This document shows, in pieces, positions 1 to 64,000 of a DNA stretch of 64,000 bases. This DNA comes from a virus. The DNA lies in the IMG/VR virus record IMGVR_UViG_3300032242_000468, positions 55,274 through 119,273 of that record. One strand, 5' to 3'. The position numbers and the translations under genes are program-made. The notes beneath the pieces are model-generated. The model had not been told where the DNA came from. It did no database searches and saw only the letters and a program-made list of their open reading frames with translations. How positions within the stretch are numbered: position 1 is the stretch's first letter; every line of letters begins with the position of its first letter.

Positions 1-922
1 CACTAAAACTCCATGGAGCAGGTCTAAATGATGAATAAACAGCAGTACTTGTATTTGTTCTGTTAACTAATAGTGCTTTATGAGCAGTTAGTTTCATAAC
101 ATAATATGTTGCACCGGCTGTGTCTGTAGCAAGAACGTGCATGTTACCATGTGTAAGGGTATGTGCCGCACCTGTACCTGAACTTAAATGACAAACACCT
201 ACACCTTGTGAATTCACAATCAAGTAACGACGCGATGATTCTTGTTTAATAATGTCACCACCTGTTACAGCACTTGATCCTGTTGTTAGGTAAGATGTAA
301 ATTTAATCGCGTTCTGACGATTTGTTGTTAAATTAACTGTACCTACAGGTGCGCTTGGGGCTCCACCGGTAACAATAGGAGTTTCTGTTCCAACGTAACC
401 AGTACCTGGTGTAGTTACAGGAACTATACCATTCTTAACATGGAAGAATAAATCTACAAGGAATGTAGATGTTGTTCCAGGACCGCTTACTTTAGTAGCA
501 TTAATACCTTGTGTATATCCGTTTGTTCCACCTGTTGGGAAAACAGTAATACCAGATCCTGCATTAGTAAATGTGAAGATTGCGTTTGAACCTGCAATGT
601 TCCAAACTGTAAACTGTGCGCCACCTGTGGTAGGATATGTGAATATATCACCTACTGCTAGGTTACCGCCTCCACGAGATTTACCAGCACCAGTTGACAT
701 TGTAATTGCTTCGTATGTAACTGTGCCAGCAACTGCTTGTTGACCTTCAGCAATTGTTGGAGCAGGGGCTGTGATTGTTACCGGAGCAAGCATACTACCA
801 GCATTGCTTAAAAAATTTAGACTGGCAAGACCTTCTCCACCAACACCCGATAATTGATCATATAAATCAGTGTATGGGTAATTTGTATTACCGAAATATT
901 TCTTTTTAATTGGACGTCCCAT
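1..922 (-). CDS. Virion structural protein, partial (cut by left edge)
   Basis: The frame opens at the ATG at 920-922 and stays open to the window edge, giving at least 307 residues and no stop. The N terminus reads MGRPIKKKYFGN, a start I associate with structural proteins of T4-like marine phages. The rest is rich in Gly, Thr, Ser and Val, with little charge, and has a GTGY-type turn like those in the giant baseplate protein of this window; it is probably beta-rich. It lies just downstream of the major capsid gene and its terminator on the same strand, so it is likely a separately expressed late virion or decoration protein. The exact role is unknown. The structural call is inferred from composition and place. 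Confidence 0.6.
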   Translation of the reverse strand, partial: MGRPIKKKYFGNTNYPYTDLYDQLSGVGGEGLASLNFLSNAGSMLAPVTITAPAPTIAEGQQAVAGTVTYEAITMSTGAGKSRGGGNLAVGDIFTYPTTGGAQFTVWNIAGSNAIFTFTNAGSGITVFPTGGTNGYTQGINATKVSGPGTTSTFLVDLFFHVKNGIVPVTTPGTGYVGTETPIVTGGAPSAPVGTVNLTTNRQNAIKFTSYLTTGSSAVTGGDIIKQESSRRYLIVNSQGVGVCHLSSGTGAAHTLTHGNMHVLATDTAGATYYVMKLTAHKALLVNRTNTSTAVYSSFRPAPWSFS

Positions 923-1014
923 TTTGTTTCTCCTTAATGTTGTGAGCGTTCTAGGCTCTACGCGGATGGTACCGCATAAACTCAGTTAAAATGATAACCG
1001 GCTTGTTATTTAAC

Positions 1015-1037
1015 AAAAAACCCGCCGAAGCGGGTTT
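1015..1037 (-). terminator. Rho-independent terminator after gp23
   Basis: On the minus strand the sequence forms AAACCCGC, a TTCG tetraloop and GCGGGTTT, followed by a run of T. The C(UUCG)G loop is an unusually stable RNA tetraloop. It starts 29 bases after the gp23 stop and should end the transcript of the head operon. Confidence 0.9.
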
Positions 1038-1065
1038 CTTGATTTGCTTTAGACCAAATCCAATA

Positions 1066-2247
1066 TTATTGGAAACTTACTGTTGCACTTGTGATAGCAA
1101 CTTTGGCTAGGTAGTCAGCGGCGTTACCTAGTGAAGATGCTGTGTTTGATAACTCAACATATCCGTAACGTGTTAAGAAGCCAACTACTGGCTCAAATGT
1201 ATTTGGATCTAGAACAACACCAGAACTCATCAATGGAATATAAGGGCAGTAGAAAGCGGCGGCATCAGCCTCGCTTGAACCTTTATAACCAACTAGAATT
1301 TGGTTGTTGTCATCTGTATCGCTCTTATAAGCGTCAACATAAATTCTCATGCTACTGTTCAATGTACCAACAAACTTAGTGTTTGTAGGTGCTTCGAATG
1401 TACCTTCTGTTGTTCTTGCAAACGCAGAAGTTGTAGCAGATTGAAGAATTGTCAATGCTTGGTTAGAAACAACTGCCCAGTTAGCAGAACCACGACGTGT
1501 TCTTTGAGCAATTAAGTTACTAGCACGGTTGATCATAACCGCTAAAGCGGCATGCTCGTCACCAACGAATGTTGCTGTACCAGAAACTTGTGATTGGTCA
1601 TAAGTTTCTTCAACAGAAGCCAAAGAACGTAGAGAAGTTAAAATCTCTTGATCGATTTCAACTGTGATCTCTTGTGCTAGGGCGGCCATGATTTCAGCCT
1701 CAATGTCAATACCTTGCTGTGCTTGAGCATCTTGAGCAGCCTCGAATGTCCAACGTGCGCTTAGTTTGCGTGATTTGGCTTCGACTGGTGCTTTCAAGAT
1801 TTGAATGCTCATACGCTTACCTGGTTGTCCCTCAAGAACTGAAGTGGCACTAGCACGTGGTGTAGTGTCATTGTTGTTACCAGAATAAGCAGCCGCAATC
1901 TTGAATGGGCTTAATGCTTCTTCACCTGCTACGATACCGTCACCGTTTGATGTATCAGCGTAACGAACACGTAGTGTGTGAATTTGTCCAACAGGGCCAG
2001 TCATTGGTTGAACACCAATGATTTCGTTAGCAATAACTGTTGGCATAACACGACGAATAACTGGAAGAATAACGCGGTTTAATGTAGCGATATTACCAGA
2101 ACTTGTAGCGCCACTTGTTGCGGCTTCTGCCAAGTACTTACGTGTGTTCTCTAAGCAGACTTGCATAGATGAACGACGAGTACCTTGTAGGCCTTCAAGC
2201 AGAGCGTCTTTGGTCTCTGACCATCTTTCATTTAATAATTTTGACAT
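1066..2247 (-). CDS. 23: Major capsid protein (T4 gp23 family)
   Basis: The 393-residue protein carries the gp23 hallmark GVQPMTGPVG at about residues 78-87, followed by an RVRYAD segment. It forms the hexamers of the phage head. It is short: T4 gp23 has 521 residues, so this is a minimal far-T4 version. The N terminus has a likely gp21 cleavage site, LAE before AATSG, cutting after residue 41 and leaving about 352 residues. The gene is last in the series gp20, gp21, gp22, gp23, exactly as in T4, lies 26 bases after gp22, and is followed by a strong terminator. The ATG has a GGAGAAG-type ribosome site upstream. Confidence 0.95.
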   Translation of the reverse strand: MSKLLNERWSETKDALLEGLQGTRRSSMQVCLENTRKYLAEAATSGATSSGNIATLNRVILPVIRRVMPTVIANEIIGVQPMTGPVGQIHTLRVRYADTSNGDGIVAGEEALSPFKIAAAYSGNNNDTTPRASATSVLEGQPGKRMSIQILKAPVEAKSRKLSARWTFEAAQDAQAQQGIDIEAEIMAALAQEITVEIDQEILTSLRSLASVEETYDQSQVSGTATFVGDEHAALAVMINRASNLIAQRTRRGSANWAVVSNQALTILQSATTSAFARTTEGTFEAPTNTKFVGTLNSSMRIYVDAYKSDTDDNNQILVGYKGSSEADAAAFYCPYIPLMSSGVVLDPNTFEPVVGFLTRYGYVELSNTASSLGNAADYLAKVAITSATVSFQ

Positions 2248-2273
2248 TTTATGTCTTCTCCTTGAATATTAAA

Positions 2274-3371
2274 TTATTTCAGTCCCGCTAATTTGCGGAT
2301 ATCTAAAATGTTATCTTCGCCTACCTGAGGCTGATTTTTCTCTTCGCGATTACCTGTGATCTCATGACCTTCTGTTAGTACAGCCTTTTTAGCGGCTGGC
2401 TTAACTATATTACCTTCTAGCACTGCTGGTAGGTACTTGTCAAATGATTCAGTAAGTTTCTGTGTCTTGGTAGACTCAAGCAACTCTTTCATAATCGTTT
2501 TCTGTTCAGCACTCAAAGGTGCTAGTAACTCACTCATCACCGTTTTACGTTCCATTAGATCTTTAGCAATGCGAACTTCGCGTTCCTTAGATTCAATGAC
2601 ACGTTGCTTTTCTGTGACAACTGTTTGTGCTTCGGCTAACTCTGCATCTTTCTTTTGAATAATCTTAAGCAATTTACTTGTTTCAGATTTTTCATTTAGA
2701 TAACTTGTAGAATACTCCTGGGCAAATGCTTCAAATACTCGACGACCGAATGCGTTACGACGAGCAGAATCGATATCTTCTTTCAACTGATATAACTCAG
2801 AATTAAGTTTTTTCGTTACTGTCTCTTGTACTAATGCGGCGCTTCTCATAATGAAACGTTGTTTTACCTCATCGAATTTCTTCTTGGCTTCACGTACTAA
2901 CTTAACTTTCGCTTCTGCTAGTTCACGCTTGTCTTGACTAAACTCGTTGATTTCTCTTGCTAGAGCAGTTACAATGAACTGTTCTAACTTAGCAAAATTC
3001 TCTGCAACCTTTTGACGGTCGTTTTGGAATTCTCCTAATTCTTTACCTAACTGATTAATAACAAAAGTTTCCATCATTTTAGAATCTCTTGCCATCTTGT
3101 TTTGATAAGCAACTTTGGCTTCCACCAATCCTTTCTTATCGTCTACAAGCTCAGCCATCTCTGCGGCCAATCTATCGCCAACCATTTTGTCGAGTGCTTC
3201 AACAATAGAACGCTTGTCGTGTTCATATTTTTGGGCAAACTCTTCGCGTAGTTCAGCAGTGACTTGGTCGCGGTTTTCTTGAATCTTAGCACTGAAAGCA
3301 GAGTCTAGTTCAGAACCTACGTCCTCACCTATAACACCACTCTCTACTAACCTCTTGAATGCGTCCATCAT
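2274..3371 (-). CDS. 22: Prohead core scaffolding protein (T4 gp22-like)
   Basis: The 365-residue protein is almost wholly helical and charged, with long coiled-coil stretches rich in Glu, Lys, Gln and Ala. It has no clear enzyme motif. It sits between the prohead protease and the major capsid gene, which is the place of the gp22 scaffold in T4. It contains several candidate gp21 cut sites of the form LxE before A or G (LVEA, LAEA twice, LTEG), as expected for a scaffold that is degraded during head maturation. Sequence likeness to T4 gp22 is weak; the call rests on position, coil content and cut sites. Confidence 0.85.
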   Translation of the reverse strand: MMDAFKRLVESGVIGEDVGSELDSAFSAKIQENRDQVTAELREEFAQKYEHDKRSIVEALDKMVGDRLAAEMAELVDDKKGLVEAKVAYQNKMARDSKMMETFVINQLGKELGEFQNDRQKVAENFAKLEQFIVTALAREINEFSQDKRELAEAKVKLVREAKKKFDEVKQRFIMRSAALVQETVTKKLNSELYQLKEDIDSARRNAFGRRVFEAFAQEYSTSYLNEKSETSKLLKIIQKKDAELAEAQTVVTEKQRVIESKEREVRIAKDLMERKTVMSELLAPLSAEQKTIMKELLESTKTQKLTESFDKYLPAVLEGNIVKPAAKKAVLTEGHEITGNREEKNQPQVGEDNILDIRKLAGLK

Positions 3372-3383
3372 CGCTTTATCTCC

Positions 3384-4019
3384 TTAGGTTTTTAAGCCAT
3401 TTATGATACTCAGCATGGCCTCACGGACATACTTTTCTGCCTTGGGATCTTTTTGTACCTCCTGCGCAGTCCTAAATGCTCTATGACCATTACGACTATT
3501 CATCAAATGTTCATAAATTGGTGTAGGATATGCTCCCGGCGCACTTGGTTGAGCAACTATATCAACTGTGATAATCTCGAACTCAGATACTTGACCGTTG
3601 CTTTCGTTAACGTTTCCGCTACCTCTAGAACTTACACCAAGTTTTACACCGCTTTCAAGCATAGTCTTTACTAAATTACCCATTGGGGTAGGAAGGATTT
3701 TCATCTTTCCATAACCATTAGGACCGTCCATCCACATATCAGTGATCATGTGTGACACACGGTCCAAATTTACTTTTAAGTCTTCAGGATGATCTACCTC
3801 ACCTAGTACAGAGTAACCATTTTGTATTTGATCGTTAAGCGTTTTAACTGCAATAGTAATTTCATTCACAGGGTAAACACGCTGGTTAGCGTTGCGAATA
3901 CCGCCTTGAATTGCAATGCCTTTTAAGTACAGACTCTTGCCTTCCTGACCTTCAACAGACTCTACCACGCATCTTGCTTGATCAAAACTTAAATGTTCTC
4001 TTAGGTAAGATATTTTCAT
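3384..4019 (-). CDS. 21: Prohead core protease (T4 gp21, peptidase S21 type)
   Basis: The 211-residue protein is close to the size of T4 gp21. It has the expected His in GEVDHPED (His77) and the catalytic Ser in LGVSSRG (Ser130/131). This serine protease sits in the prohead core, cleaves scaffold and capsid N termini after LxE or IxE, and then destroys itself. It lies 2 bases downstream of the acidic core gene and 12 bases upstream of gp22, inside the head operon. Late expression by read-through from upstream genes is likely. Confidence 0.92.
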   Translation of the reverse strand: MKISYLREHLSFDQARCVVESVEGQEGKSLYLKGIAIQGGIRNANQRVYPVNEITIAVKTLNDQIQNGYSVLGEVDHPEDLKVNLDRVSHMITDMWMDGPNGYGKMKILPTPMGNLVKTMLESGVKLGVSSRGSGNVNESNGQVSEFEIITVDIVAQPSAPGAYPTPIYEHLMNSRNGHRAFRTAQEVQKDPKAEKYVREAMLSIINGLKT

Positions 4020-4021
4020 TA

Positions 4022-5095
4022 TTAAGCGTTCCTGTTAGGTGCGCCTGTCAACGGGCTCTTAGTATTAACGGAACCAGTTTGACCTGATTTACCACCTGTA
4101 CCAGCACCCCATCCTTGTCCTTCTCCGCCTGTGCCCTTCTTCTCAGCGCCGTGTCCGCCACTAACTTTGCTTAGTGCCGCGCCCGACTTCATGCTAGAAG
4201 TTGCTTTGTTAGAGATATTCTTTTCAACACCTTTAGTGTACTCGCCTTTAGTAGCGCCAACTAAACCACGTGAACCTTTGTCCATATTAGGACTTGTTCC
4301 ACTCATTTCGCCAACACCTTTAGTGTTTGCTAGAATGTTGTGTGCTGTTGCGCCAGTTGTTGGCTTACCTTTACCAGAACTAACTGGGCTTGGTGTGTTG
4401 CTTACGTCTGTTTGACCAGCCTTGTCACCTTTTCCTGATCCAACTGGACCTGGTGTTTTCATGCTGTTCTTTTCCCAGTCGTTACCAACTGTGTCACGAT
4501 ATTCACGAACACGTTGACGGCTTTCAAACATGCCTTCGTCTTCATCATCTTCTTCGCTGTCGTCTTCTTCTTCATCACCAAACTCTTCACCGTCGTCTTC
4601 ACCTTCTTCGTCGCCGAAATCAGGATCATCAACACCGTCGTGATGCTCTGGCTCGTGTTCTTCGTCAGCCATTAGGGCTTCAAATTCTGCTTTTAATTGC
4701 TCTAGGGCATCTTCTAGATCGTCGATGCGTTCTTCAGTAGAACCTTCGTCACCGCCTAGATCACCGGCCATGTCGTCACCGCCCATATCATCCATATCAT
4801 CCATTCCGTCGTCGCCCATGTCAGCACCAGGTGCTCCCATGTCGCCGGCCATAGCATCTGTTGGGTCGCCGCCGATTTCAAGAGTAGTTTCTTCGTCTAA
4901 CTCTTCTTCGTCGTCTTCCTCATCGTCTTCTTGGGCTTCGTCCATTTCTTCTTCGTCTTCTTCCGCTTCTTCAGCGATTAGATTTTCGTATATATCTCTA
5001 GATTTTTCTACAACGATTTCATGAAACAATTCATTTGCCTTGTCCATTTCCTCGTTTACTAGATAATCTAGAAGTTGTTCAAACTTATTAGTCAT
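4022..5095 (-). CDS. Acidic prohead core protein (gp67/gp68 position)
   Basis: The 357-residue protein has a helical N terminus (about 1-40), then a very acidic region (about 40-190) made mostly of Asp, Glu and Met-Gly-Asp runs. It ends in a Gly/Thr/Ser/Lys tail of about 150 residues with repeated PGPVGSGKG-like pieces. It sits between the portal block and gp21, where T4 has the small acidic core proteins gp67 and gp68, but is several times longer. I infer a role in the scaffold or as an internal head protein. I recognise no enzyme domain. The opposite-strand reading frames here are mirrors of the Asp/Glu codons and not genes. Confidence 0.7.
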   Translation of the reverse strand: MTNKFEQLLDYLVNEEMDKANELFHEIVVEKSRDIYENLIAEEAEEDEEEMDEAQEDDEEDDEEELDEETTLEIGGDPTDAMAGDMGAPGADMGDDGMDDMDDMGGDDMAGDLGGDEGSTEERIDDLEDALEQLKAEFEALMADEEHEPEHHDGVDDPDFGDEEGEDDGEEFGDEEEDDSEEDDEDEGMFESRQRVREYRDTVGNDWEKNSMKTPGPVGSGKGDKAGQTDVSNTPSPVSSGKGKPTTGATAHNILANTKGVGEMSGTSPNMDKGSRGLVGATKGEYTKGVEKNISNKATSSMKSGAALSKVSGGHGAEKKGTGGEGQGWGAGTGGKSGQTGSVNTKSPLTGAPNRNA

Positions 5096-5133
5096 TGCGT
5101 TGGTCTCCTATTATATTGGCAAGGCTGTCGACA

Positions 5134-5141
5134 TATTTACA
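5134..5141 (-). promoter_or_regulatory. Possible late promoter box, TGTAAATA
   Basis: The box differs by one base from the T4 late consensus TATAAATA. It lies 39 bases before the acidic core gene and just past a hairpin that may end the upstream transcript. Confidence 0.4.
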
Positions 5142-5169
5142 GCCGCATAGGAATACTTATATGAAATAG

Positions 5170-5191
5170 CCGAAAAAACCAGGTTTTTTGG
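5170..5191 (-). terminator. Possible terminator hairpin
   Basis: On the minus strand CCAAAAAACC pairs with GGTTTTTT-C-GG around a single T, with one bulged base. The stem ends in T-rich sequence. It follows the small core gene (5252-5494) by about 60 bases and may weaken or end read-through into the acidic core gene. The near-lack of a loop and the AT-rich stem make it a weak call. Confidence 0.4.
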
Positions 5192-5251
5192 TATTCAATG
5201 TGAAAAACGCAAAAATATTTACGATTTTAATGAGAGAAGTTAAGTTTGTAC

Positions 5252-5494
5252 TTAAACAGCACCTTCCTCAGCGGGAGGAGCCGCATACATTACTTTTACA
5301 AATTCAAGGTCTTCTTTTTGCTCTTTAAAGCGAGCTTCGCCGCCTTTTCTCAAGTCATTGAGCATACGTAGGGTAAGCCTTGTTTTACGTAGATCTTTGC
5401 TTTTTAGAACCGAAGTATCGTGAAAAGGATCGTACCTGTCGTTGTCTTCAAGTCCGTGATCTTGATTAAAATAAATGAATTCGTTTAGTAGCAT
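5252..5494 (-). CDS. Small head core protein (gp67/gp68-like place)
   Basis: The 80-residue protein has a conserved-looking basic middle (KSKDLRKTRLTLRMLNDLRK) and a short Pro/Ala/Glu tail. It starts 11 bases after the portal stop, in the same operon. A small protein at this spot follows gp20 in many T4-like phages and is often labelled prohead core protein. The call is by place and size; the fold is unknown. Confidence 0.7.
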   Translation of the reverse strand: MLLNEFIYFNQDHGLEDNDRYDPFHDTSVLKSKDLRKTRLTLRMLNDLRKGGEARFKEQKEDLEFVKVMYAAPPAEEGAV

Positions 5495-5505
5495 ACTGCT
5501 ATTTA

Positions 5506-7224
5506 TTATTGAGCGGGCGGTTGAGCACCAGGTACTGCCGCTCCCTGTCCTGCTCCGCTTAGATCTGGCTCAGGACCGCCTTCCATACCTTCTGGTGCTT
5601 CCCCTGATTGACTCAAATCATCTAGGTCACTCTGCATGCCATCGGCAGTTACCCCAGCACCTCGAAGTTCGCTGCCTGCTGGTAGAGAATCCTTGCTCAT
5701 GCCGTTCTCTTCTCTCCACATCTTTTCGTTTTCTGCTACTTCTTCTGCTGTCAAACCTAAGAAACGTTTGAGTGCAAAGCGTTTGCTGATGTGAGGTACA
5801 GCCGCAATAGAACCAAATGTATTAATACGCACACCATCCATTTCTGCTTGTCGATAGGCCGCAAAGTTCTGTGGTGGATTAAACTTAAGGTCAAACACAT
5901 TGGGATCAAAGTTTATCCCTTTATTACGCATAAACAGTTTAAATTCTGTATCAAACTGCTCGTTGATTAGACTCTGTAGGCGCTCACAGTACTTGTTGAA
6001 CCGTAGTTCTTGGATGTAGGCTGTTCCAACTCTACCATCATTGAAATTAGATCCGCCGTCGTCAGGCCCGGTAGGAAGGTAACTGCTAGGTATGCGTAAA
6101 GCCCTAAATAACTTATTAGTAAAATATCTAAGATCATCAATTTCTCCTAAATTAGTACCACCAGGTAGGATTTCAACTTTACTACCTCTTCCCTCGGAAG
6201 TCTGTGGGAAAAAGTAGTCGTCGTTCATACTTAACGGATTATAACTGCTGTCTGTAACAGTTTGTCCTCCGCCAGTGACACTAGGGATACGGCGTTGATT
6301 TACTTCGTTTTTAACACGCTCAACGAAGCTCATAGCCAAATGGCTTGGCATGTTACCAACGTCAATATAGAATACTCTGCGCTCGGGAGCACGTTGTACA
6401 CGATAGATAATGATAGCATCTTCTAATAGTTCTTTTTGTTTGTATACTTTAAAAATTGGTTCTAATAAACTGTTGCCAAAAGGGAAATTATTGTCTAAAC
6501 CTTCACTCATTGACAGGTGAATTACGTGTCTAGCATCGATAGCATACTGGTTTTGATTCAATCCAAAGCGACTACCTTGATTAGGTTGTCCACCTTGACC
6601 ACCTACCATACCCTTCTGTTGAGCACCAGCGGTAACATAGTTGCTGTTTCCTGGTGTTCCTGATGGATTATTAGGTGCAATTTGAGTAACTGCCAGGGTC
6701 ATTAGATTGATATTTAGATCACGGATAACATACTGTTCAGGCTCTTTACCTGTGCTTTCGTTAACAATAATCTTGTCAACCTTGTTAGGATCAATGTACA
6801 TCCAAGCCTGTGTTTCTGGATCACGAACAAAGAAACTATCGCCATATTTGAAGGCATTTCTAACAATTTTAAAAATTCTGCTGTTGAACTTGTTTAACTT
6901 TGTCCACTGCTGTAGATACTTTTTAATAATTTTTGTTTCACTAGATGTGGCTTGTTCTTTAAAAAAGATTTCAAACGGTGTTCCGTTCTCGTCGTTCTCT
7001 TGTGAGCAGAATTCTGCCAAAATATCAAGGGCCGCATTGACTTCTGAGTCACCGTCCATGGTATCGTATTGACCGTAACGCTCTAGACGATTTGGATGTC
7101 CGGAGTAGACATCAGGTAGGTAAGAACTATAATTGGTCTTAGAACCGTGTGGTCGAAGAGCACCGCTTATAAGGCTCATTTGCCCTGACATGTTTACAGG
7201 AGTAAAATACTTTTTCCAAGACAT
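5506..7224 (-). CDS. 20: Portal vertex protein (T4 gp20)
   Basis: The 572-residue protein matches gp20 in length (T4: 524) and in layout. It has an N-terminal region with DMDGDSEVNAALDILAEF, a central VQRAPERRVFYIDVGN segment and the LPGGTNLGEIDDLRYF and LRIPSSYLP segments typical of T4-type portals, then a Pro/Gly/Ala-rich tail (about 520-572). Twelve copies form the ring through which DNA enters and to which the neck binds. It starts 7 bases after the tape measure stop and heads the conserved head gene series. Confidence 0.95.
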   Translation of the reverse strand: MSWKKYFTPVNMSGQMSLISGALRPHGSKTNYSSYLPDVYSGHPNRLERYGQYDTMDGDSEVNAALDILAEFCSQENDENGTPFEIFFKEQATSSETKIIKKYLQQWTKLNKFNSRIFKIVRNAFKYGDSFFVRDPETQAWMYIDPNKVDKIIVNESTGKEPEQYVIRDLNINLMTLAVTQIAPNNPSGTPGNSNYVTAGAQQKGMVGGQGGQPNQGSRFGLNQNQYAIDARHVIHLSMSEGLDNNFPFGNSLLEPIFKVYKQKELLEDAIIIYRVQRAPERRVFYIDVGNMPSHLAMSFVERVKNEVNQRRIPSVTGGGQTVTDSSYNPLSMNDDYFFPQTSEGRGSKVEILPGGTNLGEIDDLRYFTNKLFRALRIPSSYLPTGPDDGGSNFNDGRVGTAYIQELRFNKYCERLQSLINEQFDTEFKLFMRNKGINFDPNVFDLKFNPPQNFAAYRQAEMDGVRINTFGSIAAVPHISKRFALKRFLGLTAEEVAENEKMWREENGMSKDSLPAGSELRGAGVTADGMQSDLDDLSQSGEAPEGMEGGPEPDLSGAGQGAAVPGAQPPAQ

Positions 7225-7231
7225 AATTTAA

Positions 7232-10200
7232 TTAAACGTATAAGTTTCCAGATAGTGATCCAAGTTTAGTAGTTTGAGTCTTGTTCTCATCGAGAGTGGC
7301 TTTCATATACTTGACTAGATCAGCAGTTTGTTTATTTAACGTCTGCATCTCCTTTAACATATTTTCATTTGCGGCCGGAACCGCAGTTTGAGCATCTGAT
7401 TTTTCTTTTTTATCACCTAGTCCAAACAGATTTTTAAAATCATCCCCCATAGTTTTGTCAAACATATCTTTCAATGCTTTAGGATCTTTAATCGCTTCGT
7501 CTGCTTTTTTGCCAAGATCACCTACACTGGGTAATTTATTCATAAATCCGGGTAGTAATGTATCTGTTAGAGATTTAAACATGTCTGGTTGCATTTGTGT
7601 TCTACCAGACTGCTCCATTGAGATTTTATCTCGTAATGCAGTAGGGTCTTGCATTTTGTCATCCATCATTAAAGATTTTGGAATAGGAGGTAAATCTTTA
7701 AATTTTTTGTTCATTTCATCTAATACTGCCTGAGAAGCCAATTGAGGATCTTTAGTTCCCGGCTGTGGTTGCATCTTAGGCATAAAATCACTTTGGAATA
7801 CTTTGCTAAACGATACAAGTGTTTCTTTGGATAGTGTAATATCCTGCTTTTGATTTTGTGATCCTATCATATCATCAGTTAGCCCTTTGAAGTTGCCGCT
7901 GAGATTCTTTGTCATGTCCTGCATGTGAGATTTCATATCCGGACCTTTATCTTTACCCAAATTCTTCATAGCAGAATTAGATAGTATATCTCCTGCCTGT
8001 TTAGAAAAGAATATCTCAGGACCGTTTTCACCTACTAGATACGGGGTATTAGCATCAGTAGGACCTCCTCCTGCTTTCTTTCCGATTTCTTTTCCTTTGT
8101 TCTCTTTCTCTTCCATTTCTTTACGAACAGCAGATTCAGTTGGTGCCGACATTTTATCGCCTATTGTTTTTCCTAACAGCCCGCCTAACACAACTCCACC
8201 AGCACCGCCAAGCCAAACCCCAATTTCTGAACCTATACTAGCACCTAATATTGTACCTACCGGACCTGCTAATGAACCAATTATGCCGCCTGCCCAGGCA
8301 CCAGCAACACCACCTCCGACTGCTCCACCGACTGCTCCAGCACCTGCTCCGACTGCCATTCCTGCCGCATTTCCTGCTACAGTACCTTGATTAGACTTAT
8401 CTTTTACTTCTTGCTCTTTTACTTTTGCCATTTTGGCATCTACTTCGCCGCTATTTTTTAGTGTGTCTTGTTCTTTTTGTAATTTTGCTTTCTTTTCTTC
8501 ATTAAGTTTACCTTCAGCATCTAAAAGATTTAGAGCCGAATTTTTAACATCAATAGAGGCTTGTTCTTTTTTTCTTATTTCTTCGTATTGCTCTTTGGTA
8601 ATTTTTCCTGCTTTTAATTGTTCATTGGCATTATCTATTGCTTCTTTAGATGCTTTAACTTGTTGAGCAGTTTTTTCTTGTTCGGCTTTATTACCGTCTA
8701 ATGATAAAGCAAGATTTCTTTTTTCTGCATCAACTGACAGGCGTGTCTGTTCTGCCTTTGCATCATATGCTTCTTTTTGTGCATCTAGTTGTGCTCTTTC
8801 TTTTGCGGCATCCTTATCATCGTACATGATTTTAGGAAGAATTGCTTTTTTAATTTCAATTAACATCAACTTTAGGTAATAGGTAATGTCATTAATGATC
8901 TTCTTTTGACCATCTTCTGAAAATAAATCTTTTGCAAAGTTTGTAATAAATGTTGCAAATTTGGTTATTGCTTCCTTAATTGCAGGCATGTTAGATTTAA
9001 CAAATCCCATAAACTCGTTTGCTAAATCGTTTACTATAGGAGTTAACATTGCTATTGCTGGTTGCAGAGCTCCGTATATTGAAGCACCCATATCTTTAAA
9101 TGCTTTCTCTGATTCAGCCGCATTAGCGGCGGCGGATCGTTCTCTTGCTTCTTGTTCTTTACCAATTCTTTCTCTAAGAGCCATTTCTTTTTCAGCAGAT
9201 GTAGCACCTTGCTTGTCAAGTTCATTAGCATGTTTAGCCATAGTTGTAGCGGCTTCCGATAGAGCTCCCCCTCCTTGCGCAAGTGCATACGTCATCTGCG
9301 GACCCATCTCTTTACCTGCTTTACCTACAGTTTGACTAACATTTGTTAGACCTTTGTTAACATCTTTCATGCCTTTACTATTATCGTGGACATCGTTAAC
9401 AACACCGCCTAGTGCTTTATCAAATCCGTTAACTGTTGCTGTCAAAGCCTGTGCTTGTTCTGATATAGGAGGCATTCCTAAGAACTTGGCTTTAAATGCA
9501 TCAGCACCAGCCTTACCGTATTTGGCCTGCATCTCAGCAAGTGCAGCCGCGGCTTTTTTCTTTTCTTCTTCTGTCTTGCCGGCAAGTGCCATTTGGTAAG
9601 CGGCATCCTGCGATGCTTCTTTCTGTTGCTTTTCTAATTCTTCTCTGCTCTGCCCAGTCATCTCTGCTAGTGCATCTAATTGTTTTAGATATTCGCCAGC
9701 ACCTTGAGACAGTGCTTTTGTGTCTTTCATTTCTTGTGCACTACGTCCACCAGTGGCTTCTATATAATTTGCTAGACCGTCGTTGACTTCTTGAGTAGTA
9801 AATCCAAGTGCACGAAGATCTGCACCCATCTGACTGTTTCGTAAATCTTTTGATAGTTTGACAAAATTTTGAGCACCTTCTTCAACATCACCGCCCATTC
9901 TGTGTAGCGCATTAGAATTCTTTGTAACAAACCCAGCAAACTCATCTAAGGTCATACCTAAGTCAAGAGCGGTTTGACGTATTGTGTTTAACTGTCCGCC
10001 AAAGTTAACTCCGGCTTTGGTCATAGTTCTATAGGTATCTAGTTCTGCTTGTTGCATTTTGGCTATCTTTTCAAACAGTCCTGCAACTAATCCTAGGCCT
10101 AATGGTAAATCTTTTAGTGCCCCGTAGAAATCACTTATCTTTCCTTGACCGTCCATCATGGAACCGGCTAAATCAGTTAAGTTACTAGCAGTTTTAACTG

Positions 10201-10528
10201 CTCCTCCGATCAAATCTCCAAGCACTCCACCAAGGAACATTGCGCCCTTGGCCAATCTGCTCATGGACTCAGTAGCATGTTCTGTGGCTACAGTTTCTTC
10301 TTTTGTAGCCTGTGTTTGATCTTTTGTAGCCTTTGTCTCTTGTTGCAGGGCTTGTGTTTGTGCGTTATTGCCACCGCCACCTCCCCCACCTCCTAGACTA
10401 CCTTTTAAACTTGATATTACAGCAGTCTGCTTATTAAGAGCGGCCAGCATGGCCCTTAACGTGGCTTCTGTTGCCGCATTATTCAGTTCTACCGGTTCAC
10501 TACCTATTGTACCCGTTACGTCAGCCAT
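7232..10528 (-). CDS. Tail tape measure protein (gp29-like role)
   Basis: The 1098-residue protein has a poly-Gly stretch near residue 50, long helical and coiled-coil parts, a Gly-rich hydrophobic stretch at about 710-785 with repeated GAxxG motifs, and the motif YLVGENGPEIF near residue 831, which is typical of tape measure proteins across tailed phages. It sets tail length and is thought to leave the tube and help DNA cross the inner membrane; the hydrophobic Gly-zipper-like part fits this. In T4 the tape measure (gp29) lies in another operon, so its place directly before the portal is a rearrangement. The gene is divergent from the gp26-like gene, with late-type boxes between them. Confidence 0.85.
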   Translation of the reverse strand: MADVTGTIGSEPVELNNAATEATLRAMLAALNKQTAVISSLKGSLGGGGGGGGNNAQTQALQQETKATKDQTQATKEETVATEHATESMSRLAKGAMFLGGVLGDLIGGAVKTASNLTDLAGSMMDGQGKISDFYGALKDLPLGLGLVAGLFEKIAKMQQAELDTYRTMTKAGVNFGGQLNTIRQTALDLGMTLDEFAGFVTKNSNALHRMGGDVEEGAQNFVKLSKDLRNSQMGADLRALGFTTQEVNDGLANYIEATGGRSAQEMKDTKALSQGAGEYLKQLDALAEMTGQSREELEKQQKEASQDAAYQMALAGKTEEEKKKAAAALAEMQAKYGKAGADAFKAKFLGMPPISEQAQALTATVNGFDKALGGVVNDVHDNSKGMKDVNKGLTNVSQTVGKAGKEMGPQMTYALAQGGGALSEAATTMAKHANELDKQGATSAEKEMALRERIGKEQEARERSAAANAAESEKAFKDMGASIYGALQPAIAMLTPIVNDLANEFMGFVKSNMPAIKEAITKFATFITNFAKDLFSEDGQKKIINDITYYLKLMLIEIKKAILPKIMYDDKDAAKERAQLDAQKEAYDAKAEQTRLSVDAEKRNLALSLDGNKAEQEKTAQQVKASKEAIDNANEQLKAGKITKEQYEEIRKKEQASIDVKNSALNLLDAEGKLNEEKKAKLQKEQDTLKNSGEVDAKMAKVKEQEVKDKSNQGTVAGNAAGMAVGAGAGAVGGAVGGGVAGAWAGGIIGSLAGPVGTILGASIGSEIGVWLGGAGGVVLGGLLGKTIGDKMSAPTESAVRKEMEEKENKGKEIGKKAGGGPTDANTPYLVGENGPEIFFSKQAGDILSNSAMKNLGKDKGPDMKSHMQDMTKNLSGNFKGLTDDMIGSQNQKQDITLSKETLVSFSKVFQSDFMPKMQPQPGTKDPQLASQAVLDEMNKKFKDLPPIPKSLMMDDKMQDPTALRDKISMEQSGRTQMQPDMFKSLTDTLLPGFMNKLPSVGDLGKKADEAIKDPKALKDMFDKTMGDDFKNLFGLGDKKEKSDAQTAVPAANENMLKEMQTLNKQTADLVKYMKATLDENKTQTTKLGSLSGNLYV

Positions 10529-10554
10529 TGATTAGATCCACCATTTTATACGTA

Positions 10555-10562
10555 CATAAATA
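10555..10562 (+). promoter_or_regulatory. Late promoter-like box CATAAATA
   Basis: It differs by one base from the T4 late box TATAAATA. It lies 40 bases before the ATG of the gp26-like gene on the plus strand, in a 73-bp divergent gap. Confidence 0.5.
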
Positions 10563-10582
10563 TTATCATACTTAGACAAGTT

Positions 10583-10590
10583 TATTTATC
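10583..10590 (-). promoter_or_regulatory. Late promoter-like box GATAAATA
   Basis: Read on the minus strand it differs by one base from TATAAATA. It could drive the tape measure and head operon, 55 bases ahead of the tape measure start. Together with the plus-strand box at 10555 it would make a two-way late promoter. Confidence 0.45.
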
Positions 10591-10601
10591 GGAGAAATTT
10601 T

Positions 10602-11471
10602 ATGGTTCCTCAACCAAAAGTAAATCAAAATCCTCTAGCAGGATTCATGCGTCAGCCCAAAATTTATATCAAACTTCCCAGCGGAGGTGAGTTTTGGCCA
10701 GCAGGCAGTCTAGACAAGACTGAAAACGGAGAGTATCCTGTTTACTCTATGACTGCAAAGGATGAACTGATGCTTAAGGTTCCTGATGCTCTAATGAACG
10801 GACAGGCAGTTATTAGTGTTATCGAGCACTGCATTCCTAACATCAAGAATGCTTGGCAAACACCAAATTTAGATCTAGATGTTATCTTAATTGCAATCCG
10901 CATTGCTACTTACGGTGATACTATGACTATTCCGGTAAGGCTACAGAAAGGCGAAGAATTTGATTATAATCTAAACCTTAATACCTTAATGGATACTCTT
11001 ATGAATCAGGTTACTTGGCAAACTGCAATTCCTGTAAGTCCCGACCTTACCGTTCATGTACGTCCAATCAACTATAAACAAATGACTGATAGTGCTCTTA
11101 AAACTTTTGAAACACAGAAAATATTTGATGCAGTGAACAATCAAGATCTACCAGTTGACGAAAAAGCCAAAGTGTTTAACGAAAGTTTTGAAAAATTAAA
11201 TCAAATTACAATAGGAATTGTAAACAATTCTGTGTTTGCCATTGAGTCATCAGCAGGAACTACAGATAATCCTGTGCATCTAAAAGAGTTTATGGAAAAT
11301 TCAGATAAAGAAATTTTTGATACAGTTAAAAAGTATATCGAAACTCTAAGAGAAAATAACACTATTAAACCTTTAAAGGTACAGACTACTGAACAGATGC
11401 GTGAATCAGGTGTTGTTGAAGATGAAGTTGAAATTCCGTTAATCTTTGACGCTAGTTATTTTTTCGCATAA
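10602..11471 (+). CDS. Baseplate hub/tail assembly protein (T4 gp26-like)
   Basis: The 289-residue protein starts MVPQPKVNQNPLAGFMRQPK and contains the segments YIKLPSGGEFWPAGS and YPVYSMTAKDELMLK that I associate with T4-type baseplate hub proteins of the gp26/gp51 group. A GGAG site lies 8 bases before the ATG. The last codons carry a slippery TTTTTTC, and the -1 frame continues without a stop into the next small gene, as in tail assembly chaperone pairs of other phages. Its neighbour on the other side is the tape measure gene, which also fits a tail chaperone. Which of the two roles applies is open. Confidence 0.75.
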   Translation: MVPQPKVNQNPLAGFMRQPKIYIKLPSGGEFWPAGSLDKTENGEYPVYSMTAKDELMLKVPDALMNGQAVISVIEHCIPNIKNAWQTPNLDLDVILIAIRIATYGDTMTIPVRLQKGEEFDYNLNLNTLMDTLMNQVTWQTAIPVSPDLTVHVRPINYKQMTDSALKTFETQKIFDAVNNQDLPVDEKAKVFNESFEKLNQITIGIVNNSVFAIESSAGTTDNPVHLKEFMENSDKEIFDTVKKYIETLRENNTIKPLKVQTTEQMRESGVVEDEVEIPLIFDASYFFA

Positions 11472-11503
11472 GGCTTTTGTCAATGACTATGGAAGACATA
11501 GTC
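11459..11503 (+). promoter_or_regulatory. Candidate -1 frameshift site with downstream hairpin
   Basis: In the reading frame of the gp26-like gene, T TTT TTC (11459-11465) fits the X XXY YYZ slippery pattern. It lies two codons before the stop, counting the stop. A -1 slip reads CGC ATA AGG CTT TTG with no stop, straight into the small downstream frame. A perfect 7-bp stem, GACTATG and CATAGTC, with a 5-base loop lies at 11485-11503, covering the second possible ATG. The gap from slip site to stem (19 bases) is longer than usual for a stimulator. Confidence 0.45.
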
Positions 11504-11695
11504 GAACTCGTTCAGCGCATGGAAGTTGAGACAAAAGCCATCAAACAAGAACTCTATAAATTCTGTTGGTACATGCGAGGTAGTCTATCATTTACCGAAG
11601 CCTATGATCTAGAAATAGGCGATAGAGAAATACTGGGAAAAATAATAGAAGACAACTTAGACACAACTAAGAAATCTGGACTTCCGTTCTTTTAA
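11483..11695 (+). CDS. Small baseplate/tail assembly partner protein
   Basis: The 70-residue protein is helical and charged, with WYMRGSLSFTEAYDL and the C-terminal TTKKSGLPFF. Start choice is uncertain. I chose the ATG at 11483 because AAGG lies 9 bases upstream; a TTG at 11477 and an ATG at 11489 are also possible. It may also be made only as a C-terminal extension of the gp26-like protein by a -1 frameshift. It ends tail to tail with the next minus-strand gene, sharing a TTAA of stop codons. Confidence 0.7.
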   Translation: MTMEDIVELVQRMEVETKAIKQELYKFCWYMRGSLSFTEAYDLEIGDREILGKIIEDNLDTTKKSGLPFF

Positions 11696-12894
11696 ATCAT
11701 TCCTCTTAGGAATCTACTGTAGTATTGGATTCCCTCTTTTGCATATTCTTGGTTAGAATCAAACTTACTTGCGGCTCGTGCTTTTTGACTTGCCGCAAGA
11801 TTGGATCTTAGTTTAGCCGTTTGATCTTGGCTAGATGTAGTAGGATTAGTAGTATTTGGAACAACATTAACTGCTTTAGAATTTAATGGCTTAGACACAT
11901 TTTTCATCGTGTTAGGATCAAAGCGTGTAGTAACACCGTAATTAGCCTTACCGTTACCAATTTGATTATTATAACTTCCGCCTGCTCGTTGAAGTGGAAT
12001 CATTTTTCCTGTTTCATCATCATACGTTCCACCTGCATCTTGATGTGCTTTCATTTCTGCGTCAGTATAATTAGGATTTCTTTTAGATTTTTGTTGTGTA
12101 GGGGCCGGTAAAGATAGAGGATTAGTAGTTGACTTTGTCTTAGGTTCAACATCTGTAACATCTGCGTTAGGTTTAGCAGATGTAGATTGTTTATTATTTG
12201 GGTTGTTAGGGTCGGCTTTGTGAACTAGGCCTGTTGATGTTTGATTTATTTGTCCGTTTGTGCTTGACGGAGTGCTTACATTATCAGCAGGAGTCTCTGG
12301 AGCCGATGCTTGCTGAGTTTGATTTGGTTGAGCCTGAGATGCTTGCTGAGTTTGATTTGGTTGAGCCTGAGATGCTTGCTGAGTTTGATTTGGTTGAGCC
12401 TGAGATGCTTGCTGAGTTTGATTTGGTTGAGCCTGAGATGCTTGCTGACCAGAAGTAGCGTTTCCTGTGCTTTGGTTAGGTTGCGTTGTCTGTTGAGAAG
12501 GTGCTGATTGAGAAGTCTGTTTTTGTTGGCGCTCAATTTCGTCTGCTCTTGCCATTAAATCTCTAGCCTGTTTTCTCAAGGTAGCAGGATCTTCTGCACT
12601 CTGTCCTGCTACAGCCTGTGCTTGACCTGCCGCTGATTGTTGTCCTGAGGGTTGATATTGAGTACCGCCTTGTTGTGGTGTCTCATCAGGACCTCCAGCA
12701 ATAGTATCAGATGCTCTGTTATATCCTTTTTTAATAGATCGAGCAATACCTGCTGGTACACCTGCTACTGCACCTATTCCTTGTCCTACTGCTCCAATAC
12801 CTTTACCTATAGCGGCACCTACCTGTCGAGTTTTATCCCATATAGGTCCTTCTTCTAGATCAAAATCTTCAGATATAACTTCATGTAGCCTCAT
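11692..12894 (-). CDS. Repeat-bearing protein, possible internal head protein
   Basis: The 400-residue protein starts MRLHEVISEDFDLEEG, a short amphipathic leader ending in LEE before G, which fits the T4 gp21 cut rule and resembles capsid targeting leaders of T4 internal proteins. Residues about 20-60 are Gly/Ala/Ile-rich. Residues about 75-230 are low-complexity Gln/Ser/Ala/Pro, including four exact 33-bp repeats encoding an 11-residue unit. The C-terminal third is polar and basic. It has its own perfect late box TATAAATA 21 bases upstream. No known domain is seen. The internal protein role is inferred from leader, promoter and composition only. Confidence 0.6.
   Translation of the reverse strand: MRLHEVISEDFDLEEGPIWDKTRQVGAAIGKGIGAVGQGIGAVAGVPAGIARSIKKGYNRASDTIAGGPDETPQQGGTQYQPSGQQSAAGQAQAVAGQSAEDPATLRKQARDLMARADEIERQQKQTSQSAPSQQTTQPNQSTGNATSGQQASQAQPNQTQQASQAQPNQTQQASQAQPNQTQQASQAQPNQTQQASAPETPADNVSTPSSTNGQINQTSTGLVHKADPNNPNNKQSTSAKPNADVTDVEPKTKSTTNPLSLPAPTQQKSKRNPNYTDAEMKAHQDAGGTYDDETGKMIPLQRAGGSYNNQIGNGKANYGVTTRFDPNTMKNVSKPLNSKAVNVVPNTTNPTTSSQDQTAKLRSNLAASQKARAASKFDSNQEYAKEGIQYYSRFLRGMI
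12305..12448 (-). repeat. Tandem 33-bp repeat, four exact copies plus a part
   Basis: Four identical 33-bp units start at 12305, 12338, 12371 and 12404, followed by the first 12 bases of a fifth. The unit is in frame and encodes an 11-residue Gln/Ala/Ser/Pro/Asn/Thr motif. Perfect identity, including third codon positions, suggests recent copying by slippage or recombination. Confidence 0.95.
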
Positions 12895-12914
12895 ACAAAT
12901 TCCTTAAGATGATT

Positions 12915-12922
12915 TATTTATA
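12915..12922 (-). promoter_or_regulatory. Late promoter, exact TATAAATA
   Basis: This is a perfect T4-type late box on the minus strand, 21 bases before the ATG of the repeat-bearing protein and just past a terminator hairpin. Confidence 0.8.
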
Positions 12923-12947
12923 TTCAAAAAGTGAACTACGTTCACTT
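12923..12947 (-). terminator. Rho-independent terminator
   Basis: On the minus strand AAGTGAAC, loop GTA and GTTCACTT form a perfect 8-bp hairpin followed by TTTTTGAA. It would stop transcripts coming from the gp55-gp46-GIY-YIG block just before the late promoter of the next gene. Confidence 0.75.
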
Positions 12948-13352
12948 GCTCTTTCGTTTCACTCAGAGCATTTTTCTCATCGAAGATGTTTAGCATTATC
13001 CAGATTGTTCAGCCACACTTTGCCCAGAAAGGGCAAAATGAAAACATTATCCGAGTTGAACAATGCCACTTAGTAGTAGAGCGTTACAGAGGCGGTCATC
13101 CTGTACCTCGAGCTCAGTCTTTATATGACGGCGGTTTACATAAATCTACTAACATTTACGCAAACGTAGGGGTTTTCTCCCTTCTTTTTACCTTTTTTCT
13201 TATCTTCTAACAATCAAACAGCAAGGATTTTGCCATCTTGGTCCTGTGAAGGATACTGATTGAGAACTCTTTACGGCGAGAGATTTCCGTCCCTGCGACC
13301 CGAGGTCCAGGTTTAGGGCGCACGATGTTCGCTTGCGCTTGCCTTTTACCGT
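12948..13352. other. Gene-poor, hairpin-rich intergenic region
   Basis: About 400 bases hold no convincing gene. Seen directly: a perfect hairpin TTTGCCC-AGAAA-GGGCAAA (13019-13037), enclosed by ATTGTTCA (13004-13011) and TGAACAAT (13056-13063), which can pair as an outer stem; a direct repeat CATTATCC at 12993 and 13045; a GCGCA/TGCGC stem at 13318-13338; and a pyrimidine-rich tract at 13177-13208. Part of the stretch is richer in GC than its surroundings. On the minus strand it ends in the terminator at 12923-12947, so a small structured RNA of the minus strand is possible. It could also be the remains of a gene. I could not fit a tRNA, tmRNA or group I intron core. Confidence 0.5.
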
Positions 13353-13778
13353 TTAAGATTTTAAAATATGTGAGCCATGGACACGGACTTGTATATGCCC
13401 GTTATAATATTCATCTGTTTCTAATACTTTGCGGTCGAATTGTTCACGGGCCTCAATGTACGATGTTTCTGCTTTACTTTTACAATAATGTAGTATTTGT
13501 CTTGTGAAATTTTCTTTGCCTAACTTCTCAACATCTGCTGTTAAGTTAGGGCTTGAGCCATAATATTCTTGCCAATCTGAGTCAATTTTGCTACGAATCT
13601 TCTTCTTTTTCTTTGTGCCGTTCTTTAATTTTACAGTTTTATAAGTTGTTTTACTAAATTTTGCTAACTTTTTACCTACGTACTTACGTCCTGTTAAGTT
13701 ATTTGTAATAAGATAAACAAAGCCTACACAGTCTTCAGGGAGCATCTCCACTATCTGGTTCTGGTAAGTCCATGTCAT
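13353..13778 (-). CDS. GIY-YIG family endonuclease (Seg-like)
   Basis: The 141-residue protein has GFVYLITNNLTGRKYVGKK at about 19-37, the GIY-YIG signature with FVY and YVG in place of the two motifs. It then has a Lys-rich stretch, SDWQEYYGSS, a LGKENFTRQIL segment and a Glu in YIEAREQ, as expected for this nuclease fold. Such phage enzymes are often homing endonucleases that cut rival genomes at a fixed site. It overlaps the upstream gene by 44 bases, so its upstream half is embedded in the operon, and it is followed by a non-coding hairpin region. Free-standing; I see no intron around it. Confidence 0.75.
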   Translation of the reverse strand: MTWTYQNQIVEMLPEDCVGFVYLITNNLTGRKYVGKKLAKFSKTTYKTVKLKNGTKKKKKIRSKIDSDWQEYYGSSPNLTADVEKLGKENFTRQILHYCKSKAETSYIEAREQFDRKVLETDEYYNGHIQVRVHGSHILKS

Positions 13779-14106
13779 CCTCTTTTTGTACCTTTTTAAA
13801 CACCTGTACGTACTTTAATCTTTCAAGTTCGTTCACTTTCTTTGACCAACGACGCTTGTCCACTTCTGTGATCAACGTTCTTATTTCACCAACATCTTTG
13901 TACAATACGGTGCACTGCTTCTTAAGAGCGCTGACACTGAGTTGTAATTCGTAAGCAGTTTCTTTATTTGGATATTCCATGTAGGCTACTTCGGCATTAT
14001 GAATACGAAGTACCATAGCAAGGTAATCTGAATAGTGATCACTATGCTTGTTTAGCCTATCCTCTATATGAGGGGTGCTATTCTTGAAATAATTAGCCCT
14101 CGACAT
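13735..14106 (-). CDS. Conserved phage protein of unknown function next to gp46
   Basis: The 123-residue protein is helical and charged, with a Lys/Arg-rich middle and an acidic Asp/Pro tail. I chose the ATG at 14106 (MSRANYFKNS), which overlaps the gp46 stop by 14 bases. An earlier in-frame ATG at 14163 would add 19 residues lying wholly over gp46. I do not recognise a fold. Its coupling to gp46 suggests expression with the recombination genes. Confidence 0.7.
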   Translation of the reverse strand: MSRANYFKNSTPHIEDRLNKHSDHYSDYLAMVLRIHNAEVAYMEYPNKETAYELQLSVSALKKQCTVLYKDVGEIRTLITEVDKRRWSKKVNELERLKYVQVFKKVQKEDDMDLPEPDSGDAP

Positions 14107-15880
14107 AGTCTGTATCTGTTGCGTAACTGGTAAATCCGTTTTCTTTGATAACTTTGAGCACATTATTTACGCGGCCAATCAATTCATCCTTGTGAGATAT
14201 TAGATAAATGTTCTTGTTTCGTTCGCGTGCCATCTTTTTAAGCACAGCAATGCCTGCTTCCACGCCTGCGGCATCCATTCCTGAGTCAATAAGTTCATCA
14301 ATAAACAGTAAATTGATATGTTGATATAAGTTTTCCCAAACATCACGGAATGCCCAAGACAAACTTAAGATCAATCTGTTGCGTTCTCCACGTGATAAGT
14401 TATCAAAGTCTAAGTCTTGACCCAGTTGAGTGATCTCAACTGATAGGTCGTTTAAGAATTTAACCTGATGTGGTAAGCCCATCTTGCCAATATAATAGTC
14501 TAATCTCTTGTTTAGATAGTTCAAATTCTGATCAATGATCTTCTTACGAATGAAACTGTCCTTGTTAGTCAATAGTTTAAGCAAGAATTCCTGATGATCT
14601 TTGATATTTGTTAGTTCGTTCACAGTATCCCAAGTAATTTCTTGTAGGGCCGTGTTCTTTAAATCATCGATCTGTTCTTCGTAAGGGTTATTTTCAGCAA
14701 TTTTATCATCTAAGTTACTCTTTAAATTGTTTAAATTGCTTTGATGTGCGGTTGCTTCTGCTTCTGTATCATAAAATGTAATAGGTTTCTTAGGTTGTTC
14801 ACCAATTCCGTCTATTTCATCTAAGATCTTTTGTAGGTCTTCGCCTACTTTTGTAAAGTAGTTAGCGGCATCCAAGGCATTCTTCTCTGCGACTTCGGAC
14901 ATTTCTTCATGTTTGTGATCGTGAAGTGCTTGTTCACAAGCAGGACAGGTCTTGTCTTTAAGTTTTTCTAATTCTTTGGTATACTTGTCTAATGCTTTCT
15001 CTGCTTGAATAACAGCAGATTCTAAAGTTGCCTTCTGTTTGTTTAGCCCGCGGATTTTATTATCATTGTCATTCCACAGTTTAATATCTACGTGTGCTTG
15101 TAATTCTGTTTGAATATCTACACTTTCTAATTGTGAGATGGCTTTATTAAATTTATCTATGTCGTCTTGCTTTTTATTTGCCCATGCTTTGCTCTTTAAG
15201 ACTAAACTATCAATGCTTTTCTGTACATTTTCGTTTGCGGCTTTGGTAGCATCTATCTTGGCAGTTTCTTGTTGGATATTATCCTTAACTGACTTGATCT
15301 GTGCTTTGAGTAGTTCGCTCTTTTCACTTAGGAGTGTAATACCAAGTAATTGCTCAATAACTTCTCGTTGATCTCCTGCCTTCATGCTTAAGAAGGGCTC
15401 TGTGTAAGTGTTTAGGGCCACAAGATGTTTAAACATTGTATGGCTCATTGCCAACAACTGTTCGATCGACTTTTGTGTTTCTCTGCTGTCGCCCTGAGCA
15501 TCATCTTCTGCTTCTTCTGAAGTTTGTTCTTGATCGTTAACAAAGAACTTCAAAACATTGGGCTTGCGACCACGTTCGATCTTGTATTTTACACCGTTTT
15601 GCTCAAATTCAACAGTGACCAACATGCCTTTGCTGTTAGTTTTGTTAATTAAGTTCTCTTTACGGATGTTTGTTAGTGCTTGACCGTATAGGGCATAACT
15701 TAAAGCATTGATAATTGTTGTTTTACCCGTACCATTCCGTGATCCAGAGTCATCCCCTCCTAAGTCTAAGTTTTCACCTAAGACTAAAGTAAGTGCTTCT
15801 TTATCAAAATCAACTGCTTGTGTTTGATTACCTACAGAGAGAAAGTTTTTAACTGTGATATTCTTGATGTGAAATGTCAT
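14093..15880 (-). CDS. 46: Recombination nuclease subunit gp46 (SbcC/Rad50-like ATPase)
   Basis: The 595-residue protein has Walker A (GSRNGTGKTT, about 46-55), a long coiled coil with a zinc-hook CPAC near 312, the ABC signature LSRGERN near 494 and Walker B LLFIDELID near 530. It forms, with gp47, the Mre11/Rad50-type complex that resects DNA ends for recombination-dependent replication and host DNA breakdown. Its ATG overlaps the gp47 stop by ATGA, so the two are coupled. The order 55, 47, 46 is that of T4. Confidence 0.96.
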   Translation of the reverse strand: MTFHIKNITVKNFLSVGNQTQAVDFDKEALTLVLGENLDLGGDDSGSRNGTGKTTIINALSYALYGQALTNIRKENLINKTNSKGMLVTVEFEQNGVKYKIERGRKPNVLKFFVNDQEQTSEEAEDDAQGDSRETQKSIEQLLAMSHTMFKHLVALNTYTEPFLSMKAGDQREVIEQLLGITLLSEKSELLKAQIKSVKDNIQQETAKIDATKAANENVQKSIDSLVLKSKAWANKKQDDIDKFNKAISQLESVDIQTELQAHVDIKLWNDNDNKIRGLNKQKATLESAVIQAEKALDKYTKELEKLKDKTCPACEQALHDHKHEEMSEVAEKNALDAANYFTKVGEDLQKILDEIDGIGEQPKKPITFYDTEAEATAHQSNLNNLKSNLDDKIAENNPYEEQIDDLKNTALQEITWDTVNELTNIKDHQEFLLKLLTNKDSFIRKKIIDQNLNYLNKRLDYYIGKMGLPHQVKFLNDLSVEITQLGQDLDFDNLSRGERNRLILSLSWAFRDVWENLYQHINLLFIDELIDSGMDAAGVEAGIAVLKKMARERNKNIYLISHKDELIGRVNNVLKVIKENGFTSYATDTDYVEG

Positions 15881-16890
15881 AGATTATGGTAAATGTCCAA
15901 TAATAATTTTTTATCAAATGCTTCTGAGTCAATATTAACCAATTGTTCTGTTACAATTTGGTCCACTGATTCAAACTTAGAGTCAACTGCGTCTTCAACA
16001 ACGCCCTCTAAGTTCTCACGTTCCTGAATTAACTGTAGTTCACGAATGTCTTTAGCGGCCATAAAGGTTTCTTTTAGGAAATTGGCTTCTTCAAAACTAA
16101 CATTACAGTCTAGGTTTACTTTGAGATACATTTTGTCCTGTAGGATTGTATCTTGTTCGTCGATCAGTTTACTAAGTTTAAGAGTACGGAACTTAGGAGC
16201 ATCAGGCCAAGCCATGTACTGTGGCTCTCCGCCCCATTCCATATACATCATACCTCGGTCGTCATCCCAAGTATCAGCAAAGTTATGCGGAAACGCATTG
16301 CCGATATAGTGAATGGTTCCGGACTTTTGTCTTTTGTGGAAGTGCCCGCTGAAAATATATTCAGGGCCGCTAAAGTCTTCCGCTTTCAACTCGCCGTGGT
16401 CGGGCATCTGCACCATAGCGTTCATATAAAACTTGGGCAATTCAAAATGTCCGAACACATACCGGCTCTTGACTGTTTTCATTGCTCGCCACTCATCTCC
16501 TACAAGCCAAGGTACAAGTGTAACATCTTCTATGGTTGTAACATTGTCTACAACTGTTACACCCGGAATGTGGCGTCCAAACATCGAACTGTGAACATCA
16601 CGTTTGTCTTTGTAAAAGAGATCGTGATTGCCTGGAAACCAGAAGAACTTCTCAAATGCGGCACCTAATTTTTCTAAACATCGCAGAGAAGTATCTAATG
16701 TAATTAGATTGATTGAGTTTCGATTGTGATGCCAATCGCCTAAAAATATACAAGTTTCACAGCCTTTGGCCTGTGCCTCAGCAATAAACCAGTCTACAAA
16801 ATCTTCGCAGTCCTGGTTATGAGTTGCCGAGTTTGACTTTAAGCCAAAATGTATGTCAGTGAAACACGCTACCTTTTTGAATAATCCCAT
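15877..16890 (-). CDS. 47: Recombination nuclease subunit gp47 (SbcD/Mre11-like)
   Basis: The 337-residue protein has the calcineurin-like phosphoesterase motifs in order: FTDIHFG (about 10-16), FLGDWHHNRN (about 49-58), PGNHDLF (about 95-101) and SGHFHKRQ (about 185-192). These hold the two metal ions of the nuclease site. It pairs with gp46, whose start overlaps its stop. Size agrees with T4 gp47 (339 residues). Confidence 0.96.
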   Translation of the reverse strand: MGLFKKVACFTDIHFGLKSNSATHNQDCEDFVDWFIAEAQAKGCETCIFLGDWHHNRNSINLITLDTSLRCLEKLGAAFEKFFWFPGNHDLFYKDKRDVHSSMFGRHIPGVTVVDNVTTIEDVTLVPWLVGDEWRAMKTVKSRYVFGHFELPKFYMNAMVQMPDHGELKAEDFSGPEYIFSGHFHKRQKSGTIHYIGNAFPHNFADTWDDDRGMMYMEWGGEPQYMAWPDAPKFRTLKLSKLIDEQDTILQDKMYLKVNLDCNVSFEEANFLKETFMAAKDIRELQLIQERENLEGVVEDAVDSKFESVDQIVTEQLVNIDSEAFDKKLLLDIYHNL

Positions 16891-16935
16891 CAGTTAGATT
16901 CCTTTTGTAAAGTTTAACAGACAGAATGGCAAAGG

Positions 16936-17841
16936 TCAAGCCTCTTCTTCTTCAATATCTGTTTCTTTGCTCTTAGGCATACGGAACTTTTTGTACAGTT
17001 CGGCCTGTCGAGCCGTTTCGATAGCAAACTGTTCTTTGTTCTGTCTGGTGTTACTTGGAGTAAGACCGTGTTCTTGTAGCATATCGTCTCGAATATTTTG
17101 ATTTTTCTTTTCGATATTAAGAATACGAGTGAATGAATTGGTCACTGCGGCAGTATAGTAAGCAAAAGGATTTTCTGATTTGCTTTCATCAAACTGTAGA
17201 CCAATTTGGCTTAATTGTAGGATAGCCTGTCCTTTCATTTCTTCAACGTAGGTGTATCCACGCCAGTTGGATCGTTGGGCATAACGTTCTGACAACTTAA
17301 TAAACATCTTACCAAGGTTTTCAGTAATACGTCCGTGATCTTTACTAAAGTGTCCTTTGTCTACTGACCCCTTCCAATGGCTCTTGCCTACACAGATTAA
17401 TTCATCATTGTCATCAAATTTCCAATGCTGGAACGGTGGAAAGTTTACTTTATCGTGACTATCTGCTGTAGTTTTGGTTGTTTTCTTACGTCCCGGTGCA
17501 AGTGGAATATGCTCAAATGTCATAATACGTATGACTAAATCTACTTTTGCTACGGTTTTGTAATCTGGAGTGCACTCTGCTAGTTTAATTTTTTTATCGC
17601 CTGCAAGTCTTGCTCGGGCAAATGCTTCTAGTCCTAGTCTTTTTGCTTTATTACGTTTTGCTTCTGCTATTGTTCTTATATTAATTTTGTCTAAATTAGA
17701 AAGGATAATATCGTGTTGACTGTATTCTGGTTTGGTAAAACTTGAAAATGTAATTTTTGATCTGTGTATCTCTGCTAGTAAATCCCTGTTGTTTAAGTAT
17801 TTGACTTTGCGTCCAGTTGGGGATGTTGTTATTGTTGTCAT
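16936..17841 (-). CDS. 55: Late transcription sigma factor (T4 gp55)
   Basis: The protein carries the gp55 core SNWRGYTYVEEMKGQAI and ENPFAYYTAAVTNSFTRI, which correspond to the region that binds core RNA polymerase and reads the TATAAATA box. At about 300 residues it is longer than T4 gp55 (185), with a basic N-terminal region of about 130 residues of unknown role. I chose the ATG at 17841 because AAAGGAG lies 11 bases ahead; an ATG at 17868 would add 9 residues but has no ribosome site. It lies 45 bases upstream of gp47. With it the phage can direct host polymerase to late genes. Confidence 0.9.
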   Translation of the reverse strand: MTTITTSPTGRKVKYLNNRDLLAEIHRSKITFSSFTKPEYSQHDIILSNLDKINIRTIAEAKRNKAKRLGLEAFARARLAGDKKIKLAECTPDYKTVAKVDLVIRIMTFEHIPLAPGRKKTTKTTADSHDKVNFPPFQHWKFDDNDELICVGKSHWKGSVDKGHFSKDHGRITENLGKMFIKLSERYAQRSNWRGYTYVEEMKGQAILQLSQIGLQFDESKSENPFAYYTAAVTNSFTRILNIEKKNQNIRDDMLQEHGLTPSNTRQNKEQFAIETARQAELYKKFRMPKSKETDIEEEEA

Positions 17842-17912
17842 TGGTATATGGACTCCTTTAGTAGTCATTGTAGCATTTTTGCCACAGTGAGGTCAACCAT
17901 TATATGATGGGT

Positions 17913-17920
17913 TATTTACC
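17913..17920 (-). promoter_or_regulatory. Weak late-type box GGTAAATA
   Basis: It matches 6 of 8 bases of TATAAATA on the minus strand, ahead of the gp55 gene, in an 83-bp divergent gap. It is a weak match in AT-rich sequence. Confidence 0.25.
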
Positions 17921-17922
17921 TG

Positions 17923-17930
17923 GTTAAATA
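17923..17930 (+). promoter_or_regulatory. Weak late-type box GTTAAATA
   Basis: It matches 6 of 8 bases of TATAAATA and lies 21 bases before the first gene of the long plus-strand virion block, the same spacing as the stronger boxes in the window. Confidence 0.35.
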
Positions 17931-17951
17931 AAGGTATAGGAAATAAAAACA

Positions 17952-19289
17952 ATGGCTGACGTAGCTCAATTAAAAGATCAACTTGCGGCAAATGAAGCAC
18001 AACGTAATGCTCTAGCGGCAAAACTAGGGCCAATGACTGATGACGCCAAAGCGGCATATCGGACTAAGGAGTTCTTTAATCCAGCCGGAAAGCAATATTC
18101 CGAGTTTTGGACTGGTCACTTGAATGGTGTAGAATATACTGACCCTCAAAAATTATATGAAGCGGCAGTAGCAGACTTCGAAGCAAAAGATGCCTTATAT
18201 ACAAAGACAGCAAGAGAATTCAATGGACTATTTCCAGAAAAAGACGCATTAGAAAAACAAATAGCAGATGCTGGATCCACTCCAGATGCTCCAACAGATA
18301 AAGAAGCCACAAGTAATGTTGATAATGCCGCTACTGCTAAACAAGAACAGCAACCTACTGAAAAAACAAATGACGCCCCTTCGCTAGAAGAGCAAACCAA
18401 CAAAGAATTAGCCGCTGCCTATGGTTATACTGATACAAATGTAACCAATTCAGATCCTAAAGAATTTAAAGGTGAAAGTGGGAATGCCCCACCCGACACA
18501 CCAGATCCTGATCATTCAGCCTCTGCCGCGCTACCTACTAGTGCAGAAGATGGGTATCAGATACCTCCAGACACCGGAGGTGGCAATACAAACAGTCAAG
18601 GTGGTGGAGGATATGAGTCAACTGGTGCTTCTACCAGGGCTTCGCCCTCAACTGTCAACTCTTCAAAATCTTCACCTGCACAGTCTAAATGGAGTGGTCC
18701 TGCAGATCTGCGTGTGTATATCAAAGTACCTGCAAGATTTGTTGAAAATGTCTACGCACCTGAAGTCAAACAAGCAGGGGGAATATTATTCCCTTACACT
18801 CCTTCAATCAGTTATGACTCGCAAGCCAGTTATGGCAGTGTAAATCCCCTACACTCAAACTACACTCAGCATTTCTTTAAAAATAGTTCCATAAGCAATA
18901 TCACTATCTCAGGTAAATTTACTGTACAAAATGAAGCAGAAGCGGCAGTATGGCTTACTACAGTTGAAATTTCAAGGCTATTGGTTAAAATGCCATTTGG
19001 AAAAGATCAAAACGCAGGCAGTGCTCCGCCTGTGTGTCGTTTACACGCCTACGGAGATTGGATATTTAATAATGTTCCTGTTGCTGTCACTAGTTTTAAA
19101 TTTGATTTACCCGACGGTGTTGATTATATTGCTAGAGGATATGACGGAACAGGGTACCACACCATGGTGCCAACAGTATCTACATTTTCTTATACCTTGA
19201 TACCAATGTATAGTAGACAAGAAATTAGAGATTTTAGTATTGACGAGTGGTTAACCTCACCGTCACATATTGGTAAAGGATATCTATAA
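17952..19289 (+). CDS. Baseplate/tail tube-cap-like structural protein (gp48/gp54 candidate)
   Basis: The 445-residue protein has a charged helical N terminus (about 1-105), a low-complexity Thr/Ser/Gly/Pro linker (about 105-240) and a beta-rich C-terminal domain (about 245-445). The C-terminal domain includes GGILFPYTPSISYDSQASYG, PPVCRLHAYGDW and a DLPDGVDYIARGY segment. This domain looks like the tube-like fold of contractile tail initiators. It lies directly before gp53, where some T4-like marine phages keep gp48. I therefore favour a tail tube cap or initiator, but the assignment to gp48 or gp54 is uncertain. Its stop overlaps the next start (TAATG). Confidence 0.55.
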   Translation: MADVAQLKDQLAANEAQRNALAAKLGPMTDDAKAAYRTKEFFNPAGKQYSEFWTGHLNGVEYTDPQKLYEAAVADFEAKDALYTKTAREFNGLFPEKDALEKQIADAGSTPDAPTDKEATSNVDNAATAKQEQQPTEKTNDAPSLEEQTNKELAAAYGYTDTNVTNSDPKEFKGESGNAPPDTPDPDHSASAALPTSAEDGYQIPPDTGGGNTNSQGGGGYESTGASTRASPSTVNSSKSSPAQSKWSGPADLRVYIKVPARFVENVYAPEVKQAGGILFPYTPSISYDSQASYGSVNPLHSNYTQHFFKNSSISNITISGKFTVQNEAEAAVWLTTVEISRLLVKMPFGKDQNAGSAPPVCRLHAYGDWIFNNVPVAVTSFKFDLPDGVDYIARGYDGTGYHTMVPTVSTFSYTLIPMYSRQEIRDFSIDEWLTSPSHIGKGYL

Positions 19290-19591
19290 TGGCAACACTG
19301 TATTCAAAATCTAGTCCTTATTATGCTACCAGTACAGTAAATGGACATCTAGACATTCTTAATCTTAGAGACATACCTGCCGCGGCAGATGATGTCCTAT
19401 ACACAGTTCCGCAAGTCTATTCTCTAAGACCTGATCTAATGGCTTACGATTTATACGGCGATGAAAAATTATGGTGGGTATTTGCCGTAAGAAACAAAGA
19501 CGTTATTCAAGATTCTATATACGATATGCTGGCCGGACAACGAATCTATCTGCCTACTACAAACACTTTAAAAAGTCTAGGTATTTTATAA
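19289..19591 (+). CDS. 53: Baseplate wedge protein gp53
   Basis: The 100-residue protein has the gp53/LysM-like pattern YSLRPDLMAYDLYGDEKLWW, FAVRNKDVI and an AGQRIYLPT end. gp53 joins wedges of the baseplate around the hub. T4 gp53 has 196 residues; this corresponds to its conserved core. The start is coupled to the stop of the upstream gene, and the next gene begins one base after its stop. Confidence 0.88.
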   Translation: MATLYSKSSPYYATSTVNGHLDILNLRDIPAAADDVLYTVPQVYSLRPDLMAYDLYGDEKLWWVFAVRNKDVIQDSIYDMLAGQRIYLPTTNTLKSLGIL

Positions 19592-19592
19592 T

Positions 19593-22500
19593 ATGGCATC
19601 AAGATTAAATTCTTTTACCGATCCTAGGTCTGCTCTTTTTAATTCTGATAAATCGGCAGTAGATAACGGTGGTCCTGTTGTTGTTAATAAAAATCCTGCT
19701 ACACCGGTAGCACCTGTTAATGCTCCTGTTGAGATAAACATCCTAGATTCTTATCGATCAGTAACTTATAATTTTATACTATCGGCAGTGTCTCCTGACA
19801 TGCTGAAAGATCCTAATCAAGAATGGCGAAAAAGTCCGTTAAAATATGTTATTGCTTCTTCAAAAGGTAAAGCCGCAAATGCTATTTCTTCTGATACTGC
19901 TAAAGGAGATAACATAAAATTAGTACAGGCTTTTAATCAAAAAAGTCCTGGTGCTTTTGATCTTTTTATTGACAATGTTGAAATAGACACTATTATGGCT
20001 CCTTCAGAACAAACAGGTCCTGCTCTAGGTACTAAAGTTGCATTTGAAGTATATGAGCCCTTTAGTGTAAACGGTTTTATAGAAGCACTTCATGCTTCTG
20101 CTATCGCGGCAGGATGGGATGGGTATCTAAACGGATCTTTTGTTTTAAAAATAGAATTTGTAGGGTTTCCTGACAAAGAAACTAAACCTACGGATCAAGG
20201 AACACTGATAACTGAAAAATATGTACCTGTAAAAATTGTAGGAGTTGATATTGATGTAACAGAACAAGGAACAAGATATAAAGTTAAAGGAATTCCTGTT
20301 AACGAACTTGCTCATGCAAATTACAATAAACTAACTGTCTCTAAACAAATGACTGGAGCAACTGTAGGAGAAGTGCTTACAAATTTGGCAAAAGGTTTAA
20401 GCGCGGATTTAGCAGATAGGGCTAAAAAAGAAAAGAAAGATGAAAAACTAGTAGATTCCTACGAAATCTTATTTCCAAAACAACCAGACAACGGGCAGTC
20501 GATAGATCTTAAAAGCGTTAATGAGATTTCTAAAAAACCAATTAACAAAACTTTAACTACCAATAATGTTTATCAATTTAAAGATCTAAAAGAAAAAGAA
20601 AATAATCCTAAAGGTACTGATCCTCAAAACAAGTATGATGCTCAAAATAGCATTGTTCAATTTCCGGTAGATGCTGATATACTTGACATTATAACAGCAG
20701 TAATCCGAGATAGTGAATATGTTAAAGATTTATTAAAAAAAGTCAAAGACGAAGCGGTAGACGATGACGGCATGATAGATTATTTTCAAATAGTAGTTAA
20801 TGCTATTCCTACAGGATACGATGATACCAATAGTGTTCACTGCTATAAGTACCAATATCTAGTAGTTCCTTATAAAGTTCATACCAGTAAATTACCAGAT
20901 CAGCAGTTCAATAAATTTAGTCCTAAACAGTTTAATAAAATTCTAAAAAGATCCTATGATTATTTTTATGGTGGGCACAATGTTGATGTGTTAAATTTTA
21001 AACTTCATTTTAATAACTTATACTTCCAGGCGGCTAATGCTAACCAAGGTAACAAGCCTGTATCAGAAACATCAAATGCAGTGGCTACAAATGGTGATGA
21101 GGACAAAGTAAAAAAAGACAAACAGCAGGCAAAAGACAAAGATAAATCCAGCGTTGGAGTTTCTGGATCTAAGCCAATTGTCAGCGCTGGTAAAGATGCC
21201 AGTCTAGTTTCTGGTGCACACCAAGATGACCCCTATTGGCAATTGTCTTACAATGCTCATCAAAGCATATTAGAAAGTGTAAATCTCATCAATGCAGACA
21301 TAGACATAATGGGAGATCCCTATTATCTATGTACTAGCGGCATGGGAAATTATTTGCCCAAAATAAAAGATCTTGCTACAACATCGGACGGTGAAGCAAA
21401 TTTTACTGCGACTCCTGTAGTCATAAGATTTAATTTTAGAAATCCCACTGACATAGGTCCAGACGGCTATCTTGTTTTTGGCGGAGAATTAACTCCTTTC
21501 AGCGGCCTATACCAGATAGTGAAATGTGTAAGCAAGTTCAATGACGGTATGTTCAAACAGAATTTAAAAGGTTTTCGGTACCAAGGACAACTGCCGGGGG
21601 ATTCACCAGAACCTACCAAAGTTGCGCCAGGTCTTGTCACTGAGCCCAACCCACTGAATACATTGGTCAAAGATTCTGCTCCAGCCGATGCTAAACAGTC
21701 GGGTGTAAGAATTCCACAATTAAATGTACAATCACTACTGGCTAAAAATCTTCCTACAAATGGTTTACCTGGTAGTCTAAACGACCTTATGGGCGGCGGG
21801 CTTTCTATACCAGGAATGAGCGATTTCCTATCAGGTGCAAGTAGTATTGGTTCGGACCTTTTATCGGCAGGAAAAGGTTTATTAGGCAATGCCGCAAGTG
21901 TATTCGGTGGTGGCGGATTAGGATCAATTGCAGGTATTGCAGGGCAAGCATCGTCACTGCTTAGTAATCCATTAGGTGCAGTTAGCAATTTAGCCAATGG
22001 TGCAATATCTGGAGTAGGAAGTTTAATATCAAATCCCAGTAGTTTACTATCACAGGTGCCTGGTGTTAGCCAAGGACTGAACGCTATTAACCAGGCTAGT
22101 AACGGTCTAGGCTTATCAGTTGGTAATGCGTTAAGCGGCTCTAATCCGTTAATTTCAGGAATTAGAGCGGATGCTTCTGTAGTCAGCGGCGTTGCAGATC
22201 AACTGAAAAATGCAGGAGCATCTATTGCAGATGCCAGTTCTAATATGATTGCTAATGTTACTAGTATTGCCGGCAACATACCGGGAGTAGATCAGGCCAG
22301 TGCTATCATTGCAGACGCTAAAGCAGGCGGTATATCTCCTAGTTTTGCTCTTAAGGCAGCAGGATCATTTGGTATAAATTTACCTAATGTGAGTGGGTTA
22401 ACTCCAGGTGCACTTACAGATAAACTGGGAATAGACCCCAGTCAGTTGTCCGGATTAGGCGGGAAATTAGGCCTAGATGCAGGACAATTATCTAGTCAAA

Positions 22501-22982
22501 TTTCAGATATAACCAAGTCATTACCGGAAAACGTAAACTTAGGCGATGCTAAAAAGTTAGGTCTAAGTTTAGGAAATCTAAACAAAGTTACTCTTCAGAA
22601 TATACCTGCTATTCCGTCTTTAACTATCAAGGCTCCTGATGTAGAAAAATCAATAGCCGACCAATTAATTGACAGTCCGGGAGATCCTAAAATTCTAGCC
22701 CAGTTTGGTATGACACCTGCTATGGGGGCTCTTACTTCTAATATAGGTGGATCGCTACCTAATCTTGATAGTTTGAAATCTGGTCTAACAGGTGCTATTC
22801 CGTCGGCAAGTAGTTTAGTTGCTGATGCTCAAGCAGGGTTTGGGTCTAGTATAACTTCTCAATTAGGAAGTTTAACAGGGGGTAGTCCATTAGATAAATT
22901 AAACATACCTAGTGTTGATAGTTTAACTGCACAGGCTTCAAATTTAACTTCTTCGATATCATCAAACTTAGGAATAGGATAA
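19593..22982 (+). CDS. Large baseplate hub structural protein with low-complexity tail
   Basis: The 1129-residue protein has a folded part (about 1-690) with YRSVTYNFILSAVSPDML near residue 54 and an FEVYEPFSVNGFIEALHASA segment near 150-170. This looks like a hub protein of the gp27 type or a wedge-hub connector. Residues about 700-1129 are made of Gly, Ser, Leu, Ala, Asn and Ile with almost no charge and many small repeats such as GLSIPGMSDFLSG. Its place between gp53 and the gp5-like spike supports a hub role; T4 gp27 also neighbours the hub genes but has 391 residues. The extension is unusual and may be flexible or membrane-active. Confidence 0.6.
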   Translation: MASRLNSFTDPRSALFNSDKSAVDNGGPVVVNKNPATPVAPVNAPVEINILDSYRSVTYNFILSAVSPDMLKDPNQEWRKSPLKYVIASSKGKAANAISSDTAKGDNIKLVQAFNQKSPGAFDLFIDNVEIDTIMAPSEQTGPALGTKVAFEVYEPFSVNGFIEALHASAIAAGWDGYLNGSFVLKIEFVGFPDKETKPTDQGTLITEKYVPVKIVGVDIDVTEQGTRYKVKGIPVNELAHANYNKLTVSKQMTGATVGEVLTNLAKGLSADLADRAKKEKKDEKLVDSYEILFPKQPDNGQSIDLKSVNEISKKPINKTLTTNNVYQFKDLKEKENNPKGTDPQNKYDAQNSIVQFPVDADILDIITAVIRDSEYVKDLLKKVKDEAVDDDGMIDYFQIVVNAIPTGYDDTNSVHCYKYQYLVVPYKVHTSKLPDQQFNKFSPKQFNKILKRSYDYFYGGHNVDVLNFKLHFNNLYFQAANANQGNKPVSETSNAVATNGDEDKVKKDKQQAKDKDKSSVGVSGSKPIVSAGKDASLVSGAHQDDPYWQLSYNAHQSILESVNLINADIDIMGDPYYLCTSGMGNYLPKIKDLATTSDGEANFTATPVVIRFNFRNPTDIGPDGYLVFGGELTPFSGLYQIVKCVSKFNDGMFKQNLKGFRYQGQLPGDSPEPTKVAPGLVTEPNPLNTLVKDSAPADAKQSGVRIPQLNVQSLLAKNLPTNGLPGSLNDLMGGGLSIPGMSDFLSGASSIGSDLLSAGKGLLGNAASVFGGGGLGSIAGIAGQASSLLSNPLGAVSNLANGAISGVGSLISNPSSLLSQVPGVSQGLNAINQASNGLGLSVGNALSGSNPLISGIRADASVVSGVADQLKNAGASIADASSNMIANVTSIAGNIPGVDQASAIIADAKAGGISPSFALKAAGSFGINLPNVSGLTPGALTDKLGIDPSQLSGLGGKLGLDAGQLSSQISDITKSLPENVNLGDAKKLGLSLGNLNKVTLQNIPAIPSLTIKAPDVEKSIADQLIDSPGDPKILAQFGMTPAMGALTSNIGGSLPNLDSLKSGLTGAIPSASSLVADAQAGFGSSITSQLGSLTGGSPLDKLNIPSVDSLTAQASNLTSSISSNLGIG

Positions 22983-22983
22983 T

Positions 22984-25353
22984 ATGCCAGATTTAGAACG
23001 TGCTGCCAAGGGCATATATGGTAAAGGTAACAAGAATTTACCTAGCGCCGGTCCTTGGCTTGGAGTTGTTGTAAACCATCTAGACCCTACATACATGGGT
23101 GCACTAGAAGTTAGTCTTTTAAGTTCTACTCAACAGAATACAGAGTTTGAAGATCAGACCTTTGTTGTGCAATATTGTTCCCCTTTTATGGGATCAACCT
23201 CAGTTTCTTTTGAAGGTAATAATTCTTCTGATTATAATAGTGTACAAAAAAGTTATGGATTTTGGGCTGTACCGCCAGATCTAGGTGCTACAGTTATGTG
23301 TATTTTCTTAAACGGAAATCGCAACGCAGGATATTGGATAGGGTGTGTTCAAGACAGATATCAAAATCATATGATTCCGGGAATTGCCGCAAGCCAGAAC
23401 GTGGCAATGACACCTGAAGATGAAAAGAAATACGGTACAAGATATCTGCCTGTGGCAGAATTTTTAAAAAGTACTAGGAAAGATGATACTGCAAATAGTC
23501 AGGATATCAATACACCAAACAAATACAACAAGCCAGTTTTTAAACCATTTGCTGATAGATTGTTAGCACAGGGATTGTTATTAGATACTGTACGTGGACC
23601 TACTTCCAGTAGTGCTAGACGCGAATTACCGTCTGCTGTATTTGGAATTTCTACACCTGGTCCTATTGACGAAAAAAGTGAAAAGAAAGAGATACCTTTT
23701 ACCAGTGTAGCCAATGCGGGCGATTCTTCTACTTCAGTAAAAATTCCTGTTCATAGGTTAGGAGGAAGTTCATTCGTCATGGATGACGGTGATAAAGATG
23801 GGCAAAATGAACTTGTAAGAATTCGCACTAGAACAGGCCATCAAATACTTTTACACAATACTCACGATTTAATTTACATTGCAAACAGCAGGGGAACATC
23901 CTGGATTGAAATGACCAGTGATGGCAAAATAGATATCTATGCGGCTGACAGTGTCAGTATTCATACCGAGACCGATTTTAATTTTAGAGCAGATAGAGAT
24001 ATAAATTTTGAAGCAGGCCGAGATATGAATGTGTCTGTTAAGGGTTCTTATCAGATGGATATTACTAATGATTACACCTTAATTGTTCAAGGGAATGGTA
24101 GACTTGCTTTTGAAGGTGATTATGATTTGACAGTATCTGGAGATTCAAAAAGTACAATTTCGGGAGATGTGCATATTGGTGGTTCTGGATCAATATACCA
24201 GACTACATTGGGGGAAACACATATTCGATCTTCTTCTAATATATATTATGAAACTGGAGGAAATTATAATCTCATTGCTGGGAAAGATTTTTTCTCAAAG
24301 AGCGGTGCAAGTACAAATATTGTAGTTGGCGCAGATTATAAATTACAGGCTGAAGGTTCTACTAACATTACATCTAGTCATCACATCGAAACTGCTGATA
24401 CTATTGACATGAACGGTCCCACTGCCGCAACTCCTGATGCTCCGGCACCGACAGATGCGGCCTATACTGCTTCGGTTCCTTCTGGACTACCTAAATTTTA
24501 TCTACCTAATAGAAATAAAGATGGCGGATGGGGAGATGGACAATTTTATAAGGGAAATGACATAGAATCTATCATGAAACGTGTGCCCACACACGAACCA
24601 TGGGATCAACATGAAAATAATAATCGCTCTGAATTTAGTCCCAGTAAAACTGATATCGGAGCGGCGGCACCAACACAAAGAGATAAACAAGGAACAGCCG
24701 CTGGATCTAGTCCGGCCGCAACAGATAATCCTCCGGATAATTTAAACAGGAAAGAAATGGCAGCCGATTGGGTACAAGATGCTGGATTCTTAAAAGCAGT
24801 TAAAGATACTGCTAAGTCTTTAAACTGCTCCTTTATTGATCTATTATGCTGTATGGCATTTGAAACAGGTCGTACATTTAATCCTGCATTACGCAATAGT
24901 ATTGGAGCAACAGGATTGATTCAGTTTATTAAACCAACAGCAATTGCTCTGGGAACAACAACTGATGCATTAGCCGCAATGACTCGAACTGAACAAATGG
25001 ATTATGTAAAAACTTATTTCAAGAAAGGTCCTGTTGCCAAAGTTTCTAATCCTCAGTTAGAAGATTTATATATGCAAATCTTATGGCCTGCGGCAGTTGG
25101 AAAACCTTTAGATTATGTTTTATTCAAAGAGCCTACTAAAGCCTACGAACAAAACAAAGGTTTAGATAGAGAGAAGAAAGGTTATGTAACTAAATCAGAT
25201 GCCGCAAGTAAAGTAAGAGATCAGTTAGGTTATATAAGAACACAACTACTAAAAGTACCTAGTGATGCCCAACCTGTTACAGATGGTTCAGGAAATCCTG
25301 TAACAGATAGTTCGGGTAATCGTGTAACATATGGCGGAAATTCTAATCAGTAA
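22984..25353 (+). CDS. 5: Baseplate hub spike with C-terminal muralytic domain (gp5-like)
   Basis: The 789-residue protein has an N-terminal OB-fold domain like gp5/VgrG (about 1-150; GPWLGVVVNHLDPTYMG and the VPPDLGATVMCIF stretch), then a triple-stranded beta-helix with short repeats such as NFRADRDINFEAGRDMNV (about 330-475), then a linker. Near 590-760 is a lytic-transglycosylase-like domain with AFETGRTFNP and GATGLIQF, whose Glu would be the catalytic acid. In T4 gp5 the lysozyme domain is inserted between the OB fold and the helix; here the cell wall enzyme follows the helix. It pierces the outer membrane and opens the wall during injection. Confidence 0.88.
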   Translation: MPDLERAAKGIYGKGNKNLPSAGPWLGVVVNHLDPTYMGALEVSLLSSTQQNTEFEDQTFVVQYCSPFMGSTSVSFEGNNSSDYNSVQKSYGFWAVPPDLGATVMCIFLNGNRNAGYWIGCVQDRYQNHMIPGIAASQNVAMTPEDEKKYGTRYLPVAEFLKSTRKDDTANSQDINTPNKYNKPVFKPFADRLLAQGLLLDTVRGPTSSSARRELPSAVFGISTPGPIDEKSEKKEIPFTSVANAGDSSTSVKIPVHRLGGSSFVMDDGDKDGQNELVRIRTRTGHQILLHNTHDLIYIANSRGTSWIEMTSDGKIDIYAADSVSIHTETDFNFRADRDINFEAGRDMNVSVKGSYQMDITNDYTLIVQGNGRLAFEGDYDLTVSGDSKSTISGDVHIGGSGSIYQTTLGETHIRSSSNIYYETGGNYNLIAGKDFFSKSGASTNIVVGADYKLQAEGSTNITSSHHIETADTIDMNGPTAATPDAPAPTDAAYTASVPSGLPKFYLPNRNKDGGWGDGQFYKGNDIESIMKRVPTHEPWDQHENNNRSEFSPSKTDIGAAAPTQRDKQGTAAGSSPAATDNPPDNLNRKEMAADWVQDAGFLKAVKDTAKSLNCSFIDLLCCMAFETGRTFNPALRNSIGATGLIQFIKPTAIALGTTTDALAAMTRTEQMDYVKTYFKKGPVAKVSNPQLEDLYMQILWPAAVGKPLDYVLFKEPTKAYEQNKGLDREKKGYVTKSDAASKVRDQLGYIRTQLLKVPSDAQPVTDGSGNPVTDSSGNRVTYGGNSNQ

Positions 25354-25361
25354 ATAACACT

Positions 25362-25796
25362 ATGGTACAAAAAAATATTATCCTTCAACCGGCAAACATT
25401 AAGTCTCAAACTACTGTAAAATCTAGTCAATTTTACAAAGGTTTTAGTACTGTTGTCGAAACTGACACTATTCCTAGACAATATGATTTTGATGTAGTAA
25501 AACAAGATTTATTAAATCGGCTAAACACTCGCAAAGGTGAAAGAGTAATGAATCCTAAGTTTGGAACAATCATATGGGATCTTATCTACGAACCCTTAAC
25601 TCTTGACGTTAAACAAAAAATTGCCGATGATTTAAATTCTATATTAACTAGTGATCCGAGAGTAATTCCTACTCAGATAAACATTGTTGAACAAGATTAC
25701 GGATTTTTTATTGAATTAACTGTAACCTATGCAAATACTGATCAGTCCGAGCAGATAAAACTTTCATTTGATCGTAATGCAGGGCTACTAGGTTAA
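25362..25796 (+). CDS. 25: Baseplate wedge protein gp25 (GpW/gp25 family)
   Basis: The 144-residue protein contains the gp25 core: IPRQYDFDVVKQDLLNRLNT, RKGERVMNPKFGTIIWDLIYE and a C-terminal LSFDRNAG. gp25 connects the wedge to the tail sheath and is one of the most conserved parts of contractile tails. Size matches T4 gp25 (132 residues). It lies before gp6 as in T4. Confidence 0.95.
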   Translation: MVQKNIILQPANIKSQTTVKSSQFYKGFSTVVETDTIPRQYDFDVVKQDLLNRLNTRKGERVMNPKFGTIIWDLIYEPLTLDVKQKIADDLNSILTSDPRVIPTQINIVEQDYGFFIELTVTYANTDQSEQIKLSFDRNAGLLG

Positions 25797-25816
25797 AACA
25801 CCAGGTTTATAACCGT

Positions 25817-25824
25817 AATAAATA
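25817..25824 (+). promoter_or_regulatory. Late promoter-like box AATAAATA
   Basis: It differs by one base from TATAAATA. It lies 23 bases before the gp6 ATG in the only gap over 50 bp inside the plus-strand block, so it likely gives an extra late start for the wedge genes. Confidence 0.55.
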
Positions 25825-25847
25825 CCTTATACACGGTACTTGCTTAT

Positions 25848-28800
25848 ATGATTCCATCAACAAATTCAAAACTTTTAGTTGCTGAGGATTGGACAAAGAT
25901 ATACCAATCTTTTAACAATTCTGATTTTAAGTCTTATGATTTCGAAACTCTAAGACGCACAATGATTCAGTATCTTCGCGAAAATTATCCCGAAGATTTC
26001 AATGACTATATTGATTCTAGTGAATATGTTGCTCTGATAGATTTAATTGCTTACTTAGGACAGAATCTAAGTTTTCGAGTTGACCTAAATGCTCGAGAAA
26101 ACTTTTTAGAAACTGCACAAAGACGTGATAGTATTCTTCGTCTAGCACAGTTAATTAATTATAATCCATCTCGATCAGTTCCGGCTAGTGGACTATTAAA
26201 AATTACCAGCATCAGCACCACTGATAATGTATTTGATTCTGCAGGTATCAATCTTGCTAATACTTCTATTTCTTGGAATGATTCTACAAATGTTAATTGG
26301 TACAGTCAGTTTTTATCAGTTTTAAATTCTGCAATGCCCGCCAACAGTACATTTGGGAAACCTTACGATAAATCACTAATTGCAGGAATTCCTACCGAGC
26401 GTTATCAAATTTCAAGTGCATTAAACGATGTTCCTATTTTTGGATTTTCAAAATCCATAAATGGTATTCCTACAAGTTTTGAAGTTGTAGGTGCAACCTT
26501 TGCAAATAAGAACTACATTTACGAATCTACTCCTATTCCTAATGCCAATTTTGATTTTTTGTTTAGAAACGATACACGTGGAAATTCAAGTCCTAACACT
26601 GGCTTTTTTGCTTTCTTCAAACAAGGCTCTTTATCTTCTAATCAGTTTGCCGTTGATGTTCCTGTACAAAATGAAATAGTTGGAGTTAATGTTACAAACA
26701 TAAACGAATCAGATGTGTGGCTATGGCAATTGGATTCTAATGGAAACTACAATACACTATGGACAAAAGTTGATGCAATAACCGGTAATAATGTTATCTA
26801 TAATAATGTATCTAACAGCGAAAGAAATATCTATGCGGTTAGTACTAGAATACAGGATCAAATTGATTTAAATTTTGCTGATGGTGCATTTGGTAACTTA
26901 CCAAAAGGAAATTTTGTTTTATACTACAGACAGAGCAACGGATTATCTTATGCAATTTCTCCTGATCAAATTAACGGTATTCAGATAAAATTACCGTACT
27001 ATAATAAATCAGGACAAAAAAATATCCTGTCTCTAACTCTTTCTTTACAATACACAGTTGATAATGCGGCCGGTTCAGAAACAGATGCTAATATTAAATT
27101 AAAAGCACCCCAGGCATACTATACACAAAATCGTATGGTTACTGCTGAAGACTATAATATCAGTCCATTAACAGCAGGCACAGACATTTTAAAAGTTAAA
27201 AGTGTAAACAGAATATCTAGTGGCATTTCTAAATACTACGAGTTAAATGATATTAGTGGAAAATATAGTTCTGTAAATATTTTTGCTAATGATGGTACAA
27301 TATATAAAAATAATATTATTCAACAGTTTAATTTTACATTTAATGGACGAAACGACATTTATGCTATTCTTGTCAACAAAATTGCACCTATTCTTCAGTC
27401 TAATGATCTTAAGCATTTTTACTATGATCAATATCGTAGATCATCTAATTATAGCAGTTTAATAGGCGGATCAAAAATTATTCCAACAAATGTTTCTTGG
27501 AAAATGTTAACTTCGACAACCAATCAAACTACAGGATATTTTCAAAATACACTAACTTCTACTCCGTTGCCTACAGGTTATTTTAGTTCAATTGAATTGA
27601 AATATGCTATAACTGGTGCTTTAATTAAATTTACTCCACCGGCTGGGAAGTTTTTTTTACCTAATGGAAAACTTACTTCTTTATATGATAATACCACAAG
27701 GGATTATTTTTGGTCATCTCTTGTTCTTACAATAGGCGACGGCTATAATAGTGGTATTGGCACGTTAACAGACGGAACTGGTCCTATAACATTGACTAAT
27801 TATGTTGCTAGCGGTGCTGTTGTATCTGAAATTATCCCTCCAATAGTTACATCTCTTACCCCTGCACTACAGTCAGAAATTCTAAATCTGTGCGTAGGCT
27901 ATAGGAATTTTGGTCTGAGATTTTCTAGAGATGATAATTCTTGGTATGTTATTAATGATACTGATCTTAATGTGAATAGTCCTTTTAGTCTAATCTATCA
28001 AGGAGACACAACAAATACCAATAGGGATGCCAGTTGGATATTTTCTTTTATGTGGACCGGTATTGACTATGAAGTGAAATATAGATATGTAGAATATTTG
28101 TTTGAAAGCGTACAAGAAACCTCGTTTAATTACGATAATACAGCAAAAAAATATGATTTTGTATCTAACACAATTATTAAAGATATAATAACTGTATTAA
28201 AAATTAACGATAAAGGAATATCTCCATATAGTTTAGGAGTAGATTACTTATGGCAGTTAGATAATAATATCATTGAAGCCGATGGTTATATTGAACCTAA
28301 GAAGGTTAAAATATCTTTTTACGATTCTCAAGATGACGGCAAGATAGATGACCCTGATAGTTTTGACCTTATTGTTCAGCCTGATAGCATAAATGCTCAA
28401 ACAAACTACAATTATCAGTTTGTTTATTTTCAATCAAGTTCCGATGGTTTACGATATTCAATAGTAGATCCTTCTATGTTTATTGCATATCCCAACGAAA
28501 CATCGATTCCTTCTTTACTATTACGTGAAGGACAACTATATTATCTTTACGATTCTGCAGTAAATGTTGTTGTTCGGTATTCTAAATTTACACCAACTCC
28601 ATTTACTCTGCAACCTCAATACTTTGCTAAAATAGGACGTAGAGATCTTAAATTCCATTATCAACATAATAGTGCAGACGACAGGAGATTAGACCCTAGT
28701 AAAACTAATCTAATTGATATCTATATGTTGACAGGATCTTATGATACTGTATATAGATCTTGGTTGGCATCAGGTACTGGTTCGGAACCAATGCCGCCCA

Positions 28801-29288
28801 CTAGTTCTTCATTAGAAGAAAATTATAGTTTGGTTCTTGAACCTATTAAATCTATTAGCGATCAATTGATTTATCAGTCAGTAAAGTATAAACCCTTATT
28901 TGGCCCACAAGCACCTTTAAATCTACAGGCAGTATTTAGAGTGGTAAAAAATAATTCGTTAAGTATTTCAGATAACGATATAAAAATAAAAGTTATAAGA
29001 GGCATAACTGATTTCTTTAAATTAGATAATTGGGATTTTGGCCAGACTTTTTATTTTAGTGAATTATCTACATATATCATGAATTTGTTAACCCCTTATA
29101 TTACTAATTTTATTATTGTGCCAAAATCAGATATACCATTCGGCAGTCTTTACGAAATTGCCTGTCAGACAAATGAGATATTTGTTAGTTGTGCAACTGT
29201 TAATGATATTGAAATAATAGAAGCCATAACAGCATCACAAATCAAGACAACAGCAACAATAGTAACCAGTTCTGTAGGAGTGTATTAA
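25848..29288 (+). CDS. 6: Baseplate wedge protein gp6
   Basis: The 1146-residue protein has the gp6/gpJ-like N terminus: FETLRRTMIQYLRENYPEDF, SSEYVALIDLIAYLGQNLSF and RVDLNARENFLETAQRRDSI. gp6 forms the ring that holds the wedges and triggers sheath contraction. T4 gp6 has 660 residues, so this form is almost twice as long; the added part is beta-rich. It starts after a 51-base gap with a late-type box and its stop overlaps the start of the giant gene (TAATG). Confidence 0.92.
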   Translation: MIPSTNSKLLVAEDWTKIYQSFNNSDFKSYDFETLRRTMIQYLRENYPEDFNDYIDSSEYVALIDLIAYLGQNLSFRVDLNARENFLETAQRRDSILRLAQLINYNPSRSVPASGLLKITSISTTDNVFDSAGINLANTSISWNDSTNVNWYSQFLSVLNSAMPANSTFGKPYDKSLIAGIPTERYQISSALNDVPIFGFSKSINGIPTSFEVVGATFANKNYIYESTPIPNANFDFLFRNDTRGNSSPNTGFFAFFKQGSLSSNQFAVDVPVQNEIVGVNVTNINESDVWLWQLDSNGNYNTLWTKVDAITGNNVIYNNVSNSERNIYAVSTRIQDQIDLNFADGAFGNLPKGNFVLYYRQSNGLSYAISPDQINGIQIKLPYYNKSGQKNILSLTLSLQYTVDNAAGSETDANIKLKAPQAYYTQNRMVTAEDYNISPLTAGTDILKVKSVNRISSGISKYYELNDISGKYSSVNIFANDGTIYKNNIIQQFNFTFNGRNDIYAILVNKIAPILQSNDLKHFYYDQYRRSSNYSSLIGGSKIIPTNVSWKMLTSTTNQTTGYFQNTLTSTPLPTGYFSSIELKYAITGALIKFTPPAGKFFLPNGKLTSLYDNTTRDYFWSSLVLTIGDGYNSGIGTLTDGTGPITLTNYVASGAVVSEIIPPIVTSLTPALQSEILNLCVGYRNFGLRFSRDDNSWYVINDTDLNVNSPFSLIYQGDTTNTNRDASWIFSFMWTGIDYEVKYRYVEYLFESVQETSFNYDNTAKKYDFVSNTIIKDIITVLKINDKGISPYSLGVDYLWQLDNNIIEADGYIEPKKVKISFYDSQDDGKIDDPDSFDLIVQPDSINAQTNYNYQFVYFQSSSDGLRYSIVDPSMFIAYPNETSIPSLLLREGQLYYLYDSAVNVVVRYSKFTPTPFTLQPQYFAKIGRRDLKFHYQHNSADDRRLDPSKTNLIDIYMLTGSYDTVYRSWLASGTGSEPMPPTSSSLEENYSLVLEPIKSISDQLIYQSVKYKPLFGPQAPLNLQAVFRVVKNNSLSISDNDIKIKVIRGITDFFKLDNWDFGQTFYFSELSTYIMNLLTPYITNFIIVPKSDIPFGSLYEIACQTNEIFVSCATVNDIEIIEAITASQIKTTATIVTSSVGVY

Positions 29289-32200
29289 TGCCCGCTAATG
29301 TTTCAAAGGTATCATATTTAGGAAGTACTTCAACAAATAGAAGAACTATTGATTTATTACCTACTATTTTTAAAACAGATAGAAATGCCAAATTCCTAGC
29401 AGGCACAATTGATCAATACTTAGAACCGGCTAAAGTTGAAAGAGTTAATGGATGGGTAGGGACTAAAAATACTCCTACATATAATCCATCTACTGACAAT
29501 TATATTCCTACCAATTCACCTTTAAGATCTGCATATCAGGTTGAGCCTGCTCTCATTGTAAATGATGCTAATTTAAAGCCCCAAGAAACATTGGCTTATG
29601 ACGACTTAATTAATCAATTAAAATTTAACGGTGCTAATGTTTCAAATTTAGGTAAACTTTTTAATCCTGAATTTTATTCTTATAATCCAAATATAAATTG
29701 GGACAAATTAGTTAACTTTGAAAAATATTATTGGATGCCTTACGGCCCTGATGTTGTAACGGTCACTGGTCAATTAAAAAATACTATTAGCAGTTATACG
29801 GTTAGTGATGCTAACGGTAATTTTTTGTTTACTCCTGATGGTTTAACTGAAGCACCCCAGTTAACACTTTATAGAGGTGTTACTTATATTTTTAACATTA
29901 GAAGTACAAAAAAATTCTGGATTAAAACACAACGTGTTGCAGGTACTGATTCGCCTTTCCGTGTTATAACAACTAACGGAATTTCACATGGTCAAATTAT
30001 TTTCACTGTAGACGAAAACACACCTAAAAAATTATTTTATGTTGCCGAAGACAATGTGTTAAATGGCGGCGAGATCGTTATTGAGTCTATAGAAGATAAT
30101 AGCAATTTAAATGTTGTAAATGATATTATTGGTAAATCAACCTTTACATCAGGAAACGGAGTTATATTTTCTAATGGTATGCGTGTTTCTTTTGCCGGAA
30201 ATATTACCCCTGCAGAATATCAAACTGGTGAGTATTTTGTTGAAGGTGTGGGATCTGAAATTAAATTAATAAATGCGGCATCTCTAGAAGTTCCCGAACA
30301 ATTTATCAGCAATTTAGATGATAATTTTGACGGTGCTCCGTTTGACGATTATCCTTTTGATACTTTTATTAATGCTCCATTAACTCCGGAATATGTTACT
30401 ATTGATCGATCAAGCATTGATAGAAATCCCTGGACTAGATACAATAGATGGTTTCACGAAGATGTAATTATTTCTTCTGCAACATATAATAACAGAACTC
30501 CGGTATTGCCAGTAGAGTTGAGAGCAAAGAGACCTATTGTAGAATTTCTTCCTAATTTACAATTATTTAATTTTGGTTCTTTAGCAGTTGAAAATGTGCA
30601 ACATCTTGATAGTACTACAACTGATGTCTTTAATTCTATAGAAGGATCGGAAGGTTTTTATGTAGATGGAGTGGAACTGGCCAACGGTGATAGAATCATT
30701 TTTACAGCAAACACTGACAACTATGTTAATCGACGAGTTTGGATTGTTAATTTTGTACAGGTAGATGGTAAATTAAAAATTGCATTAGTTGAAGATACAG
30801 AACTTTCTATAGGTACTAATGTTGTTATTACTCAAGGAGCTAAACACAAGGGGTCTAGTTGGTGGTTTGATGGAATACAATGGGTATATGCTCAACAAAA
30901 GATTGTGTTAAATCAAGCACCTAGATTTGATGTATTTGATAGCGAAGGTTACGGATTAAGTGACACAGCAAAATATCAAAGTAATTTTACAGGAACAAAA
31001 ATATTTGGGTACGGAATTGGTACCGGCGTTAGTGATAGTATTTTAGGTTTTCCTTTAAAGTATCAAAGTGTTGCTGATCAAGCATTTTATCTATTTGAAA
31101 ATTATTTTACTCAAGATCAAATCACAGTTGTTAATGGGAATCAAACTTCTTATATTTCGTTATCTACAAATTATTTGAAGAAAAATAGTGCAACAGGATA
31201 TAGTTATATAAACATATGGGAAGAATCTCAATCATATACAACTCCTATATTACAATCAGTAGTTCCTACTTCTCCTGCAACTGTTTTAGAAATAACATGT
31301 GTTGATTTTCCGGCTTATCAAAGCCTAACACTAGAAGTATATCGTAATAATATTAAACTTTTTGAAAATATTGATTATACTAGATATGTAGATACCTCTA
31401 GATTGTTTGTACTGTTTACAAAATCTATTCAAACTACTGATCATATTTTATTCAAAGTTTATGGAAATGCTGTTCCTAATAGCAACGGGTTTTATGAAAT
31501 ATCTCCTGGATGGCTAAACAATCCAATGAATGGTGATATTCAAGAATTTACACTATCTGAACTAACTGACCATTTTAAATCAATGGCAGATCGTAATCCT
31601 AAATTTACAGGAAATTATCTAGGATCTAATAACAGTAGAGATCTAATTAATTTTGCCTCTTATGGTACTCGTCTTATAAAAAATAAAAATCCATTAGCAT
31701 TTGCAGGATATTTTATTACTGACCAAACACACAATGTTATATCTGCTGTCACTACTGTAGAACGTCACTATAATCAATTCAAATTAGGATTTATATCACA
31801 AGCAACTGCTTTAAAAGGAATCTATAAACCCTCTAAGGCTGTTGATATAATTCTTCATAATATGAATTTGGCTAAGAATCCGTCGTCCCAATATTATCAT
31901 TCAGATATGTTGGCTTACGGGCCTGATGTAATTTCGAATACTATTACAGTTACAGATTCTCGTAACACTATGTACGGATTGAATTCTACATATGTTTCCG
32001 GAGTTAATAATCCTAGATCAGTTATTGTTTACCATGTTCCGGCATCAACTGGACTAGAATATCAATTATTTTACGGGCATGATTATATATTTGATCAGTA
32101 CGACCCAACAGTTGTAATTACAAAACCGTTGGTCAAGGGAGATAAAATAATTATTTGCGACTATCCTAGTACTGATGGTAGTTTTATTCCTCCTACACCT

Positions 32201-35200
32201 ACTAAATTAGGTCTATATCCTAAATTTACTCCTGCAATTTATTATGATGATTCGTATTCAGGAGATCCTAAACTAGTAATTAGAGGTCACGACGGCAGTA
32301 TCTCTTTAGCATTTAATGATTATCGAGATCAGATAATATTAGAGTTAGAAACTAGAATTTACAATAATATTAAAGTTAATTATAATCCAGAACTTATAAA
32401 CATTCACTCTGTAACTCCTGGGCGTTTTAGAACAACTAAAATAGTAAAGACTACAGTTAATAATATTTTAAGAAGTCAATTCTTAAAATGGAATAATTTT
32501 TATGGATTTGATTATGAGTTAAATGACACTTATTCTGATGATCCTAAAACATGGAATTTTATAACAGCAAATGACCCTGCAACTAAAATACCGCTGTATG
32601 GAAACCATAGAGGAATTTATTCTTATTATTTTGATACAACTACTCCCCATCTAACTCCGTGGGAAATGTTAGGATTTAGTGAAATGCCTGCATGGTGGAT
32701 TGATACCTACGGCCCTGCTCCATATACCAGCGGAAATTTAATTCTATGGGATGACCTTGAAAAGGGTTACGTCAGAGATCCTATGAATTCTCGTATAAAT
32801 CCTTTATACGTAAGAACAGGGTTATCTAAAATTATTCCAGTAGATGAATACGGCAATTTGTTAGATCCTGCTGCCTCTAACATAGCACAAAATGTAAATC
32901 CTAATTCAATTAATTTAAATTGGAAATTTGGTGATCAAGGACCTGTTGAAACAGCATGGCGTAGAAGTAGTCACTATCCATTTAGTATTCAAATATTAAT
33001 GGCTTTAAGTAATCCTGCCAATTATGCTAGTTTGATGTTTGATACCAGTAGAATAAGTATAAATCCTGCATCACAGTATGTTTATAGTGAAACTAATAAT
33101 TTTTTAAAATTATCTGATCTAGTAATCTATGGTGATACTATTAATGGTTCTATTGTAAGAGCAACAGGTTATTCTGCTATGCTTGTAGAAACAGGAAAAA
33201 TTAAAAGTCTAACTTATATTGCTGACTTAAAAACTTATCTATCTAATATGACAATGCAATTGTTGACCAAGGTAGGTGGATTTGTCAGCAAAGATAAATT
33301 AGAAATAATAATTGATTCTATTAATCCGGCCAGTGTTAATCCTGGAGTTGCATTAAGTAACGAAGACTATCAAATTTTCTTAAATCAAAGTAGTGTTGTA
33401 GATAGTATAGGTGTATCTGGAATTATAATACAAAAAACAGATACGGGATATATTTTACGAGGGTACGATAATACTGAACCTTATTTTACATCTTTTACTC
33501 CTATACCCGGGGGAGCAATTACTATTGGCGGGGCAAGTGAACCTTTTGTCAAATGGGCGGCAAGTAGTCCTACTGATTCGGGTCTTACACCCGGAGAACT
33601 ATCAACAGCAGTAACGGCTAACACAGGATACATATTTTATAAAGCAGGACAAGTAGTATATTATAACGGTCGTTATTATAGAGCAAAAGTTGGTCATACC
33701 AGCGGTTCTACATTTAATATAAATTATTTCCAACCATTACCGGCTCTGCCGCACATAGGCGGTATTTCTGTAAATACTCCTGTTAAATTTGATACAACTC
33801 CTGTTGTGACACCTTATGGTGTTACATTTTCAACTTACCAAGAAGTTTACGACTTGATTGTAGGTTACGGTTCTTGGTTAGAAAGTCAAGGTGTAATTTT
33901 TGACGAATACAATTCTGATCTAAATGATATCATGAATTGGAACTACACCGGAAAAGAATTTTTATATTGGGCCAGTCAAGGTTGGTCTTCTAATAGTATA
34001 ATAACGTTAAGTCCTTTTGCTAATAGTTTACAGTATCAAAATTCTACAGCAATGGTTGACGATCTAGGAAATACAGCCTATGAATATAGTGTCTTAAAAG
34101 CAGATGGGAAACCATTACCGATCCATAACCTAAATGCAATAAGACAGGACGGTACAATAAGTGTATCAACTAGAAATACAAATGATGGAATTTATTTTAT
34201 TAGATTTAATAGTGTTCAAAAAGAACATAATCTTATTTTTAATAATACCAGTTTGTTTAACGACATAATTTACAATGTAGAAACTGGATATAGTCAACGT
34301 AGATTAAAATTAAATGGTCTTAGAACTTCTCAATGGGACGGTAGTTTATATAGTCCTGGATTTATCTATGACGAAGCAATGGTTGACAATTGGACTGAAT
34401 ATACAGATTACCATCCCGGCGATGTAGTTTTGTATTCTGGTAATTATTATTCTGCAATTAAAAAACTAACTGGAGTTAGTTCATTTAATTTTAATGATTG
34501 GCAATTATTAGACAAAAAACCTACGGCCCAATTGTTACCTAATTTTGATTATAAAATTAATCAATTCCAGGATTTCTATAGTCTTGATATTGATAACTTT
34601 GATTCCAATCAACAGGCATTAGCCCAGCACTTAATTGGTTATACACCTAGACCATATCTTGATAATATCTTTGCCAATCCAGTTAGCCAATATAAATTTT
34701 ATCAAGGATTTATTAGAGAAAAAGGCACACGTAATTCAATTACTAAACTAGCAAAGGCTAGTAAACAAACACTTGATAGTTATATAGATTATTATGAAGA
34801 GTGGGCATTCAGAGTAGGAGAATTTGGATCATTTGATACTGATTATAGTATAGAATTAAATTTGGATGAAACAAAATTTGAACAAAATCCTCAAATAATT
34901 GAATTTATTCCAACTGCATTTGCCAGTTCTGCATTCCAAACTCGTATCTATCAAACCCCGTCAGACCTAATAATTAAACCTAACAATTATAATAGCCGAC
35001 CTTTTGATACTACATCAACAGTATATTCTGATGTATTCAAATTACCGTATGCAGGATATGTTAGATTAAATGATGTAACTGCAACAGCCTTTAATAAAGC
35101 AACATTAACCAATATATCTAATAGTAGAGGATTATCTGATGGAGATACTATATGGATAGGATTTACAGAAAATCTTGGCTGGGATGTTTATAGGCATACA

Positions 35201-38200
35201 AAATTACCAGCAGTTGTTGTTGATGCATCTATTGTTGTGCAAGGATCATCTCTCTTAATTACAACAGATTCCACACACAATTTAAAAGTAAATGATTATA
35301 TTAATATAACACAATTTGATAATACTATCAATGGAATTTATCAAGTTCAAAAAATTGTATCTAATACACAATTTATTGTTAAGTCAATACTTACAACTTT
35401 GCCCACTGCATTTTTTCCAGGTATAGGAATCCTATTTAAATTTGTATCAGTTAGATTTGAGTTTATAGATGATATTGCTAATCACCCATTAATAAACTCT
35501 CTCGGGTACGGTGAAAAACTATGGATTGATAATGACGGCTCAGGTAGGTGGCTTGTTTTAGAAAAACAACAACCATATAATATTTCTTCATATCAGCCTA
35601 CATCAATAGAAATTGGGTCTAGCATTAATTCTAGATTTTCAGAGCGTATTATCATAGATTCTACTGGTGAAAAAATTATTGTCAGTGCTCCAAATTATCA
35701 AAATACTTTTACAGGAATTGATGGGCTAGTCTATGCGTTACGTAAGAATGGCACAGGTACTAATTCTATTGTAAATGTATCTGAAATTAAATTAAATATT
35801 GACAAAATTGGGACTTACTATAGCACAACCAGTTCGTCTGGATTTGGTAAAGCAGTGGCGTTTGATGCCGATAACGATATTATAATAGCAAGTGCACCAT
35901 ATGCTAGCGGAGTAAAATACACTACAAGTACCTCAACATTCTATAGTGTAACAATCAATGCCGCAACAGGAACTTATGTTAACCAAGGTTTAGTTAAATG
36001 GGAAACTATAAATTATGATTACGAAAGAGTAACAAATAATTTTGTTATTACTAGCCCTGAGCCTCAAAGTAATGCTTATTTCGGTTATGATCTATATTTA
36101 GGAAATATATCTCCTAGTGAAAAATTACTGGCGGTCACTAGCCCTGGTCAAAATTCTAATGCAGGTGCAGTTTATTGGTCGAGATATTCTGTTACCACTA
36201 CAAATACAGTAGTATATATTAATACAATTACTAACACACAACATAAATTAGATCCAATAGAACAACAACCTGTGTCTGGCGATCAATTTGGGTATGCTAT
36301 ATCTGGAGATCTAAAAGGAAATAACTTAGCAGTAAGTGCTCCTGGGTTAACTGACGGGTCTGGCGGAGTTTATATTTTTACCTATGAACCTATTAATTCT
36401 AGATTTACAAATACACAACTCATAAGAGCAATCGATTTAGGAGTTACCTATACCGGTGTAGGTTTTGGTAATTCAATATTGATTGATAACACAGGCAGAT
36501 TTTTGTTTATAAGCGCATCTGGTTCTTTAGATACAGATTACAAGGTTGGAAAAGTGTTTGTATTTTCACGTGTTTACAATGAGTTTGTTTACAGCCAAAC
36601 ACTAGTATGTCCTTTTGATAATTCCGGATTTTTCTTTGGATCAAATTTATCAATTTCGCCTAATGGTAAATCTTTATATATTTCTAGTAGTCAAGCATCG
36701 ACTCAACCAGATATTACATTTGAAAAATATAGTAATACCTATAAATCTTCTTATATAAATGATCCTAATAGTACGCCTACAGTAACTCCTACAACGTTTG
36801 ACGGGAAAACAACAAAATTTAAATCTAAGAGTATTATTGGGAATGGCTCAGTTTATGAATTTGAAAGATTAGACAACAAATTTTACTTTGCTCACGAAGT
36901 TAAAAATCCTAAACCTACATCCTATCAAAATTTTGGATCTAGTATAGCGGCTTCTAATTTTTGCGCCCTTATTGGATCTCCAGGGCAAGTAAATCAAACT
37001 GAATCTGTTGGTTATTTTAATATCTACGACCATTCAAACCTTACATGGAATATACTAAGGCAAGAAGATAATCTTATAAATCTTACTAAAGTTAAAACTG
37101 CAAAAACAATCGATACTACTCAACAGACTATAGTAGACTATCTTGAAATTTATGATCCGTTAAAAGGTCGTATTCCGGCACTGGCTGATCAAGAAATCAA
37201 ATACAAAACAGCATTTGATCCTGCGGTTTATTCTATTGGTGTCCCTGGTGTAACTGTAGATACCAATACAAATTGGTTAGACGAACATGTTGGAGAGTTA
37301 TGGTGGGATCTTAACTCAGTAAAATATGTTTGGTATGAACAAGGCGAATTAGATTTTAGAAATAATTCTTGGGGTAATTTATTCCCTGGTTGCACGATCG
37401 ATGTTTATGAATGGGTGTCTAGTACAAATATGCCTAATCAGTGGAGTGCAATTGCAGATACTAATGCAGGGCTTGGCCAGAATATAAGCGGACAACCTAA
37501 GTTTCCTTCTAATTCTGTTCTTAGTATTAAACAAGTTTATAATGCCACTACAAATGCTCTAACCAATATATATTATTTCTGGGTTAAGAATAAAATTACT
37601 ATACCACAGGTACCTGGTAGAAGCATGAGTGCATATAATGTCTCTCAACTAATTGCAAATCCTAAATCGCAAGGAATGAAATATGTATCTTTGATTGCCA
37701 ATAATGCGTTATCATTAACAAATATGAAACCTAGTGTTGTAGGAACTACTATCAATCTAAACATTGATATGGACTCTACTAATAATGTAGGTAATAAACA
37801 TACAGAATGGTTGTTAGTACAAGAAGGCAATTCCAGTAGTCAATTTAATAATTCCTTAATCCAAAAATTCAAAGATAGTCTATTAGGAAGAGATAGTTTA
37901 GGTAATCCTGTACCTGATCCTGCACTATCTGATAGATTAAAATATGGCGTAAGTATTCGTCCTAGACAAAGTATTTTTAAAGATAGATTCGCCGCTCTAC
38001 GAACACTCACTGAGTATAGTAATGCAACTTTAAGTACTATTAATTTTGTTGGTATTGACAATATAAATTATTTTACCTCAAGTGAAGCCTATGCCCAACC
38101 TGCCGAAGGTGTTTACGATGTAGTAGTTGATTCTGTAGTAGCACGAGATCAAACTATTATAACAAGAAAATTGGCACAGGCTGTTTTATCAGTCTCACTA

Positions 38201-41200
38201 ACTTATGGAAGAATTACCGGAGTAACTATTACAACCGCAGGATACGGATATGGTAAACTTTATCCTATAGAGTATGATATAAACGACAATCCAACATTAT
38301 GGATAGGCCCTACAGTAGAAATTATAGGTGATGGTGTAGATGCTAAAATCATTACTTTTGTAAACACTGTGGGACAAATTGTTCGTACTAAAATAAAGAA
38401 TCCTGGAAAAAATTATACATCTGCTCCTGCGGTTATTGTAAGACCTTTTACAGTTTTAGTTCAGTCTGACGAAACTGTTAATAATCGTTGGAGTTACTAT
38501 ACATGGGATTATACAAATAAAGTTTATTCAAGAATCAAAACCCAAAGTTGGAATACCCCAGAATACTGGTCGTATATTGATTGGAAAGATCCAACATACA
38601 ATAAAAATCAAGATATTAGAAGTACAGTTGATAGTATATATGAACTAGCATACATAGAAAATGTTAAAGCCGGAACTTACGTTAAAGTTAATAATGCAGG
38701 CGATGGTCGTTACATTATTTTAAGGAAAACAAATGGAACTACAGGAACATTTGATAATCAGTTTGATCTAATTTATCAACAAAATGGAACTATTCAAATT
38801 AGTGACATGATTTGGGATAATCAATTTGGGTTTGATTATCAAATTGGGTTTGATCAATTGAAGTATGATCAAAAGCCTGATATAGAAACTGAAAATATTA
38901 TTAACGGTTTATTAAGTCTTGCTACTCAGGAACATTCTAAGTACACTAATTTACTAATGTTTAAATTGGTCAAATACGCTTTGACAGAACAGAAATTTGT
39001 AGATTGGGCATTCAAAACATCATTTATTACTGTGGTTAATAATGCAGGTGCTCTTGACCAACGTCCTACATATAGACTCAATAATGAGACATATTATGAA
39101 CAATATATCAATGAAACCAAGCCTTATCATACAAAAATTCGTAATTTTCAGGCAAATTATACTGCTACAGATTTTACACAGTCATTGACTACTGATTTTG
39201 ACACACCGGCTGTTTATAATACCTTAACACAGAAATTTGTTCCTGTGCAATTAGGTAATTCATTGATGTTAAAATCACCATGGCGCGAATGGTATAAAAA
39301 TTATACCTATCATGTTGATAGTGTAGAAATTTATAGCGGCGGATCGGGCTATCAATACGCACCTCAAGTAGTGTTTAGCCCGGCGCCCGGCGATAGCGGA
39401 TCGGGCGCCGCCGGTGAGGCTTACATCAGCCAAGGTAAAGTTACTAAAGTTATTATTACAAATCCCGGTTCTGGATATGCGGCTACTCCAATAATGACTT
39501 TACTAGGAGGCGGACCAACAACATTAACTCCAGCAAGATTTGGTATCAGAATGAGTAATGGCCTTGTTCGCTCACAGACAATTACATTAAAATTTGATCG
39601 AGTGTCTGGGTATAATGAAATTAATTCTGCACAAACAGAAGATACATTCCGTGCTAACGGTTATTCGGATACTTATAAACTAACCTGGACTCCTACCCCA
39701 GAAAAATCATTGACTAATATTACTGTTAATGGTATTAAACTTTTGTCTGATGCTTATAGTTTTAATATTGGCACAGAAACATTTAACGGTTATACAAAGA
39801 GTTATGGTGAAGTCAAACTAGTAAATGTTCCTCCATACACGGCAACAGTTGTGGTTAACTATGTTAAAGACATTGGATTATACCATGCAGTAGATCGTAT
39901 TCGTGACTACTATAAACCAGAATCGGGAATGCCTGGTAATACAGCCACAATGTTAATGGCAGGATTAGAATATCCTGGTGTTACTGTAGATACACTTCCT
40001 CTTGTATCATCGACAGGCTATGATTCTACTCCTTATGGATCTAACAATTGGGACGACTACGAAACTGAAACTGGATTGTATCAAACAATTGGTAGTGCAA
40101 ATACATCGGTATATACACTAAACTACGTTCCGCAGATTGGTAATACATTAACTGTTTATGTCAATAATATTAGAATATATGGGACTAGCACGTACACTAC
40201 ATCAAGTAATTTAGAACTTGTCAATGGTATAATTCAGCCAGATGGTTATACAAATACAATTAATATTCATCAATTAACTCCAGATGGTTCGATTGGTCCT
40301 ATTGAGATTGACCGAGAAGCAATAGTTACATCTGAAGAGTTAGGAGGCCCGTATGAAAGAATTTCCTTTAATATACCGGCAAACACTGCTACCAATCAAA
40401 TTACCACAAGCGGATGGTTATGTTACATTGATGGAATTACAACTCCATTTAATGTCACTTCTATCAGTACTGGTAGTCCGAGGATTGTTATATTAAACTC
40501 GGGAACAGAATTTATATTAAATTTTCCTGTTAAATTTTATTTGCCAGGAACTCCGCAAATAGTTGATTTTAGGCTTGCAACTAGCGACGGTTCGATACCA
40601 ATTGTAGATCCTGACTTAGATACTTATATTTCTGGAGGACAAGAATTTACAACTAAAGTAACTTCTGGAGTTGCAGATAATCCATCTCCATTATTAGACG
40701 ATATAATCATAGATGGTGATAATCTGGTATCAAGATATAATAGTTATGGCCCTGAAGAAAACTTGCCAGGTAGGGTATCTGAAAGTTTAGGTATTAGTGT
40801 TTATACCCAACCGTCAACTGGCTCTGCACTAAGTGTACTTAGAACTTATATAGCAGATCCTGCTACAAAAACTTATTCTTTAGGAACAACTCCTCCAAAT
40901 GCAGATTCAGTTGAAGTGCTATGCAACAATAATATTATTACTGGGTATTCTATAAATTATATTAATCAAACAATAACACTAACCACAGGAACTTCTGGAT
41001 TGTTATCTGTAAAAACATTAGGAGTTGGTGGTACAAACATATTAGATAAACGTGTTATTATTGCTACAACCAGTACATCGATTATCGATATGGCTCCTCG
41101 ATTAGTTGATGTACATGACCAGTACATTACGCTAAATGGTGTAAAATTAGTAAAGGGTACAGATTTTGTATTATCTGCTGTTAATCTTAGAACGAGAGTT

Positions 41201-42763
41201 ACTCTTACACATTTATTATCTAAAAACGATGTCTTACAGATATGGTTGTTTGCCGCACCAATTAAAGCATTTAGTGAAGTTCGAAGTCAAACAATTATTG
41301 CTCAACCTGGAGAAAACAGTTGGGCATTGACTTATCCTCCAGAAAATATTCAACCATATCATACACAGGTTATTGTTGAACAAAATGGTAAACGATTGCT
41401 ACCCCCTGCTACTGTATATTTTACAGCAGATGGAGTTACAGAAAGTTATTCATTGAATACTGATTATAATTGGGGACAGGGAGTACCTTCGGAAAAAGTT
41501 ATAGAAGTTTATGTAAATGGATCTCCTGTAACTCCTAATGTAGAATTTGAATTAGTACAAAATGAAAATAGAATACAATTTTTACCTAATGTACTTAAAA
41601 AAGGTGATGTAGTTGCTATATGTGTGTTGTTAAATTATGAATTTACAATATCAAATAACAATTTGAATGTAACAGTTAATACCATCGGCACTAGTACAAT
41701 TGTAGTTCATTCATTTACTAATCATGATTCTAGTTTAATTAGGACTGAACGATATTTAGGGGGCACAGGAAATAGATTCCAATTAAGTAGAAATGTAGCA
41801 GGCCCCGAATATCTATGGGTAGAATATAATGGACAGCCTTTGATGCGTAATTTTGATTTTAGTATAATTAATTCAAATCAAGTTATTTTGGCTGATAAAT
41901 TTGTGCCACAAAGAACTGATCAAATTTCAATTACAAGTGTAAGCAATATTTTAGATACCGATAAGGTATTAGGTTACAGATTGTTTTTAGATAATCTAGG
42001 TAGAACAACCTATAAGAGGATCAGTGCCGCTAATTCTACCCAACTTGCTACTACACTTACATCTACAGCAACTTCTATTGAACTTATAAATGCATCAGTT
42101 CTTACACCTCCTAATTTTTCTAAGTTTATTCCGGGGGTTATCATTATAAACGGCGAACGTATTCAGTTCTATAGCATTACAGGAAACACATTAACACAAT
42201 TAGTTCGAGGTAGTTTAGGTACAGGCATCCGTGATAGTTATCCTGCTGGTACTACAGTTATTGACCAAGGTTCTTACCAAACTCTATATGTTGAAGATGC
42301 TCAGCAAGAGTGGATGACCAATGTAACAAATACAGCAACATTACATTATAATATATCTAGTTTAACAGTTAAAAATTCTACATCAACTGCGTATGATGTT
42401 TATTATCAGGGTCGTTTATTAAGAAAACCTGGAACCAAATCCATCCAGACAAATGTTACTATTGCATACGATAGTAATGAAACAAGTGCAGAAGGGATTC
42501 AGTCTAATAAACTGTTGGGGGGAGAATATAATATCTCAAGCGGAACACTAATATTAAATACTGGAACAATATTAACTTTGGGATCTAGGATTAAGGTAGT
42601 TTCAAGGTATGGTCAAAGCATGTACGCTCAAATACATTCTACATCAACTGTACTACATAACATTCCTGTAGATCCGATGCATCAAAATGCTACTCCTCAA
42701 GTGACATTCCTGTCAAGATCACCGGCCGCACTGCCAGATAAATATTACTATGGACAACAATGA
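29288..42763 (+). CDS. Giant baseplate/tail structural protein (gp7 position), 4491 residues
   Basis: One uninterrupted frame of 13.5 kb encodes 4491 residues. The N terminus (LLPTIFKTDRNAKFLAGTID, LVNFEKYYWMPYGPDVV) is like large wedge proteins of T4-like marine phages that follow gp6; T4 gp7 has 1032 residues. Visible parts are a beta-propeller with seven FG-GAP-like blades (about 2110-2570), GxGYxxxP motif pairs near 2984-3040 and 3349-3395, and a C-terminal ERIQFYSITGNTLTQLVRGS module (about 4250-4330). The rest is beta-rich, Asn/Thr/Ser/Tyr-rich. It probably forms the baseplate rim and fibre mounts. A short GC-rich patch at 39363-39417 encodes Gly/Ala/Pro and is explained by those codons. 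Confidence 0.8.
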   Translation: MPANVSKVSYLGSTSTNRRTIDLLPTIFKTDRNAKFLAGTIDQYLEPAKVERVNGWVGTKNTPTYNPSTDNYIPTNSPLRSAYQVEPALIVNDANLKPQETLAYDDLINQLKFNGANVSNLGKLFNPEFYSYNPNINWDKLVNFEKYYWMPYGPDVVTVTGQLKNTISSYTVSDANGNFLFTPDGLTEAPQLTLYRGVTYIFNIRSTKKFWIKTQRVAGTDSPFRVITTNGISHGQIIFTVDENTPKKLFYVAEDNVLNGGEIVIESIEDNSNLNVVNDIIGKSTFTSGNGVIFSNGMRVSFAGNITPAEYQTGEYFVEGVGSEIKLINAASLEVPEQFISNLDDNFDGAPFDDYPFDTFINAPLTPEYVTIDRSSIDRNPWTRYNRWFHEDVIISSATYNNRTPVLPVELRAKRPIVEFLPNLQLFNFGSLAVENVQHLDSTTTDVFNSIEGSEGFYVDGVELANGDRIIFTANTDNYVNRRVWIVNFVQVDGKLKIALVEDTELSIGTNVVITQGAKHKGSSWWFDGIQWVYAQQKIVLNQAPRFDVFDSEGYGLSDTAKYQSNFTGTKIFGYGIGTGVSDSILGFPLKYQSVADQAFYLFENYFTQDQITVVNGNQTSYISLSTNYLKKNSATGYSYINIWEESQSYTTPILQSVVPTSPATVLEITCVDFPAYQSLTLEVYRNNIKLFENIDYTRYVDTSRLFVLFTKSIQTTDHILFKVYGNAVPNSNGFYEISPGWLNNPMNGDIQEFTLSELTDHFKSMADRNPKFTGNYLGSNNSRDLINFASYGTRLIKNKNPLAFAGYFITDQTHNVISAVTTVERHYNQFKLGFISQATALKGIYKPSKAVDIILHNMNLAKNPSSQYYHSDMLAYGPDVISNTITVTDSRNTMYGLNSTYVSGVNNPRSVIVYHVPASTGLEYQLFYGHDYIFDQYDPTVVITKPLVKGDKIIICDYPSTDGSFIPPTPTKLGLYPKFTPAIYYDDSYSGDPKLVIRGHDGSISLAFNDYRDQIILELETRIYNNIKVNYNPELINIHSVTPGRFRTTKIVKTTVNNILRSQFLKWNNFYGFDYELNDTYSDDPKTWNFITANDPATKIPLYGNHRGIYSYYFDTTTPHLTPWEMLGFSEMPAWWIDTYGPAPYTSGNLILWDDLEKGYVRDPMNSRINPLYVRTGLSKIIPVDEYGNLLDPAASNIAQNVNPNSINLNWKFGDQGPVETAWRRSSHYPFSIQILMALSNPANYASLMFDTSRISINPASQYVYSETNNFLKLSDLVIYGDTINGSIVRATGYSAMLVETGKIKSLTYIADLKTYLSNMTMQLLTKVGGFVSKDKLEIIIDSINPASVNPGVALSNEDYQIFLNQSSVVDSIGVSGIIIQKTDTGYILRGYDNTEPYFTSFTPIPGGAITIGGASEPFVKWAASSPTDSGLTPGELSTAVTANTGYIFYKAGQVVYYNGRYYRAKVGHTSGSTFNINYFQPLPALPHIGGISVNTPVKFDTTPVVTPYGVTFSTYQEVYDLIVGYGSWLESQGVIFDEYNSDLNDIMNWNYTGKEFLYWASQGWSSNSIITLSPFANSLQYQNSTAMVDDLGNTAYEYSVLKADGKPLPIHNLNAIRQDGTISVSTRNTNDGIYFIRFNSVQKEHNLIFNNTSLFNDIIYNVETGYSQRRLKLNGLRTSQWDGSLYSPGFIYDEAMVDNWTEYTDYHPGDVVLYSGNYYSAIKKLTGVSSFNFNDWQLLDKKPTAQLLPNFDYKINQFQDFYSLDIDNFDSNQQALAQHLIGYTPRPYLDNIFANPVSQYKFYQGFIREKGTRNSITKLAKASKQTLDSYIDYYEEWAFRVGEFGSFDTDYSIELNLDETKFEQNPQIIEFIPTAFASSAFQTRIYQTPSDLIIKPNNYNSRPFDTTSTVYSDVFKLPYAGYVRLNDVTATAFNKATLTNISNSRGLSDGDTIWIGFTENLGWDVYRHTKLPAVVVDASIVVQGSSLLITTDSTHNLKVNDYINITQFDNTINGIYQVQKIVSNTQFIVKSILTTLPTAFFPGIGILFKFVSVRFEFIDDIANHPLINSLGYGEKLWIDNDGSGRWLVLEKQQPYNISSYQPTSIEIGSSINSRFSERIIIDSTGEKIIVSAPNYQNTFTGIDGLVYALRKNGTGTNSIVNVSEIKLNIDKIGTYYSTTSSSGFGKAVAFDADNDIIIASAPYASGVKYTTSTSTFYSVTINAATGTYVNQGLVKWETINYDYERVTNNFVITSPEPQSNAYFGYDLYLGNISPSEKLLAVTSPGQNSNAGAVYWSRYSVTTTNTVVYINTITNTQHKLDPIEQQPVSGDQFGYAISGDLKGNNLAVSAPGLTDGSGGVYIFTYEPINSRFTNTQLIRAIDLGVTYTGVGFGNSILIDNTGRFLFISASGSLDTDYKVGKVFVFSRVYNEFVYSQTLVCPFDNSGFFFGSNLSISPNGKSLYISSSQASTQPDITFEKYSNTYKSSYINDPNSTPTVTPTTFDGKTTKFKSKSIIGNGSVYEFERLDNKFYFAHEVKNPKPTSYQNFGSSIAASNFCALIGSPGQVNQTESVGYFNIYDHSNLTWNILRQEDNLINLTKVKTAKTIDTTQQTIVDYLEIYDPLKGRIPALADQEIKYKTAFDPAVYSIGVPGVTVDTNTNWLDEHVGELWWDLNSVKYVWYEQGELDFRNNSWGNLFPGCTIDVYEWVSSTNMPNQWSAIADTNAGLGQNISGQPKFPSNSVLSIKQVYNATTNALTNIYYFWVKNKITIPQVPGRSMSAYNVSQLIANPKSQGMKYVSLIANNALSLTNMKPSVVGTTINLNIDMDSTNNVGNKHTEWLLVQEGNSSSQFNNSLIQKFKDSLLGRDSLGNPVPDPALSDRLKYGVSIRPRQSIFKDRFAALRTLTEYSNATLSTINFVGIDNINYFTSSEAYAQPAEGVYDVVVDSVVARDQTIITRKLAQAVLSVSLTYGRITGVTITTAGYGYGKLYPIEYDINDNPTLWIGPTVEIIGDGVDAKIITFVNTVGQIVRTKIKNPGKNYTSAPAVIVRPFTVLVQSDETVNNRWSYYTWDYTNKVYSRIKTQSWNTPEYWSYIDWKDPTYNKNQDIRSTVDSIYELAYIENVKAGTYVKVNNAGDGRYIILRKTNGTTGTFDNQFDLIYQQNGTIQISDMIWDNQFGFDYQIGFDQLKYDQKPDIETENIINGLLSLATQEHSKYTNLLMFKLVKYALTEQKFVDWAFKTSFITVVNNAGALDQRPTYRLNNETYYEQYINETKPYHTKIRNFQANYTATDFTQSLTTDFDTPAVYNTLTQKFVPVQLGNSLMLKSPWREWYKNYTYHVDSVEIYSGGSGYQYAPQVVFSPAPGDSGSGAAGEAYISQGKVTKVIITNPGSGYAATPIMTLLGGGPTTLTPARFGIRMSNGLVRSQTITLKFDRVSGYNEINSAQTEDTFRANGYSDTYKLTWTPTPEKSLTNITVNGIKLLSDAYSFNIGTETFNGYTKSYGEVKLVNVPPYTATVVVNYVKDIGLYHAVDRIRDYYKPESGMPGNTATMLMAGLEYPGVTVDTLPLVSSTGYDSTPYGSNNWDDYETETGLYQTIGSANTSVYTLNYVPQIGNTLTVYVNNIRIYGTSTYTTSSNLELVNGIIQPDGYTNTINIHQLTPDGSIGPIEIDREAIVTSEELGGPYERISFNIPANTATNQITTSGWLCYIDGITTPFNVTSISTGSPRIVILNSGTEFILNFPVKFYLPGTPQIVDFRLATSDGSIPIVDPDLDTYISGGQEFTTKVTSGVADNPSPLLDDIIIDGDNLVSRYNSYGPEENLPGRVSESLGISVYTQPSTGSALSVLRTYIADPATKTYSLGTTPPNADSVEVLCNNNIITGYSINYINQTITLTTGTSGLLSVKTLGVGGTNILDKRVIIATTSTSIIDMAPRLVDVHDQYITLNGVKLVKGTDFVLSAVNLRTRVTLTHLLSKNDVLQIWLFAAPIKAFSEVRSQTIIAQPGENSWALTYPPENIQPYHTQVIVEQNGKRLLPPATVYFTADGVTESYSLNTDYNWGQGVPSEKVIEVYVNGSPVTPNVEFELVQNENRIQFLPNVLKKGDVVAICVLLNYEFTISNNNLNVTVNTIGTSTIVVHSFTNHDSSLIRTERYLGGTGNRFQLSRNVAGPEYLWVEYNGQPLMRNFDFSIINSNQVILADKFVPQRTDQISITSVSNILDTDKVLGYRLFLDNLGRTTYKRISAANSTQLATTLTSTATSIELINASVLTPPNFSKFIPGVIIINGERIQFYSITGNTLTQLVRGSLGTGIRDSYPAGTTVIDQGSYQTLYVEDAQQEWMTNVTNTATLHYNISSLTVKNSTSTAYDVYYQGRLLRKPGTKSIQTNVTIAYDSNETSAEGIQSNKLLGGEYNISSGTLILNTGTILTLGSRIKVVSRYGQSMYAQIHSTSTVLHNIPVDPMHQNATPQVTFLSRSPAALPDKYYYGQQ
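42737..42744 (+). promoter_or_regulatory. Possible internal late box GATAAATA
   Basis: It differs by one base from TATAAATA, within the end of the giant gene and 29 bases before the second possible start (42774) of the next gene. It may be chance in AT-rich sequence. Confidence 0.3.
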
Positions 42764-43415
42764 GAATAAAAACATGCCTGTAAATCCACAACAATCACAA
42801 GACCTTGATTCCCAGATGACTGAACTTCCTGGAATCAAAGTACAAGGACATATAAAAATATTTGACCCTGAAACTCAAGAAGTTTACGTGAATAAACGTA
42901 ATGCTATCCATTACGAAAACTTTAGTCTTGCTCTTGTAAACAGTGTTGCTAACATGGGTTACGGTATGATTACAAATATGAGTTTTGGTAATGGCGGAAG
43001 CCGTGTAGATCCTACCGGAATTATTACATATCTAACTCCTAATACTATTGGCACAAATGCTACCCTATATAACGAAACTTATACAAAGATTATTGATGCT
43101 TCTAATACATCTAACGTAGATCCTACAAGAAATTATATGGAAACACGACATATATTAGGGAACACATATACAGATTTACTAGTAAGTTGTTTATTAGATT
43201 TTGGTGAGCCAAGTGGGCAAAATGCTTTTGATAATAGTGCTAATTTAGACGGCAAATATGTGTTTGATGAACTAGGATTAAAAGGCACAGATGCCGCAGG
43301 AAACTCAGTATTACTAACTCATGTTATTTTCCATCCTGTACAAAAATCCTTAAACAGAATGATTCAGATTGATTACACAATTAGAATACAAAGTATTAGT
43401 GGTGTAGGAGCGTAA
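42750..43415 (+). CDS. Virion structural protein after the giant wedge gene (gp8 position)
   Basis: The 221-residue protein has VQGHIKIFDPETQEVYVNKR, NAIHYENFSLALVNSVANMG and MSFGNGGSRVDPTG, a pattern I know from structural proteins of T4-like phages but cannot tie to a T4 gene with certainty. It lies between the giant wedge protein and the fibre genes, so it may connect fibres to the baseplate. It overlaps the giant gene by 14 bases if it starts at 42750; an ATG at 42774 gives a gap instead and fits the late box at 42737. Neither has a strong ribosome site. Confidence 0.65.
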   Translation: MDNNENKNMPVNPQQSQDLDSQMTELPGIKVQGHIKIFDPETQEVYVNKRNAIHYENFSLALVNSVANMGYGMITNMSFGNGGSRVDPTGIITYLTPNTIGTNATLYNETYTKIIDASNTSNVDPTRNYMETRHILGNTYTDLLVSCLLDFGEPSGQNAFDNSANLDGKYVFDELGLKGTDAAGNSVLLTHVIFHPVQKSLNRMIQIDYTIRIQSISGVGA

Positions 43416-43418
43416 TAG

Positions 43419-45461
43419 ATGTCTTATCAAGTAAACCATGCAGATCTTGTTAACGGATATATTACTATTGATGATGGTAGCATTAATCGCACATTGTCTA
43501 TTAATTTTGTAGGAAAAAATGCATCTAATTATGCCGAAGCAATTAGTGAAAATTTTTTACATTTGTTAGAAAATTTTGCGAGCACTGAAAAACCTAAAGG
43601 ACCTGTTCGAGGACAATTATGGTTTGATACTTCAAATACTGATACTCCTGTTTTAAGAATTAATATTGACGGCACAGGCACATCTTGGGCTCCAGCCAGT
43701 GGAGTTTGGGCACAGTCAACTCCGCCCAATGGAGATGCCACTTATGGGCAGGCTAAAGCAGGAGATATTTGGGTCAATACAGCACAGGGTCAATTATATA
43801 TTAATACTGACGGTACAACTAACAATTGGACACTAGTTGGGCCAAGTTTTAGCGGTACATTACAGACAGGTAGTTTTCCTGATACTATTAATGACAATTT
43901 TGGTGTTCCACATAAAATTATTAAAAACTTTGTTGACGGCAATATTTTAGAAATTATTAGTAATGATACATTTATTCCGCAGTCAAAGATTGCAGGATTT
44001 ACAAATATTCTTCCTGGTATAAATGTTTCTTCACTTAACAATGCGGGACTTAATGCCACAGCCTATGCGGCAAAAAATTTATATGTAACTAGCCCAGGTA
44101 ATGCCTATGTTCCTGCTAATAATTTTGTAAGAAACGATACTAATAATAGAATTACAGCCGCGTTAACAGTCAACGACGGTATTGTTCTAGGTTCTGATAC
44201 TAAACATGCACTCAATCTTAAAGTTAATCCTTCATTAGCCAGAGAATCTCAAATCATTAACACTTCGCAAGACGGCGGAATAATTACTTTCACGGTTTAC
44301 AATGGTGTAGTGGCTAATAAGTTATTGCGATTAGACGGCGGTACTCAAAGTATAGGAATAGGAATACCCGACCGTCCGCCTGCTGTAACATCTGGTGGAG
44401 TAGAAGTTGGCGGTGATACACTAGTTGGTGGAAAAATAACTGTCAGTTCTACTGGATCTACATTCAATGGTAGTTTATTAGCAAGCACTATTATTAGTAC
44501 AGGAACAATTACTAGCGGTGATGATTTAACAGTTGGCGGACAACTTTATGTAAATTGGAATAACGGCGAAGTTGGCCCTGCTATATTACCCGGAACTTCT
44601 GGAAGTCCTTTAACTAACACATTTGATATTGGAAGTTCTAGTGCTAAATTTAGATTTGTGTATGCTGACAGTTTTCAAGGAAATTTAGGCGGTACTGCTC
44701 AAACTGCAAATAGTCTGACAAATACAAGTTTATTTGCAATTAATGGAGATATTGCTACTTCTGCTGATATTCTTTACAAAGGACAAGCAGGTACATACGT
44801 ATTTTCAGCAACTATTCAAACATCTGCTATAACAAATAAACCTGCTTCGTTGAATACATCAACAACCGATTGGTCATATTTTTATAAAAATGCACAAGGA
44901 TTTCCTACAGGTAATAAATTTTCTATTTTAGGTGTAGAGACTACAGGTACAACGACTATTACAACAAATATAGTTCAAATTGAAAGACAACAGTTTCTTG
45001 CCGATGTCATACAAAGTTTGTTACCTGCTGGAACTGTTGTTCCTTTTGCAGGACTGGTTGTTCCGGATGGTTGGTTATTATGTGACGGTCGAGAAATAAG
45101 TAGCGGTCAATATCCAAAATTATATCAAGTAATTGCAAAAAATTATGGAACTGATGCATTAGTTAAAGTACCTGATCTAAGAGGTCGAAGTGTTATTGGT
45201 TATGATGATATGACTACTAACAATCAATTTGGAAATATACCGGCCGGCCGAGTTCCGGGTGCAATAACTCCTACAATTATAACTGATCCGGGAAATACAA
45301 CACCTGGTGCAGCCGCAGCCGTGGTAGGCGGAACATCAACAGTGTTTTTATCAACTGGTACAATATCAACAGGAACTAATGCCAAAACAATTGTTGATAA
45401 ATCAATTTCAATTAACGTTATGAATCCATATTTGGCCATGAATTACATAATTAAAACTTAA
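43419..45461 (+). CDS. Tail fibre protein with phage tail collar domain
   Basis: The 680-residue protein is the first of four tandem paralogues. Residues 1-170 hold the shared anchor: a NFVGKNASNYAEAISENFLH segment, GQLWFDT, GDIWVNTAQGQLY and WTLVGPSF. The middle is a Gly/Thr/Ser-rich beta shaft. Residues about 525-600 form a tail collar domain (PAGTVVPFAGLVVPDGWLLC, then VPDLRGRSVIGYDD), which in other phages sits at the fibre tip. The C terminus ends in a short NPYLAMNYIIKT, as is usual after collar domains. It probably contacts the host surface. Confidence 0.85.
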   Translation: MSYQVNHADLVNGYITIDDGSINRTLSINFVGKNASNYAEAISENFLHLLENFASTEKPKGPVRGQLWFDTSNTDTPVLRINIDGTGTSWAPASGVWAQSTPPNGDATYGQAKAGDIWVNTAQGQLYINTDGTTNNWTLVGPSFSGTLQTGSFPDTINDNFGVPHKIIKNFVDGNILEIISNDTFIPQSKIAGFTNILPGINVSSLNNAGLNATAYAAKNLYVTSPGNAYVPANNFVRNDTNNRITAALTVNDGIVLGSDTKHALNLKVNPSLARESQIINTSQDGGIITFTVYNGVVANKLLRLDGGTQSIGIGIPDRPPAVTSGGVEVGGDTLVGGKITVSSTGSTFNGSLLASTIISTGTITSGDDLTVGGQLYVNWNNGEVGPAILPGTSGSPLTNTFDIGSSSAKFRFVYADSFQGNLGGTAQTANSLTNTSLFAINGDIATSADILYKGQAGTYVFSATIQTSAITNKPASLNTSTTDWSYFYKNAQGFPTGNKFSILGVETTGTTTITTNIVQIERQQFLADVIQSLLPAGTVVPFAGLVVPDGWLLCDGREISSGQYPKLYQVIAKNYGTDALVKVPDLRGRSVIGYDDMTTNNQFGNIPAGRVPGAITPTIITDPGNTTPGAAAAVVGGTSTVFLSTGTISTGTNAKTIVDKSISINVMNPYLAMNYIIKT

Positions 45462-45472
45462 GGTATAAAAGA

Positions 45473-47491
45473 ATGTCGTATACAATAACACTATCCAATG
45501 GAAATACACTCGCAGTAGTAGCCGATCAAAGTTTTGATAAGGTATCTTCGAGTATCACTCTTATTGGTAAAAATGTTAACGCCTATGGTCAGTATGTAAA
45601 TGAAAATTTTGTTCAATTACTTGAAAACTTTGCCAACATAGCGGCTCCGAGCAATCCTATATCTGGACAATTATGGTACGATACTTCTGTGCAGAGACTA
45701 AAGGTATATTCCGGTGCACTTTCTGATTTTAAACCAGTTGGCAGTCCTGTGATCTTTGCATCTTCAACTCCAATTGAAAAAGAGCCTAACGCAGAACCTC
45801 CTGGTAGTGTTCAAGGAGACTTATGGTGGAATCCTACACTTAAGGAATTAAGATATCTTGACGGCACTACATGGTATAAAACTTCTGAACAATTTAATCC
45901 TTTAGGAAAAGGTCAGTCTGGATGGTTTGTTGAGTATCAGAAAGATGGTCTTAATGATAACGCTGTATCTGCATTATATAATGCAGGAACACTATTAGCA
46001 GTCGCAACCGATGTACAACTTACATTAAACCAAGGTAATCCATATGTTCCGTTCTTGGGAACAACTACATTATACCCTGGAATAACGTTAAATCCAAGTT
46101 ATACAATTTATGGTACTGCTACAAATGCAACAAATTGGAGTAATTTATCAACAAGTTCTTTTATCCAAAAAAATGTCTATGAACAAACAACTGGTGCGAT
46201 AGACATTAAAAATAATGCCGGATTAGGAATCGGAACGCAAACCAACATGAAATTATTGGTAGAAGATACAGGATCAGTTGCTACTAGTGTTATCTGGGTC
46301 GCCAATCCTAATGAAAATTTCCAATTAAGATATAATTGGTTTGATGGTGGGACCGGTAATGGAGTTGCACCTGCTATTTCTCTTATTGGCACTGCTTCGG
46401 CTCGAATGGGCATCTTTACAGATAATCCTCAAACCACATTAGATATACATGGTGATACACTTGTACGTGGAAATTTAACTGTTATAGGTACAACAACAAA
46501 TATTAAAACTAGCATTTTAGAAGTTAATTCTGCTAGTATTATTTTAGCATACGGTAATAATCTTGATTTAGTTGCCGATGGTGGTGGTATCACATTAGAA
46601 GGAACAACACCAAAAACACTGGTATGGTATAGCACTACAACAGCATGGACTAGCAGTGAGAACTTAGATCTTGCTCAAAATAGAAGTTATAAGATTGGTG
46701 GAGTTGATGTACTAACTACAAATTCTCTAGGTACAGGCACACATTTTGCTCCTGGACTACAGGCATTGCCTGCACTTACATCTTTTACAGCATCTTATTT
46801 TATTCTTGCTGGTACCGATACTACATTTGTTCAAGGCAGGATTCATGCTGATGTGCAAGCAGGTAGTGATCTATATATTGATTCTAGGAATCAAAGAATT
46901 AGTTTAAATGATAGTATTGCACATCCGGGTATACCAAATGTTATTATTGGTTCGTCGGCTGCGGACATGACTAATTATAATCTTGGATCTTTCTTTCCAA
47001 ACATGCTTGTATCAAAAGATTATGTTGATAATTTGGTAGTAGATATTTCGTCATCTACTGCTATTAGAAAAACATTTACCATTACAATGGATATTACTCC
47101 TGTATATAATTCTCCAGATAGTGATATCAATAAATTTATTATAGGTTATTTAAATAAAATGTTACCAATTGATGGTAAGATAGGTGGAACAGATCCCTAC
47201 AGAGATAGCCAGTTTTATAAATTACCTATCAATACAAGATGCAATGTATTAGCACAATATTATACTGGTACATATCAAACATTTACTTTAAGTTTAAATA
47301 AGACAACTGTATTAGTTGACAAAGGTGGGGCACAGAATAGTCAAAGTGTTTTACAAGACGTTGCGGCAACAGGTACAAATATTGGATCTATTTTTACTCC
47401 TATTGTTAGCCATTTAATTAAAACATTTTATGTATTAGATGATGGTACTGGAAATAACAATACCTGGACCTTTGTTGCTAATATATTATAA
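45473..47491 (+). CDS. Tail fibre paralogue 2
   Basis: The 672-residue protein shares the N-terminal anchor with its neighbours: SSITLIGKNVNAYGQYVNEN, FVQLLENFAN, GQLWYDT and GDLWWNPTLKELRYLDG. It continues with a Thr/Gly/Ser-rich beta shaft. Its C-terminal part (about 530-672) has no likeness to the collar domain of paralogue 1 or to the YADLAE domain of paralogues 3 and 4, so it may bind a different surface target. Eleven bases separate it from the gene before and from the gene after. Confidence 0.8.
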   Translation: MSYTITLSNGNTLAVVADQSFDKVSSSITLIGKNVNAYGQYVNENFVQLLENFANIAAPSNPISGQLWYDTSVQRLKVYSGALSDFKPVGSPVIFASSTPIEKEPNAEPPGSVQGDLWWNPTLKELRYLDGTTWYKTSEQFNPLGKGQSGWFVEYQKDGLNDNAVSALYNAGTLLAVATDVQLTLNQGNPYVPFLGTTTLYPGITLNPSYTIYGTATNATNWSNLSTSSFIQKNVYEQTTGAIDIKNNAGLGIGTQTNMKLLVEDTGSVATSVIWVANPNENFQLRYNWFDGGTGNGVAPAISLIGTASARMGIFTDNPQTTLDIHGDTLVRGNLTVIGTTTNIKTSILEVNSASIILAYGNNLDLVADGGGITLEGTTPKTLVWYSTTTAWTSSENLDLAQNRSYKIGGVDVLTTNSLGTGTHFAPGLQALPALTSFTASYFILAGTDTTFVQGRIHADVQAGSDLYIDSRNQRISLNDSIAHPGIPNVIIGSSAADMTNYNLGSFFPNMLVSKDYVDNLVVDISSSTAIRKTFTITMDITPVYNSPDSDINKFIIGYLNKMLPIDGKIGGTDPYRDSQFYKLPINTRCNVLAQYYTGTYQTFTLSLNKTTVLVDKGGAQNSQSVLQDVAATGTNIGSIFTPIVSHLIKTFYVLDDGTGNNNTWTFVANIL

Positions 47492-47502
47492 CGGAAAAAT
47501 AG

Positions 47503-48801
47503 ATGCCTTATACCATTAACAATTTTAACGGAAGTATTTTTACATCAGTAGCCGACGGTGTAGTTGATAAACAGTTTTCTTCAAGTATATATCTTGTTGG
47601 TAAAAATGTTACTGGTTACGGAGCATACCAAAACGATAACTTTTTATGGCTATTACAAAATTTTGCAGGGCAAGCAGAACCAATAAACAAATTGCAAGGG
47701 CAAACATGGTTTGACACTTCTTCAGGTGCTCTTAAATTAAAAATATATGACGGTATTGAATGGAAACCGTTGACAACAACACTGAATACAACTACAACAC
47801 CTACATCGAGTCTAGGTGATCTTTGGTATACTCCAACGTCCAACCAAATATTTTTAGGTATAGGTAGTGGTACTAATTGGCAACTTATTGGCCCAGAAGC
47901 AGTTGCGGGGTTTGGAGAAACAAAGTTTACATCTAGTCCATTATTTGATACTATATCTCAAGAACATGCGGCTATTAGGTTATTTGATGAAGGACAGTTA
48001 CTGGCAGTAATCACTACAAGTTCGTTTAATGTTCGTCATACAGAAGATGTTTATACAGCAGGAATTAATAGTACAATAGGTGGAATATCTTTTGCACCCG
48101 GATTAGGTATTCAAACAAACTACATAACTGCCGGTGTAAGTACAAGTAGCGGTACATTAACAGGAAGTTGGACAGTTGATTCGTTAACATCTCCATTGGC
48201 AACAATAACTACAGTATCGTCGACTATTGTATCAGCAACTACTGTAACATCGACTGCATTAACAGTATCTGGATATAGTTATATAACCAGTATGTTTGGG
48301 GATGATATTAGTGTTGCTAGAGTAATTAGTCCTAGTCTTATTAGTACCGGACTTACTAGCGGATCTCCATATACACAAGGAGTAATTACGGGTACCTGGA
48401 GTTTGTCACCTGGATCTACTTTATCTTCAACTTATGCTGACTTAGCAGAGTTCTATATGGCAGATGATACATATAGTCCCGGACAAGTTATGCAGTTTGG
48501 CGGAACTGCTGAAATTACTTTATCTACAACAGATATGAGTACTAATGTTGCGGGAATTATTTCAATTAATCCTGCTTTTGTACTTAATGGTGGAAGTCCT
48601 GGTCTTTGTTATCCCTTAGCATTGGCTGGTCGAGTTTTTGTGTATGTCAGCGGCGATGTAAGTGTAGGTGATATGTTAGTCACTGACGGTAAAGGAGGGC
48701 TAAGAGCAGAATTTAATCCCAAACCCGGAACAATTGTTGCTAGGGCTATTAACAGTATTGTAGATGGTGGTATGATTGAAGTTCAGGTTGCAAGAGGATA
48801 A
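47503..48801 (+). CDS. Tail fibre paralogue 3 with YADLAE C-terminal domain
   Basis: The 432-residue protein has the shared anchor (SSSIYLVGKNVTGYGAYQND, LLQNFAG, GQTWFDT, GDLWYTPTSNQ, WQLIGPEA). It then has a short Ser/Thr-rich shaft and a C-terminal domain (about 310-432) beginning TYADLAEFYMADDTYSPGQV, with AGIISINPAF and GDMLVTDGKGG. The domain resembles the autoproteolytic or chaperone-type ends of phage fibres (Peptidase_G2-like), but I cannot see a certain catalytic residue. The same domain ends paralogue 4. Confidence 0.8.
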   Translation: MPYTINNFNGSIFTSVADGVVDKQFSSSIYLVGKNVTGYGAYQNDNFLWLLQNFAGQAEPINKLQGQTWFDTSSGALKLKIYDGIEWKPLTTTLNTTTTPTSSLGDLWYTPTSNQIFLGIGSGTNWQLIGPEAVAGFGETKFTSSPLFDTISQEHAAIRLFDEGQLLAVITTSSFNVRHTEDVYTAGINSTIGGISFAPGLGIQTNYITAGVSTSSGTLTGSWTVDSLTSPLATITTVSSTIVSATTVTSTALTVSGYSYITSMFGDDISVARVISPSLISTGLTSGSPYTQGVITGTWSLSPGSTLSSTYADLAEFYMADDTYSPGQVMQFGGTAEITLSTTDMSTNVAGIISINPAFVLNGGSPGLCYPLALAGRVFVYVSGDVSVGDMLVTDGKGGLRAEFNPKPGTIVARAINSIVDGGMIEVQVARG

Positions 48802-48804
48802 AAA

Positions 48805-50028
48805 ATGGCGTATGTAATAAAAAACACAGCAGGCGAACAATTAACCATTGTTAACGATGGTACAGTTGATCAAACAACAAGTCTTACTCTTATAGGTAGG
48901 AATTATAGTAATTTTGGTCAAATTATAAATGAAAATTTTGTTCAACTATTAGAAAATTTTGCCAATGGTACTCCTCCAGGTAATCCTATTGCTGGACAAC
49001 TTTGGTATGATTCTGTAAATAAAAAACTTAAATTATACAGTGGTAATTTATTTAGAAGTCTTCCTCAATTAACCAGTTCAATTACTCAACCTTCCGGCCA
49101 AGGTGTTGGTGATATGTGGTATAATACCACTGAACAAAAATTATACATTTTTGATGGATCAAATTATAATTTAATAGGACCTCAATTTACTGGAATTTCT
49201 GGTTTAAATGCTATTGTTCCAGCAAAAATAGTAGATACTGAGAATGTATCACACTATGTTTTAAAACATAATGTAGAAAATATCTTAACAGGCAATGTAG
49301 AAACAATTGCAATCACTGCGGCAGATACTTTTGAAATTAATAGTACTGTTAATCCTATTGCAGGTTTTGATTATCTTAAACGCGGAATAAATCTGTACAG
49401 TTCAAATCCTACTCTTAATAATGGTGTTTCTCGTTTTGGTAATGGAAGGTATGATACTATTTTATGGGGTACAGCAGAAACTGCTCGATCTCTAATTGAC
49501 GATAGTGGAAATATTATATCAGTGAGCGATTTTGTAATTTCTACAAATCCTCAAATTTCTAATACTTTATTACCTACTGGTGCAGGAACTATTGATGTAG
49601 GAAGTAGTGCTTTTCCTTTTAGAACAGTTTATGCAAATACTAACATTGCTACGTATGCTGACTTGGCAGAACGTTACAAAGCAGATGCATTATATGATGA
49701 AGGTACTGTATTAGTAGTTGGTGGAGATTATGAAGTTACTATTTGCAGAACTTATCAAAATGAAAGTGTAGCAGGTGTTGTTAGTTTGTACCCTGCATAT
49801 GCTATGAATGAAGATTTAGGACCATCTAATCTTGCTCCATATATAGCATTAAAAGGTCGTGTTCCTTGCAAAATAAAAGGACCTGTTAAGAAAGGTGATT
49901 TATTGGTTACCAGTGAGTTTCCTGGATATGCTGAATCTAAAAAATCAGGAGATCCGCACGTGGGAATTATCGGAAAGGCACTCCAAGATTTTTCTGGAGA
50001 TTACGGAAAAATAGAAATAATGGTATAA
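48805..50028 (+). CDS. Tail fibre paralogue 4 with YADLAE C-terminal domain
   Basis: The 407-residue protein has the shared anchor (TSLTLIGRNYSNFGQIINEN, FVQLLENFAN, GQLWYDS, GDMWYNTTEQKLYIFDG) and a C-terminal domain starting TYADLAERYKADALYDEGTV, with AGVVSLYPAY and KKGDLLVTSEFPG. This is clearly related to paralogue 3. The shaft is the shortest of the four. It ends the 32 kb plus-strand block and is followed at once by a bidirectional terminator. Confidence 0.8.
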   Translation: MAYVIKNTAGEQLTIVNDGTVDQTTSLTLIGRNYSNFGQIINENFVQLLENFANGTPPGNPIAGQLWYDSVNKKLKLYSGNLFRSLPQLTSSITQPSGQGVGDMWYNTTEQKLYIFDGSNYNLIGPQFTGISGLNAIVPAKIVDTENVSHYVLKHNVENILTGNVETIAITAADTFEINSTVNPIAGFDYLKRGINLYSSNPTLNNGVSRFGNGRYDTILWGTAETARSLIDDSGNIISVSDFVISTNPQISNTLLPTGAGTIDVGSSAFPFRTVYANTNIATYADLAERYKADALYDEGTVLVVGGDYEVTICRTYQNESVAGVVSLYPAYAMNEDLGPSNLAPYIALKGRVPCKIKGPVKKGDLLVTSEFPGYAESKKSGDPHVGIIGKALQDFSGDYGKIEIMV

Positions 50029-50057
50029 TAAAAAAGCCGCGTTAAGCGGCTTTTTTT
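50029..50057. terminator. Bidirectional terminator between converging genes
   Basis: AAAAAGCCGC (50031-50040), loop GTTAA and GCGGCTTTTT (50046-50055) form a perfect 10-bp stem with T runs on both strands. It ends both the fibre operon and the minus-strand gene whose stop it overlaps. Confidence 0.92.
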
Positions 50058-50745
50058 ATGCTTCGGCTTTTGCCTTCTTTTTAACTGTCGGAACTAACTC
50101 CTCAGCCTTTCGACGCATTTCTGCGGCCTGCTTGGCTAATTTGTCTGCTTGACTGCGATAAAGTTTTGCCTGTTGTTCTGGAGTAGCGTCTTCTGGGACA
50201 GCAACCATTTCATCTGGACTAACAGTTTCTCCGAGAACATCTGCTGAAGTTGTTTTAACAGCAGATTCTTGTAAAGCCTTAGCGGCTTTTTCTTCTCTAG
50301 CCTTAACCCACTTGCTCTTATATTCTTCTGGAGGCTCTGTTTTATTTTTAGGAGCCTTTTGTCCTTCTGGAATAATTGCAAGTTCTTCAAGTTTAACACC
50401 TTTTTGTTGGGCAATTAATGTGTTCAACTCGTCTAAAGGAATGTTAGTAGTTGTGTTAGGCATTACAATAACCATATTGGTAGCAACCTTTTTAAGGTGA
50501 CCGTTGGTATGTAAATATTCTAACATGTTATTTCCGTCTGGAAATCTACGTACAGCGAGAATATCGGCAAGTTCATTTGCTTGCTGACCGCTGTCATTTT
50601 CTAACACACTCATCAAAGAGTCATGGTGGAAATCAACTAACCCTTGTGATCCTACTACTAAGGCACTATAAGGGTCTCCTGGTAGCGTTCTATATACGAT
50701 AACGACCCTTGCGCTATTGTTTTTCATCCTGCCGATATGCTTCAT
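50056..50745 (-). CDS. Conserved phage protein of unknown function
   Basis: The 229-residue protein starts MKHIGRMKNNSARVVIVYRT, has an ordered alpha/beta N-terminal part (about 1-130) with LVDFHHDSLMSVLENDSGQQ and ILAVRRFPDGNNMLEYLH, and ends in a long Lys/Glu/Ala-rich coiled coil. I know similar proteins from T4-like marine phages but no function. It is the last gene of a small group behind a perfect late box at 51285-51292, so it is likely a late, perhaps structural or assembly, protein. Confidence 0.7.
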   Translation of the reverse strand: MKHIGRMKNNSARVVIVYRTLPGDPYSALVVGSQGLVDFHHDSLMSVLENDSGQQANELADILAVRRFPDGNNMLEYLHTNGHLKKVATNMVIVMPNTTTNIPLDELNTLIAQQKGVKLEELAIIPEGQKAPKNKTEPPEEYKSKWVKAREEKAAKALQESAVKTTSADVLGETVSPDEMVAVPEDATPEQQAKLYRSQADKLAKQAAEMRRKAEELVPTVKKKAKAEA

Positions 50746-50757
50746 AGTATTTTCCTT

Positions 50758-50979
50758 TTATTGAGCCGCTTGTTGAGCCGCTTGTGCTGGTACTACAGCA
50801 TTTAAGAAAGCATCAAGTTTAGCATATACTTGCCCAACTCCTGCCATCTCTGCCGCTTTGAAAGTACCGCGGGTTGCGGCAATATCAATAATTGCTCTAA
50901 TGTTCTGTAAATCTGTTACAGTTAATTCTGGCGCTTTTGGTGCTTCTTGTGCTGGCGCATTTTCTACTTCGTCTGACAT
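50758..50979 (-). CDS. Small conserved phage protein
   Basis: The 73-residue acidic protein has an Ala/Pro-rich N terminus, a central LTVTDLQNIRAIIDIAATRG and FKAAEMAGVGQVYAKLDAFL, and an Ala/Gln tail. Similar small proteins are common in T4-like cyanophages and relatives, without known function. It lies 12 bases before the next gene in the late group 51271-50056. Confidence 0.7.
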   Translation of the reverse strand: MSDEVENAPAQEAPKAPELTVTDLQNIRAIIDIAATRGTFKAAEMAGVGQVYAKLDAFLNAVVPAQAAQQAAQ

Positions 50980-50980
50980 G

Positions 50981-51271
50981 TCATCTCCTGTTATGTAAAA
51001 TTTGGCATCCGAGGCTAAACATAGTTAGTTCTTTGGGCTCTTCAAACCCAACTTCAAAAACAGTAGTCATTTTGTTATCGTCAATTAAACCGGTGTTTTT
51101 ACGAATACAAAAACGACTGTCTAAATTTTGAAGTATCCAAAGTTCTACTAATTTGACAGTATGGTGATCAACATCACGGAGTGTCATCTTAGCAAAGTTT
51201 GGAGGCATACGCCTTAACTTTCTCATTTCTAAGAGAGCCAAAGGGTTTACCTTACCTCTAACTAAAGCCAT
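50981..51271 (-). CDS. Conserved phage protein of unknown function
   Basis: The 96-residue basic protein includes LRRMPPNFAKMTLRDVDHHT and VELWILQNLDSRFCIRKN. No motif is recognised. It is the first gene after a perfect TATAAATA late box whose last base is 14 bases from the ATG, and is one base from the next gene. This suggests late expression of this three-gene group. Confidence 0.65.
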   Translation of the reverse strand: MALVRGKVNPLALLEMRKLRRMPPNFAKMTLRDVDHHTVKLVELWILQNLDSRFCIRKNTGLIDDNKMTTVFEVGFEEPKELTMFSLGCQILHNRR

Positions 51272-51283
51272 AATATACCTACT

Positions 51284-52540
51284 TTATTTATAATGTGCGT
51301 ACTGGCCGAATGGCGATTTTATGGAATCGTCACCGTGGATAATAAACAGAGTATCGCAATAGTCCTCATCACCCCAACTACCGCAAGGATAACCGTCTGT
51401 AAACATCACAAACTTCTTGGGCTCAATACCCTGTTCTTTCATAAAGTCCCAGTTAACTGTAAAGTCTGTACCACCGCCACCTTTACACTCATATTCCATG
51501 ATTTCATCTGCGGTATCGCCTGTAAATTGCTTGTATCCATATACTTCTGTATCAAATGTCCACAAGTCTAATTTAAAATCTACATACTCATCCATAATGC
51601 CTTTAACTTCACTTAAGAAGTCTTTGGCCATTGCGTCACTGATAGAACCTGACATGTCAATACAGACACTCACATCTACAGTTTCGTCATTGGTCATGCC
51701 TGGTAGTACAGCACCACTATGTTGCGATTTGCGGTTAGGACGCTGGAAACTAAAATTGCTCTTAAGAATACTTTGGATATTCATACGCAGGAGTTCACGC
51801 CAGTCCATTTTAGGCTCTGTAAAGTCTGTAATAAGACGCTGAACACCTGCTGGAACACGACCTGCTCCTGCGGCCTGAGCGGCACTTACCATTGCTTCTT
51901 TGATCTCGTCTTTAATTGCTTTCTTTTCTTCGGCCGTAAGTTTAGGACGACCTTTGCCTTTGCCACTGCCGTCAACTTCTTCGCCGTCACCTTCGGCCTC
52001 GCCTTCACCATCCAAATGCTCGTCTAACAATTCACCTAATTTAGTTAAGTCAATTTTTTCTGCATTGTCGTAAAGGTGTTGGTAAATCTCTTCATAACTC
52101 ATACCGCGGTATTTGTTGTCTTGATAGATCTTCATCCAACTTGGGCTAACACCAATACGCTCGTCTTTCAAAATTTGATTGACAGCATAGTCAGCGGCAA
52201 TATTTGACAGTATAGGATCTCGACCATCTCGGCGACCCAAGTGGTCAAACACATTATGTAGAACTTCGTGTGCGAAACCAAACTCGCACTCTTTAGGATT
52301 CATTTTGTCAACGAATTCTAAGTTAAAATAAAAGTTACGTCCATCTGTGGCTAATGTTTGGCACCAGTCTGAAGCATCAATAAGCGACATACGGGTTGCC
52401 ATATTGCCAAAGAAAGGATGACGCAACAATAGGCCCACACGAGCCGTGATCAATTTGTCAATAATCTTATTCTTTTCTGCCTGTGTAAAGACTTTGGCAG
52501 GCTTTACTTTTTTGGCTTTTTCTGTTGCTGTATTAGACAT
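51284..52540 (-). CDS. VWA-like metallopeptidase partner of MoxR (DUF2201 type)
   Basis: The 418-residue protein has an N-terminal metallopeptidase-like domain with HEVLH at 91-95 and a following DH at 99-100. It then has an acidic linker, and a C-terminal von Willebrand A-like domain with the metal-binding DMSGS (about 296-300) and MFTDGYPCG near the end. Such proteins are usually encoded next to MoxR AAA+ ATPases and form chaperone-like pairs. Here moxR lies directly upstream on the same strand. A sigma70-like promoter (TATAAT at 52569-52574) sits in the gap, so the gene can be transcribed on its own. The target in the infected cell is unknown. Confidence 0.85.
   Translation of the reverse strand: MSNTATEKAKKVKPAKVFTQAEKNKIIDKLITARVGLLLRHPFFGNMATRMSLIDASDWCQTLATDGRNFYFNLEFVDKMNPKECEFGFAHEVLHNVFDHLGRRDGRDPILSNIAADYAVNQILKDERIGVSPSWMKIYQDNKYRGMSYEEIYQHLYDNAEKIDLTKLGELLDEHLDGEGEAEGDGEEVDGSGKGKGRPKLTAEEKKAIKDEIKEAMVSAAQAAGAGRVPAGVQRLITDFTEPKMDWRELLRMNIQSILKSNFSFQRPNRKSQHSGAVLPGMTNDETVDVSVCIDMSGSISDAMAKDFLSEVKGIMDEYVDFKLDLWTFDTEVYGYKQFTGDTADEIMEYECKGGGGTDFTVNWDFMKEQGIEPKKFVMFTDGYPCGSWGDEDYCDTLFIIHGDDSIKSPFGQYAHYK
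51285..51292 (-). promoter_or_regulatory. Late promoter, exact TATAAATA
   Basis: This perfect T4-type late box on the minus strand overlaps the stop codon of the VWA gene and lies just ahead of three small genes (51271 down to 50056). It would give them late expression apart from the early block upstream. Confidence 0.75.
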
Positions 52541-52568
52541 ATGGTACCTTTCTGTAGTGTATGTATAT

Positions 52569-52597
52569 ATTATATACTCTTTTTGCTAAAAGAGCAA
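52569..52597 (-). promoter_or_regulatory. Host sigma70-like promoter for the VWA gene
   Basis: On the minus strand TTGCTC (52592-52597), a 17-base spacer and a perfect TATAAT (52569-52574) lie 29-57 bases before the ATG. Confidence 0.6.
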
Positions 52598-52603
52598 GCG
52601 AAA

Positions 52604-52620
52604 CAGGCCCTTTCGGGCCC
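52604..52620 (-). terminator. Hairpin after moxR, possible terminator
   Basis: GGCCC and GGGCC pair around a GAAA tetraloop on the minus strand, 5 bases past the moxR stop, followed by TGTTTCG. The T run is weak, so termination may be partial. A second, AT-rich hairpin (CTCTTTT/AAAAGAG, 52577-52594) follows and overlaps the next promoter. Confidence 0.5.
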
Positions 52621-52624
52621 GTTT

Positions 52625-53707
52625 TTAGTTCTCCATTGCTTGGATAATGTACTTGCCGTACTTATCATGGAACTTGTCAAAATGCTTCAATTTGCTAGCA
52701 TCAAATGGTAAGTTATAGTTAGTGAGGGCAATCTTGGCACCCATAACAACCAATTCAGTTGGGAAATTATCCATCATAAACTTGAAGAAGTTGTCTGCCA
52801 TACCGTCCCAACCTTTAACTTTCTTTTGGTCTGCGGTTTGGAGTTCGTAGCACAGGCTAATTGCCAAAGAGTACATCGCAGAGATTTCTTTGATGTTGAC
52901 TTTCTCAACCTTGCCTGACAGAATGTCTTCTGGCTTAGGCATTTGTTTTGCTACCTTGCGGTGTGCCATAAACTTGATAGCAAGGCCTTCACCAATAGCA
53001 CCTGACACCAAATCTGTCAATGTACCTTCTGGCAAGTCGTCATCGCCCAACAACTCGCTTACAAACGACCAAGAACGGGGAGTAGCAAAAGACTTGCTGG
53101 CGCTCTTTGGATCAAAGTCGTACAAGTCGCCTTTAGCAAAACCAATGTAACCTACAACCTGCTCATGAATGCGGTTGTTAACAGCCCACTGGTGCCAGTC
53201 TTCAAAGTCTGTACGCAATTCCAAGTGAACAAAACGGTTAGCCAATGGGCTAGGCATACGATAAGTAACACCTTTATCTGTTTCACGGTTACCTGCGGCA
53301 ACAATTGAAACGCCTTTTGGCAATTTGTATGTGCCAACACGACGGTTAAGCACCAATTGGAAAGCCGCCGCCTGTGTAGCAGGAGCCGCAGAGTTCAACT
53401 CATCTAAGAACAGGATAGCAGTTGAGTCTGGATCTGTGGGCAATTCTGCAGGAGGTGCCCAGGTCATAGTGTTTTCTACACTATTGTAATATGGAATACC
53501 CTTAATATCTGTAGGTTCCCATAAACTCAAACGAACATCAATGACTTCACGACCTTGCTCATCACCAATTTGTTTAACAATGTCACTCTTGCCAATGCCT
53601 GGGGCACCCCATAGGAACAATGGACGTTGGATTTTGAGTGCTTTACGAACCGCAGCCTTTGCTTCGTTTGGAGAAACTGTACGATTAGTGCTGATTTTTT
53701 CTGCCAT
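52625..53707 (-). CDS. MoxR-family AAA+ ATPase
   Basis: The 360-residue protein has Walker A GAPGIGKSD (about 34-42), Walker B AILFLDELNSA (about 92-102), a sensor-like AAGNRETD and an arginine-rich PSPLANRFVHLEL. This is the layout of MoxR ATPases, which act with VWA proteins to remodel or insert cofactors into other proteins. The VWA/metallopeptidase partner follows directly. The gene has its own sigma70-like promoter and a leader hairpin, suggesting early expression. Confidence 0.9.
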   Translation of the reverse strand: MAEKISTNRTVSPNEAKAAVRKALKIQRPLFLWGAPGIGKSDIVKQIGDEQGREVIDVRLSLWEPTDIKGIPYYNSVENTMTWAPPAELPTDPDSTAILFLDELNSAAPATQAAAFQLVLNRRVGTYKLPKGVSIVAAGNRETDKGVTYRMPSPLANRFVHLELRTDFEDWHQWAVNNRIHEQVVGYIGFAKGDLYDFDPKSASKSFATPRSWSFVSELLGDDDLPEGTLTDLVSGAIGEGLAIKFMAHRKVAKQMPKPEDILSGKVEKVNIKEISAMYSLAISLCYELQTADQKKVKGWDGMADNFFKFMMDNFPTELVVMGAKIALTNYNLPFDASKLKHFDKFHDKYGKYIIQAMEN

Positions 53708-53732
53708 TTTGGATCCTTAAAAAGTAGTGTTT

Positions 53733-53751
53733 TACTGTGTCTTTCACAGTA
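53733..53751 (-). promoter_or_regulatory. Leader stem-loop upstream of moxR
   Basis: TACTGTG and CACAGTA form a perfect 7-bp stem with a 5-base loop, about 26 bases before the moxR ATG and just past the predicted transcription start. It could be an operator or an RNA element at the 5' end. Confidence 0.45.
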
Positions 53752-53756
53752 TTATT

Positions 53757-53785
53757 AGTATACTACTATTCCGAGACTTTGTCTG
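53757..53785 (-). promoter_or_regulatory. Host sigma70-like promoter for moxR
   Basis: On the minus strand CAGACA (53780-53785), a 17-base spacer and TATACT (53757-53762) match 4 of 6 and 5 of 6 consensus bases. The -10 lies inside the palindrome TAGTATACTA (53756-53765). It overlaps the end of the upstream gene. Confidence 0.5.
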
Positions 53786-54164
53786 TGGCTTTTCTGCTAC
53801 TCTTGTCTTTTGCGTAGCCGAATTTAACCAAATTTCCGGAGAAAAGAACCAATTGTACTGCCATCTTCTCGCTGAATACGTATACACTCTTTCGGTCTAT
53901 ATAAAATGGCGAATCTATGTATTTGTCTAACCAAAGTATATGTCGGTTTTCAAATACCTGTTTCTTGTCTTCCATATCCACTTTGTAGGATTTCAAGTGT
54001 TGGCTAAATGCTTCAAATCCCTGATCGGTTAGTCTTAGCCCACCTTTTTCTTTAATTCGTGGGTTTACCCAAAATGTGGCAATAAATCGTTTGAATGTTT
54101 TGATGTCGTCGGGATAACCTAAGCAATTAACTATGTATTTGGTTAGTTCAATTTTCTGATTCAT
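53766..54164 (-). CDS. Conserved phage protein of unknown function
   Basis: The 132-residue basic protein contains GGLRLTDQGFEAFSQHLKSY, LDKYIDSPFYID and VFSEKMAVQLVLFSGNLVKFG. Similar proteins occur in many T4-like marine phages, without known function. It overlaps the gene before it by 17 bases. The moxR promoter lies in its last codons. Confidence 0.65.
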   Translation of the reverse strand: MNQKIELTKYIVNCLGYPDDIKTFKRFIATFWVNPRIKEKGGLRLTDQGFEAFSQHLKSYKVDMEDKKQVFENRHILWLDKYIDSPFYIDRKSVYVFSEKMAVQLVLFSGNLVKFGYAKDKSSRKATDKVSE

Positions 54165-54447
54165 CTTGGACTTTCTTACCTGTAGTTAGTTTATATACAG
54201 AAAAGTCCTGGCAATTAAAGGTTTTATTAAGTTTTTCGGCAAGATTGAATGCGTGTCCGCTGTTTGAAAAACTAACCTTTTTATATTTGGGTCCAACTTC
54301 GGCGGCCAAGATACTGCTGGTTTTCAAATTGACAGGTTTATCTCGATAAAAAACAGCCCAAATGGCATCGGCTTCTAAAACTTGTTCTGTTTTATAATTA
54401 GTTTTGTTTGTTATTTCTAATAAAACGGTTGGCTTAGGCCTGCTCAT
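54148..54447 (-). CDS. Conserved phage protein of unknown function
   Basis: The 99-residue protein begins MSRPKPTVLLEITNKTNYKT and contains EADAIWAVFYRDKPVNLKTS, KYKKVSFSNSGHAFNLAEKL and a FSVYKL end. It looks like a small alpha/beta fold common in T4-like marine phages. Its start codon lies directly after a 10-bp stem-loop whose loop holds the GGAG ribosome site, so its translation may be controlled. Confidence 0.65.
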   Translation of the reverse strand: MSRPKPTVLLEITNKTNYKTEQVLEADAIWAVFYRDKPVNLKTSSILAAEVGPKYKKVSFSNSGHAFNLAEKLNKTFNCQDFSVYKLTTGKKVQDESEN

Positions 54448-54478
54448 AATAAGTGCGCTCCAAATGTACGCACTTATT
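54448..54478 (-). promoter_or_regulatory. Stem-loop with the ribosome site in its loop
   Basis: AATAAGTGCG (54448-54457) and CGCACTTATT (54469-54478) pair perfectly over 10 bp around an 11-base loop. Read on the minus strand, the loop ends in GGAG, the ribosome site of the gene starting at 54447. An AATAAATA late-like box overlaps the outer arm. Confidence 0.65.
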
Positions 54479-54487
54479 TATTACAGA

Positions 54488-54727
54488 TCAGCGTAAACCG
54501 CCCCCGTCCATATTAACGGTAATTACTTCTTCTGAGGGAGTCTGTTGAAGTTGTTCTTCTTGTACACCTGCTAATCTGATCATAGCAATAGTAATACTTT
54601 CTGTCAATTGAACTGCTTCGTCAATAGTGAGTGTCACAGATTTTTGTTTGGATTTGTAGGCTATCTTAGACTTATTGATAAAGTTTTCGATAGGTATTAT
54701 ATTAAGTGGGCGTATCGGATTCGTCAT
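54488..54727 (-). CDS. Small conserved phage protein
   Basis: The 79-residue protein includes VTLTIDEAVQLTESITIAMI and a Gly/Asp C terminus (NMDGGGLR). It overlaps the end of the upstream gene by 26 bases. No function is recognised. Confidence 0.6.
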   Translation of the reverse strand: MTNPIRPLNIIPIENFINKSKIAYKSKQKSVTLTIDEAVQLTESITIAMIRLAGVQEEQLQQTPSEEVITVNMDGGGLR

Positions 54728-55202
54728 TTTGTTTCCCTACTGAGTTTAAAATTGTTTTCATTTCAAGTTCTGTTTTGAACGGACCTTTAAACGGATAACG
54801 TTCAAGTGTGATCAGTTTAGGACAGAATGATTTTACCCAACCTTTGCGGAATTGAATAACATAATATCCGGCACAATACTGACTCTTGCTTTTTGTGCTC
54901 TTTGCGTAGATAGGCAGTTTTTTAACTACGTTGTACAAAGGTCCGTAGGGTTTAGAACTACAAGGATAGTCATAAACAGAATATTGGTTATTTGTAGGCT
55001 GTACTTTGGCTTTTGAATACTGCTCAAATTGAACACCTAATTTTTCAATAACTTCATCAAGTGTACCTACTTCTAACTTGACACCTTGTTTATCTACACT
55101 ATAGATTTTCTTTTCTTTGCGTAGGGTGCCAATTTTCTGTCCATCCTGTTCAAGGATCCAGCATTTTCCATCGATGATAGGTTTAGCATTAATTAGTTTC
55201 AT
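54702..55202 (-). CDS. Conserved phage protein of unknown function
   Basis: The 166-residue protein opens with a beta-hairpin-like part (KCWILEQDGQKIGTLRKEKK) and continues with basic and aromatic segments such as YPCSSKPYGPLYNVVKKLPI and CAGYYVIQFRKGWVKSFCPK. I know relatives in T4-like marine phages but no function. It overlaps the exonuclease gene by 14 bases, so it may be translated with it. Confidence 0.65.
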   Translation of the reverse strand: MKLINAKPIIDGKCWILEQDGQKIGTLRKEKKIYSVDKQGVKLEVGTLDEVIEKLGVQFEQYSKAKVQPTNNQYSVYDYPCSSKPYGPLYNVVKKLPIYAKSTKSKSQYCAGYYVIQFRKGWVKSFCPKLITLERYPFKGPFKTELEMKTILNSVGKQNDESDTPT

Positions 55203-56184
55203 TTACATACCTCGCACTTAATGGTTCAGCATAACTTTGAACCTGTTCACTAATTTTCTGTAGGTCATATTCACCACAGAACTTTAACAATCTAATACCA
55301 ACTTGGCTTAGATTCTTTTCGGCATCTTTAGAAGCCTGTATTGTTTCACGAATAAGTTGTTTAATGTCATCCGGCTGTGCTGTCAAATCACACAATTGTA
55401 CATTACGATTATAATCGTCAAGTACACGATGTTCGACACCTTCATGGTCGGTCCAACGTTGAAGCATCATATTGTTCCAAGAAAATCCTTTACTCGCCCT
55501 GTCAGCATACGCTTCACGGAGACCAATTTTATTCTTTGTCCCTTTCTCACGTACTCCCGGATATGCACTAAAGATATTGTCGGAGGTGTCTCCACGCATA
55601 CACTTCTCAAATAACAACCAGCCTGGATCCGGCGCGGCTTTTTCTTGTTTAGTTTTAGAATCAATGACACGTTTTCCCTTTTCATTGAAGTATCCTTCGT
55701 GTGTGGTAGTGATCTGCATCACACCATTATACTGTTTTACATTAGGGGCAATCAATTGTGCGAAATCGCCGTCTGTTGAGATGATCACATGATCATCGTT
55801 TGGATGTGCTTGAATGAATCCTGCGATTAAATCGTCTGCTTCAAGTTGTGGATGTTGTAGAACAGTACAGTTGGTCTTATTAGCAATAAAATCTTTGAAC
55901 TGATCAAATGTTTCCCAAAAGATTTTGTCTTCTTCTTGTTCACGGGGAGTCTGCGCGGCACGGGCATCTGAACGTTGACGCTTGTAAGGGGCATAATAAT
56001 CCTTACGCCACGAACGACCTTCTAAACAGAATACAACATGGCTACCATTAAAGTCTTTCCATGCTTTGCGGACACTGCTCAATACCGTGTGTATGCTCAT
56101 GCCAACTTTGTCTTCAGTTGACCCTCGAATAACGTGTCTGGCTCTAAAAAATGTGTTTGCTGTGTCTACTAAAATATATGTCAT
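55189..56184 (-). CDS. rnh: 5'-3' exonuclease, FEN/T4 RNase H family
   Basis: The 331-residue protein has the FEN acidic residues in DTANTFFRARH (Asp7), HPQLEADDLIAGF, ISTDGDFAQL and CMRGDTSDNIFS, with the KYKRQRSDAR-like arch region. T4 RNase H (305 residues) removes RNA primers and flaps from lagging strands; this gene fits in length and motifs. It starts at the stop of the upstream gene with a one-base overlap. Confidence 0.88.
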   Translation of the reverse strand: MTYILVDTANTFFRARHVIRGSTEDKVGMSIHTVLSSVRKAWKDFNGSHVVFCLEGRSWRKDYYAPYKRQRSDARAAQTPREQEEDKIFWETFDQFKDFIANKTNCTVLQHPQLEADDLIAGFIQAHPNDDHVIISTDGDFAQLIAPNVKQYNGVMQITTTHEGYFNEKGKRVIDSKTKQEKAAPDPGWLLFEKCMRGDTSDNIFSAYPGVREKGTKNKIGLREAYADRASKGFSWNNMMLQRWTDHEGVEHRVLDDYNRNVQLCDLTAQPDDIKQLIRETIQASKDAEKNLSQVGIRLLKFCGEYDLQKISEQVQSYAEPLSARYVNETN

Positions 56185-56630
56185 TAACTGACCTCGGCTC
56201 TTCCGTTACCAATACTTGTTACATCAATAAAGCCAGAACCTCGTCTGTCCATATTGACCCCTTCTTCGGCTCCGACATTACGACAAAGTTCACTGAACCA
56301 TTGGTCCACAATCTCTTCGTCTGTTTTGCCTCTGTAGCCTTCTGCTTTTAATTGTAACACAAAGTACTCGTTCCAGTCAAGTTCAAAGAACCCGTTACGA
56401 ATATTATCCTGATTAACATGTGTATTTAATACCGCAACCCAAGGCTCTTTGTTAAGAGTAGCACGTTCTTTTGGAGTCATAGCCGCCGCTTCTGCGTATA
56501 ATTTGGCTTCTGCGGCTTTAATAACTGCTTGTTCTTCAATTTCTTTGGCAACTCTTGCGGCTTCTTCTGCTTTGGCTTTTTCTGCCTCAATCTTGTCTAT
56601 ACCAAAAATACGCTTAATTAACTTGTTCAT
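56184..56630 (-). CDS. Conserved phage protein with coiled-coil N terminus
   Basis: The 148-residue protein has an Ala/Glu/Lys coiled coil (about 10-55) and a folded C-terminal part with KEPWVAVLNTHVNQDNIRNG and FFELDWNEYFVLQLKAEGYR. Relatives are common in T4-like marine phages without known function. I chose the ATG at 56630, which forms TAATG with the queE stop; an ATG at 56642 would add four residues inside queE. Confidence 0.7.
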   Translation of the reverse strand: MNKLIKRIFGIDKIEAEKAKAEEAARVAKEIEEQAVIKAAEAKLYAEAAAMTPKERATLNKEPWVAVLNTHVNQDNIRNGFFELDWNEYFVLQLKAEGYRGKTDEEIVDQWFSELCRNVGAEEGVNMDRRGSGFIDVTSIGNGRAEVS

Positions 56631-57475
56631 TATGTACCCCATTCGTTTTTAAATAGTGGCACTTGTAATCTATCACTATAACGCCATCCACGTTTCATAG
56701 CCGCCAGTGCTACATTCTTTGCATTTAAGTTATACACACTTTCAACACCGCCCACTGGCATTAGATAAACATGACCAGTAAATCCAGCGGCACGATACGC
56801 ACTAACAGCACATTCTGCGTCGGCAATATCTTGTTCAGTTGCTACTACAAATTTAAGATAAGCAGTTCCGAACCATTCGTATTCACAAACAACTTTAGGT
56901 TGTATAGCATCCTCCCATGATTCTCCACTTGCTGGTAATTTGGCACTTACACTAAATGTAATTTCTCTACCAGATTTATTGGCCCATTTATATAGATACG
57001 ATCTGAATTCATCAGATAGACGCTGAGTTCCATTTGTTTCAAATGTAATCTCTTTTAAGCCAGCCATTGAAGGATGATTTAACAATTCAGGATATTGTTT
57101 CTGCCAGCCTAATAATGGCTCCCCACCTGTGATTACAAGATGTTCGTCTTCCCACCTTTTGTTAGGAAGTATATCCATAATCGAATCGGCAATACTATCA
57201 GTAGAAAGCATAGGAGAAAGATGCTTGAAGCGAGGATCCCAACTAGCGTAACTATCACAGCCGGTACTAACAAGAGGCAATTCTCTATATTCGTTAAACA
57301 TGTGTACAACAGATGCGATATCTTCAACTTCATCACTTAATTCTCCTCTTGGCATGCCAAATCCGGCACATTTAAAATTACAACCAAACACACGCAAGAA
57401 CACGGAAGGTACTCCCATGTACCTTCCTTCACCTTGTACGCTGTAAAATAGTTCTGCTACTTTAAGTTTTGCCAT
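56630..57475 (-). CDS. queE: 7-carboxy-7-deazaguanine synthase QueE (radical SAM)
   Basis: The 281-residue protein begins VAELFYSVQGEGRYMGVPS and FLRVFGCNFKC, the QueE N terminus, and has LVITGGEPLLGWQ and ITFETNGTQ, which bind S-adenosylmethionine. QueE turns 6-carboxytetrahydropterin into 7-carboxy-7-deazaguanine. The usual CxxxCxxC cluster motif is broken: Cys32 and Cys36 are followed by GFG, and the next Cys is Cys73 in TGCDSYASW, after a 36-residue insert. This variant is what I recall from T4-like phage QueE proteins. With FolE, a QueD-like protein and a DpdA-like protein in the same block, it likely serves DNA modification. Confidence 0.9.
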   Translation of the reverse strand: MAKLKVAELFYSVQGEGRYMGVPSVFLRVFGCNFKCAGFGMPRGELSDEVEDIASVVHMFNEYRELPLVSTGCDSYASWDPRFKHLSPMLSTDSIADSIMDILPNKRWEDEHLVITGGEPLLGWQKQYPELLNHPSMAGLKEITFETNGTQRLSDEFRSYLYKWANKSGREITFSVSAKLPASGESWEDAIQPKVVCEYEWFGTAYLKFVVATEQDIADAECAVSAYRAAGFTGHVYLMPVGGVESVYNLNAKNVALAAMKRGWRYSDRLQVPLFKNEWGT

Positions 57476-57663
57476 TAATTTGTTTCCTGTCTAAATCGTT
57501 GTAAAAACGCACCAATTAGACAATTGTATTCTTGTCCTGTTGCGGGGTTAGTATAGTATACCCATGTTCCGTCTTCTTTGTCAACAACATTAGTGACCTT
57601 AAATTCGGTACTATCAGTTGATGTCCATGTACTTGGAAAATCAATAATATGTTTAGCCGGCAT
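57475..57663 (-). CDS. Small protein of unknown function
   Basis: The 62-residue protein has a short beta-rich core (FKVTNVVDKEDGTWVYYTNP) and YNCLIGAFLQRF. It overlaps the queE start by one base and the cupin-like gene by 11 bases, so it belongs to the same transcript. No function is recognised. Confidence 0.6.
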   Translation of the reverse strand: MPAKHIIDFPSTWTSTDSTEFKVTNVVDKEDGTWVYYTNPATGQEYNCLIGAFLQRFRQETN

Positions 57664-58117
57664 TTTGTTTCTTCTCGTTTAAATATGTTTCATAATGGAT
57701 CCACTTGTTGTTAACAAGAAAACCCCATTCACGTTTTCTCGGACCTACAAAAAATAGTGTCCATGCTGTAACATCGGGATCTAATTCAATTCGATGATAA
57801 GTGTTCATCTTACCAAATCTAAAAGTTCCTGCTCCTCTCCATTTTTTAACTTCGGCAATCTTGTTGCCTTGGTCGTCAAACATAGGAAGCCATTCCCAAT
57901 AACCGCCTTTTAGAATAAGACTGGCATAGTTCCAAGGATGATCATGAACATCATCCGGATCAGATTTTAAAAACTTGTGTAAAAATATATTATAAGGAAA
58001 TGTTACACGCTCTTTGAATAAGACGTAATAACGCTCTAAGTATGGCTCCTGATCGGTACGATCCATAATAATACGTTTGCGATCATGTCGTTCTAACCAG
58101 TTTAAGAGCCATTTCAT
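57653..58117 (-). CDS. Cupin-like protein
   Basis: The 154-residue protein has HDHPWNYASLILKGGYWEWL, a His-rich turn followed by Gly, as in metal-binding cupins, and a C-terminal WTLFFVGPRKREWGFLV that closes the barrel. The small-molecule target is unknown. I chose the ATG at 58117 (MKWLLNWLERHDRK), one base past the upstream stop; longer starts run back over that gene. Confidence 0.65.
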   Translation of the reverse strand: MKWLLNWLERHDRKRIIMDRTDQEPYLERYYVLFKERVTFPYNIFLHKFLKSDPDDVHDHPWNYASLILKGGYWEWLPMFDDQGNKIAEVKKWRGAGTFRFGKMNTYHRIELDPDVTAWTLFFVGPRKREWGFLVNNKWIHYETYLNEKKQNAG

Positions 58118-58118
58118 C

Positions 58119-58310
58119 TTAGTCGTCCTTTTCCATATCCAATGCTTCGTTAATAACAGCAAACAATTCTTCACGTGTACCACACATGATCTTTGCTGTC
58201 TTCCAATCGTTTTCGTCATCACGACCGCTAACTTCGATCATAAAACCGTTGTCATAACGATTGACTGTAAATGATTCGTTTACTTTTGATAGTTTTTCTA
58301 AATGTGCCAT
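58119..58310 (-). CDS. Small protein of unknown function
   Basis: The 63-residue protein includes SFTVNRYDNGFMIEVSGRDD and a CGTREELFAVINEALDM helix, a beta-then-alpha pattern. A strong AAGGAG site lies 6 bases before the ATG. It sits between folE and the cupin-like gene in the same transcript. Confidence 0.6.
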   Translation of the reverse strand: MAHLEKLSKVNESFTVNRYDNGFMIEVSGRDDENDWKTAKIMCGTREELFAVINEALDMEKDD

Positions 58311-58321
58311 TTGATTCTCCT

Positions 58322-59071
58322 TTATCTTGGGGCAAACTCTTGTTGAAGTTTAATGTTATCAAAGAATTCTTTCTTTGTATTTCCGTCTGTATTAAAAGCA
58401 CCTTTGAGCACAGTTGTCTGTGTTAATGAACTATGTGCCATAATACCTCGATTCTCACAACATCCGTGTGTCATCTGCATGTATACACCGATGTCATCTG
58501 CGCCTGTGGCCTTGCCTATTTCTTTAGCAATGTCATTACAAAGTTCCTCCTGGAGAGTACCTCGTCTGGCACACCACTGAGCGATTCTGCTGTATTTTGA
58601 GAGACCGATAAGTTTTTGTGCGGCAATAATACCAATATAAGCAACACCAGCCACAGGTTGGTGATGATGGCTACACATAGAGCGAAGCTCACTGCGGACA
58701 ACCAACATACCTTGATAGCGGTCCTCCGAATCATTTGGGAACGCTGTTGCGTCTGGTCTTGAATCATATCTTCCACTCATCACCTCATTAATGTACATTT
58801 TTGCTAATCGCTTGGCAGTACCTTTACTGCTTGGATCAGTCTCTGTATCGATTAGCAGAGTTTTAAGCACCTGTTCAAATGCCGACGTTGCTTCTTCGAT
58901 TAGTTGTTTTCTAATAGCAGGACTATCTACGTATTCACTGATATTGTCATTTGCCCAGAATCTTTTACCATCACGCCTCATTTTGAAACGCAACACATCT
59001 GCCAATGTTGATTCTTCGTAGCCGCCGTCTCCGGCCATTGCGTCTAACGCAGTTTCTTTTTTCTTCTTCAA
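58322..59071 (-). CDS. folE: GTP cyclohydrolase I (FolE)
   Basis: The 249-residue protein has the zinc site MCSHHH (Cys and first His bind the metal), IAAQKLIGLSKYSRIAQWCA and HGCCENRGI, which holds the second zinc Cys. It turns GTP into 7,8-dihydroneopterin triphosphate, the first step toward 7-deazaguanines and folate. The length fits the family (about 220 residues in bacteria) with an N-terminal extension. A sigma70-like promoter with a perfect -35 lies upstream. In this block it most likely feeds the QueD-like protein and QueE. Confidence 0.95.
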   Translation of the reverse strand: MKKKKETALDAMAGDGGYEESTLADVLRFKMRRDGKRFWANDNISEYVDSPAIRKQLIEEATSAFEQVLKTLLIDTETDPSSKGTAKRLAKMYINEVMSGRYDSRPDATAFPNDSEDRYQGMLVVRSELRSMCSHHHQPVAGVAYIGIIAAQKLIGLSKYSRIAQWCARRGTLQEELCNDIAKEIGKATGADDIGVYMQMTHGCCENRGIMAHSSLTQTTVLKGAFNTDGNTKKEFFDNIKLQQEFAPR

Positions 59072-59111
59072 GTTATTCTCCGATGTTGAGGCAGTGGATT
59101 GCCATTTGTTT

Positions 59112-59140
59112 ATAATACAGGATTATTTAGGTTCTGTCAA
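59112..59140 (-). promoter_or_regulatory. Strong host sigma70-like promoter for folE
   Basis: On the minus strand a perfect TTGACA (59135-59140), a 17-base spacer and TATTAT (59112-59117; 5 of 6) lie about 40 bases before the folE ATG. The -35 box overlaps the end of the upstream dehydrogenase gene. Confidence 0.8.
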
Positions 59141-59923
59141 GCGCAGTAAAGTATTTTTCTTTACCGCGGCATCAACAACATTCATATTTAGACCGAGCAT
59201 CTCAGCATACTTTAATAATGCGGAAGTGTCTTTGGGAAAACAAGCACCTCCAAATCCAAATGCGCCATCTGGACCTGGTACTTGTAAATGACTGCTACCG
59301 ATACGATTGTCTGCTTTGATCATAGCAGAAATCTTGCCATAGTTCAGTCCAGACTTTTGGGCTACATTATATAGTTCATTCATGAATACAACTTTGGTTG
59401 CCAAGAATGAATTGATAGCATATTTTGCCAATGCGGCGTCGCCGATAGAACAATAGTATACTGATTCGATATTACGCTGAGATAATCTAATAACTTTTTC
59501 TGCTGTGTTTATATGATCAAATTCACGACCGCCAATAAACGCAAATGTGCCTCCTGCATAATCTCTTACGGCATTAGCCGCAGTTAGAAATTCTGGAGAA
59601 TGTACCAGATTAAGATATTCATTGTTTAGACGAGCGTAGGCATCAGGTGGAGCGGTACATTTACTAATAATAGTACCATTAAAATTAACTGCACGTAGTT
59701 TGGCTAATACGTCTTCTAAGATAGAGGTATCACAACTACCGTCATCGCCTTGTGGGCTTGGAACACATACAAATACCGCCGTACATTTAACTAGATCTTC
59801 ATATGAACTATTATATCCCTTAGCAGGATCAATTAATACAAGTGGTGTAATATTACTATAGACATCAAATGCTTCTTTAATAGCATTGCCTACAAAACCT
59901 AATCCAATAATTCCGACTTTCAT
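59123..59923 (-). CDS. UDP-glucose/GDP-mannose dehydrogenase-like protein, short form
   Basis: The 266-residue protein has the NAD-binding MKVGIIGLGFVGNAI, FVCVPSPQGDDGSCD, the SPEFLTAANAVRD substrate segment and the catalytic Cys in FGFGGACFPKDTSAL. These enzymes oxidise a sugar nucleotide to its uronic acid. Normal members have about 430 residues; the C-terminal domain that holds the sugar nucleotide is missing here, yet the frame ends cleanly. It may need a partner, or act on another substrate. It overlaps the GNAT gene by ATGA. Confidence 0.82.
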   Translation of the reverse strand: MKVGIIGLGFVGNAIKEAFDVYSNITPLVLIDPAKGYNSSYEDLVKCTAVFVCVPSPQGDDGSCDTSILEDVLAKLRAVNFNGTIISKCTAPPDAYARLNNEYLNLVHSPEFLTAANAVRDYAGGTFAFIGGREFDHINTAEKVIRLSQRNIESVYYCSIGDAALAKYAINSFLATKVVFMNELYNVAQKSGLNYGKISAMIKADNRIGSSHLQVPGPDGAFGFGGACFPKDTSALLKYAEMLGLNMNVVDAAVKKNTLLRLTEPK

Positions 59924-60375
59924 TTTACTTTTTTTCCCATAAGAATTGATACAGGAGTAATATCTAATTTCTCAAGTATTCTAAGATGTTCGTGATTTTT
60001 AACATGAACTATTCCGGTTATAAAATTACAATCGTTATCTAATGCAATTTTATCTAAATACTTGTGCATAATTTTAAAAATTCCTTTTTTTCTGTTATCA
60101 GGAGTGACATAACTTAATATTTTATGTAAACTTTTTGAAATCCTTATTTCTATTATTATACACCCTAAAATTTTACTATCTTGCTCTGCATAAATTCCAA
60201 TAAATTTACTTGATTCTTTCCATTGTGCTTCGGTCATAGGCCATGCCCACCCCCTTTCTACTAACTCTGCATGTCCGTTCCTATAAAGTTGTTCAATTGA
60301 ATGATTAACAATATTATCGACATAATGTACATTGATTATATTTCCGAGTTTATCTATATCACTACCGACTTTCAA
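59920..60375 (-). CDS. GNAT-family N-acetyltransferase
   Basis: The 151-residue protein has the GNAT core: SKILGCIIIEIRIS, then LSYVTPDNRKKGIFKIMHKY, where the RxxGI/K loop binds acetyl-CoA. Substrate unknown. It lies between a sugar nucleotide dehydrogenase and a glycosyltransferase, with 4-base overlaps on both sides, so a sugar amine is a reasonable guess. Confidence 0.72.
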   Translation of the reverse strand: MKVGSDIDKLGNIINVHYVDNIVNHSIEQLYRNGHAELVERGWAWPMTEAQWKESSKFIGIYAEQDSKILGCIIIEIRISKSLHKILSYVTPDNRKKGIFKIMHKYLDKIALDNDCNFITGIVHVKNHEHLRILEKLDITPVSILMGKKVK

Positions 60376-61436
60376 TTAATATTCTCCAATAGTTCACGGG
60401 CAGAAAAGAAATTGTCTGTTAAACTTTCTGCTTGTTGTTTTAATTTAGGTAAACGTGTGTGATAGTAATCCATATGGCTTATAATAGCACGACATAAATC
60501 AGGACGGTATATATTATACGAATCCCAACTTTCTGTCCATTTACTCTCATACTTAAAAATGTCATAATACATTTCGCTATATGATAGTCGATCTGGTACC
60601 ATAGGAATAGCATCTACAAGAGCACCTTCATAACAGCCTATGCCTAATGTCTCTTGTAAAGAACAACTAAACACTAGTTTAGCCTCGCCTAACAAATTGT
60701 GATATTCGTTCTTGGTTAGTTGTTGATCCTGACAAACAACAAATTCATATTGTGGTAAGTGATTTTTTAGATCTCTAAAAAGCTCAACCTGTTTCTCGGG
60801 AGCAATACGATGTGGGAAAACAATAAGATCACGTTTGGGCATGTTCTTATATGCAGTTAATGTTCCATTCATATACTCCATTGGCCAGCCTGTGCGTACA
60901 ATTTTTGTATCGTATAATTCTTTAGCAGGAGTAAATCCTAATAAGTTTTCGCAGAATAATTCAATATGAAATTGCGTAGCAAAGTAGTTGTGATCAAATG
61001 CGTGATAGAAACTCTTTTCTGCGTGACGTACCCAGGGATTATCTCCAACTAAGCGTCCGAGAAAGTCTTGAGGATCATAACTACCAGCATGCCATAGGCC
61101 GTGTGTTACTACTGGAATGTTCAGTAGTTCACTCATGTACTTTAGATTTATAATCCCAGGATGCCAAGCATCATAAAATACAAAATGATCACCAGGCTTA
61201 ACAGATCCTGAGCAGAATAAACGACCCATCTGCTCCACCTGAGATGACTTATATATATTGGTACCACCAAAATTGAGGAAAGCACCAGGAGTAGTGGCGT
61301 TAGGAATATCCGTAGGGCCATCGATAATTTGAACATTGTGTCCTGCCTTTTTTAATAACGCAGGTACATGAGTCTTCCACTGACTTGTGTACCTAGTCTC
61401 AACTGCTTCTAAGTCAACTAAAAAAACTTTTGCCAT
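60372..61436 (-). CDS. GT-B glycosyltransferase-like protein
   Basis: The 354-residue protein has the C-terminal GT-B features LIVFPHRIAPEKQVELFRDL and VFSCSLQETLGIGCYEGALV, where the Glu-rich motif binds the sugar nucleotide. The N-terminal half has a Rossmann-like start and FYDAWHPGII. It could glycosylate DNA, a phage protein or a host surface sugar; the sequence does not decide. It is coupled to both neighbours (overlap with GNAT, TAATG with the gene before). Confidence 0.75.
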   Translation of the reverse strand: MAKVFLVDLEAVETRYTSQWKTHVPALLKKAGHNVQIIDGPTDIPNATTPGAFLNFGGTNIYKSSQVEQMGRLFCSGSVKPGDHFVFYDAWHPGIINLKYMSELLNIPVVTHGLWHAGSYDPQDFLGRLVGDNPWVRHAEKSFYHAFDHNYFATQFHIELFCENLLGFTPAKELYDTKIVRTGWPMEYMNGTLTAYKNMPKRDLIVFPHRIAPEKQVELFRDLKNHLPQYEFVVCQDQQLTKNEYHNLLGEAKLVFSCSLQETLGIGCYEGALVDAIPMVPDRLSYSEMYYDIFKYESKWTESWDSYNIYRPDLCRAIISHMDYYHTRLPKLKQQAESLTDNFFSARELLENIN

Positions 61437-61657
61437 TATCTATACTTTTTGTGCTTGTTTTCATAACGCGGTTTAAACTCTCCTCCGTTTTGTTTACGAG
61501 AAAAGTATTTGTATTCCTGTGACCTATATAAATCACCGGGATTAAAAGGGAGCATGTTAAACCTACAGTAATCTAACCACGCATCAAGATCATCGAAGAT
61601 CTTTTCAACTTCGGGTTTCATACGTAGAGTTTTTGTAACATAGCCTGGAAGCGACAT
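61436..61657 (-). CDS. Small basic protein of unknown function
   Basis: The 73-residue protein begins MSLPGYVTKTLRMKPEVEKI and ends in a basic, aromatic tail. I chose the ATG at 61657 because AAGGAA lies 8 bases ahead; an earlier ATG at 61726 would run back over the QueD-like gene. No function is recognised. Confidence 0.6.
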   Translation of the reverse strand: MSLPGYVTKTLRMKPEVEKIFDDLDAWLDYCRFNMLPFNPGDLYRSQEYKYFSRKQNGGEFKPRYENKHKKYR

Positions 61658-61667
61658 CTTAATTTCC

Positions 61668-62057
61668 TTAATATTTGATGAATGAACCATTTTCTCCGTC
61701 TTCGGAGACCTCAATCCAAATCTCACGACCTGGATACTTTTGTGAGATAGTGTCGTACAGTTCGTCTGACATCATCTCGCAACTCTTATAATCTAATTTA
61801 AGTATACTATCTTTGTAAAGGTTTTCCAACCAGCGTTTGAATTGAATAAACTCAATATCTCGATCGTTATGAACTACACTGATCCATACACGAAAATGGA
61901 AAATATGTCGATGAGGAGTACCAAGGAATGATACATCATATTCATCGCCTGTAGCCAATGCAGGATCTGTTGCGGCGGCTGGATAGCAGTGAATACCTTC
62001 TTTCTGGAACGTCACCCAGATCATTTTGTTTGGACGGATGTCTTGCTTAATTATCAT
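61668..62057 (-). CDS. queD: QueD-like 6-pyruvoyl/6-carboxy-tetrahydropterin synthase
   Basis: The protein of about 129 residues has KEGIHCYP, then a THRHIFHFRVWI strand with an HxH motif, DIEFIQFKRW and a C-terminal EIWIEVSEDGENG. This follows the T-fold order of QueD: one His, an HxH pair binding zinc, a helix and a final Glu strand. QueD makes 6-carboxytetrahydropterin from the FolE product for QueE. The catalytic Cys usually found just before HxH is not visible; the Cys in IHCYP lies elsewhere. I chose the ATG at 62057, which overlaps the previous stop by 11 bases. The family call rests on motif order and the que gene context. Confidence 0.65.
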   Translation of the reverse strand: MIIKQDIRPNKMIWVTFQKEGIHCYPAAATDPALATGDEYDVSFLGTPHRHIFHFRVWISVVHNDRDIEFIQFKRWLENLYKDSILKLDYKSCEMMSDELYDTISQKYPGREIWIEVSEDGENGSFIKY

Positions 62058-62583
62058 AATCAAATAAACTTTCAAAAACAGATTTTATTGGAGCAAACTT
62101 TTTGTGGAATTGATATCCGTCGTCTATATTTCCGATTGGATATTCTCCATAAAACTTTTTATGATTTTCTATCAACTCAATTTCTGCACTTTGTATTTCG
62201 GATGTTGTGTTTATAGTTTGAAAAGGGTAATTATCAAAACTCCAAAGAGTTACAACTATATTGTTATGATTCATACCGGTAGAATATCTATTTTTATATT
62301 CTTTATTGTAAAACAAGAATTCACTACCATTGCCGCCTATTAATTTATAGGCTCCCCAACTATCTAGATGTCCAATTTGTCTATAAATTCTTTCACCATG
62401 TTGGGTAGTAGATGCGTCAGTCATACCATATTTGACAGTATGATTTTCATGCCTTATCTCGTATGTGCCTTTACTGACTCCTAAACGTTTGACAATACTC
62501 ATAATTTCCGAAGGTTCAAGTAAACCTTTAAGTGGAAATTGATATATTTGCGTTGCATTCCAATTAGTTTGACGTGTTATCAT
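62047..62583 (-). CDS. Unknown phage protein, possible GIY-YIG/T5orf172-like nuclease
   Basis: The 178-residue protein has HTVKYGMTDASTTQHGERIY followed by RQIGHLDSWGAY, which recalls the second half of a GIY-YIG-like nuclease core (Y-x-G-x-T, then a conserved Arg). It also has FDNYPFQTINTTSEIQSAEI and a conserved-looking YPIGNIDDGYQFHKK. I cannot find a clear first GIY motif, so the nuclease call is weak. It overlaps both neighbours and lies inside the 7-deazaguanine block. Confidence 0.45.
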   Translation of the reverse strand: MITRQTNWNATQIYQFPLKGLLEPSEIMSIVKRLGVSKGTYEIRHENHTVKYGMTDASTTQHGERIYRQIGHLDSWGAYKLIGGNGSEFLFYNKEYKNRYSTGMNHNNIVVTLWSFDNYPFQTINTTSEIQSAEIELIENHKKFYGEYPIGNIDDGYQFHKKFAPIKSVFESLFDYDN

Positions 62584-63109
62584 TTAAAATCTCATCTCCT
62601 GTATACTGATCCCAGTCAGTAAACTTGTCGGTTGATAAAAGGTCGTGTAGTCTGTGACACCACACGCCGGGGTTAGTAGCGGCAAAGTCTTTGTCGTCTA
62701 TCTTTAGTGTAGCATTATATCCCAGTTGTTGTAAATAGGGCAATTTAACCGAAATCTGAGGAATAAACTTTCTGTTCTCAGTAAGTCCTGATTCCAAAAC
62801 ACCTTCAGTTTCTTTTACATCAAAATCTAATGTACACCAATATCCTCGATCCAAACAGGGGGTAATCATACTTTCCCAAAGTCTCCAAGTAACTCCGTCA
62901 TTAACTCCGCCTGTGCGGAAACTTTGATTAGCACCAAAATAAATATGCTTTACATTTTCAGCCTTAGCCATTGCCAAAATTTCTTGTAGATTTTGAACAC
63001 CTACCACAAATAGTGTTTCCATTCCATAAGCAGGTGTATGTTCTACTTCTATACCTGAGAAGAATACTACATCTTCTTCAATTTGACCTTCTTCGTATTC
63101 TCTTTTCAT
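62564..63109 (-). CDS. Conserved phage protein coupled to the DpdA-like gene
   Basis: The 181-residue protein includes VEHTPAYGMETLFVVGVQNL, AENVKHIYFGANQSF, CLDRGYWCTLDFDV, QISVKLPYLQQLGYNATLKI and a C-terminal NPGVWCHRLHDLL. I know relatives in T4-like marine phages but no function, and no known enzyme motif is clear. The ATG overlaps the stop of the DpdA-like gene by ATGA, the tightest form of coupling, so it may help the DNA modification step. Confidence 0.65.
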   Translation of the reverse strand: MKREYEEGQIEEDVVFFSGIEVEHTPAYGMETLFVVGVQNLQEILAMAKAENVKHIYFGANQSFRTGGVNDGVTWRLWESMITPCLDRGYWCTLDFDVKETEGVLESGLTENRKFIPQISVKLPYLQQLGYNATLKIDDKDFAATNPGVWCHRLHDLLSTDKFTDWDQYTGDEILNDNTSN

Positions 63110-64000
63110 ACTGTTACTTTTTCTTCTAATGTTCTTAATGTAGGATCATCCTGTTGATCAAACAGTACTGTTACGCCATCTGGAGCACGTTGTAACATAG
63201 TTTCTCCCTCAATAGTAAACAACGATCCGAATGTGTTTTGAGCGGGACCTCCCTGCAGTCGAGCACCTTCTAGACTACGTAAGAATGATAAACCATCATT
63301 AATCATTTGGAATGCTTCGTCTTTAGTCTTTGTATTAAACAACTCTTCAATAAAATTAGAAAAATATAAAATTCTGCGTGGAACCCAATCGCTGTACTCT
63401 TTTTCTTTTTTGCCTTCAATGCCGGCTAGTCTCCAATTGAGTTTATATTTGGCACATTCTATGTCCATTAATTCTTGAGCACGTTGTACAGCAACAATAT
63501 GACATTCGACATTATGACCCATCATTAAGGCATAGGCAAAACTATCCCACGAAGTTTTACCTTCTTTGCCGATCTTGTTTAACATGCCCGGCGCATAATG
63601 ACAGATGTCTGCCATTGTCAATCTGCGACCGACTGTGCTTTCAAACGGGAATGGTATGTCGCTTCCAGCAAGGGCTTTATTGTCTGGGGCTTTGTCCATA
63701 ATAACACTCCACCTTTTTGGACTGTGTTGTGCGTTTGTGTAGACAAGTCCGTGCGCGGTTGCGATGAACGGTGAGGCGCAGTCAAAAGATATGGTAAGCT
63801 CTTCATTGATGTGTTTCCTAATTTGACGTTGAATTAAAGTTAGATAGCATGACCAATCTAACTGTGCTGTACCCAAGAAGTGGATCCAGTTTTTGCCTTC
63901 TAGCAAACCTTCATCTCTAAGCGTCATCATACGCTTAAGAGTAATATCCATTTTACACATATTAGCACCACCAAAAGCCCAACCTTCTGCTTCTTTACCA
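63106..64000 (-). CDS. dpdA: tRNA-guanine-transglycosylase-like protein, likely DpdA, partial
   Basis: The frame is open to the right edge; 298 C-terminal residues are seen. It follows the transglycosylase order: an EGWAFGGAN strand (like the Gly-Gly turn that binds the base), a helix MDITLKRMMTLRDEGLL, then WIHFLGTAQL, and ELTISFDCASPF. The Asp of SFDC fits the nucleophile in the MFDC of bacterial Tgt. The Tgt zinc motif CxCxxC is not seen. Tgt homologues encoded by phages with que genes (DpdA) put a 7-deazaguanine into DNA. The first ATG inside the window (63960) is internal. FolE, QueE and a QueD-like protein lie within 6 kb on the same strand. Confidence 0.75.
   Translation of the reverse strand, partial: GKEAEGWAFGGANMCKMDITLKRMMTLRDEGLLEGKNWIHFLGTAQLDWSCYLTLIQRQIRKHINEELTISFDCASPFIATAHGLVYTNAQHSPKRWSVIMDKAPDNKALAGSDIPFPFESTVGRRLTMADICHYAPGMLNKIGKEGKTSWDSFAYALMMGHNVECHIVAVQRAQELMDIECAKYKLNWRLAGIEGKKEKEYSDWVPRRILYFSNFIEELFNTKTKDEAFQMINDGLSFLRSLEGARLQGGPAQNTFGSLFTIEGETMLQRAPDGVTVLFDQQDDPTLRTLEEKVTV

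Follow-up and report, generated by a model that had tools for sequence, protein, structure and literature searches.

We analysed a 64 kb stretch of DNA (hereafter the window) from a viral record of 119,273 bases, possibly itself a fragment, and found that it very probably carries a T4-type tail assembly chaperone locus with a −1 frameshift of the lambda G/GT type. A gp26-like gene ends in a slippery heptamer, followed by an open −1 frame under selection and by a covarying RNA stem; these three elements are read directly from the sequence and its relatives, and we have high confidence that the frameshift signal they form is real. The window also encodes T4-type proteins, namely a gp20 portal, a gp23-type major head protein, gp46/47-type nuclease subunits and a late sigma factor, and its source is an uncultured giant T4-type phage. 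A tRNA scan of the window found none.

Table 1. Features of the proposed frameshift locus and its neighbour (window coordinates).
Feature	Position	Strand	Basis
Divergent neighbour, 1098 aa, probable tape measure protein	7232..10528	-	weak phrog_1538 match and synteny
gp26-like protein, 289 aa, short form, proposed TAC-N (gpG analogue)	10602..11471	+	phrog_150 profile match
−1 extension, 78 codons from heptamer plus stop, proposed C-terminal part of TAC-NC (gpT analogue)	11459..11695	+	selection, relatives
Slippery heptamer T TTT TTC, 0-frame slippery phase	11459..11465	+	37/37 aligned relatives invariant
6-nt spacer GCATAA including the 0-frame stop TAA (11469-11471)	11466..11471	+	sequence
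5′ arm GGCTTTTGTC of the proposed 10-bp stimulatory stem	11472..11481	+	fold, covariation, synonymous shuffles
3′ arm GACAAAAGCC of the proposed stimulatory stem	11530..11539	+	fold, covariation, frozen Ala GCC
Inner 7-bp hairpin (11485-11491 with 11497-11503), clade-specific	11485..11503	+	fold, wider alignment

The short protein belongs to the family of T4 gp26 and gp51, as shown by a profile search against phrog_150 (baseplate hub; E=5e-12). Pfam PF12322 (T4_baseplate) gave no direct match to the window protein; it does match its homologues in Atu_ph07 (2e-28) and 121Q (3e-24). The AlphaFold model of the protein resembles T4-like baseplate hub assembly proteins (E=1.5e-20). Foldseek comparison of this model with annotated tail assembly chaperones yielded weak matches, the first at E=0.23 and the others worse, and no fold match in the PDB; a PDB sequence search with the profiles of both gp26 and the extension returned no match either. 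The divergent neighbour is probably a tape measure protein, as suggested by a weak match to phrog_1538 (E=0.003) and by synteny, 33 of 35 relatives having a long ORF upstream of gp26 that is divergent from it.

The 0 frame of the gp26-like gene ends as TAT TTT TTC GCA TAA and hence contains, as the first-pass annotation had noticed, an in-frame T TTT TTC close to its end. This heptamer is not rare in the AT-rich window (20 occurrences against 28 expected), so the window alone could not decide, and the case rests on relatives. These were retrieved from viral contigs with the extension as query (61 loci) and, independently, with gp26 alone (80 loci, 79 usable). The gp26 relative left out (L148, 608-1459) is broken by an early in-frame stop, and is either a sequencing error or a decayed copy. 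All 79 usable gp26-retrieved loci have the in-frame heptamer. Clustering at 85% nucleotide identity, with annotated phages included, gave 92 clusters, all of which conserve the site as TTT TT[C/T]: it reads TTT TTC in 90 and TTT TTT in 2, and the preceding codon is NNT in every one. By comparison, TTC makes up 28% (297/1062) of the other Phe codons in these genes. The probability of this conservation under codon usage is log10 P ~ -62 and -28 with lineages taken naively as independent, figures that shared ancestry shrinks, although not enough to matter.

Downstream of the heptamer the RNA is predicted to fold at -29 kcal/mol (z=-5.0), with a main helix of GGCTTTTGTC and GACAAAAGCC that starts 6 nt 3′ of the heptamer. 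We propose this 10-bp stem as the main stimulatory element. In most gp26-retrieved relatives the stem is 10-18 bp long. Covariation was assessed in 37 gp26-retrieved sequences, including the window, picked without reference to structure. In this set 89% of the cells of the outer helix (16 pairs) are paired, and compensatory changes occur in 31 cells versus 16.9 in shuffles, none of 500 shuffles reaching as high. Compensatory double changes affect 4 of the 10 core pairs, mostly columns 22-73 and 23-72 (19 sequence cells). Compensated arm pairs among relatives include GGCTTTTGTATCTT/AAGATACAAAAGCC, GGCTTTTGAATCTT/AAGATTCAAAAGCC and GGCTTTTGGTTCT/AGAATCAAAAGCC, and the isolated phage Atu_ph07 has GGCTCTTTGT/ACAAAGAGCC.

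The structure also exceeds what the encoded protein imposes. Against synonymous-codon shuffles, which preserve the −1 frame protein, the window stem has a z of -5.0, and gp26-retrieved relatives a mean z of -4.5 (41 of 41 below -2) compared with -0.75 in a control region; for extension-retrieved relatives the mean z is -2.65. Codon choice within the arms is frozen: Arg is AGG and Ala is GCC in 37 of 37 sequences each, whereas further downstream AGG accounts for 6 of 112 Arg codons and GCC for 7 of 41 Ala codons. In other subclades the 5′ arm holds its position and its 3′ partner lies at different distances, and for this reason RNAalifold found no consensus structure when all subclades were pooled (63-nt or 88-nt region), while it did obtain one for the 88-nt region of a single clade. 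RaK2-like isolates show little excess structure.

Two other candidate stimulators were rejected. The 7-bp hairpin to which the first-pass annotation had drawn attention does exist, with perfect arms (GACTATG at 11485-11491, CATAGTC at 11497-11503), but it begins ~20 nt past the heptamer, inside the loop of the larger stem, which had been missed; with 32% of cells paired across relatives, and intact in the closest relatives alone, it is not a general stimulator. A Shine-Dalgarno-like stimulator upstream of the heptamer is present in just 6 of 92 clusters.

Heptamer and stem together bear on the possibility that it is the RNA polymerase that slips on the T6 run, producing mRNAs with one extra U that encode the fusion by ordinary translation. 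Indeed, a homopolymer run is present, a one-base insertion yields the same frame, and RNA hairpins can stimulate polymerase slippage too (PMC5009743). However, the site keeps strictly to T TTT TTC in phase with the codons, the run is not longer in most relatives, and the stem lies 5-6 nt past the heptamer, which is the classical ribosomal arrangement. Moreover, six T are a short run for polymerase slippage. We consider this mechanism very unlikely.

The −1 frame begins FFRIRLLSMTMED... and is stop-free until the TAA at 11693-11695, so that no stop separates the heptamer from the 70-residue frame pointed out in the first-pass annotation, namely the 70 of the 78 extension codons that run from ATG 11483 onward. 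The predicted fusion has 364 residues (286 + 78), in line with the roughly 360 anticipated, and adds a 76-residue tail. In 79 of 79 gp26-retrieved loci the −1 frame is open for at least 190 nt beyond the 0-frame stop. Its pN/pS is 0.47, while the other two frames give 0.98 and 1.33, pointing to purifying selection limited to the −1 frame among the three. Directly after the heptamer, and upstream of any ATG, the peptide FFR.RLL is conserved, with FFR invariant; it stays conserved among relatives in which the 0-frame stop lies 3, 5, 6, 8, 12 or 13 codons from the heptamer. This conservation argues that translation of the −1 frame sets in at the heptamer. Alignment of relatives, the check put forward by the first-pass annotation, thus came out in its favour, with a conserved heptamer, an open and selected −1 frame and a frozen synonymous choice. 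The extension is predicted to be helical (mean pLDDT 90). Profile comparison relates it to the RaK2-type extension (97.9%) and detected no relation to the cyanophage/Straboviridae extension (8.5% probability).

The same data weigh on whether the small frame could instead be expressed as an independent gene beginning at ATG 11483, the T run being incidental. Deposited annotations of relatives do give the small ORF as a gene of its own, and the AAGG that the first-pass annotation had reported is found 9 nt before this ATG in the window. Among relatives the start does not hold up: of 92 clusters, 4 have the ATG at that position, 6 have some start accompanied by a Shine-Dalgarno-like 4-mer, and 17 lack ATG, GTG and TTG throughout the first 20 codons. 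A separate gene would also leave the invariant heptamer unexplained. Since the start is not conserved and FFR.RLL is conserved before it, we dismiss an independent gene as a general explanation and give it a smaller chance still than polymerase slippage. Lastly, a chance T run beside a chance open frame in AT-rich DNA, a caveat of the first-pass annotation for which it can be said that one more TTTTTTC is unremarkable among 20 occurring below expectation, is refuted by conservation and has a practically negligible probability given the invariance of the heptamer over 92 diverged clusters, the frame-specific purifying selection and the covarying RNA structure.

We therefore return to ribosomal frameshifting, for which we propose the following course. 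Most ribosomes would end at the TAA and release the short, 289-residue gp26-like protein. Some would stall at the 10-bp RNA stem starting 6 nt past U UUU UUC, where two Phe-tRNAs would slip back one base, and translation in the −1 frame would then give the 364-residue fusion. If the division of labour follows lambda gpG/gpGT, the tape measure protein would be coated by the short form, and the rarer long form would use its helical extension to recruit subunits of the tail tube. The fusion product, the slippage rate and the chaperone role are inferred from the lambda analogy. In systems of the lambda G/GT type, a low level of fusion is made in vivo, the short form binds the tape measure, the long form binds the tube protein, and both are absent from the virion. 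The window shares with lambda a short protein with a predicted −1 extension and a slippery site near the end of the short gene, and its adjoining gene is tape measure-like by a weak match and by synteny. It differs in its slippery site (U UUU UUC instead of G GGA AAG), in its covarying downstream stem, and in gene order, the window gene being divergent from the tape measure gene while lambda has V-G-T-H; the searches made revealed no sequence relation between the lambda and window proteins. A 2016 review describes low-level G-T frameshifting as widely conserved in long-tailed phages, with T4 excepted (PMC5009743).

The arrangement recurs in isolated phages. Among isolated jumbo phages, T TTT TTC followed by a −1 extension is found in Atu_ph07, Phosso, XaC1, RaK2, PA5oct, 121Q, Vibrio 2.275.O, GAP32, CBB, Munch, Hallingskeid and SCTP-2, and T TTT TTT with a −1 extension in XacN1 and RAS14. 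T TTT TTC with an open −1 frame is also found in the cyanophages S-SM1 and S-RIM8 and in the Straboviridae phiAS5, VH7D and LPCS28. Marzo has T TTT TTC and RHph_I1_9 T TTT TTG; in phiM12 the site is T TTT TTT and the −1 frame is likewise open past it. In isolated phages the extensions are annotated as separate genes or left unannotated. Where annotated in cyanophages and Straboviridae, the 'gp51 baseplate hub assembly catalyst' gene is the −1 frame past gp26. These gp26 and 'gp51' pairs resemble the window in heptamer and −1 frame, and differ in having a shorter extension without similarity to that of the window detectable by profile comparison. This shorter extension belongs to phrog_634 ('baseplate hub assembly catalyst'), a family to which T4 gp51 also shows a match, at its C-terminus.

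Relatives that keep both frames without the T run, the observation that according to the first-pass annotation would speak against frameshifting, were limited to SP-15, an unusual Bacillus phage, and a distant pair of Ackermannviridae-like phages. In this pair, CRW-SP2 (L164, 3316) and D495 (L166, 3172), the −1 extension is kept, the heptamer is absent and an ATG overlaps the stop (TAATG), which suggests stop-restart translation in place of the shift. The gp26 homologue of SP-15 (L158/L169; L158 2477-3217) lies between the tail tube and tape measure genes, as in the lambda order. The small ORF that follows it uses the +1 (or -2) frame, which is uninterrupted between -122 and +199 nt relative to the stop; a -2 or +1 shift is possible. 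When the heptamer was located by a search for TTTTTT[CT] among 117 distinct junctions, SP-15 (L158) alone was without it.

The heptamer shift appears, from this distribution, to be conserved across most of the T4-superfamily branches sampled and to be ancient, T4 itself being without it. T4 gp26 and gp51 are paralogues (L156, 2803-3429 and 3480-4229), both matching PF12322 and phrog_150. T4 gp51 consists of the gp26 domain with a C-terminal extension in frame, and the T4 gp26 gene ends in TTC TTT and lacks the heptamer. T4 thus has short and long forms from two genes, whereas the window would obtain them from one gene and a shift. On the simplest reading, T4 would have swapped the shift for a duplicated, in-frame long form. 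More broadly, we lean, with some reserve, towards the U UUU UUC shift and its long-range stem being ancestral to the whole T4 superfamily (that is, jumbo phages, cyanophages and most Straboviridae), which would make coliphage T4 a derived exception that arose through gene duplication and in-frame fusion (26, 51).

The first-pass annotation knew of no such device in T4-type gp26 genes; this has been overtaken, as T4-like tail assembly chaperones were identified by Vladimirov, Gautam and Davidson in 2022 (Virology 566:9), who are credited with it in two later papers (PMC10885494, PMC12846349). According to these papers, some T4-like phages have one short and one long chaperone gene (PMC10885494), and poly-T −1 signals in T4-like chaperone genes are credited to the 2022 study (PMC12846349). 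Part of the present findings may already have been reported there. The title of that study reportedly proposes a mechanism other than frameshifting for T4-like chaperones. In Vandenendeviridae/Andersonviridae (phage Adele), the short form is likewise described as ending in a poly-T slippery site, with an open −1 frame that is conserved; the Adele motif, GTTTTT, is unlike that of the window, and the passages on it mention no conserved downstream stem (PMC12846349). Our literature search, with subscription papers mostly outside its scope, found no description of a downstream stem or of a jumbo-phage shift.

If the proposed mechanism holds, cyanophage gp51 'catalyst' genes and the small hypothetical genes of jumbo phages become the second half of one protein, and their annotations are to be joined. 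In addition, it becomes possible to test directly whether gp26 and gp51 act as the short and the long chaperone, and the covarying stem offers a natural panel of bacterial −1 stimulators.

Two further observations concern the window outside the locus. A perfect 33-bp tandem repeat (4.4 copies, 100% identity) occupies 12305-12448, within a minus-strand ORF of 400 residues (11692-12894) whose protein repeats are Gln/Ser/Pro-rich, and is either a recent expansion or an assembly feature. Further downstream, a single ORF of 4491 residues spans 29288-42763.

Follow-up and report, generated by a model that had tools for sequence, protein, structure and literature searches.

The minus-strand genes at the end of the window raise the question of whether this phage replaces guanine in its DNA and, if so, with which base. 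The window is the whole stretch analysed, the last 64,000 of the 119,273 bases of IMG/VR virus record IMGVR_UViG_3300032242_000468, itself a genome fragment. An earlier note had proposed a pathway for 7-deazaguanine in DNA that includes a DpdA-like enzyme, and the four genes it named (folE, queE, a T-fold gene and a transglycosylase) are all found in the place it gave, on the minus strand. The proposal stands, with FolE and QueE recognized by profile and the Tgt fold present in the model of a relative's protein. We consider it probable (about 0.7, a figure that excludes the sugar step discussed below) that the cluster is a phage 7-deazaguanine DNA-modification module of the QueC-less type, with a transglycosylase of a new DpdA-like subfamily. 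The phage DpdA systems described in the available part of Hutinet et al. 2019 (PMC6884629) encode FolE, QueD, QueE and a Tgt-related transglycosylase in the phage genome. The module here has FolE, QueE and a Tgt-related transglycosylase in common with them and differs in its second T-fold gene and its glycosyltransferase.

FolE (58322-59071, minus strand) is a GTP cyclohydrolase I, as the earlier note had called it, matching PF01227 (E=3.5e-38; 131.3 bits against a cut-off of 27) and the PHROG GTP cyclohydrolase family (2.9e-43), and its translation contains the zinc motifs CSHHH and HGCCENRG. QueE, the 7-carboxy-7-deazaguanine synthase (56630-57475, minus strand), was also called correctly; it matches the PHROG family "QueE-like radical SAM" (phrog_2076, 1.8e-51), and its five best NCBIfam matches are QueE models (1.5e-14 to 2.3e-11), each under its curated cut-off. 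By eye, its radical-SAM motif is a CxxxC followed 36 residues on by a Cys within GCDS. Three other minus-strand genes accompany these two, and their distribution among the 170 records scanned differs. A cupin-type protein (57653-58222; phrog_4786, 5.5e-38, with the PHROG name "cysteine dioxygenase") is present in 111, a short nucleotide-sugar dehydrogenase of the UDP-glucose type in 47, and a GNAT-type acetyltransferase (59920-60375; PF00583, E=3.3e-5) in the window alone. The dehydrogenase (59123-59923) carries FGGACFPKD and matches PF00984 (1.6e-22) and TIGR03026 (2.3e-38, under that model's cut-off).

The DpdA-like guanine transglycosylase is represented by its last 297 codons (63106-64000, minus strand), its 5' part being cut off by the contig end itself and not just by the window edge; the minus-strand frame at the opposite contig end, inspected by eye for contig circularity, holds no transglycosylase. 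PHROG returns nothing for the fragment at 0.1, and Pfam nothing relevant. The sequence folded was that of a homologue (L010, 518 aa, 90% identical to the fragment). In Foldseek, all 13 PDB matches of the AlphaFold2 model (pLDDT 86.3, pTM 0.85) at E<=0.001 are Tgt structures, and it aligns with 2ash_B at Z 20.0 and rmsd 4.7 over 306 residues. The aspartates of the DSGG and LD motifs are kept in 42/42 members (the window row is cut there) and that of the nucleophile motif, SFDC or (S)FD, in 43/43. E. coli Tgt shows the same motifs, and we take these aspartates to be the catalytic residues of Tgt. Fold and aspartates together bear out the Tgt/DpdA-like call that the earlier note had made for the cut protein.

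Relatives of the transglycosylase are mostly about 500-560 aa, counted from the first ATG. None of the 43 members matches PF01702 (TGT) at E<=0.1, and the CxCxxC zinc motif of bacterial Tgt occurs in 0/43. Profile-profile comparison with E. coli Tgt gives only 9% probability, yet it aligns the SFDC nucleophile motif; profiles of four families searched against PDB sequences returned nothing useful. Judged from the model, the protein is a divergent guanine transglycosylase outside bacterial Tgt proper, and the family is best read as a new DpdA-like subfamily. Its profile finds no match in 9g, nt-1 or CP220, an empty answer that is weak evidence. Viral fold matches of the model include a 464-aa protein of nt-1, probably the DpdA2 of that phage described in the available part of PMC6884629.

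The T-fold protein (61668-62075, minus strand, with a probable start at 62057) belongs to phrog_17812 (E=9.5e-33). Sequence comparison relates it to QueD faintly. The Pfam PTPS model (PF01242) finds just 1 of 35 members (E=0.073), the profile-profile comparison with phage PTPS gives 32% probability across 41 columns, and the T-fold profile against the single E. coli QueD sequence gives 2%. The fold assignment was settled by structure search, in which the AlphaFold2 model (pLDDT 92.1) matches E. coli QueD with a Foldseek E of 3.7e-4 and aligns with it over 107 residues (Z 10.6, rmsd 2.5). With E. coli QueD/PTPS it shares the T-fold, the His-rich zinc-type site and the C-terminal Glu; it differs in having Leu for the catalytic Cys27 and no confident counterpart of Asp70-His71. 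Leu occupies the Cys27 position in all 42 sequences (35/35 aligned members and 7/7 further named carriers, the latter read from the alignment). The pattern C-x(2-4)-HxH occurs in 0/35 T-fold members; of 25 distinct PTPS sequences from phages, 24 keep the Cys-HG(H/Y) motif. A separate PTPS/QueD is encoded by ten of the eleven named phages in which the T-fold gene occurs (the exception is D479) and by 15 of 17 IMG/VR relatives of at least 100 kb, with no match in the other two. Of the earlier label "queD-like", the fold is thus upheld and the function is not. Because of the Leu and the separate PTPS, the protein is very likely a second T-fold enzyme, distinct from the pathway's QueD.

QueC had been reported absent from the window, and the absence extends to the whole 119-kb contig, where PF06508 (QueC), PF01242 (PTPS) and PF01702 (TGT) have no match at E<=0.001. 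The genome is fragmentary, and a QueC could sit outside this contig. Full-length QueC is encoded by 0/11 named T-fold carriers, and for this reason the T-fold enzyme probably acts on 7-carboxy-7-deazaguanine (CDG). In the proposed pathway, FolE would convert GTP to dihydroneopterin triphosphate, from which QueE and a separate QueD, encoded off the fragment and seen in relatives, would produce CDG. The T-fold enzyme would then stand in for QueC. Its presumed substrate is CDG, whose carboxyl group it would most likely remove or convert. The predicted DpdA-like enzyme would exchange guanine for the product, with phage DNA as its presumed target. Work by Cui and colleagues in NAR in 2023 reportedly described QueC-less phages with dCDG or dDG, DpdA3 and DpdL, an enzyme predicted to decarboxylate CDG. 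The T-fold gene of the module here could be DpdL. The lack of QueC is common to those phages and the module; the module has a glycosyltransferase, and none is known to us from that study. CDG is also a possible product in phage Bipper, which has no QueC (PMC6884629, available part). The earlier note had offered CDG as its fallback product; the QueC-less character on which this rested is kept, and CDG as such becomes one option only, given the T-fold enzyme and the glycosyltransferase.

A GT4-type glycosyltransferase of 354 aa (60372-61436, minus strand), absent from the gene list of the earlier note, is embedded in the cluster. The four positions of its E-x7-E and R...EK motifs are invariant in 34/34 members, and presumably are the GT4 (GT-B) donor-site motifs. 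The window protein matches no Pfam glycosyltransferase model at 0.01, and PF00534 is found at E<=0.01 in 3/34 members (best 2.5e-4), with two scored members under the cut-off. The family profile finds Pfam-recognized glycosyltransferases in X1 (E=2.6e-43) and BUCT-ZZ01 (6e-25), and these homologues are above the Pfam cut-off. The IMG/VR scans gave 565 DpdA-like and 205 glycosyltransferase stretches. Among the best 80 of each, which are close relatives and some of which share one contig, the glycosyltransferase co-occurs with the transglycosylase and T-fold genes in 43/43 and 55/55 loci with room, a linkage that is partly due to descent because the loci are so closely related.

Three further minus-strand genes belong to the same locus. 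Of these, u96 (61436-61726), a small protein between the T-fold and glycosyltransferase genes, is kept in 43/43 and 52/55 loci with room, and u181 (62564-63109), a conserved partner, in 43/43 and 55/55. In ACP17, u181 also occurs and adjoins folE; the PA5oct-type phages have it about 27 kb away from the glycosyltransferase. Family searches with u181 gave no useful match, and comparison with the T-fold family and with a compact Tgt-like family revealed no relation to either. The remaining gene, u178 (62047-62583), is lineage-specific, occurring in the window and one other of the 170 records scanned.

Several other accounts of the locus have to be weighed against the QueC-less reading. An ordinary preQ0/ADG pathway, with QueC in the missing genome part or supplied by the host, draws on the fragmentary contig and on QueC-like matches, all of them partial, that 8 of 45 IMG/VR relatives and 2/11 named T-fold carriers (X1 and D479) show. 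It is nonetheless unlikely, as no named carrier has the full-length gene and the one relative that does, Vibrio 2.275, has no T-fold or glycosyltransferase match. That the T-fold protein is itself the functional QueD would fit its fold, histidines and C-terminal Glu, and also the lack of a PTPS match on this fragment, in two large relatives and in D479; the invariant Leu and the separate PTPS of most carriers make it very improbable. Least probable is a transglycosylase that works on tRNA in a queuosine-like pathway. The solved structures among its best fold matches are all tRNA enzymes, but the bacterial zinc motif is missing throughout, the homologue has 518 aa against 375 in E. coli Tgt, and the probable DpdA2 of nt-1 (PMC6884629, available part) is among the viral fold matches.

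The sugar step is the more delicate part of the QueC-less reading. The glycosyltransferase may put a sugar on the base, either in DNA or before insertion, and the phage DNA would then carry a glycosylated 7-deazaguanine, CDG or a derivative processed by the T-fold enzyme, which the DpdA-like enzyme would insert and a dedicated GT4 enzyme would coat with sugar, as a trait widespread in environmental phages. We hold this tentatively, at somewhat short of even odds. If CDG is decarboxylated by the T-fold enzyme, the obvious sugar acceptor is gone. Plain dCDG or 7-deazaguanine (dDG) in the DNA, with the glycosyltransferase active on some other substrate (a different base of the DNA, for instance, or a glycan of the virion or the cell surface), is a doubtful but serious alternative. 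It agrees with the variable sugar-donor genes (the dehydrogenase above) and with the 6/11 named carriers that lack a glycosyltransferase match genome-wide and in which the base pathway would thus work without it. Across the phage records containing the T-fold gene, such a match is missing from 10 of 26. The four most distant matches (25% identity; three Xanthomonas PhiXhv and Erwinia Ep032) have no T-fold gene, and distant relatives adjoin amino-sugar genes. Against it, the glycosyltransferase lies in the module in every close relative with room and adjoins T-fold or Tgt-like genes in 5/5 named genomes matched by its profile, with two divergent Tgt-like families. The cultured phages with the module are the PA5oct/Paride group, ACP17, X1, Phosso and BUCT-ZZ01; in Phosso the DpdA-like gene is distant from the glycosyltransferase.

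Vertebrate QTMAN and QTGAL glycosylate queuosine in tRNA, where the sugar sits on the side group of queuosine. A sugar on a 7-deazaguanine derivative of a nucleic acid is common to them and to the step proposed here; theirs is in tRNA, and no QTMAN/QTGAL-type family is among the Pfam matches of the phage glycosyltransferases. T4 DNA glucosyltransferases modify a modified cytosine (PMC13216743, available part) and share with the proposal a sugar on a modified phage base; the enzyme here is of the GT4 type and lies beside a 7-deazaguanine pathway. A glycosylated 7-deazaguanine in phage DNA was not found in the literature searched, a search that had most subscription papers outside its scope and leaves absence unproven. 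To our knowledge, sugars on phage DNA have been described for pyrimidines only.

Replacement of guanine by 7-deazaguanine is a known anti-restriction strategy, and by analogy with the known systems the modification may protect this phage from restriction (PMC6884629, available part). The transglycosylase, the T-fold enzyme and the glycosyltransferase are almost invisible to Pfam, and the trait is therefore missed by standard annotation. If true, a glycosylated 7-deazaguanine would be a guanine hypermodification analogous to the glucosylated cytosine of T4, and the module predicts this guanine equivalent in cultured phages and many environmental contigs.

The cluster lies on the minus strand at the end of the source record, an IMG/VR virus record of 119,273 bases of which the window covers 55,274-119,273. 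From the contig end inwards the order is the cut dpdA-like gene (63106-64000), u181 (62564-63109) and u178 (62047-62583), the T-fold gene (61668-62075), the small gene u96 (61436-61726) and a putative glycosyltransferase (GT, 60372-61436), followed by GNAT, nucleotide-sugar dehydrogenase, folE, a 63-aa gene, cupin, a 62-aa gene and queE. The dehydrogenase (59123-59923) has 266 aa and a family match that ends near residue 294 of the 413 in the profile, and it retains FGGACFPKD despite this partial match. Most relatives have 250-271 aa, so this short form is typical. The rest of the record, judged by eye, holds chiefly long open frames of structural appearance; within the window, 29288-42763 is one uninterrupted frame encoding 4,491 aa.

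The 297-codon dpdA-like fragment matches no PHROG and, in Pfam, no family of relevance. By tblastn, relatives are found in 13 of 50,697 cultured-phage records, 11 of them of the Pseudomonas PA5oct type (39% identity, with PA5oct counted twice) and the other two being Sinorhizobium phage Phosso (27%) and Vibrio phage 2.275.O (26%). Relatives are encoded on 565 stretches in IMG/VR, of which the best 80 were retained. Full-length relatives carry the motifs DSGG(Y/F)Q, LD(V/I)P, GW(A)FGGAN, HFLGT and SFDC, and the three catalytic aspartates are retained in all alignment rows covering them. The AlphaFold2 model of one relative (from locus L010; 40 alignment rows, pLDDT 86.3, pTM 0.85) has 13 PDB matches at E<=0.001, every one a tRNA-guanine transglycosylase (Z up to 20.0), and among viral proteins it matches, for example, ones from Vibrio phage nt-1, Achromobacter phage Motura and Mycobacterium phage Bella96. 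The Tgt-only PDB matches of this relative and the retained aspartates and motifs bear out the earlier note's description of the edge-cut protein as Tgt/DpdA-like. None of 43 members has the CxCxxC zinc motif, and PF01702 matches none of them. The transglycosylase forms a subfamily undetected by Pfam and PHROGs and, as far as these tools show, new. Its profile has no match in CP220, nt-1, 9g, X1, BUCT-ZZ01 or ACP17, an absence that carries little weight. In 2.275.O (L006:9011-16034), the same-family gene is followed by an amidoligase-like protein (PF12224, slightly below cut-off) and then by genes annotated as QueF, a transporter, queuosine biosynthesis (QueC by profile) and FolE, a set in which further decoration of preQ1 is possible.

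The T-fold protein is assigned to phrog_17812, and its AlphaFold2 model (pLDDT 92.1) has the beta-beta-alpha-alpha-beta-beta T-fold. The best PDB match by Foldseek is E. coli QueD (E=3.7e-4); the best by VIA-align are P. horikoshii PTPS (Z 11.8, rmsd 2.2, 94 aligned), of the family that includes QueD, and E. coli QueD (Z 10.6, rmsd 2.5, 107 aligned). All of 35/35 aligned sequences share the zinc-type histidines and the C-terminal Glu. The position of QueD's catalytic Cys27 is Leu in all 35 and in 7 named carriers outside the alignment (42/42). The Asp70-His71 pair of QueD has no confident counterpart in the T-fold family, the closest candidate column being His in 10/35. By motif, among 25 distinct phage PTPS sequences (30 rows with repeats), 24 have Cys-HG(H/Y) and all 25 have an Asp-His pair. 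The T-fold domain is C-terminal in a bigger protein in Vibrio phage Bakedbeans (L209:11212-12363) and Chryseobacterium phage MA9V-3 (L212:11395-12276).

A separate PTPS is encoded in 5/5 named phages and in 6/7 further ones (Ahp1 weakly); among the 11 named T-fold carriers it is present in 10, D479 being the exception. A search of 45 IMG/VR records, taken from those behind 160 loci, found it in 20, including 15 of the 17 of at least 100 kb. With Leu in place of Cys27 and a separate PTPS in most carriers, the gene that the earlier note had called queD-like is very likely not QueD; to the extent that the tools reveal it, this evidence is new. Full-length QueC is found in none of the 11 named carriers; partial matches occur in D479 (above cut-off) and X1 (below cut-off), and the sole full-length QueC belongs to Vibrio 2.275, where neither T-fold nor GT gives a match. 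Partial QueC-type matches occur in 8/45 IMG/VR records, and the three inspected are all PP-loop proteins, two having a Cys cluster and the third lacking it. The T-fold enzyme thus operates alongside QueD, mostly without QueC, and most likely acts on 7-carboxy-7-deazaguanine (CDG). A CDG decarboxylase was reportedly named DpdL by Cui et al. in 2023, and phrog_17812 might correspond to it. The QueC-like PP-loop proteins of relatives at L197:1168-1797 and L204:1078-1797, with a C-terminal Cys cluster and a partial PF06508 match, may form a separate ATP-pyrophosphatase subgroup.

The 354-aa GT has weak Pfam matches, and E-x7-E and an R...K pair are invariant in 34/34 sequences. The family profile matches the GTs of Xanthomonas phage X1 (2.6e-43) and Synechococcus phage BUCT-ZZ01 (6e-25), both outside the underlying alignment and both exceeding the Pfam GT cut-off. 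Among 80 loci fetched by dpdA, the 43 with 5 kb downstream all have u181, T-fold, u96 and GT; among 80 fetched by GT, the 55 with 6 kb upstream all have dpdA, u181 and T-fold. These counts are not independent, because the loci are near relatives, some on one contig, and distant genomes weigh more. Acidovorax ACP17, X1 and BUCT-ZZ01 have GT and T-fold in one run with another Tgt-like family, phrog_10773 (motifs DSGG, SFDE, H-LG-G and SYDS); BUCT-ZZ01 has a further GT-like gene on the opposite side. In PAC2 (PA5oct type) the GT is flanked by the T-fold gene and by a transglycosylase that shares the window's family, and in Phosso GT and T-fold overlap near folE, with dpdA ~170 kb distant. The GT is present in 5/12 named records and, by tblastn, in 19 of 50,697 phage records, namely 15 T-fold carriers and 4 non-carriers (25% identity). 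Conversely, among the 26 phage records that carry the T-fold gene, 16 have it (these 15, and BUCT-ZZ01 by profile) and 10 have none. The linkage of a GT to a 7-deazaguanine module is new as far as the tools show. A distant GT relative in Xanthomonas phage PhiXhv-15 (L238:9819-13905), which has no T-fold match, adjoins genes annotated as a GlmS-type aminotransferase and a BshB-type deacetylase, plus a Gfo/Idh-type oxidoreductase, which together make up an amino-sugar cassette.

FolE, QueD and QueE lead to CDG, and 7-deazaguanine in phage DNA is a known general kind of modification (PMC6884629). CDG would then be processed by the T-fold enzyme, and the DpdA-like enzyme, judging from fold, residues and context, would put the resulting base into DNA. 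Attachment of a sugar by the GT, suggested by gene linkage, is the weakest step: removal of the carboxylate by the T-fold enzyme would leave no evident acceptor atom, and if it were kept a glycosyl ester on the carboxylate would be possible. No glycosylated 7-deazaguanine in phage DNA was found in the literature searched, which did not cover key papers. A phosphoribosyltransferase gene adjoins queE in two module phages (L210:7471-7932 and L002:7670-8104; annotated as xanthine-guanine type in BUCT-ZZ01) and could salvage guanine freed by base exchange.

Cellulophaga phiST, Chryseobacterium MA9V-3, Vibrio D479 and Aeromonas Ahp1 have the T-fold gene without GT. In all four, the surroundings of that gene contain one of kinase type (AAA_18 or deoxynucleotide monophosphate kinase) as well as a compact protein of 259-290 aa bearing the Tgt-like motifs DNG/DNS, PQG/PQS, HFLG/HCLG and S-x-D (L206:15813-16592, which is phiST gp042; L212:12749-13543; L211:12683-13540; L207:12450-13322). 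The tested T-fold neighbours in Bakedbeans and RHph_I1_18 show no relation to this family. It has a weak profile match to the transglycosylase family (42% probability) and is possibly a minimal DNA transglycosylase. If so, the T-fold gene would accompany three Tgt-like families, which would fit an enzyme that produces or handles the base to be inserted, and the GT would be an add-on accompanying two of them.
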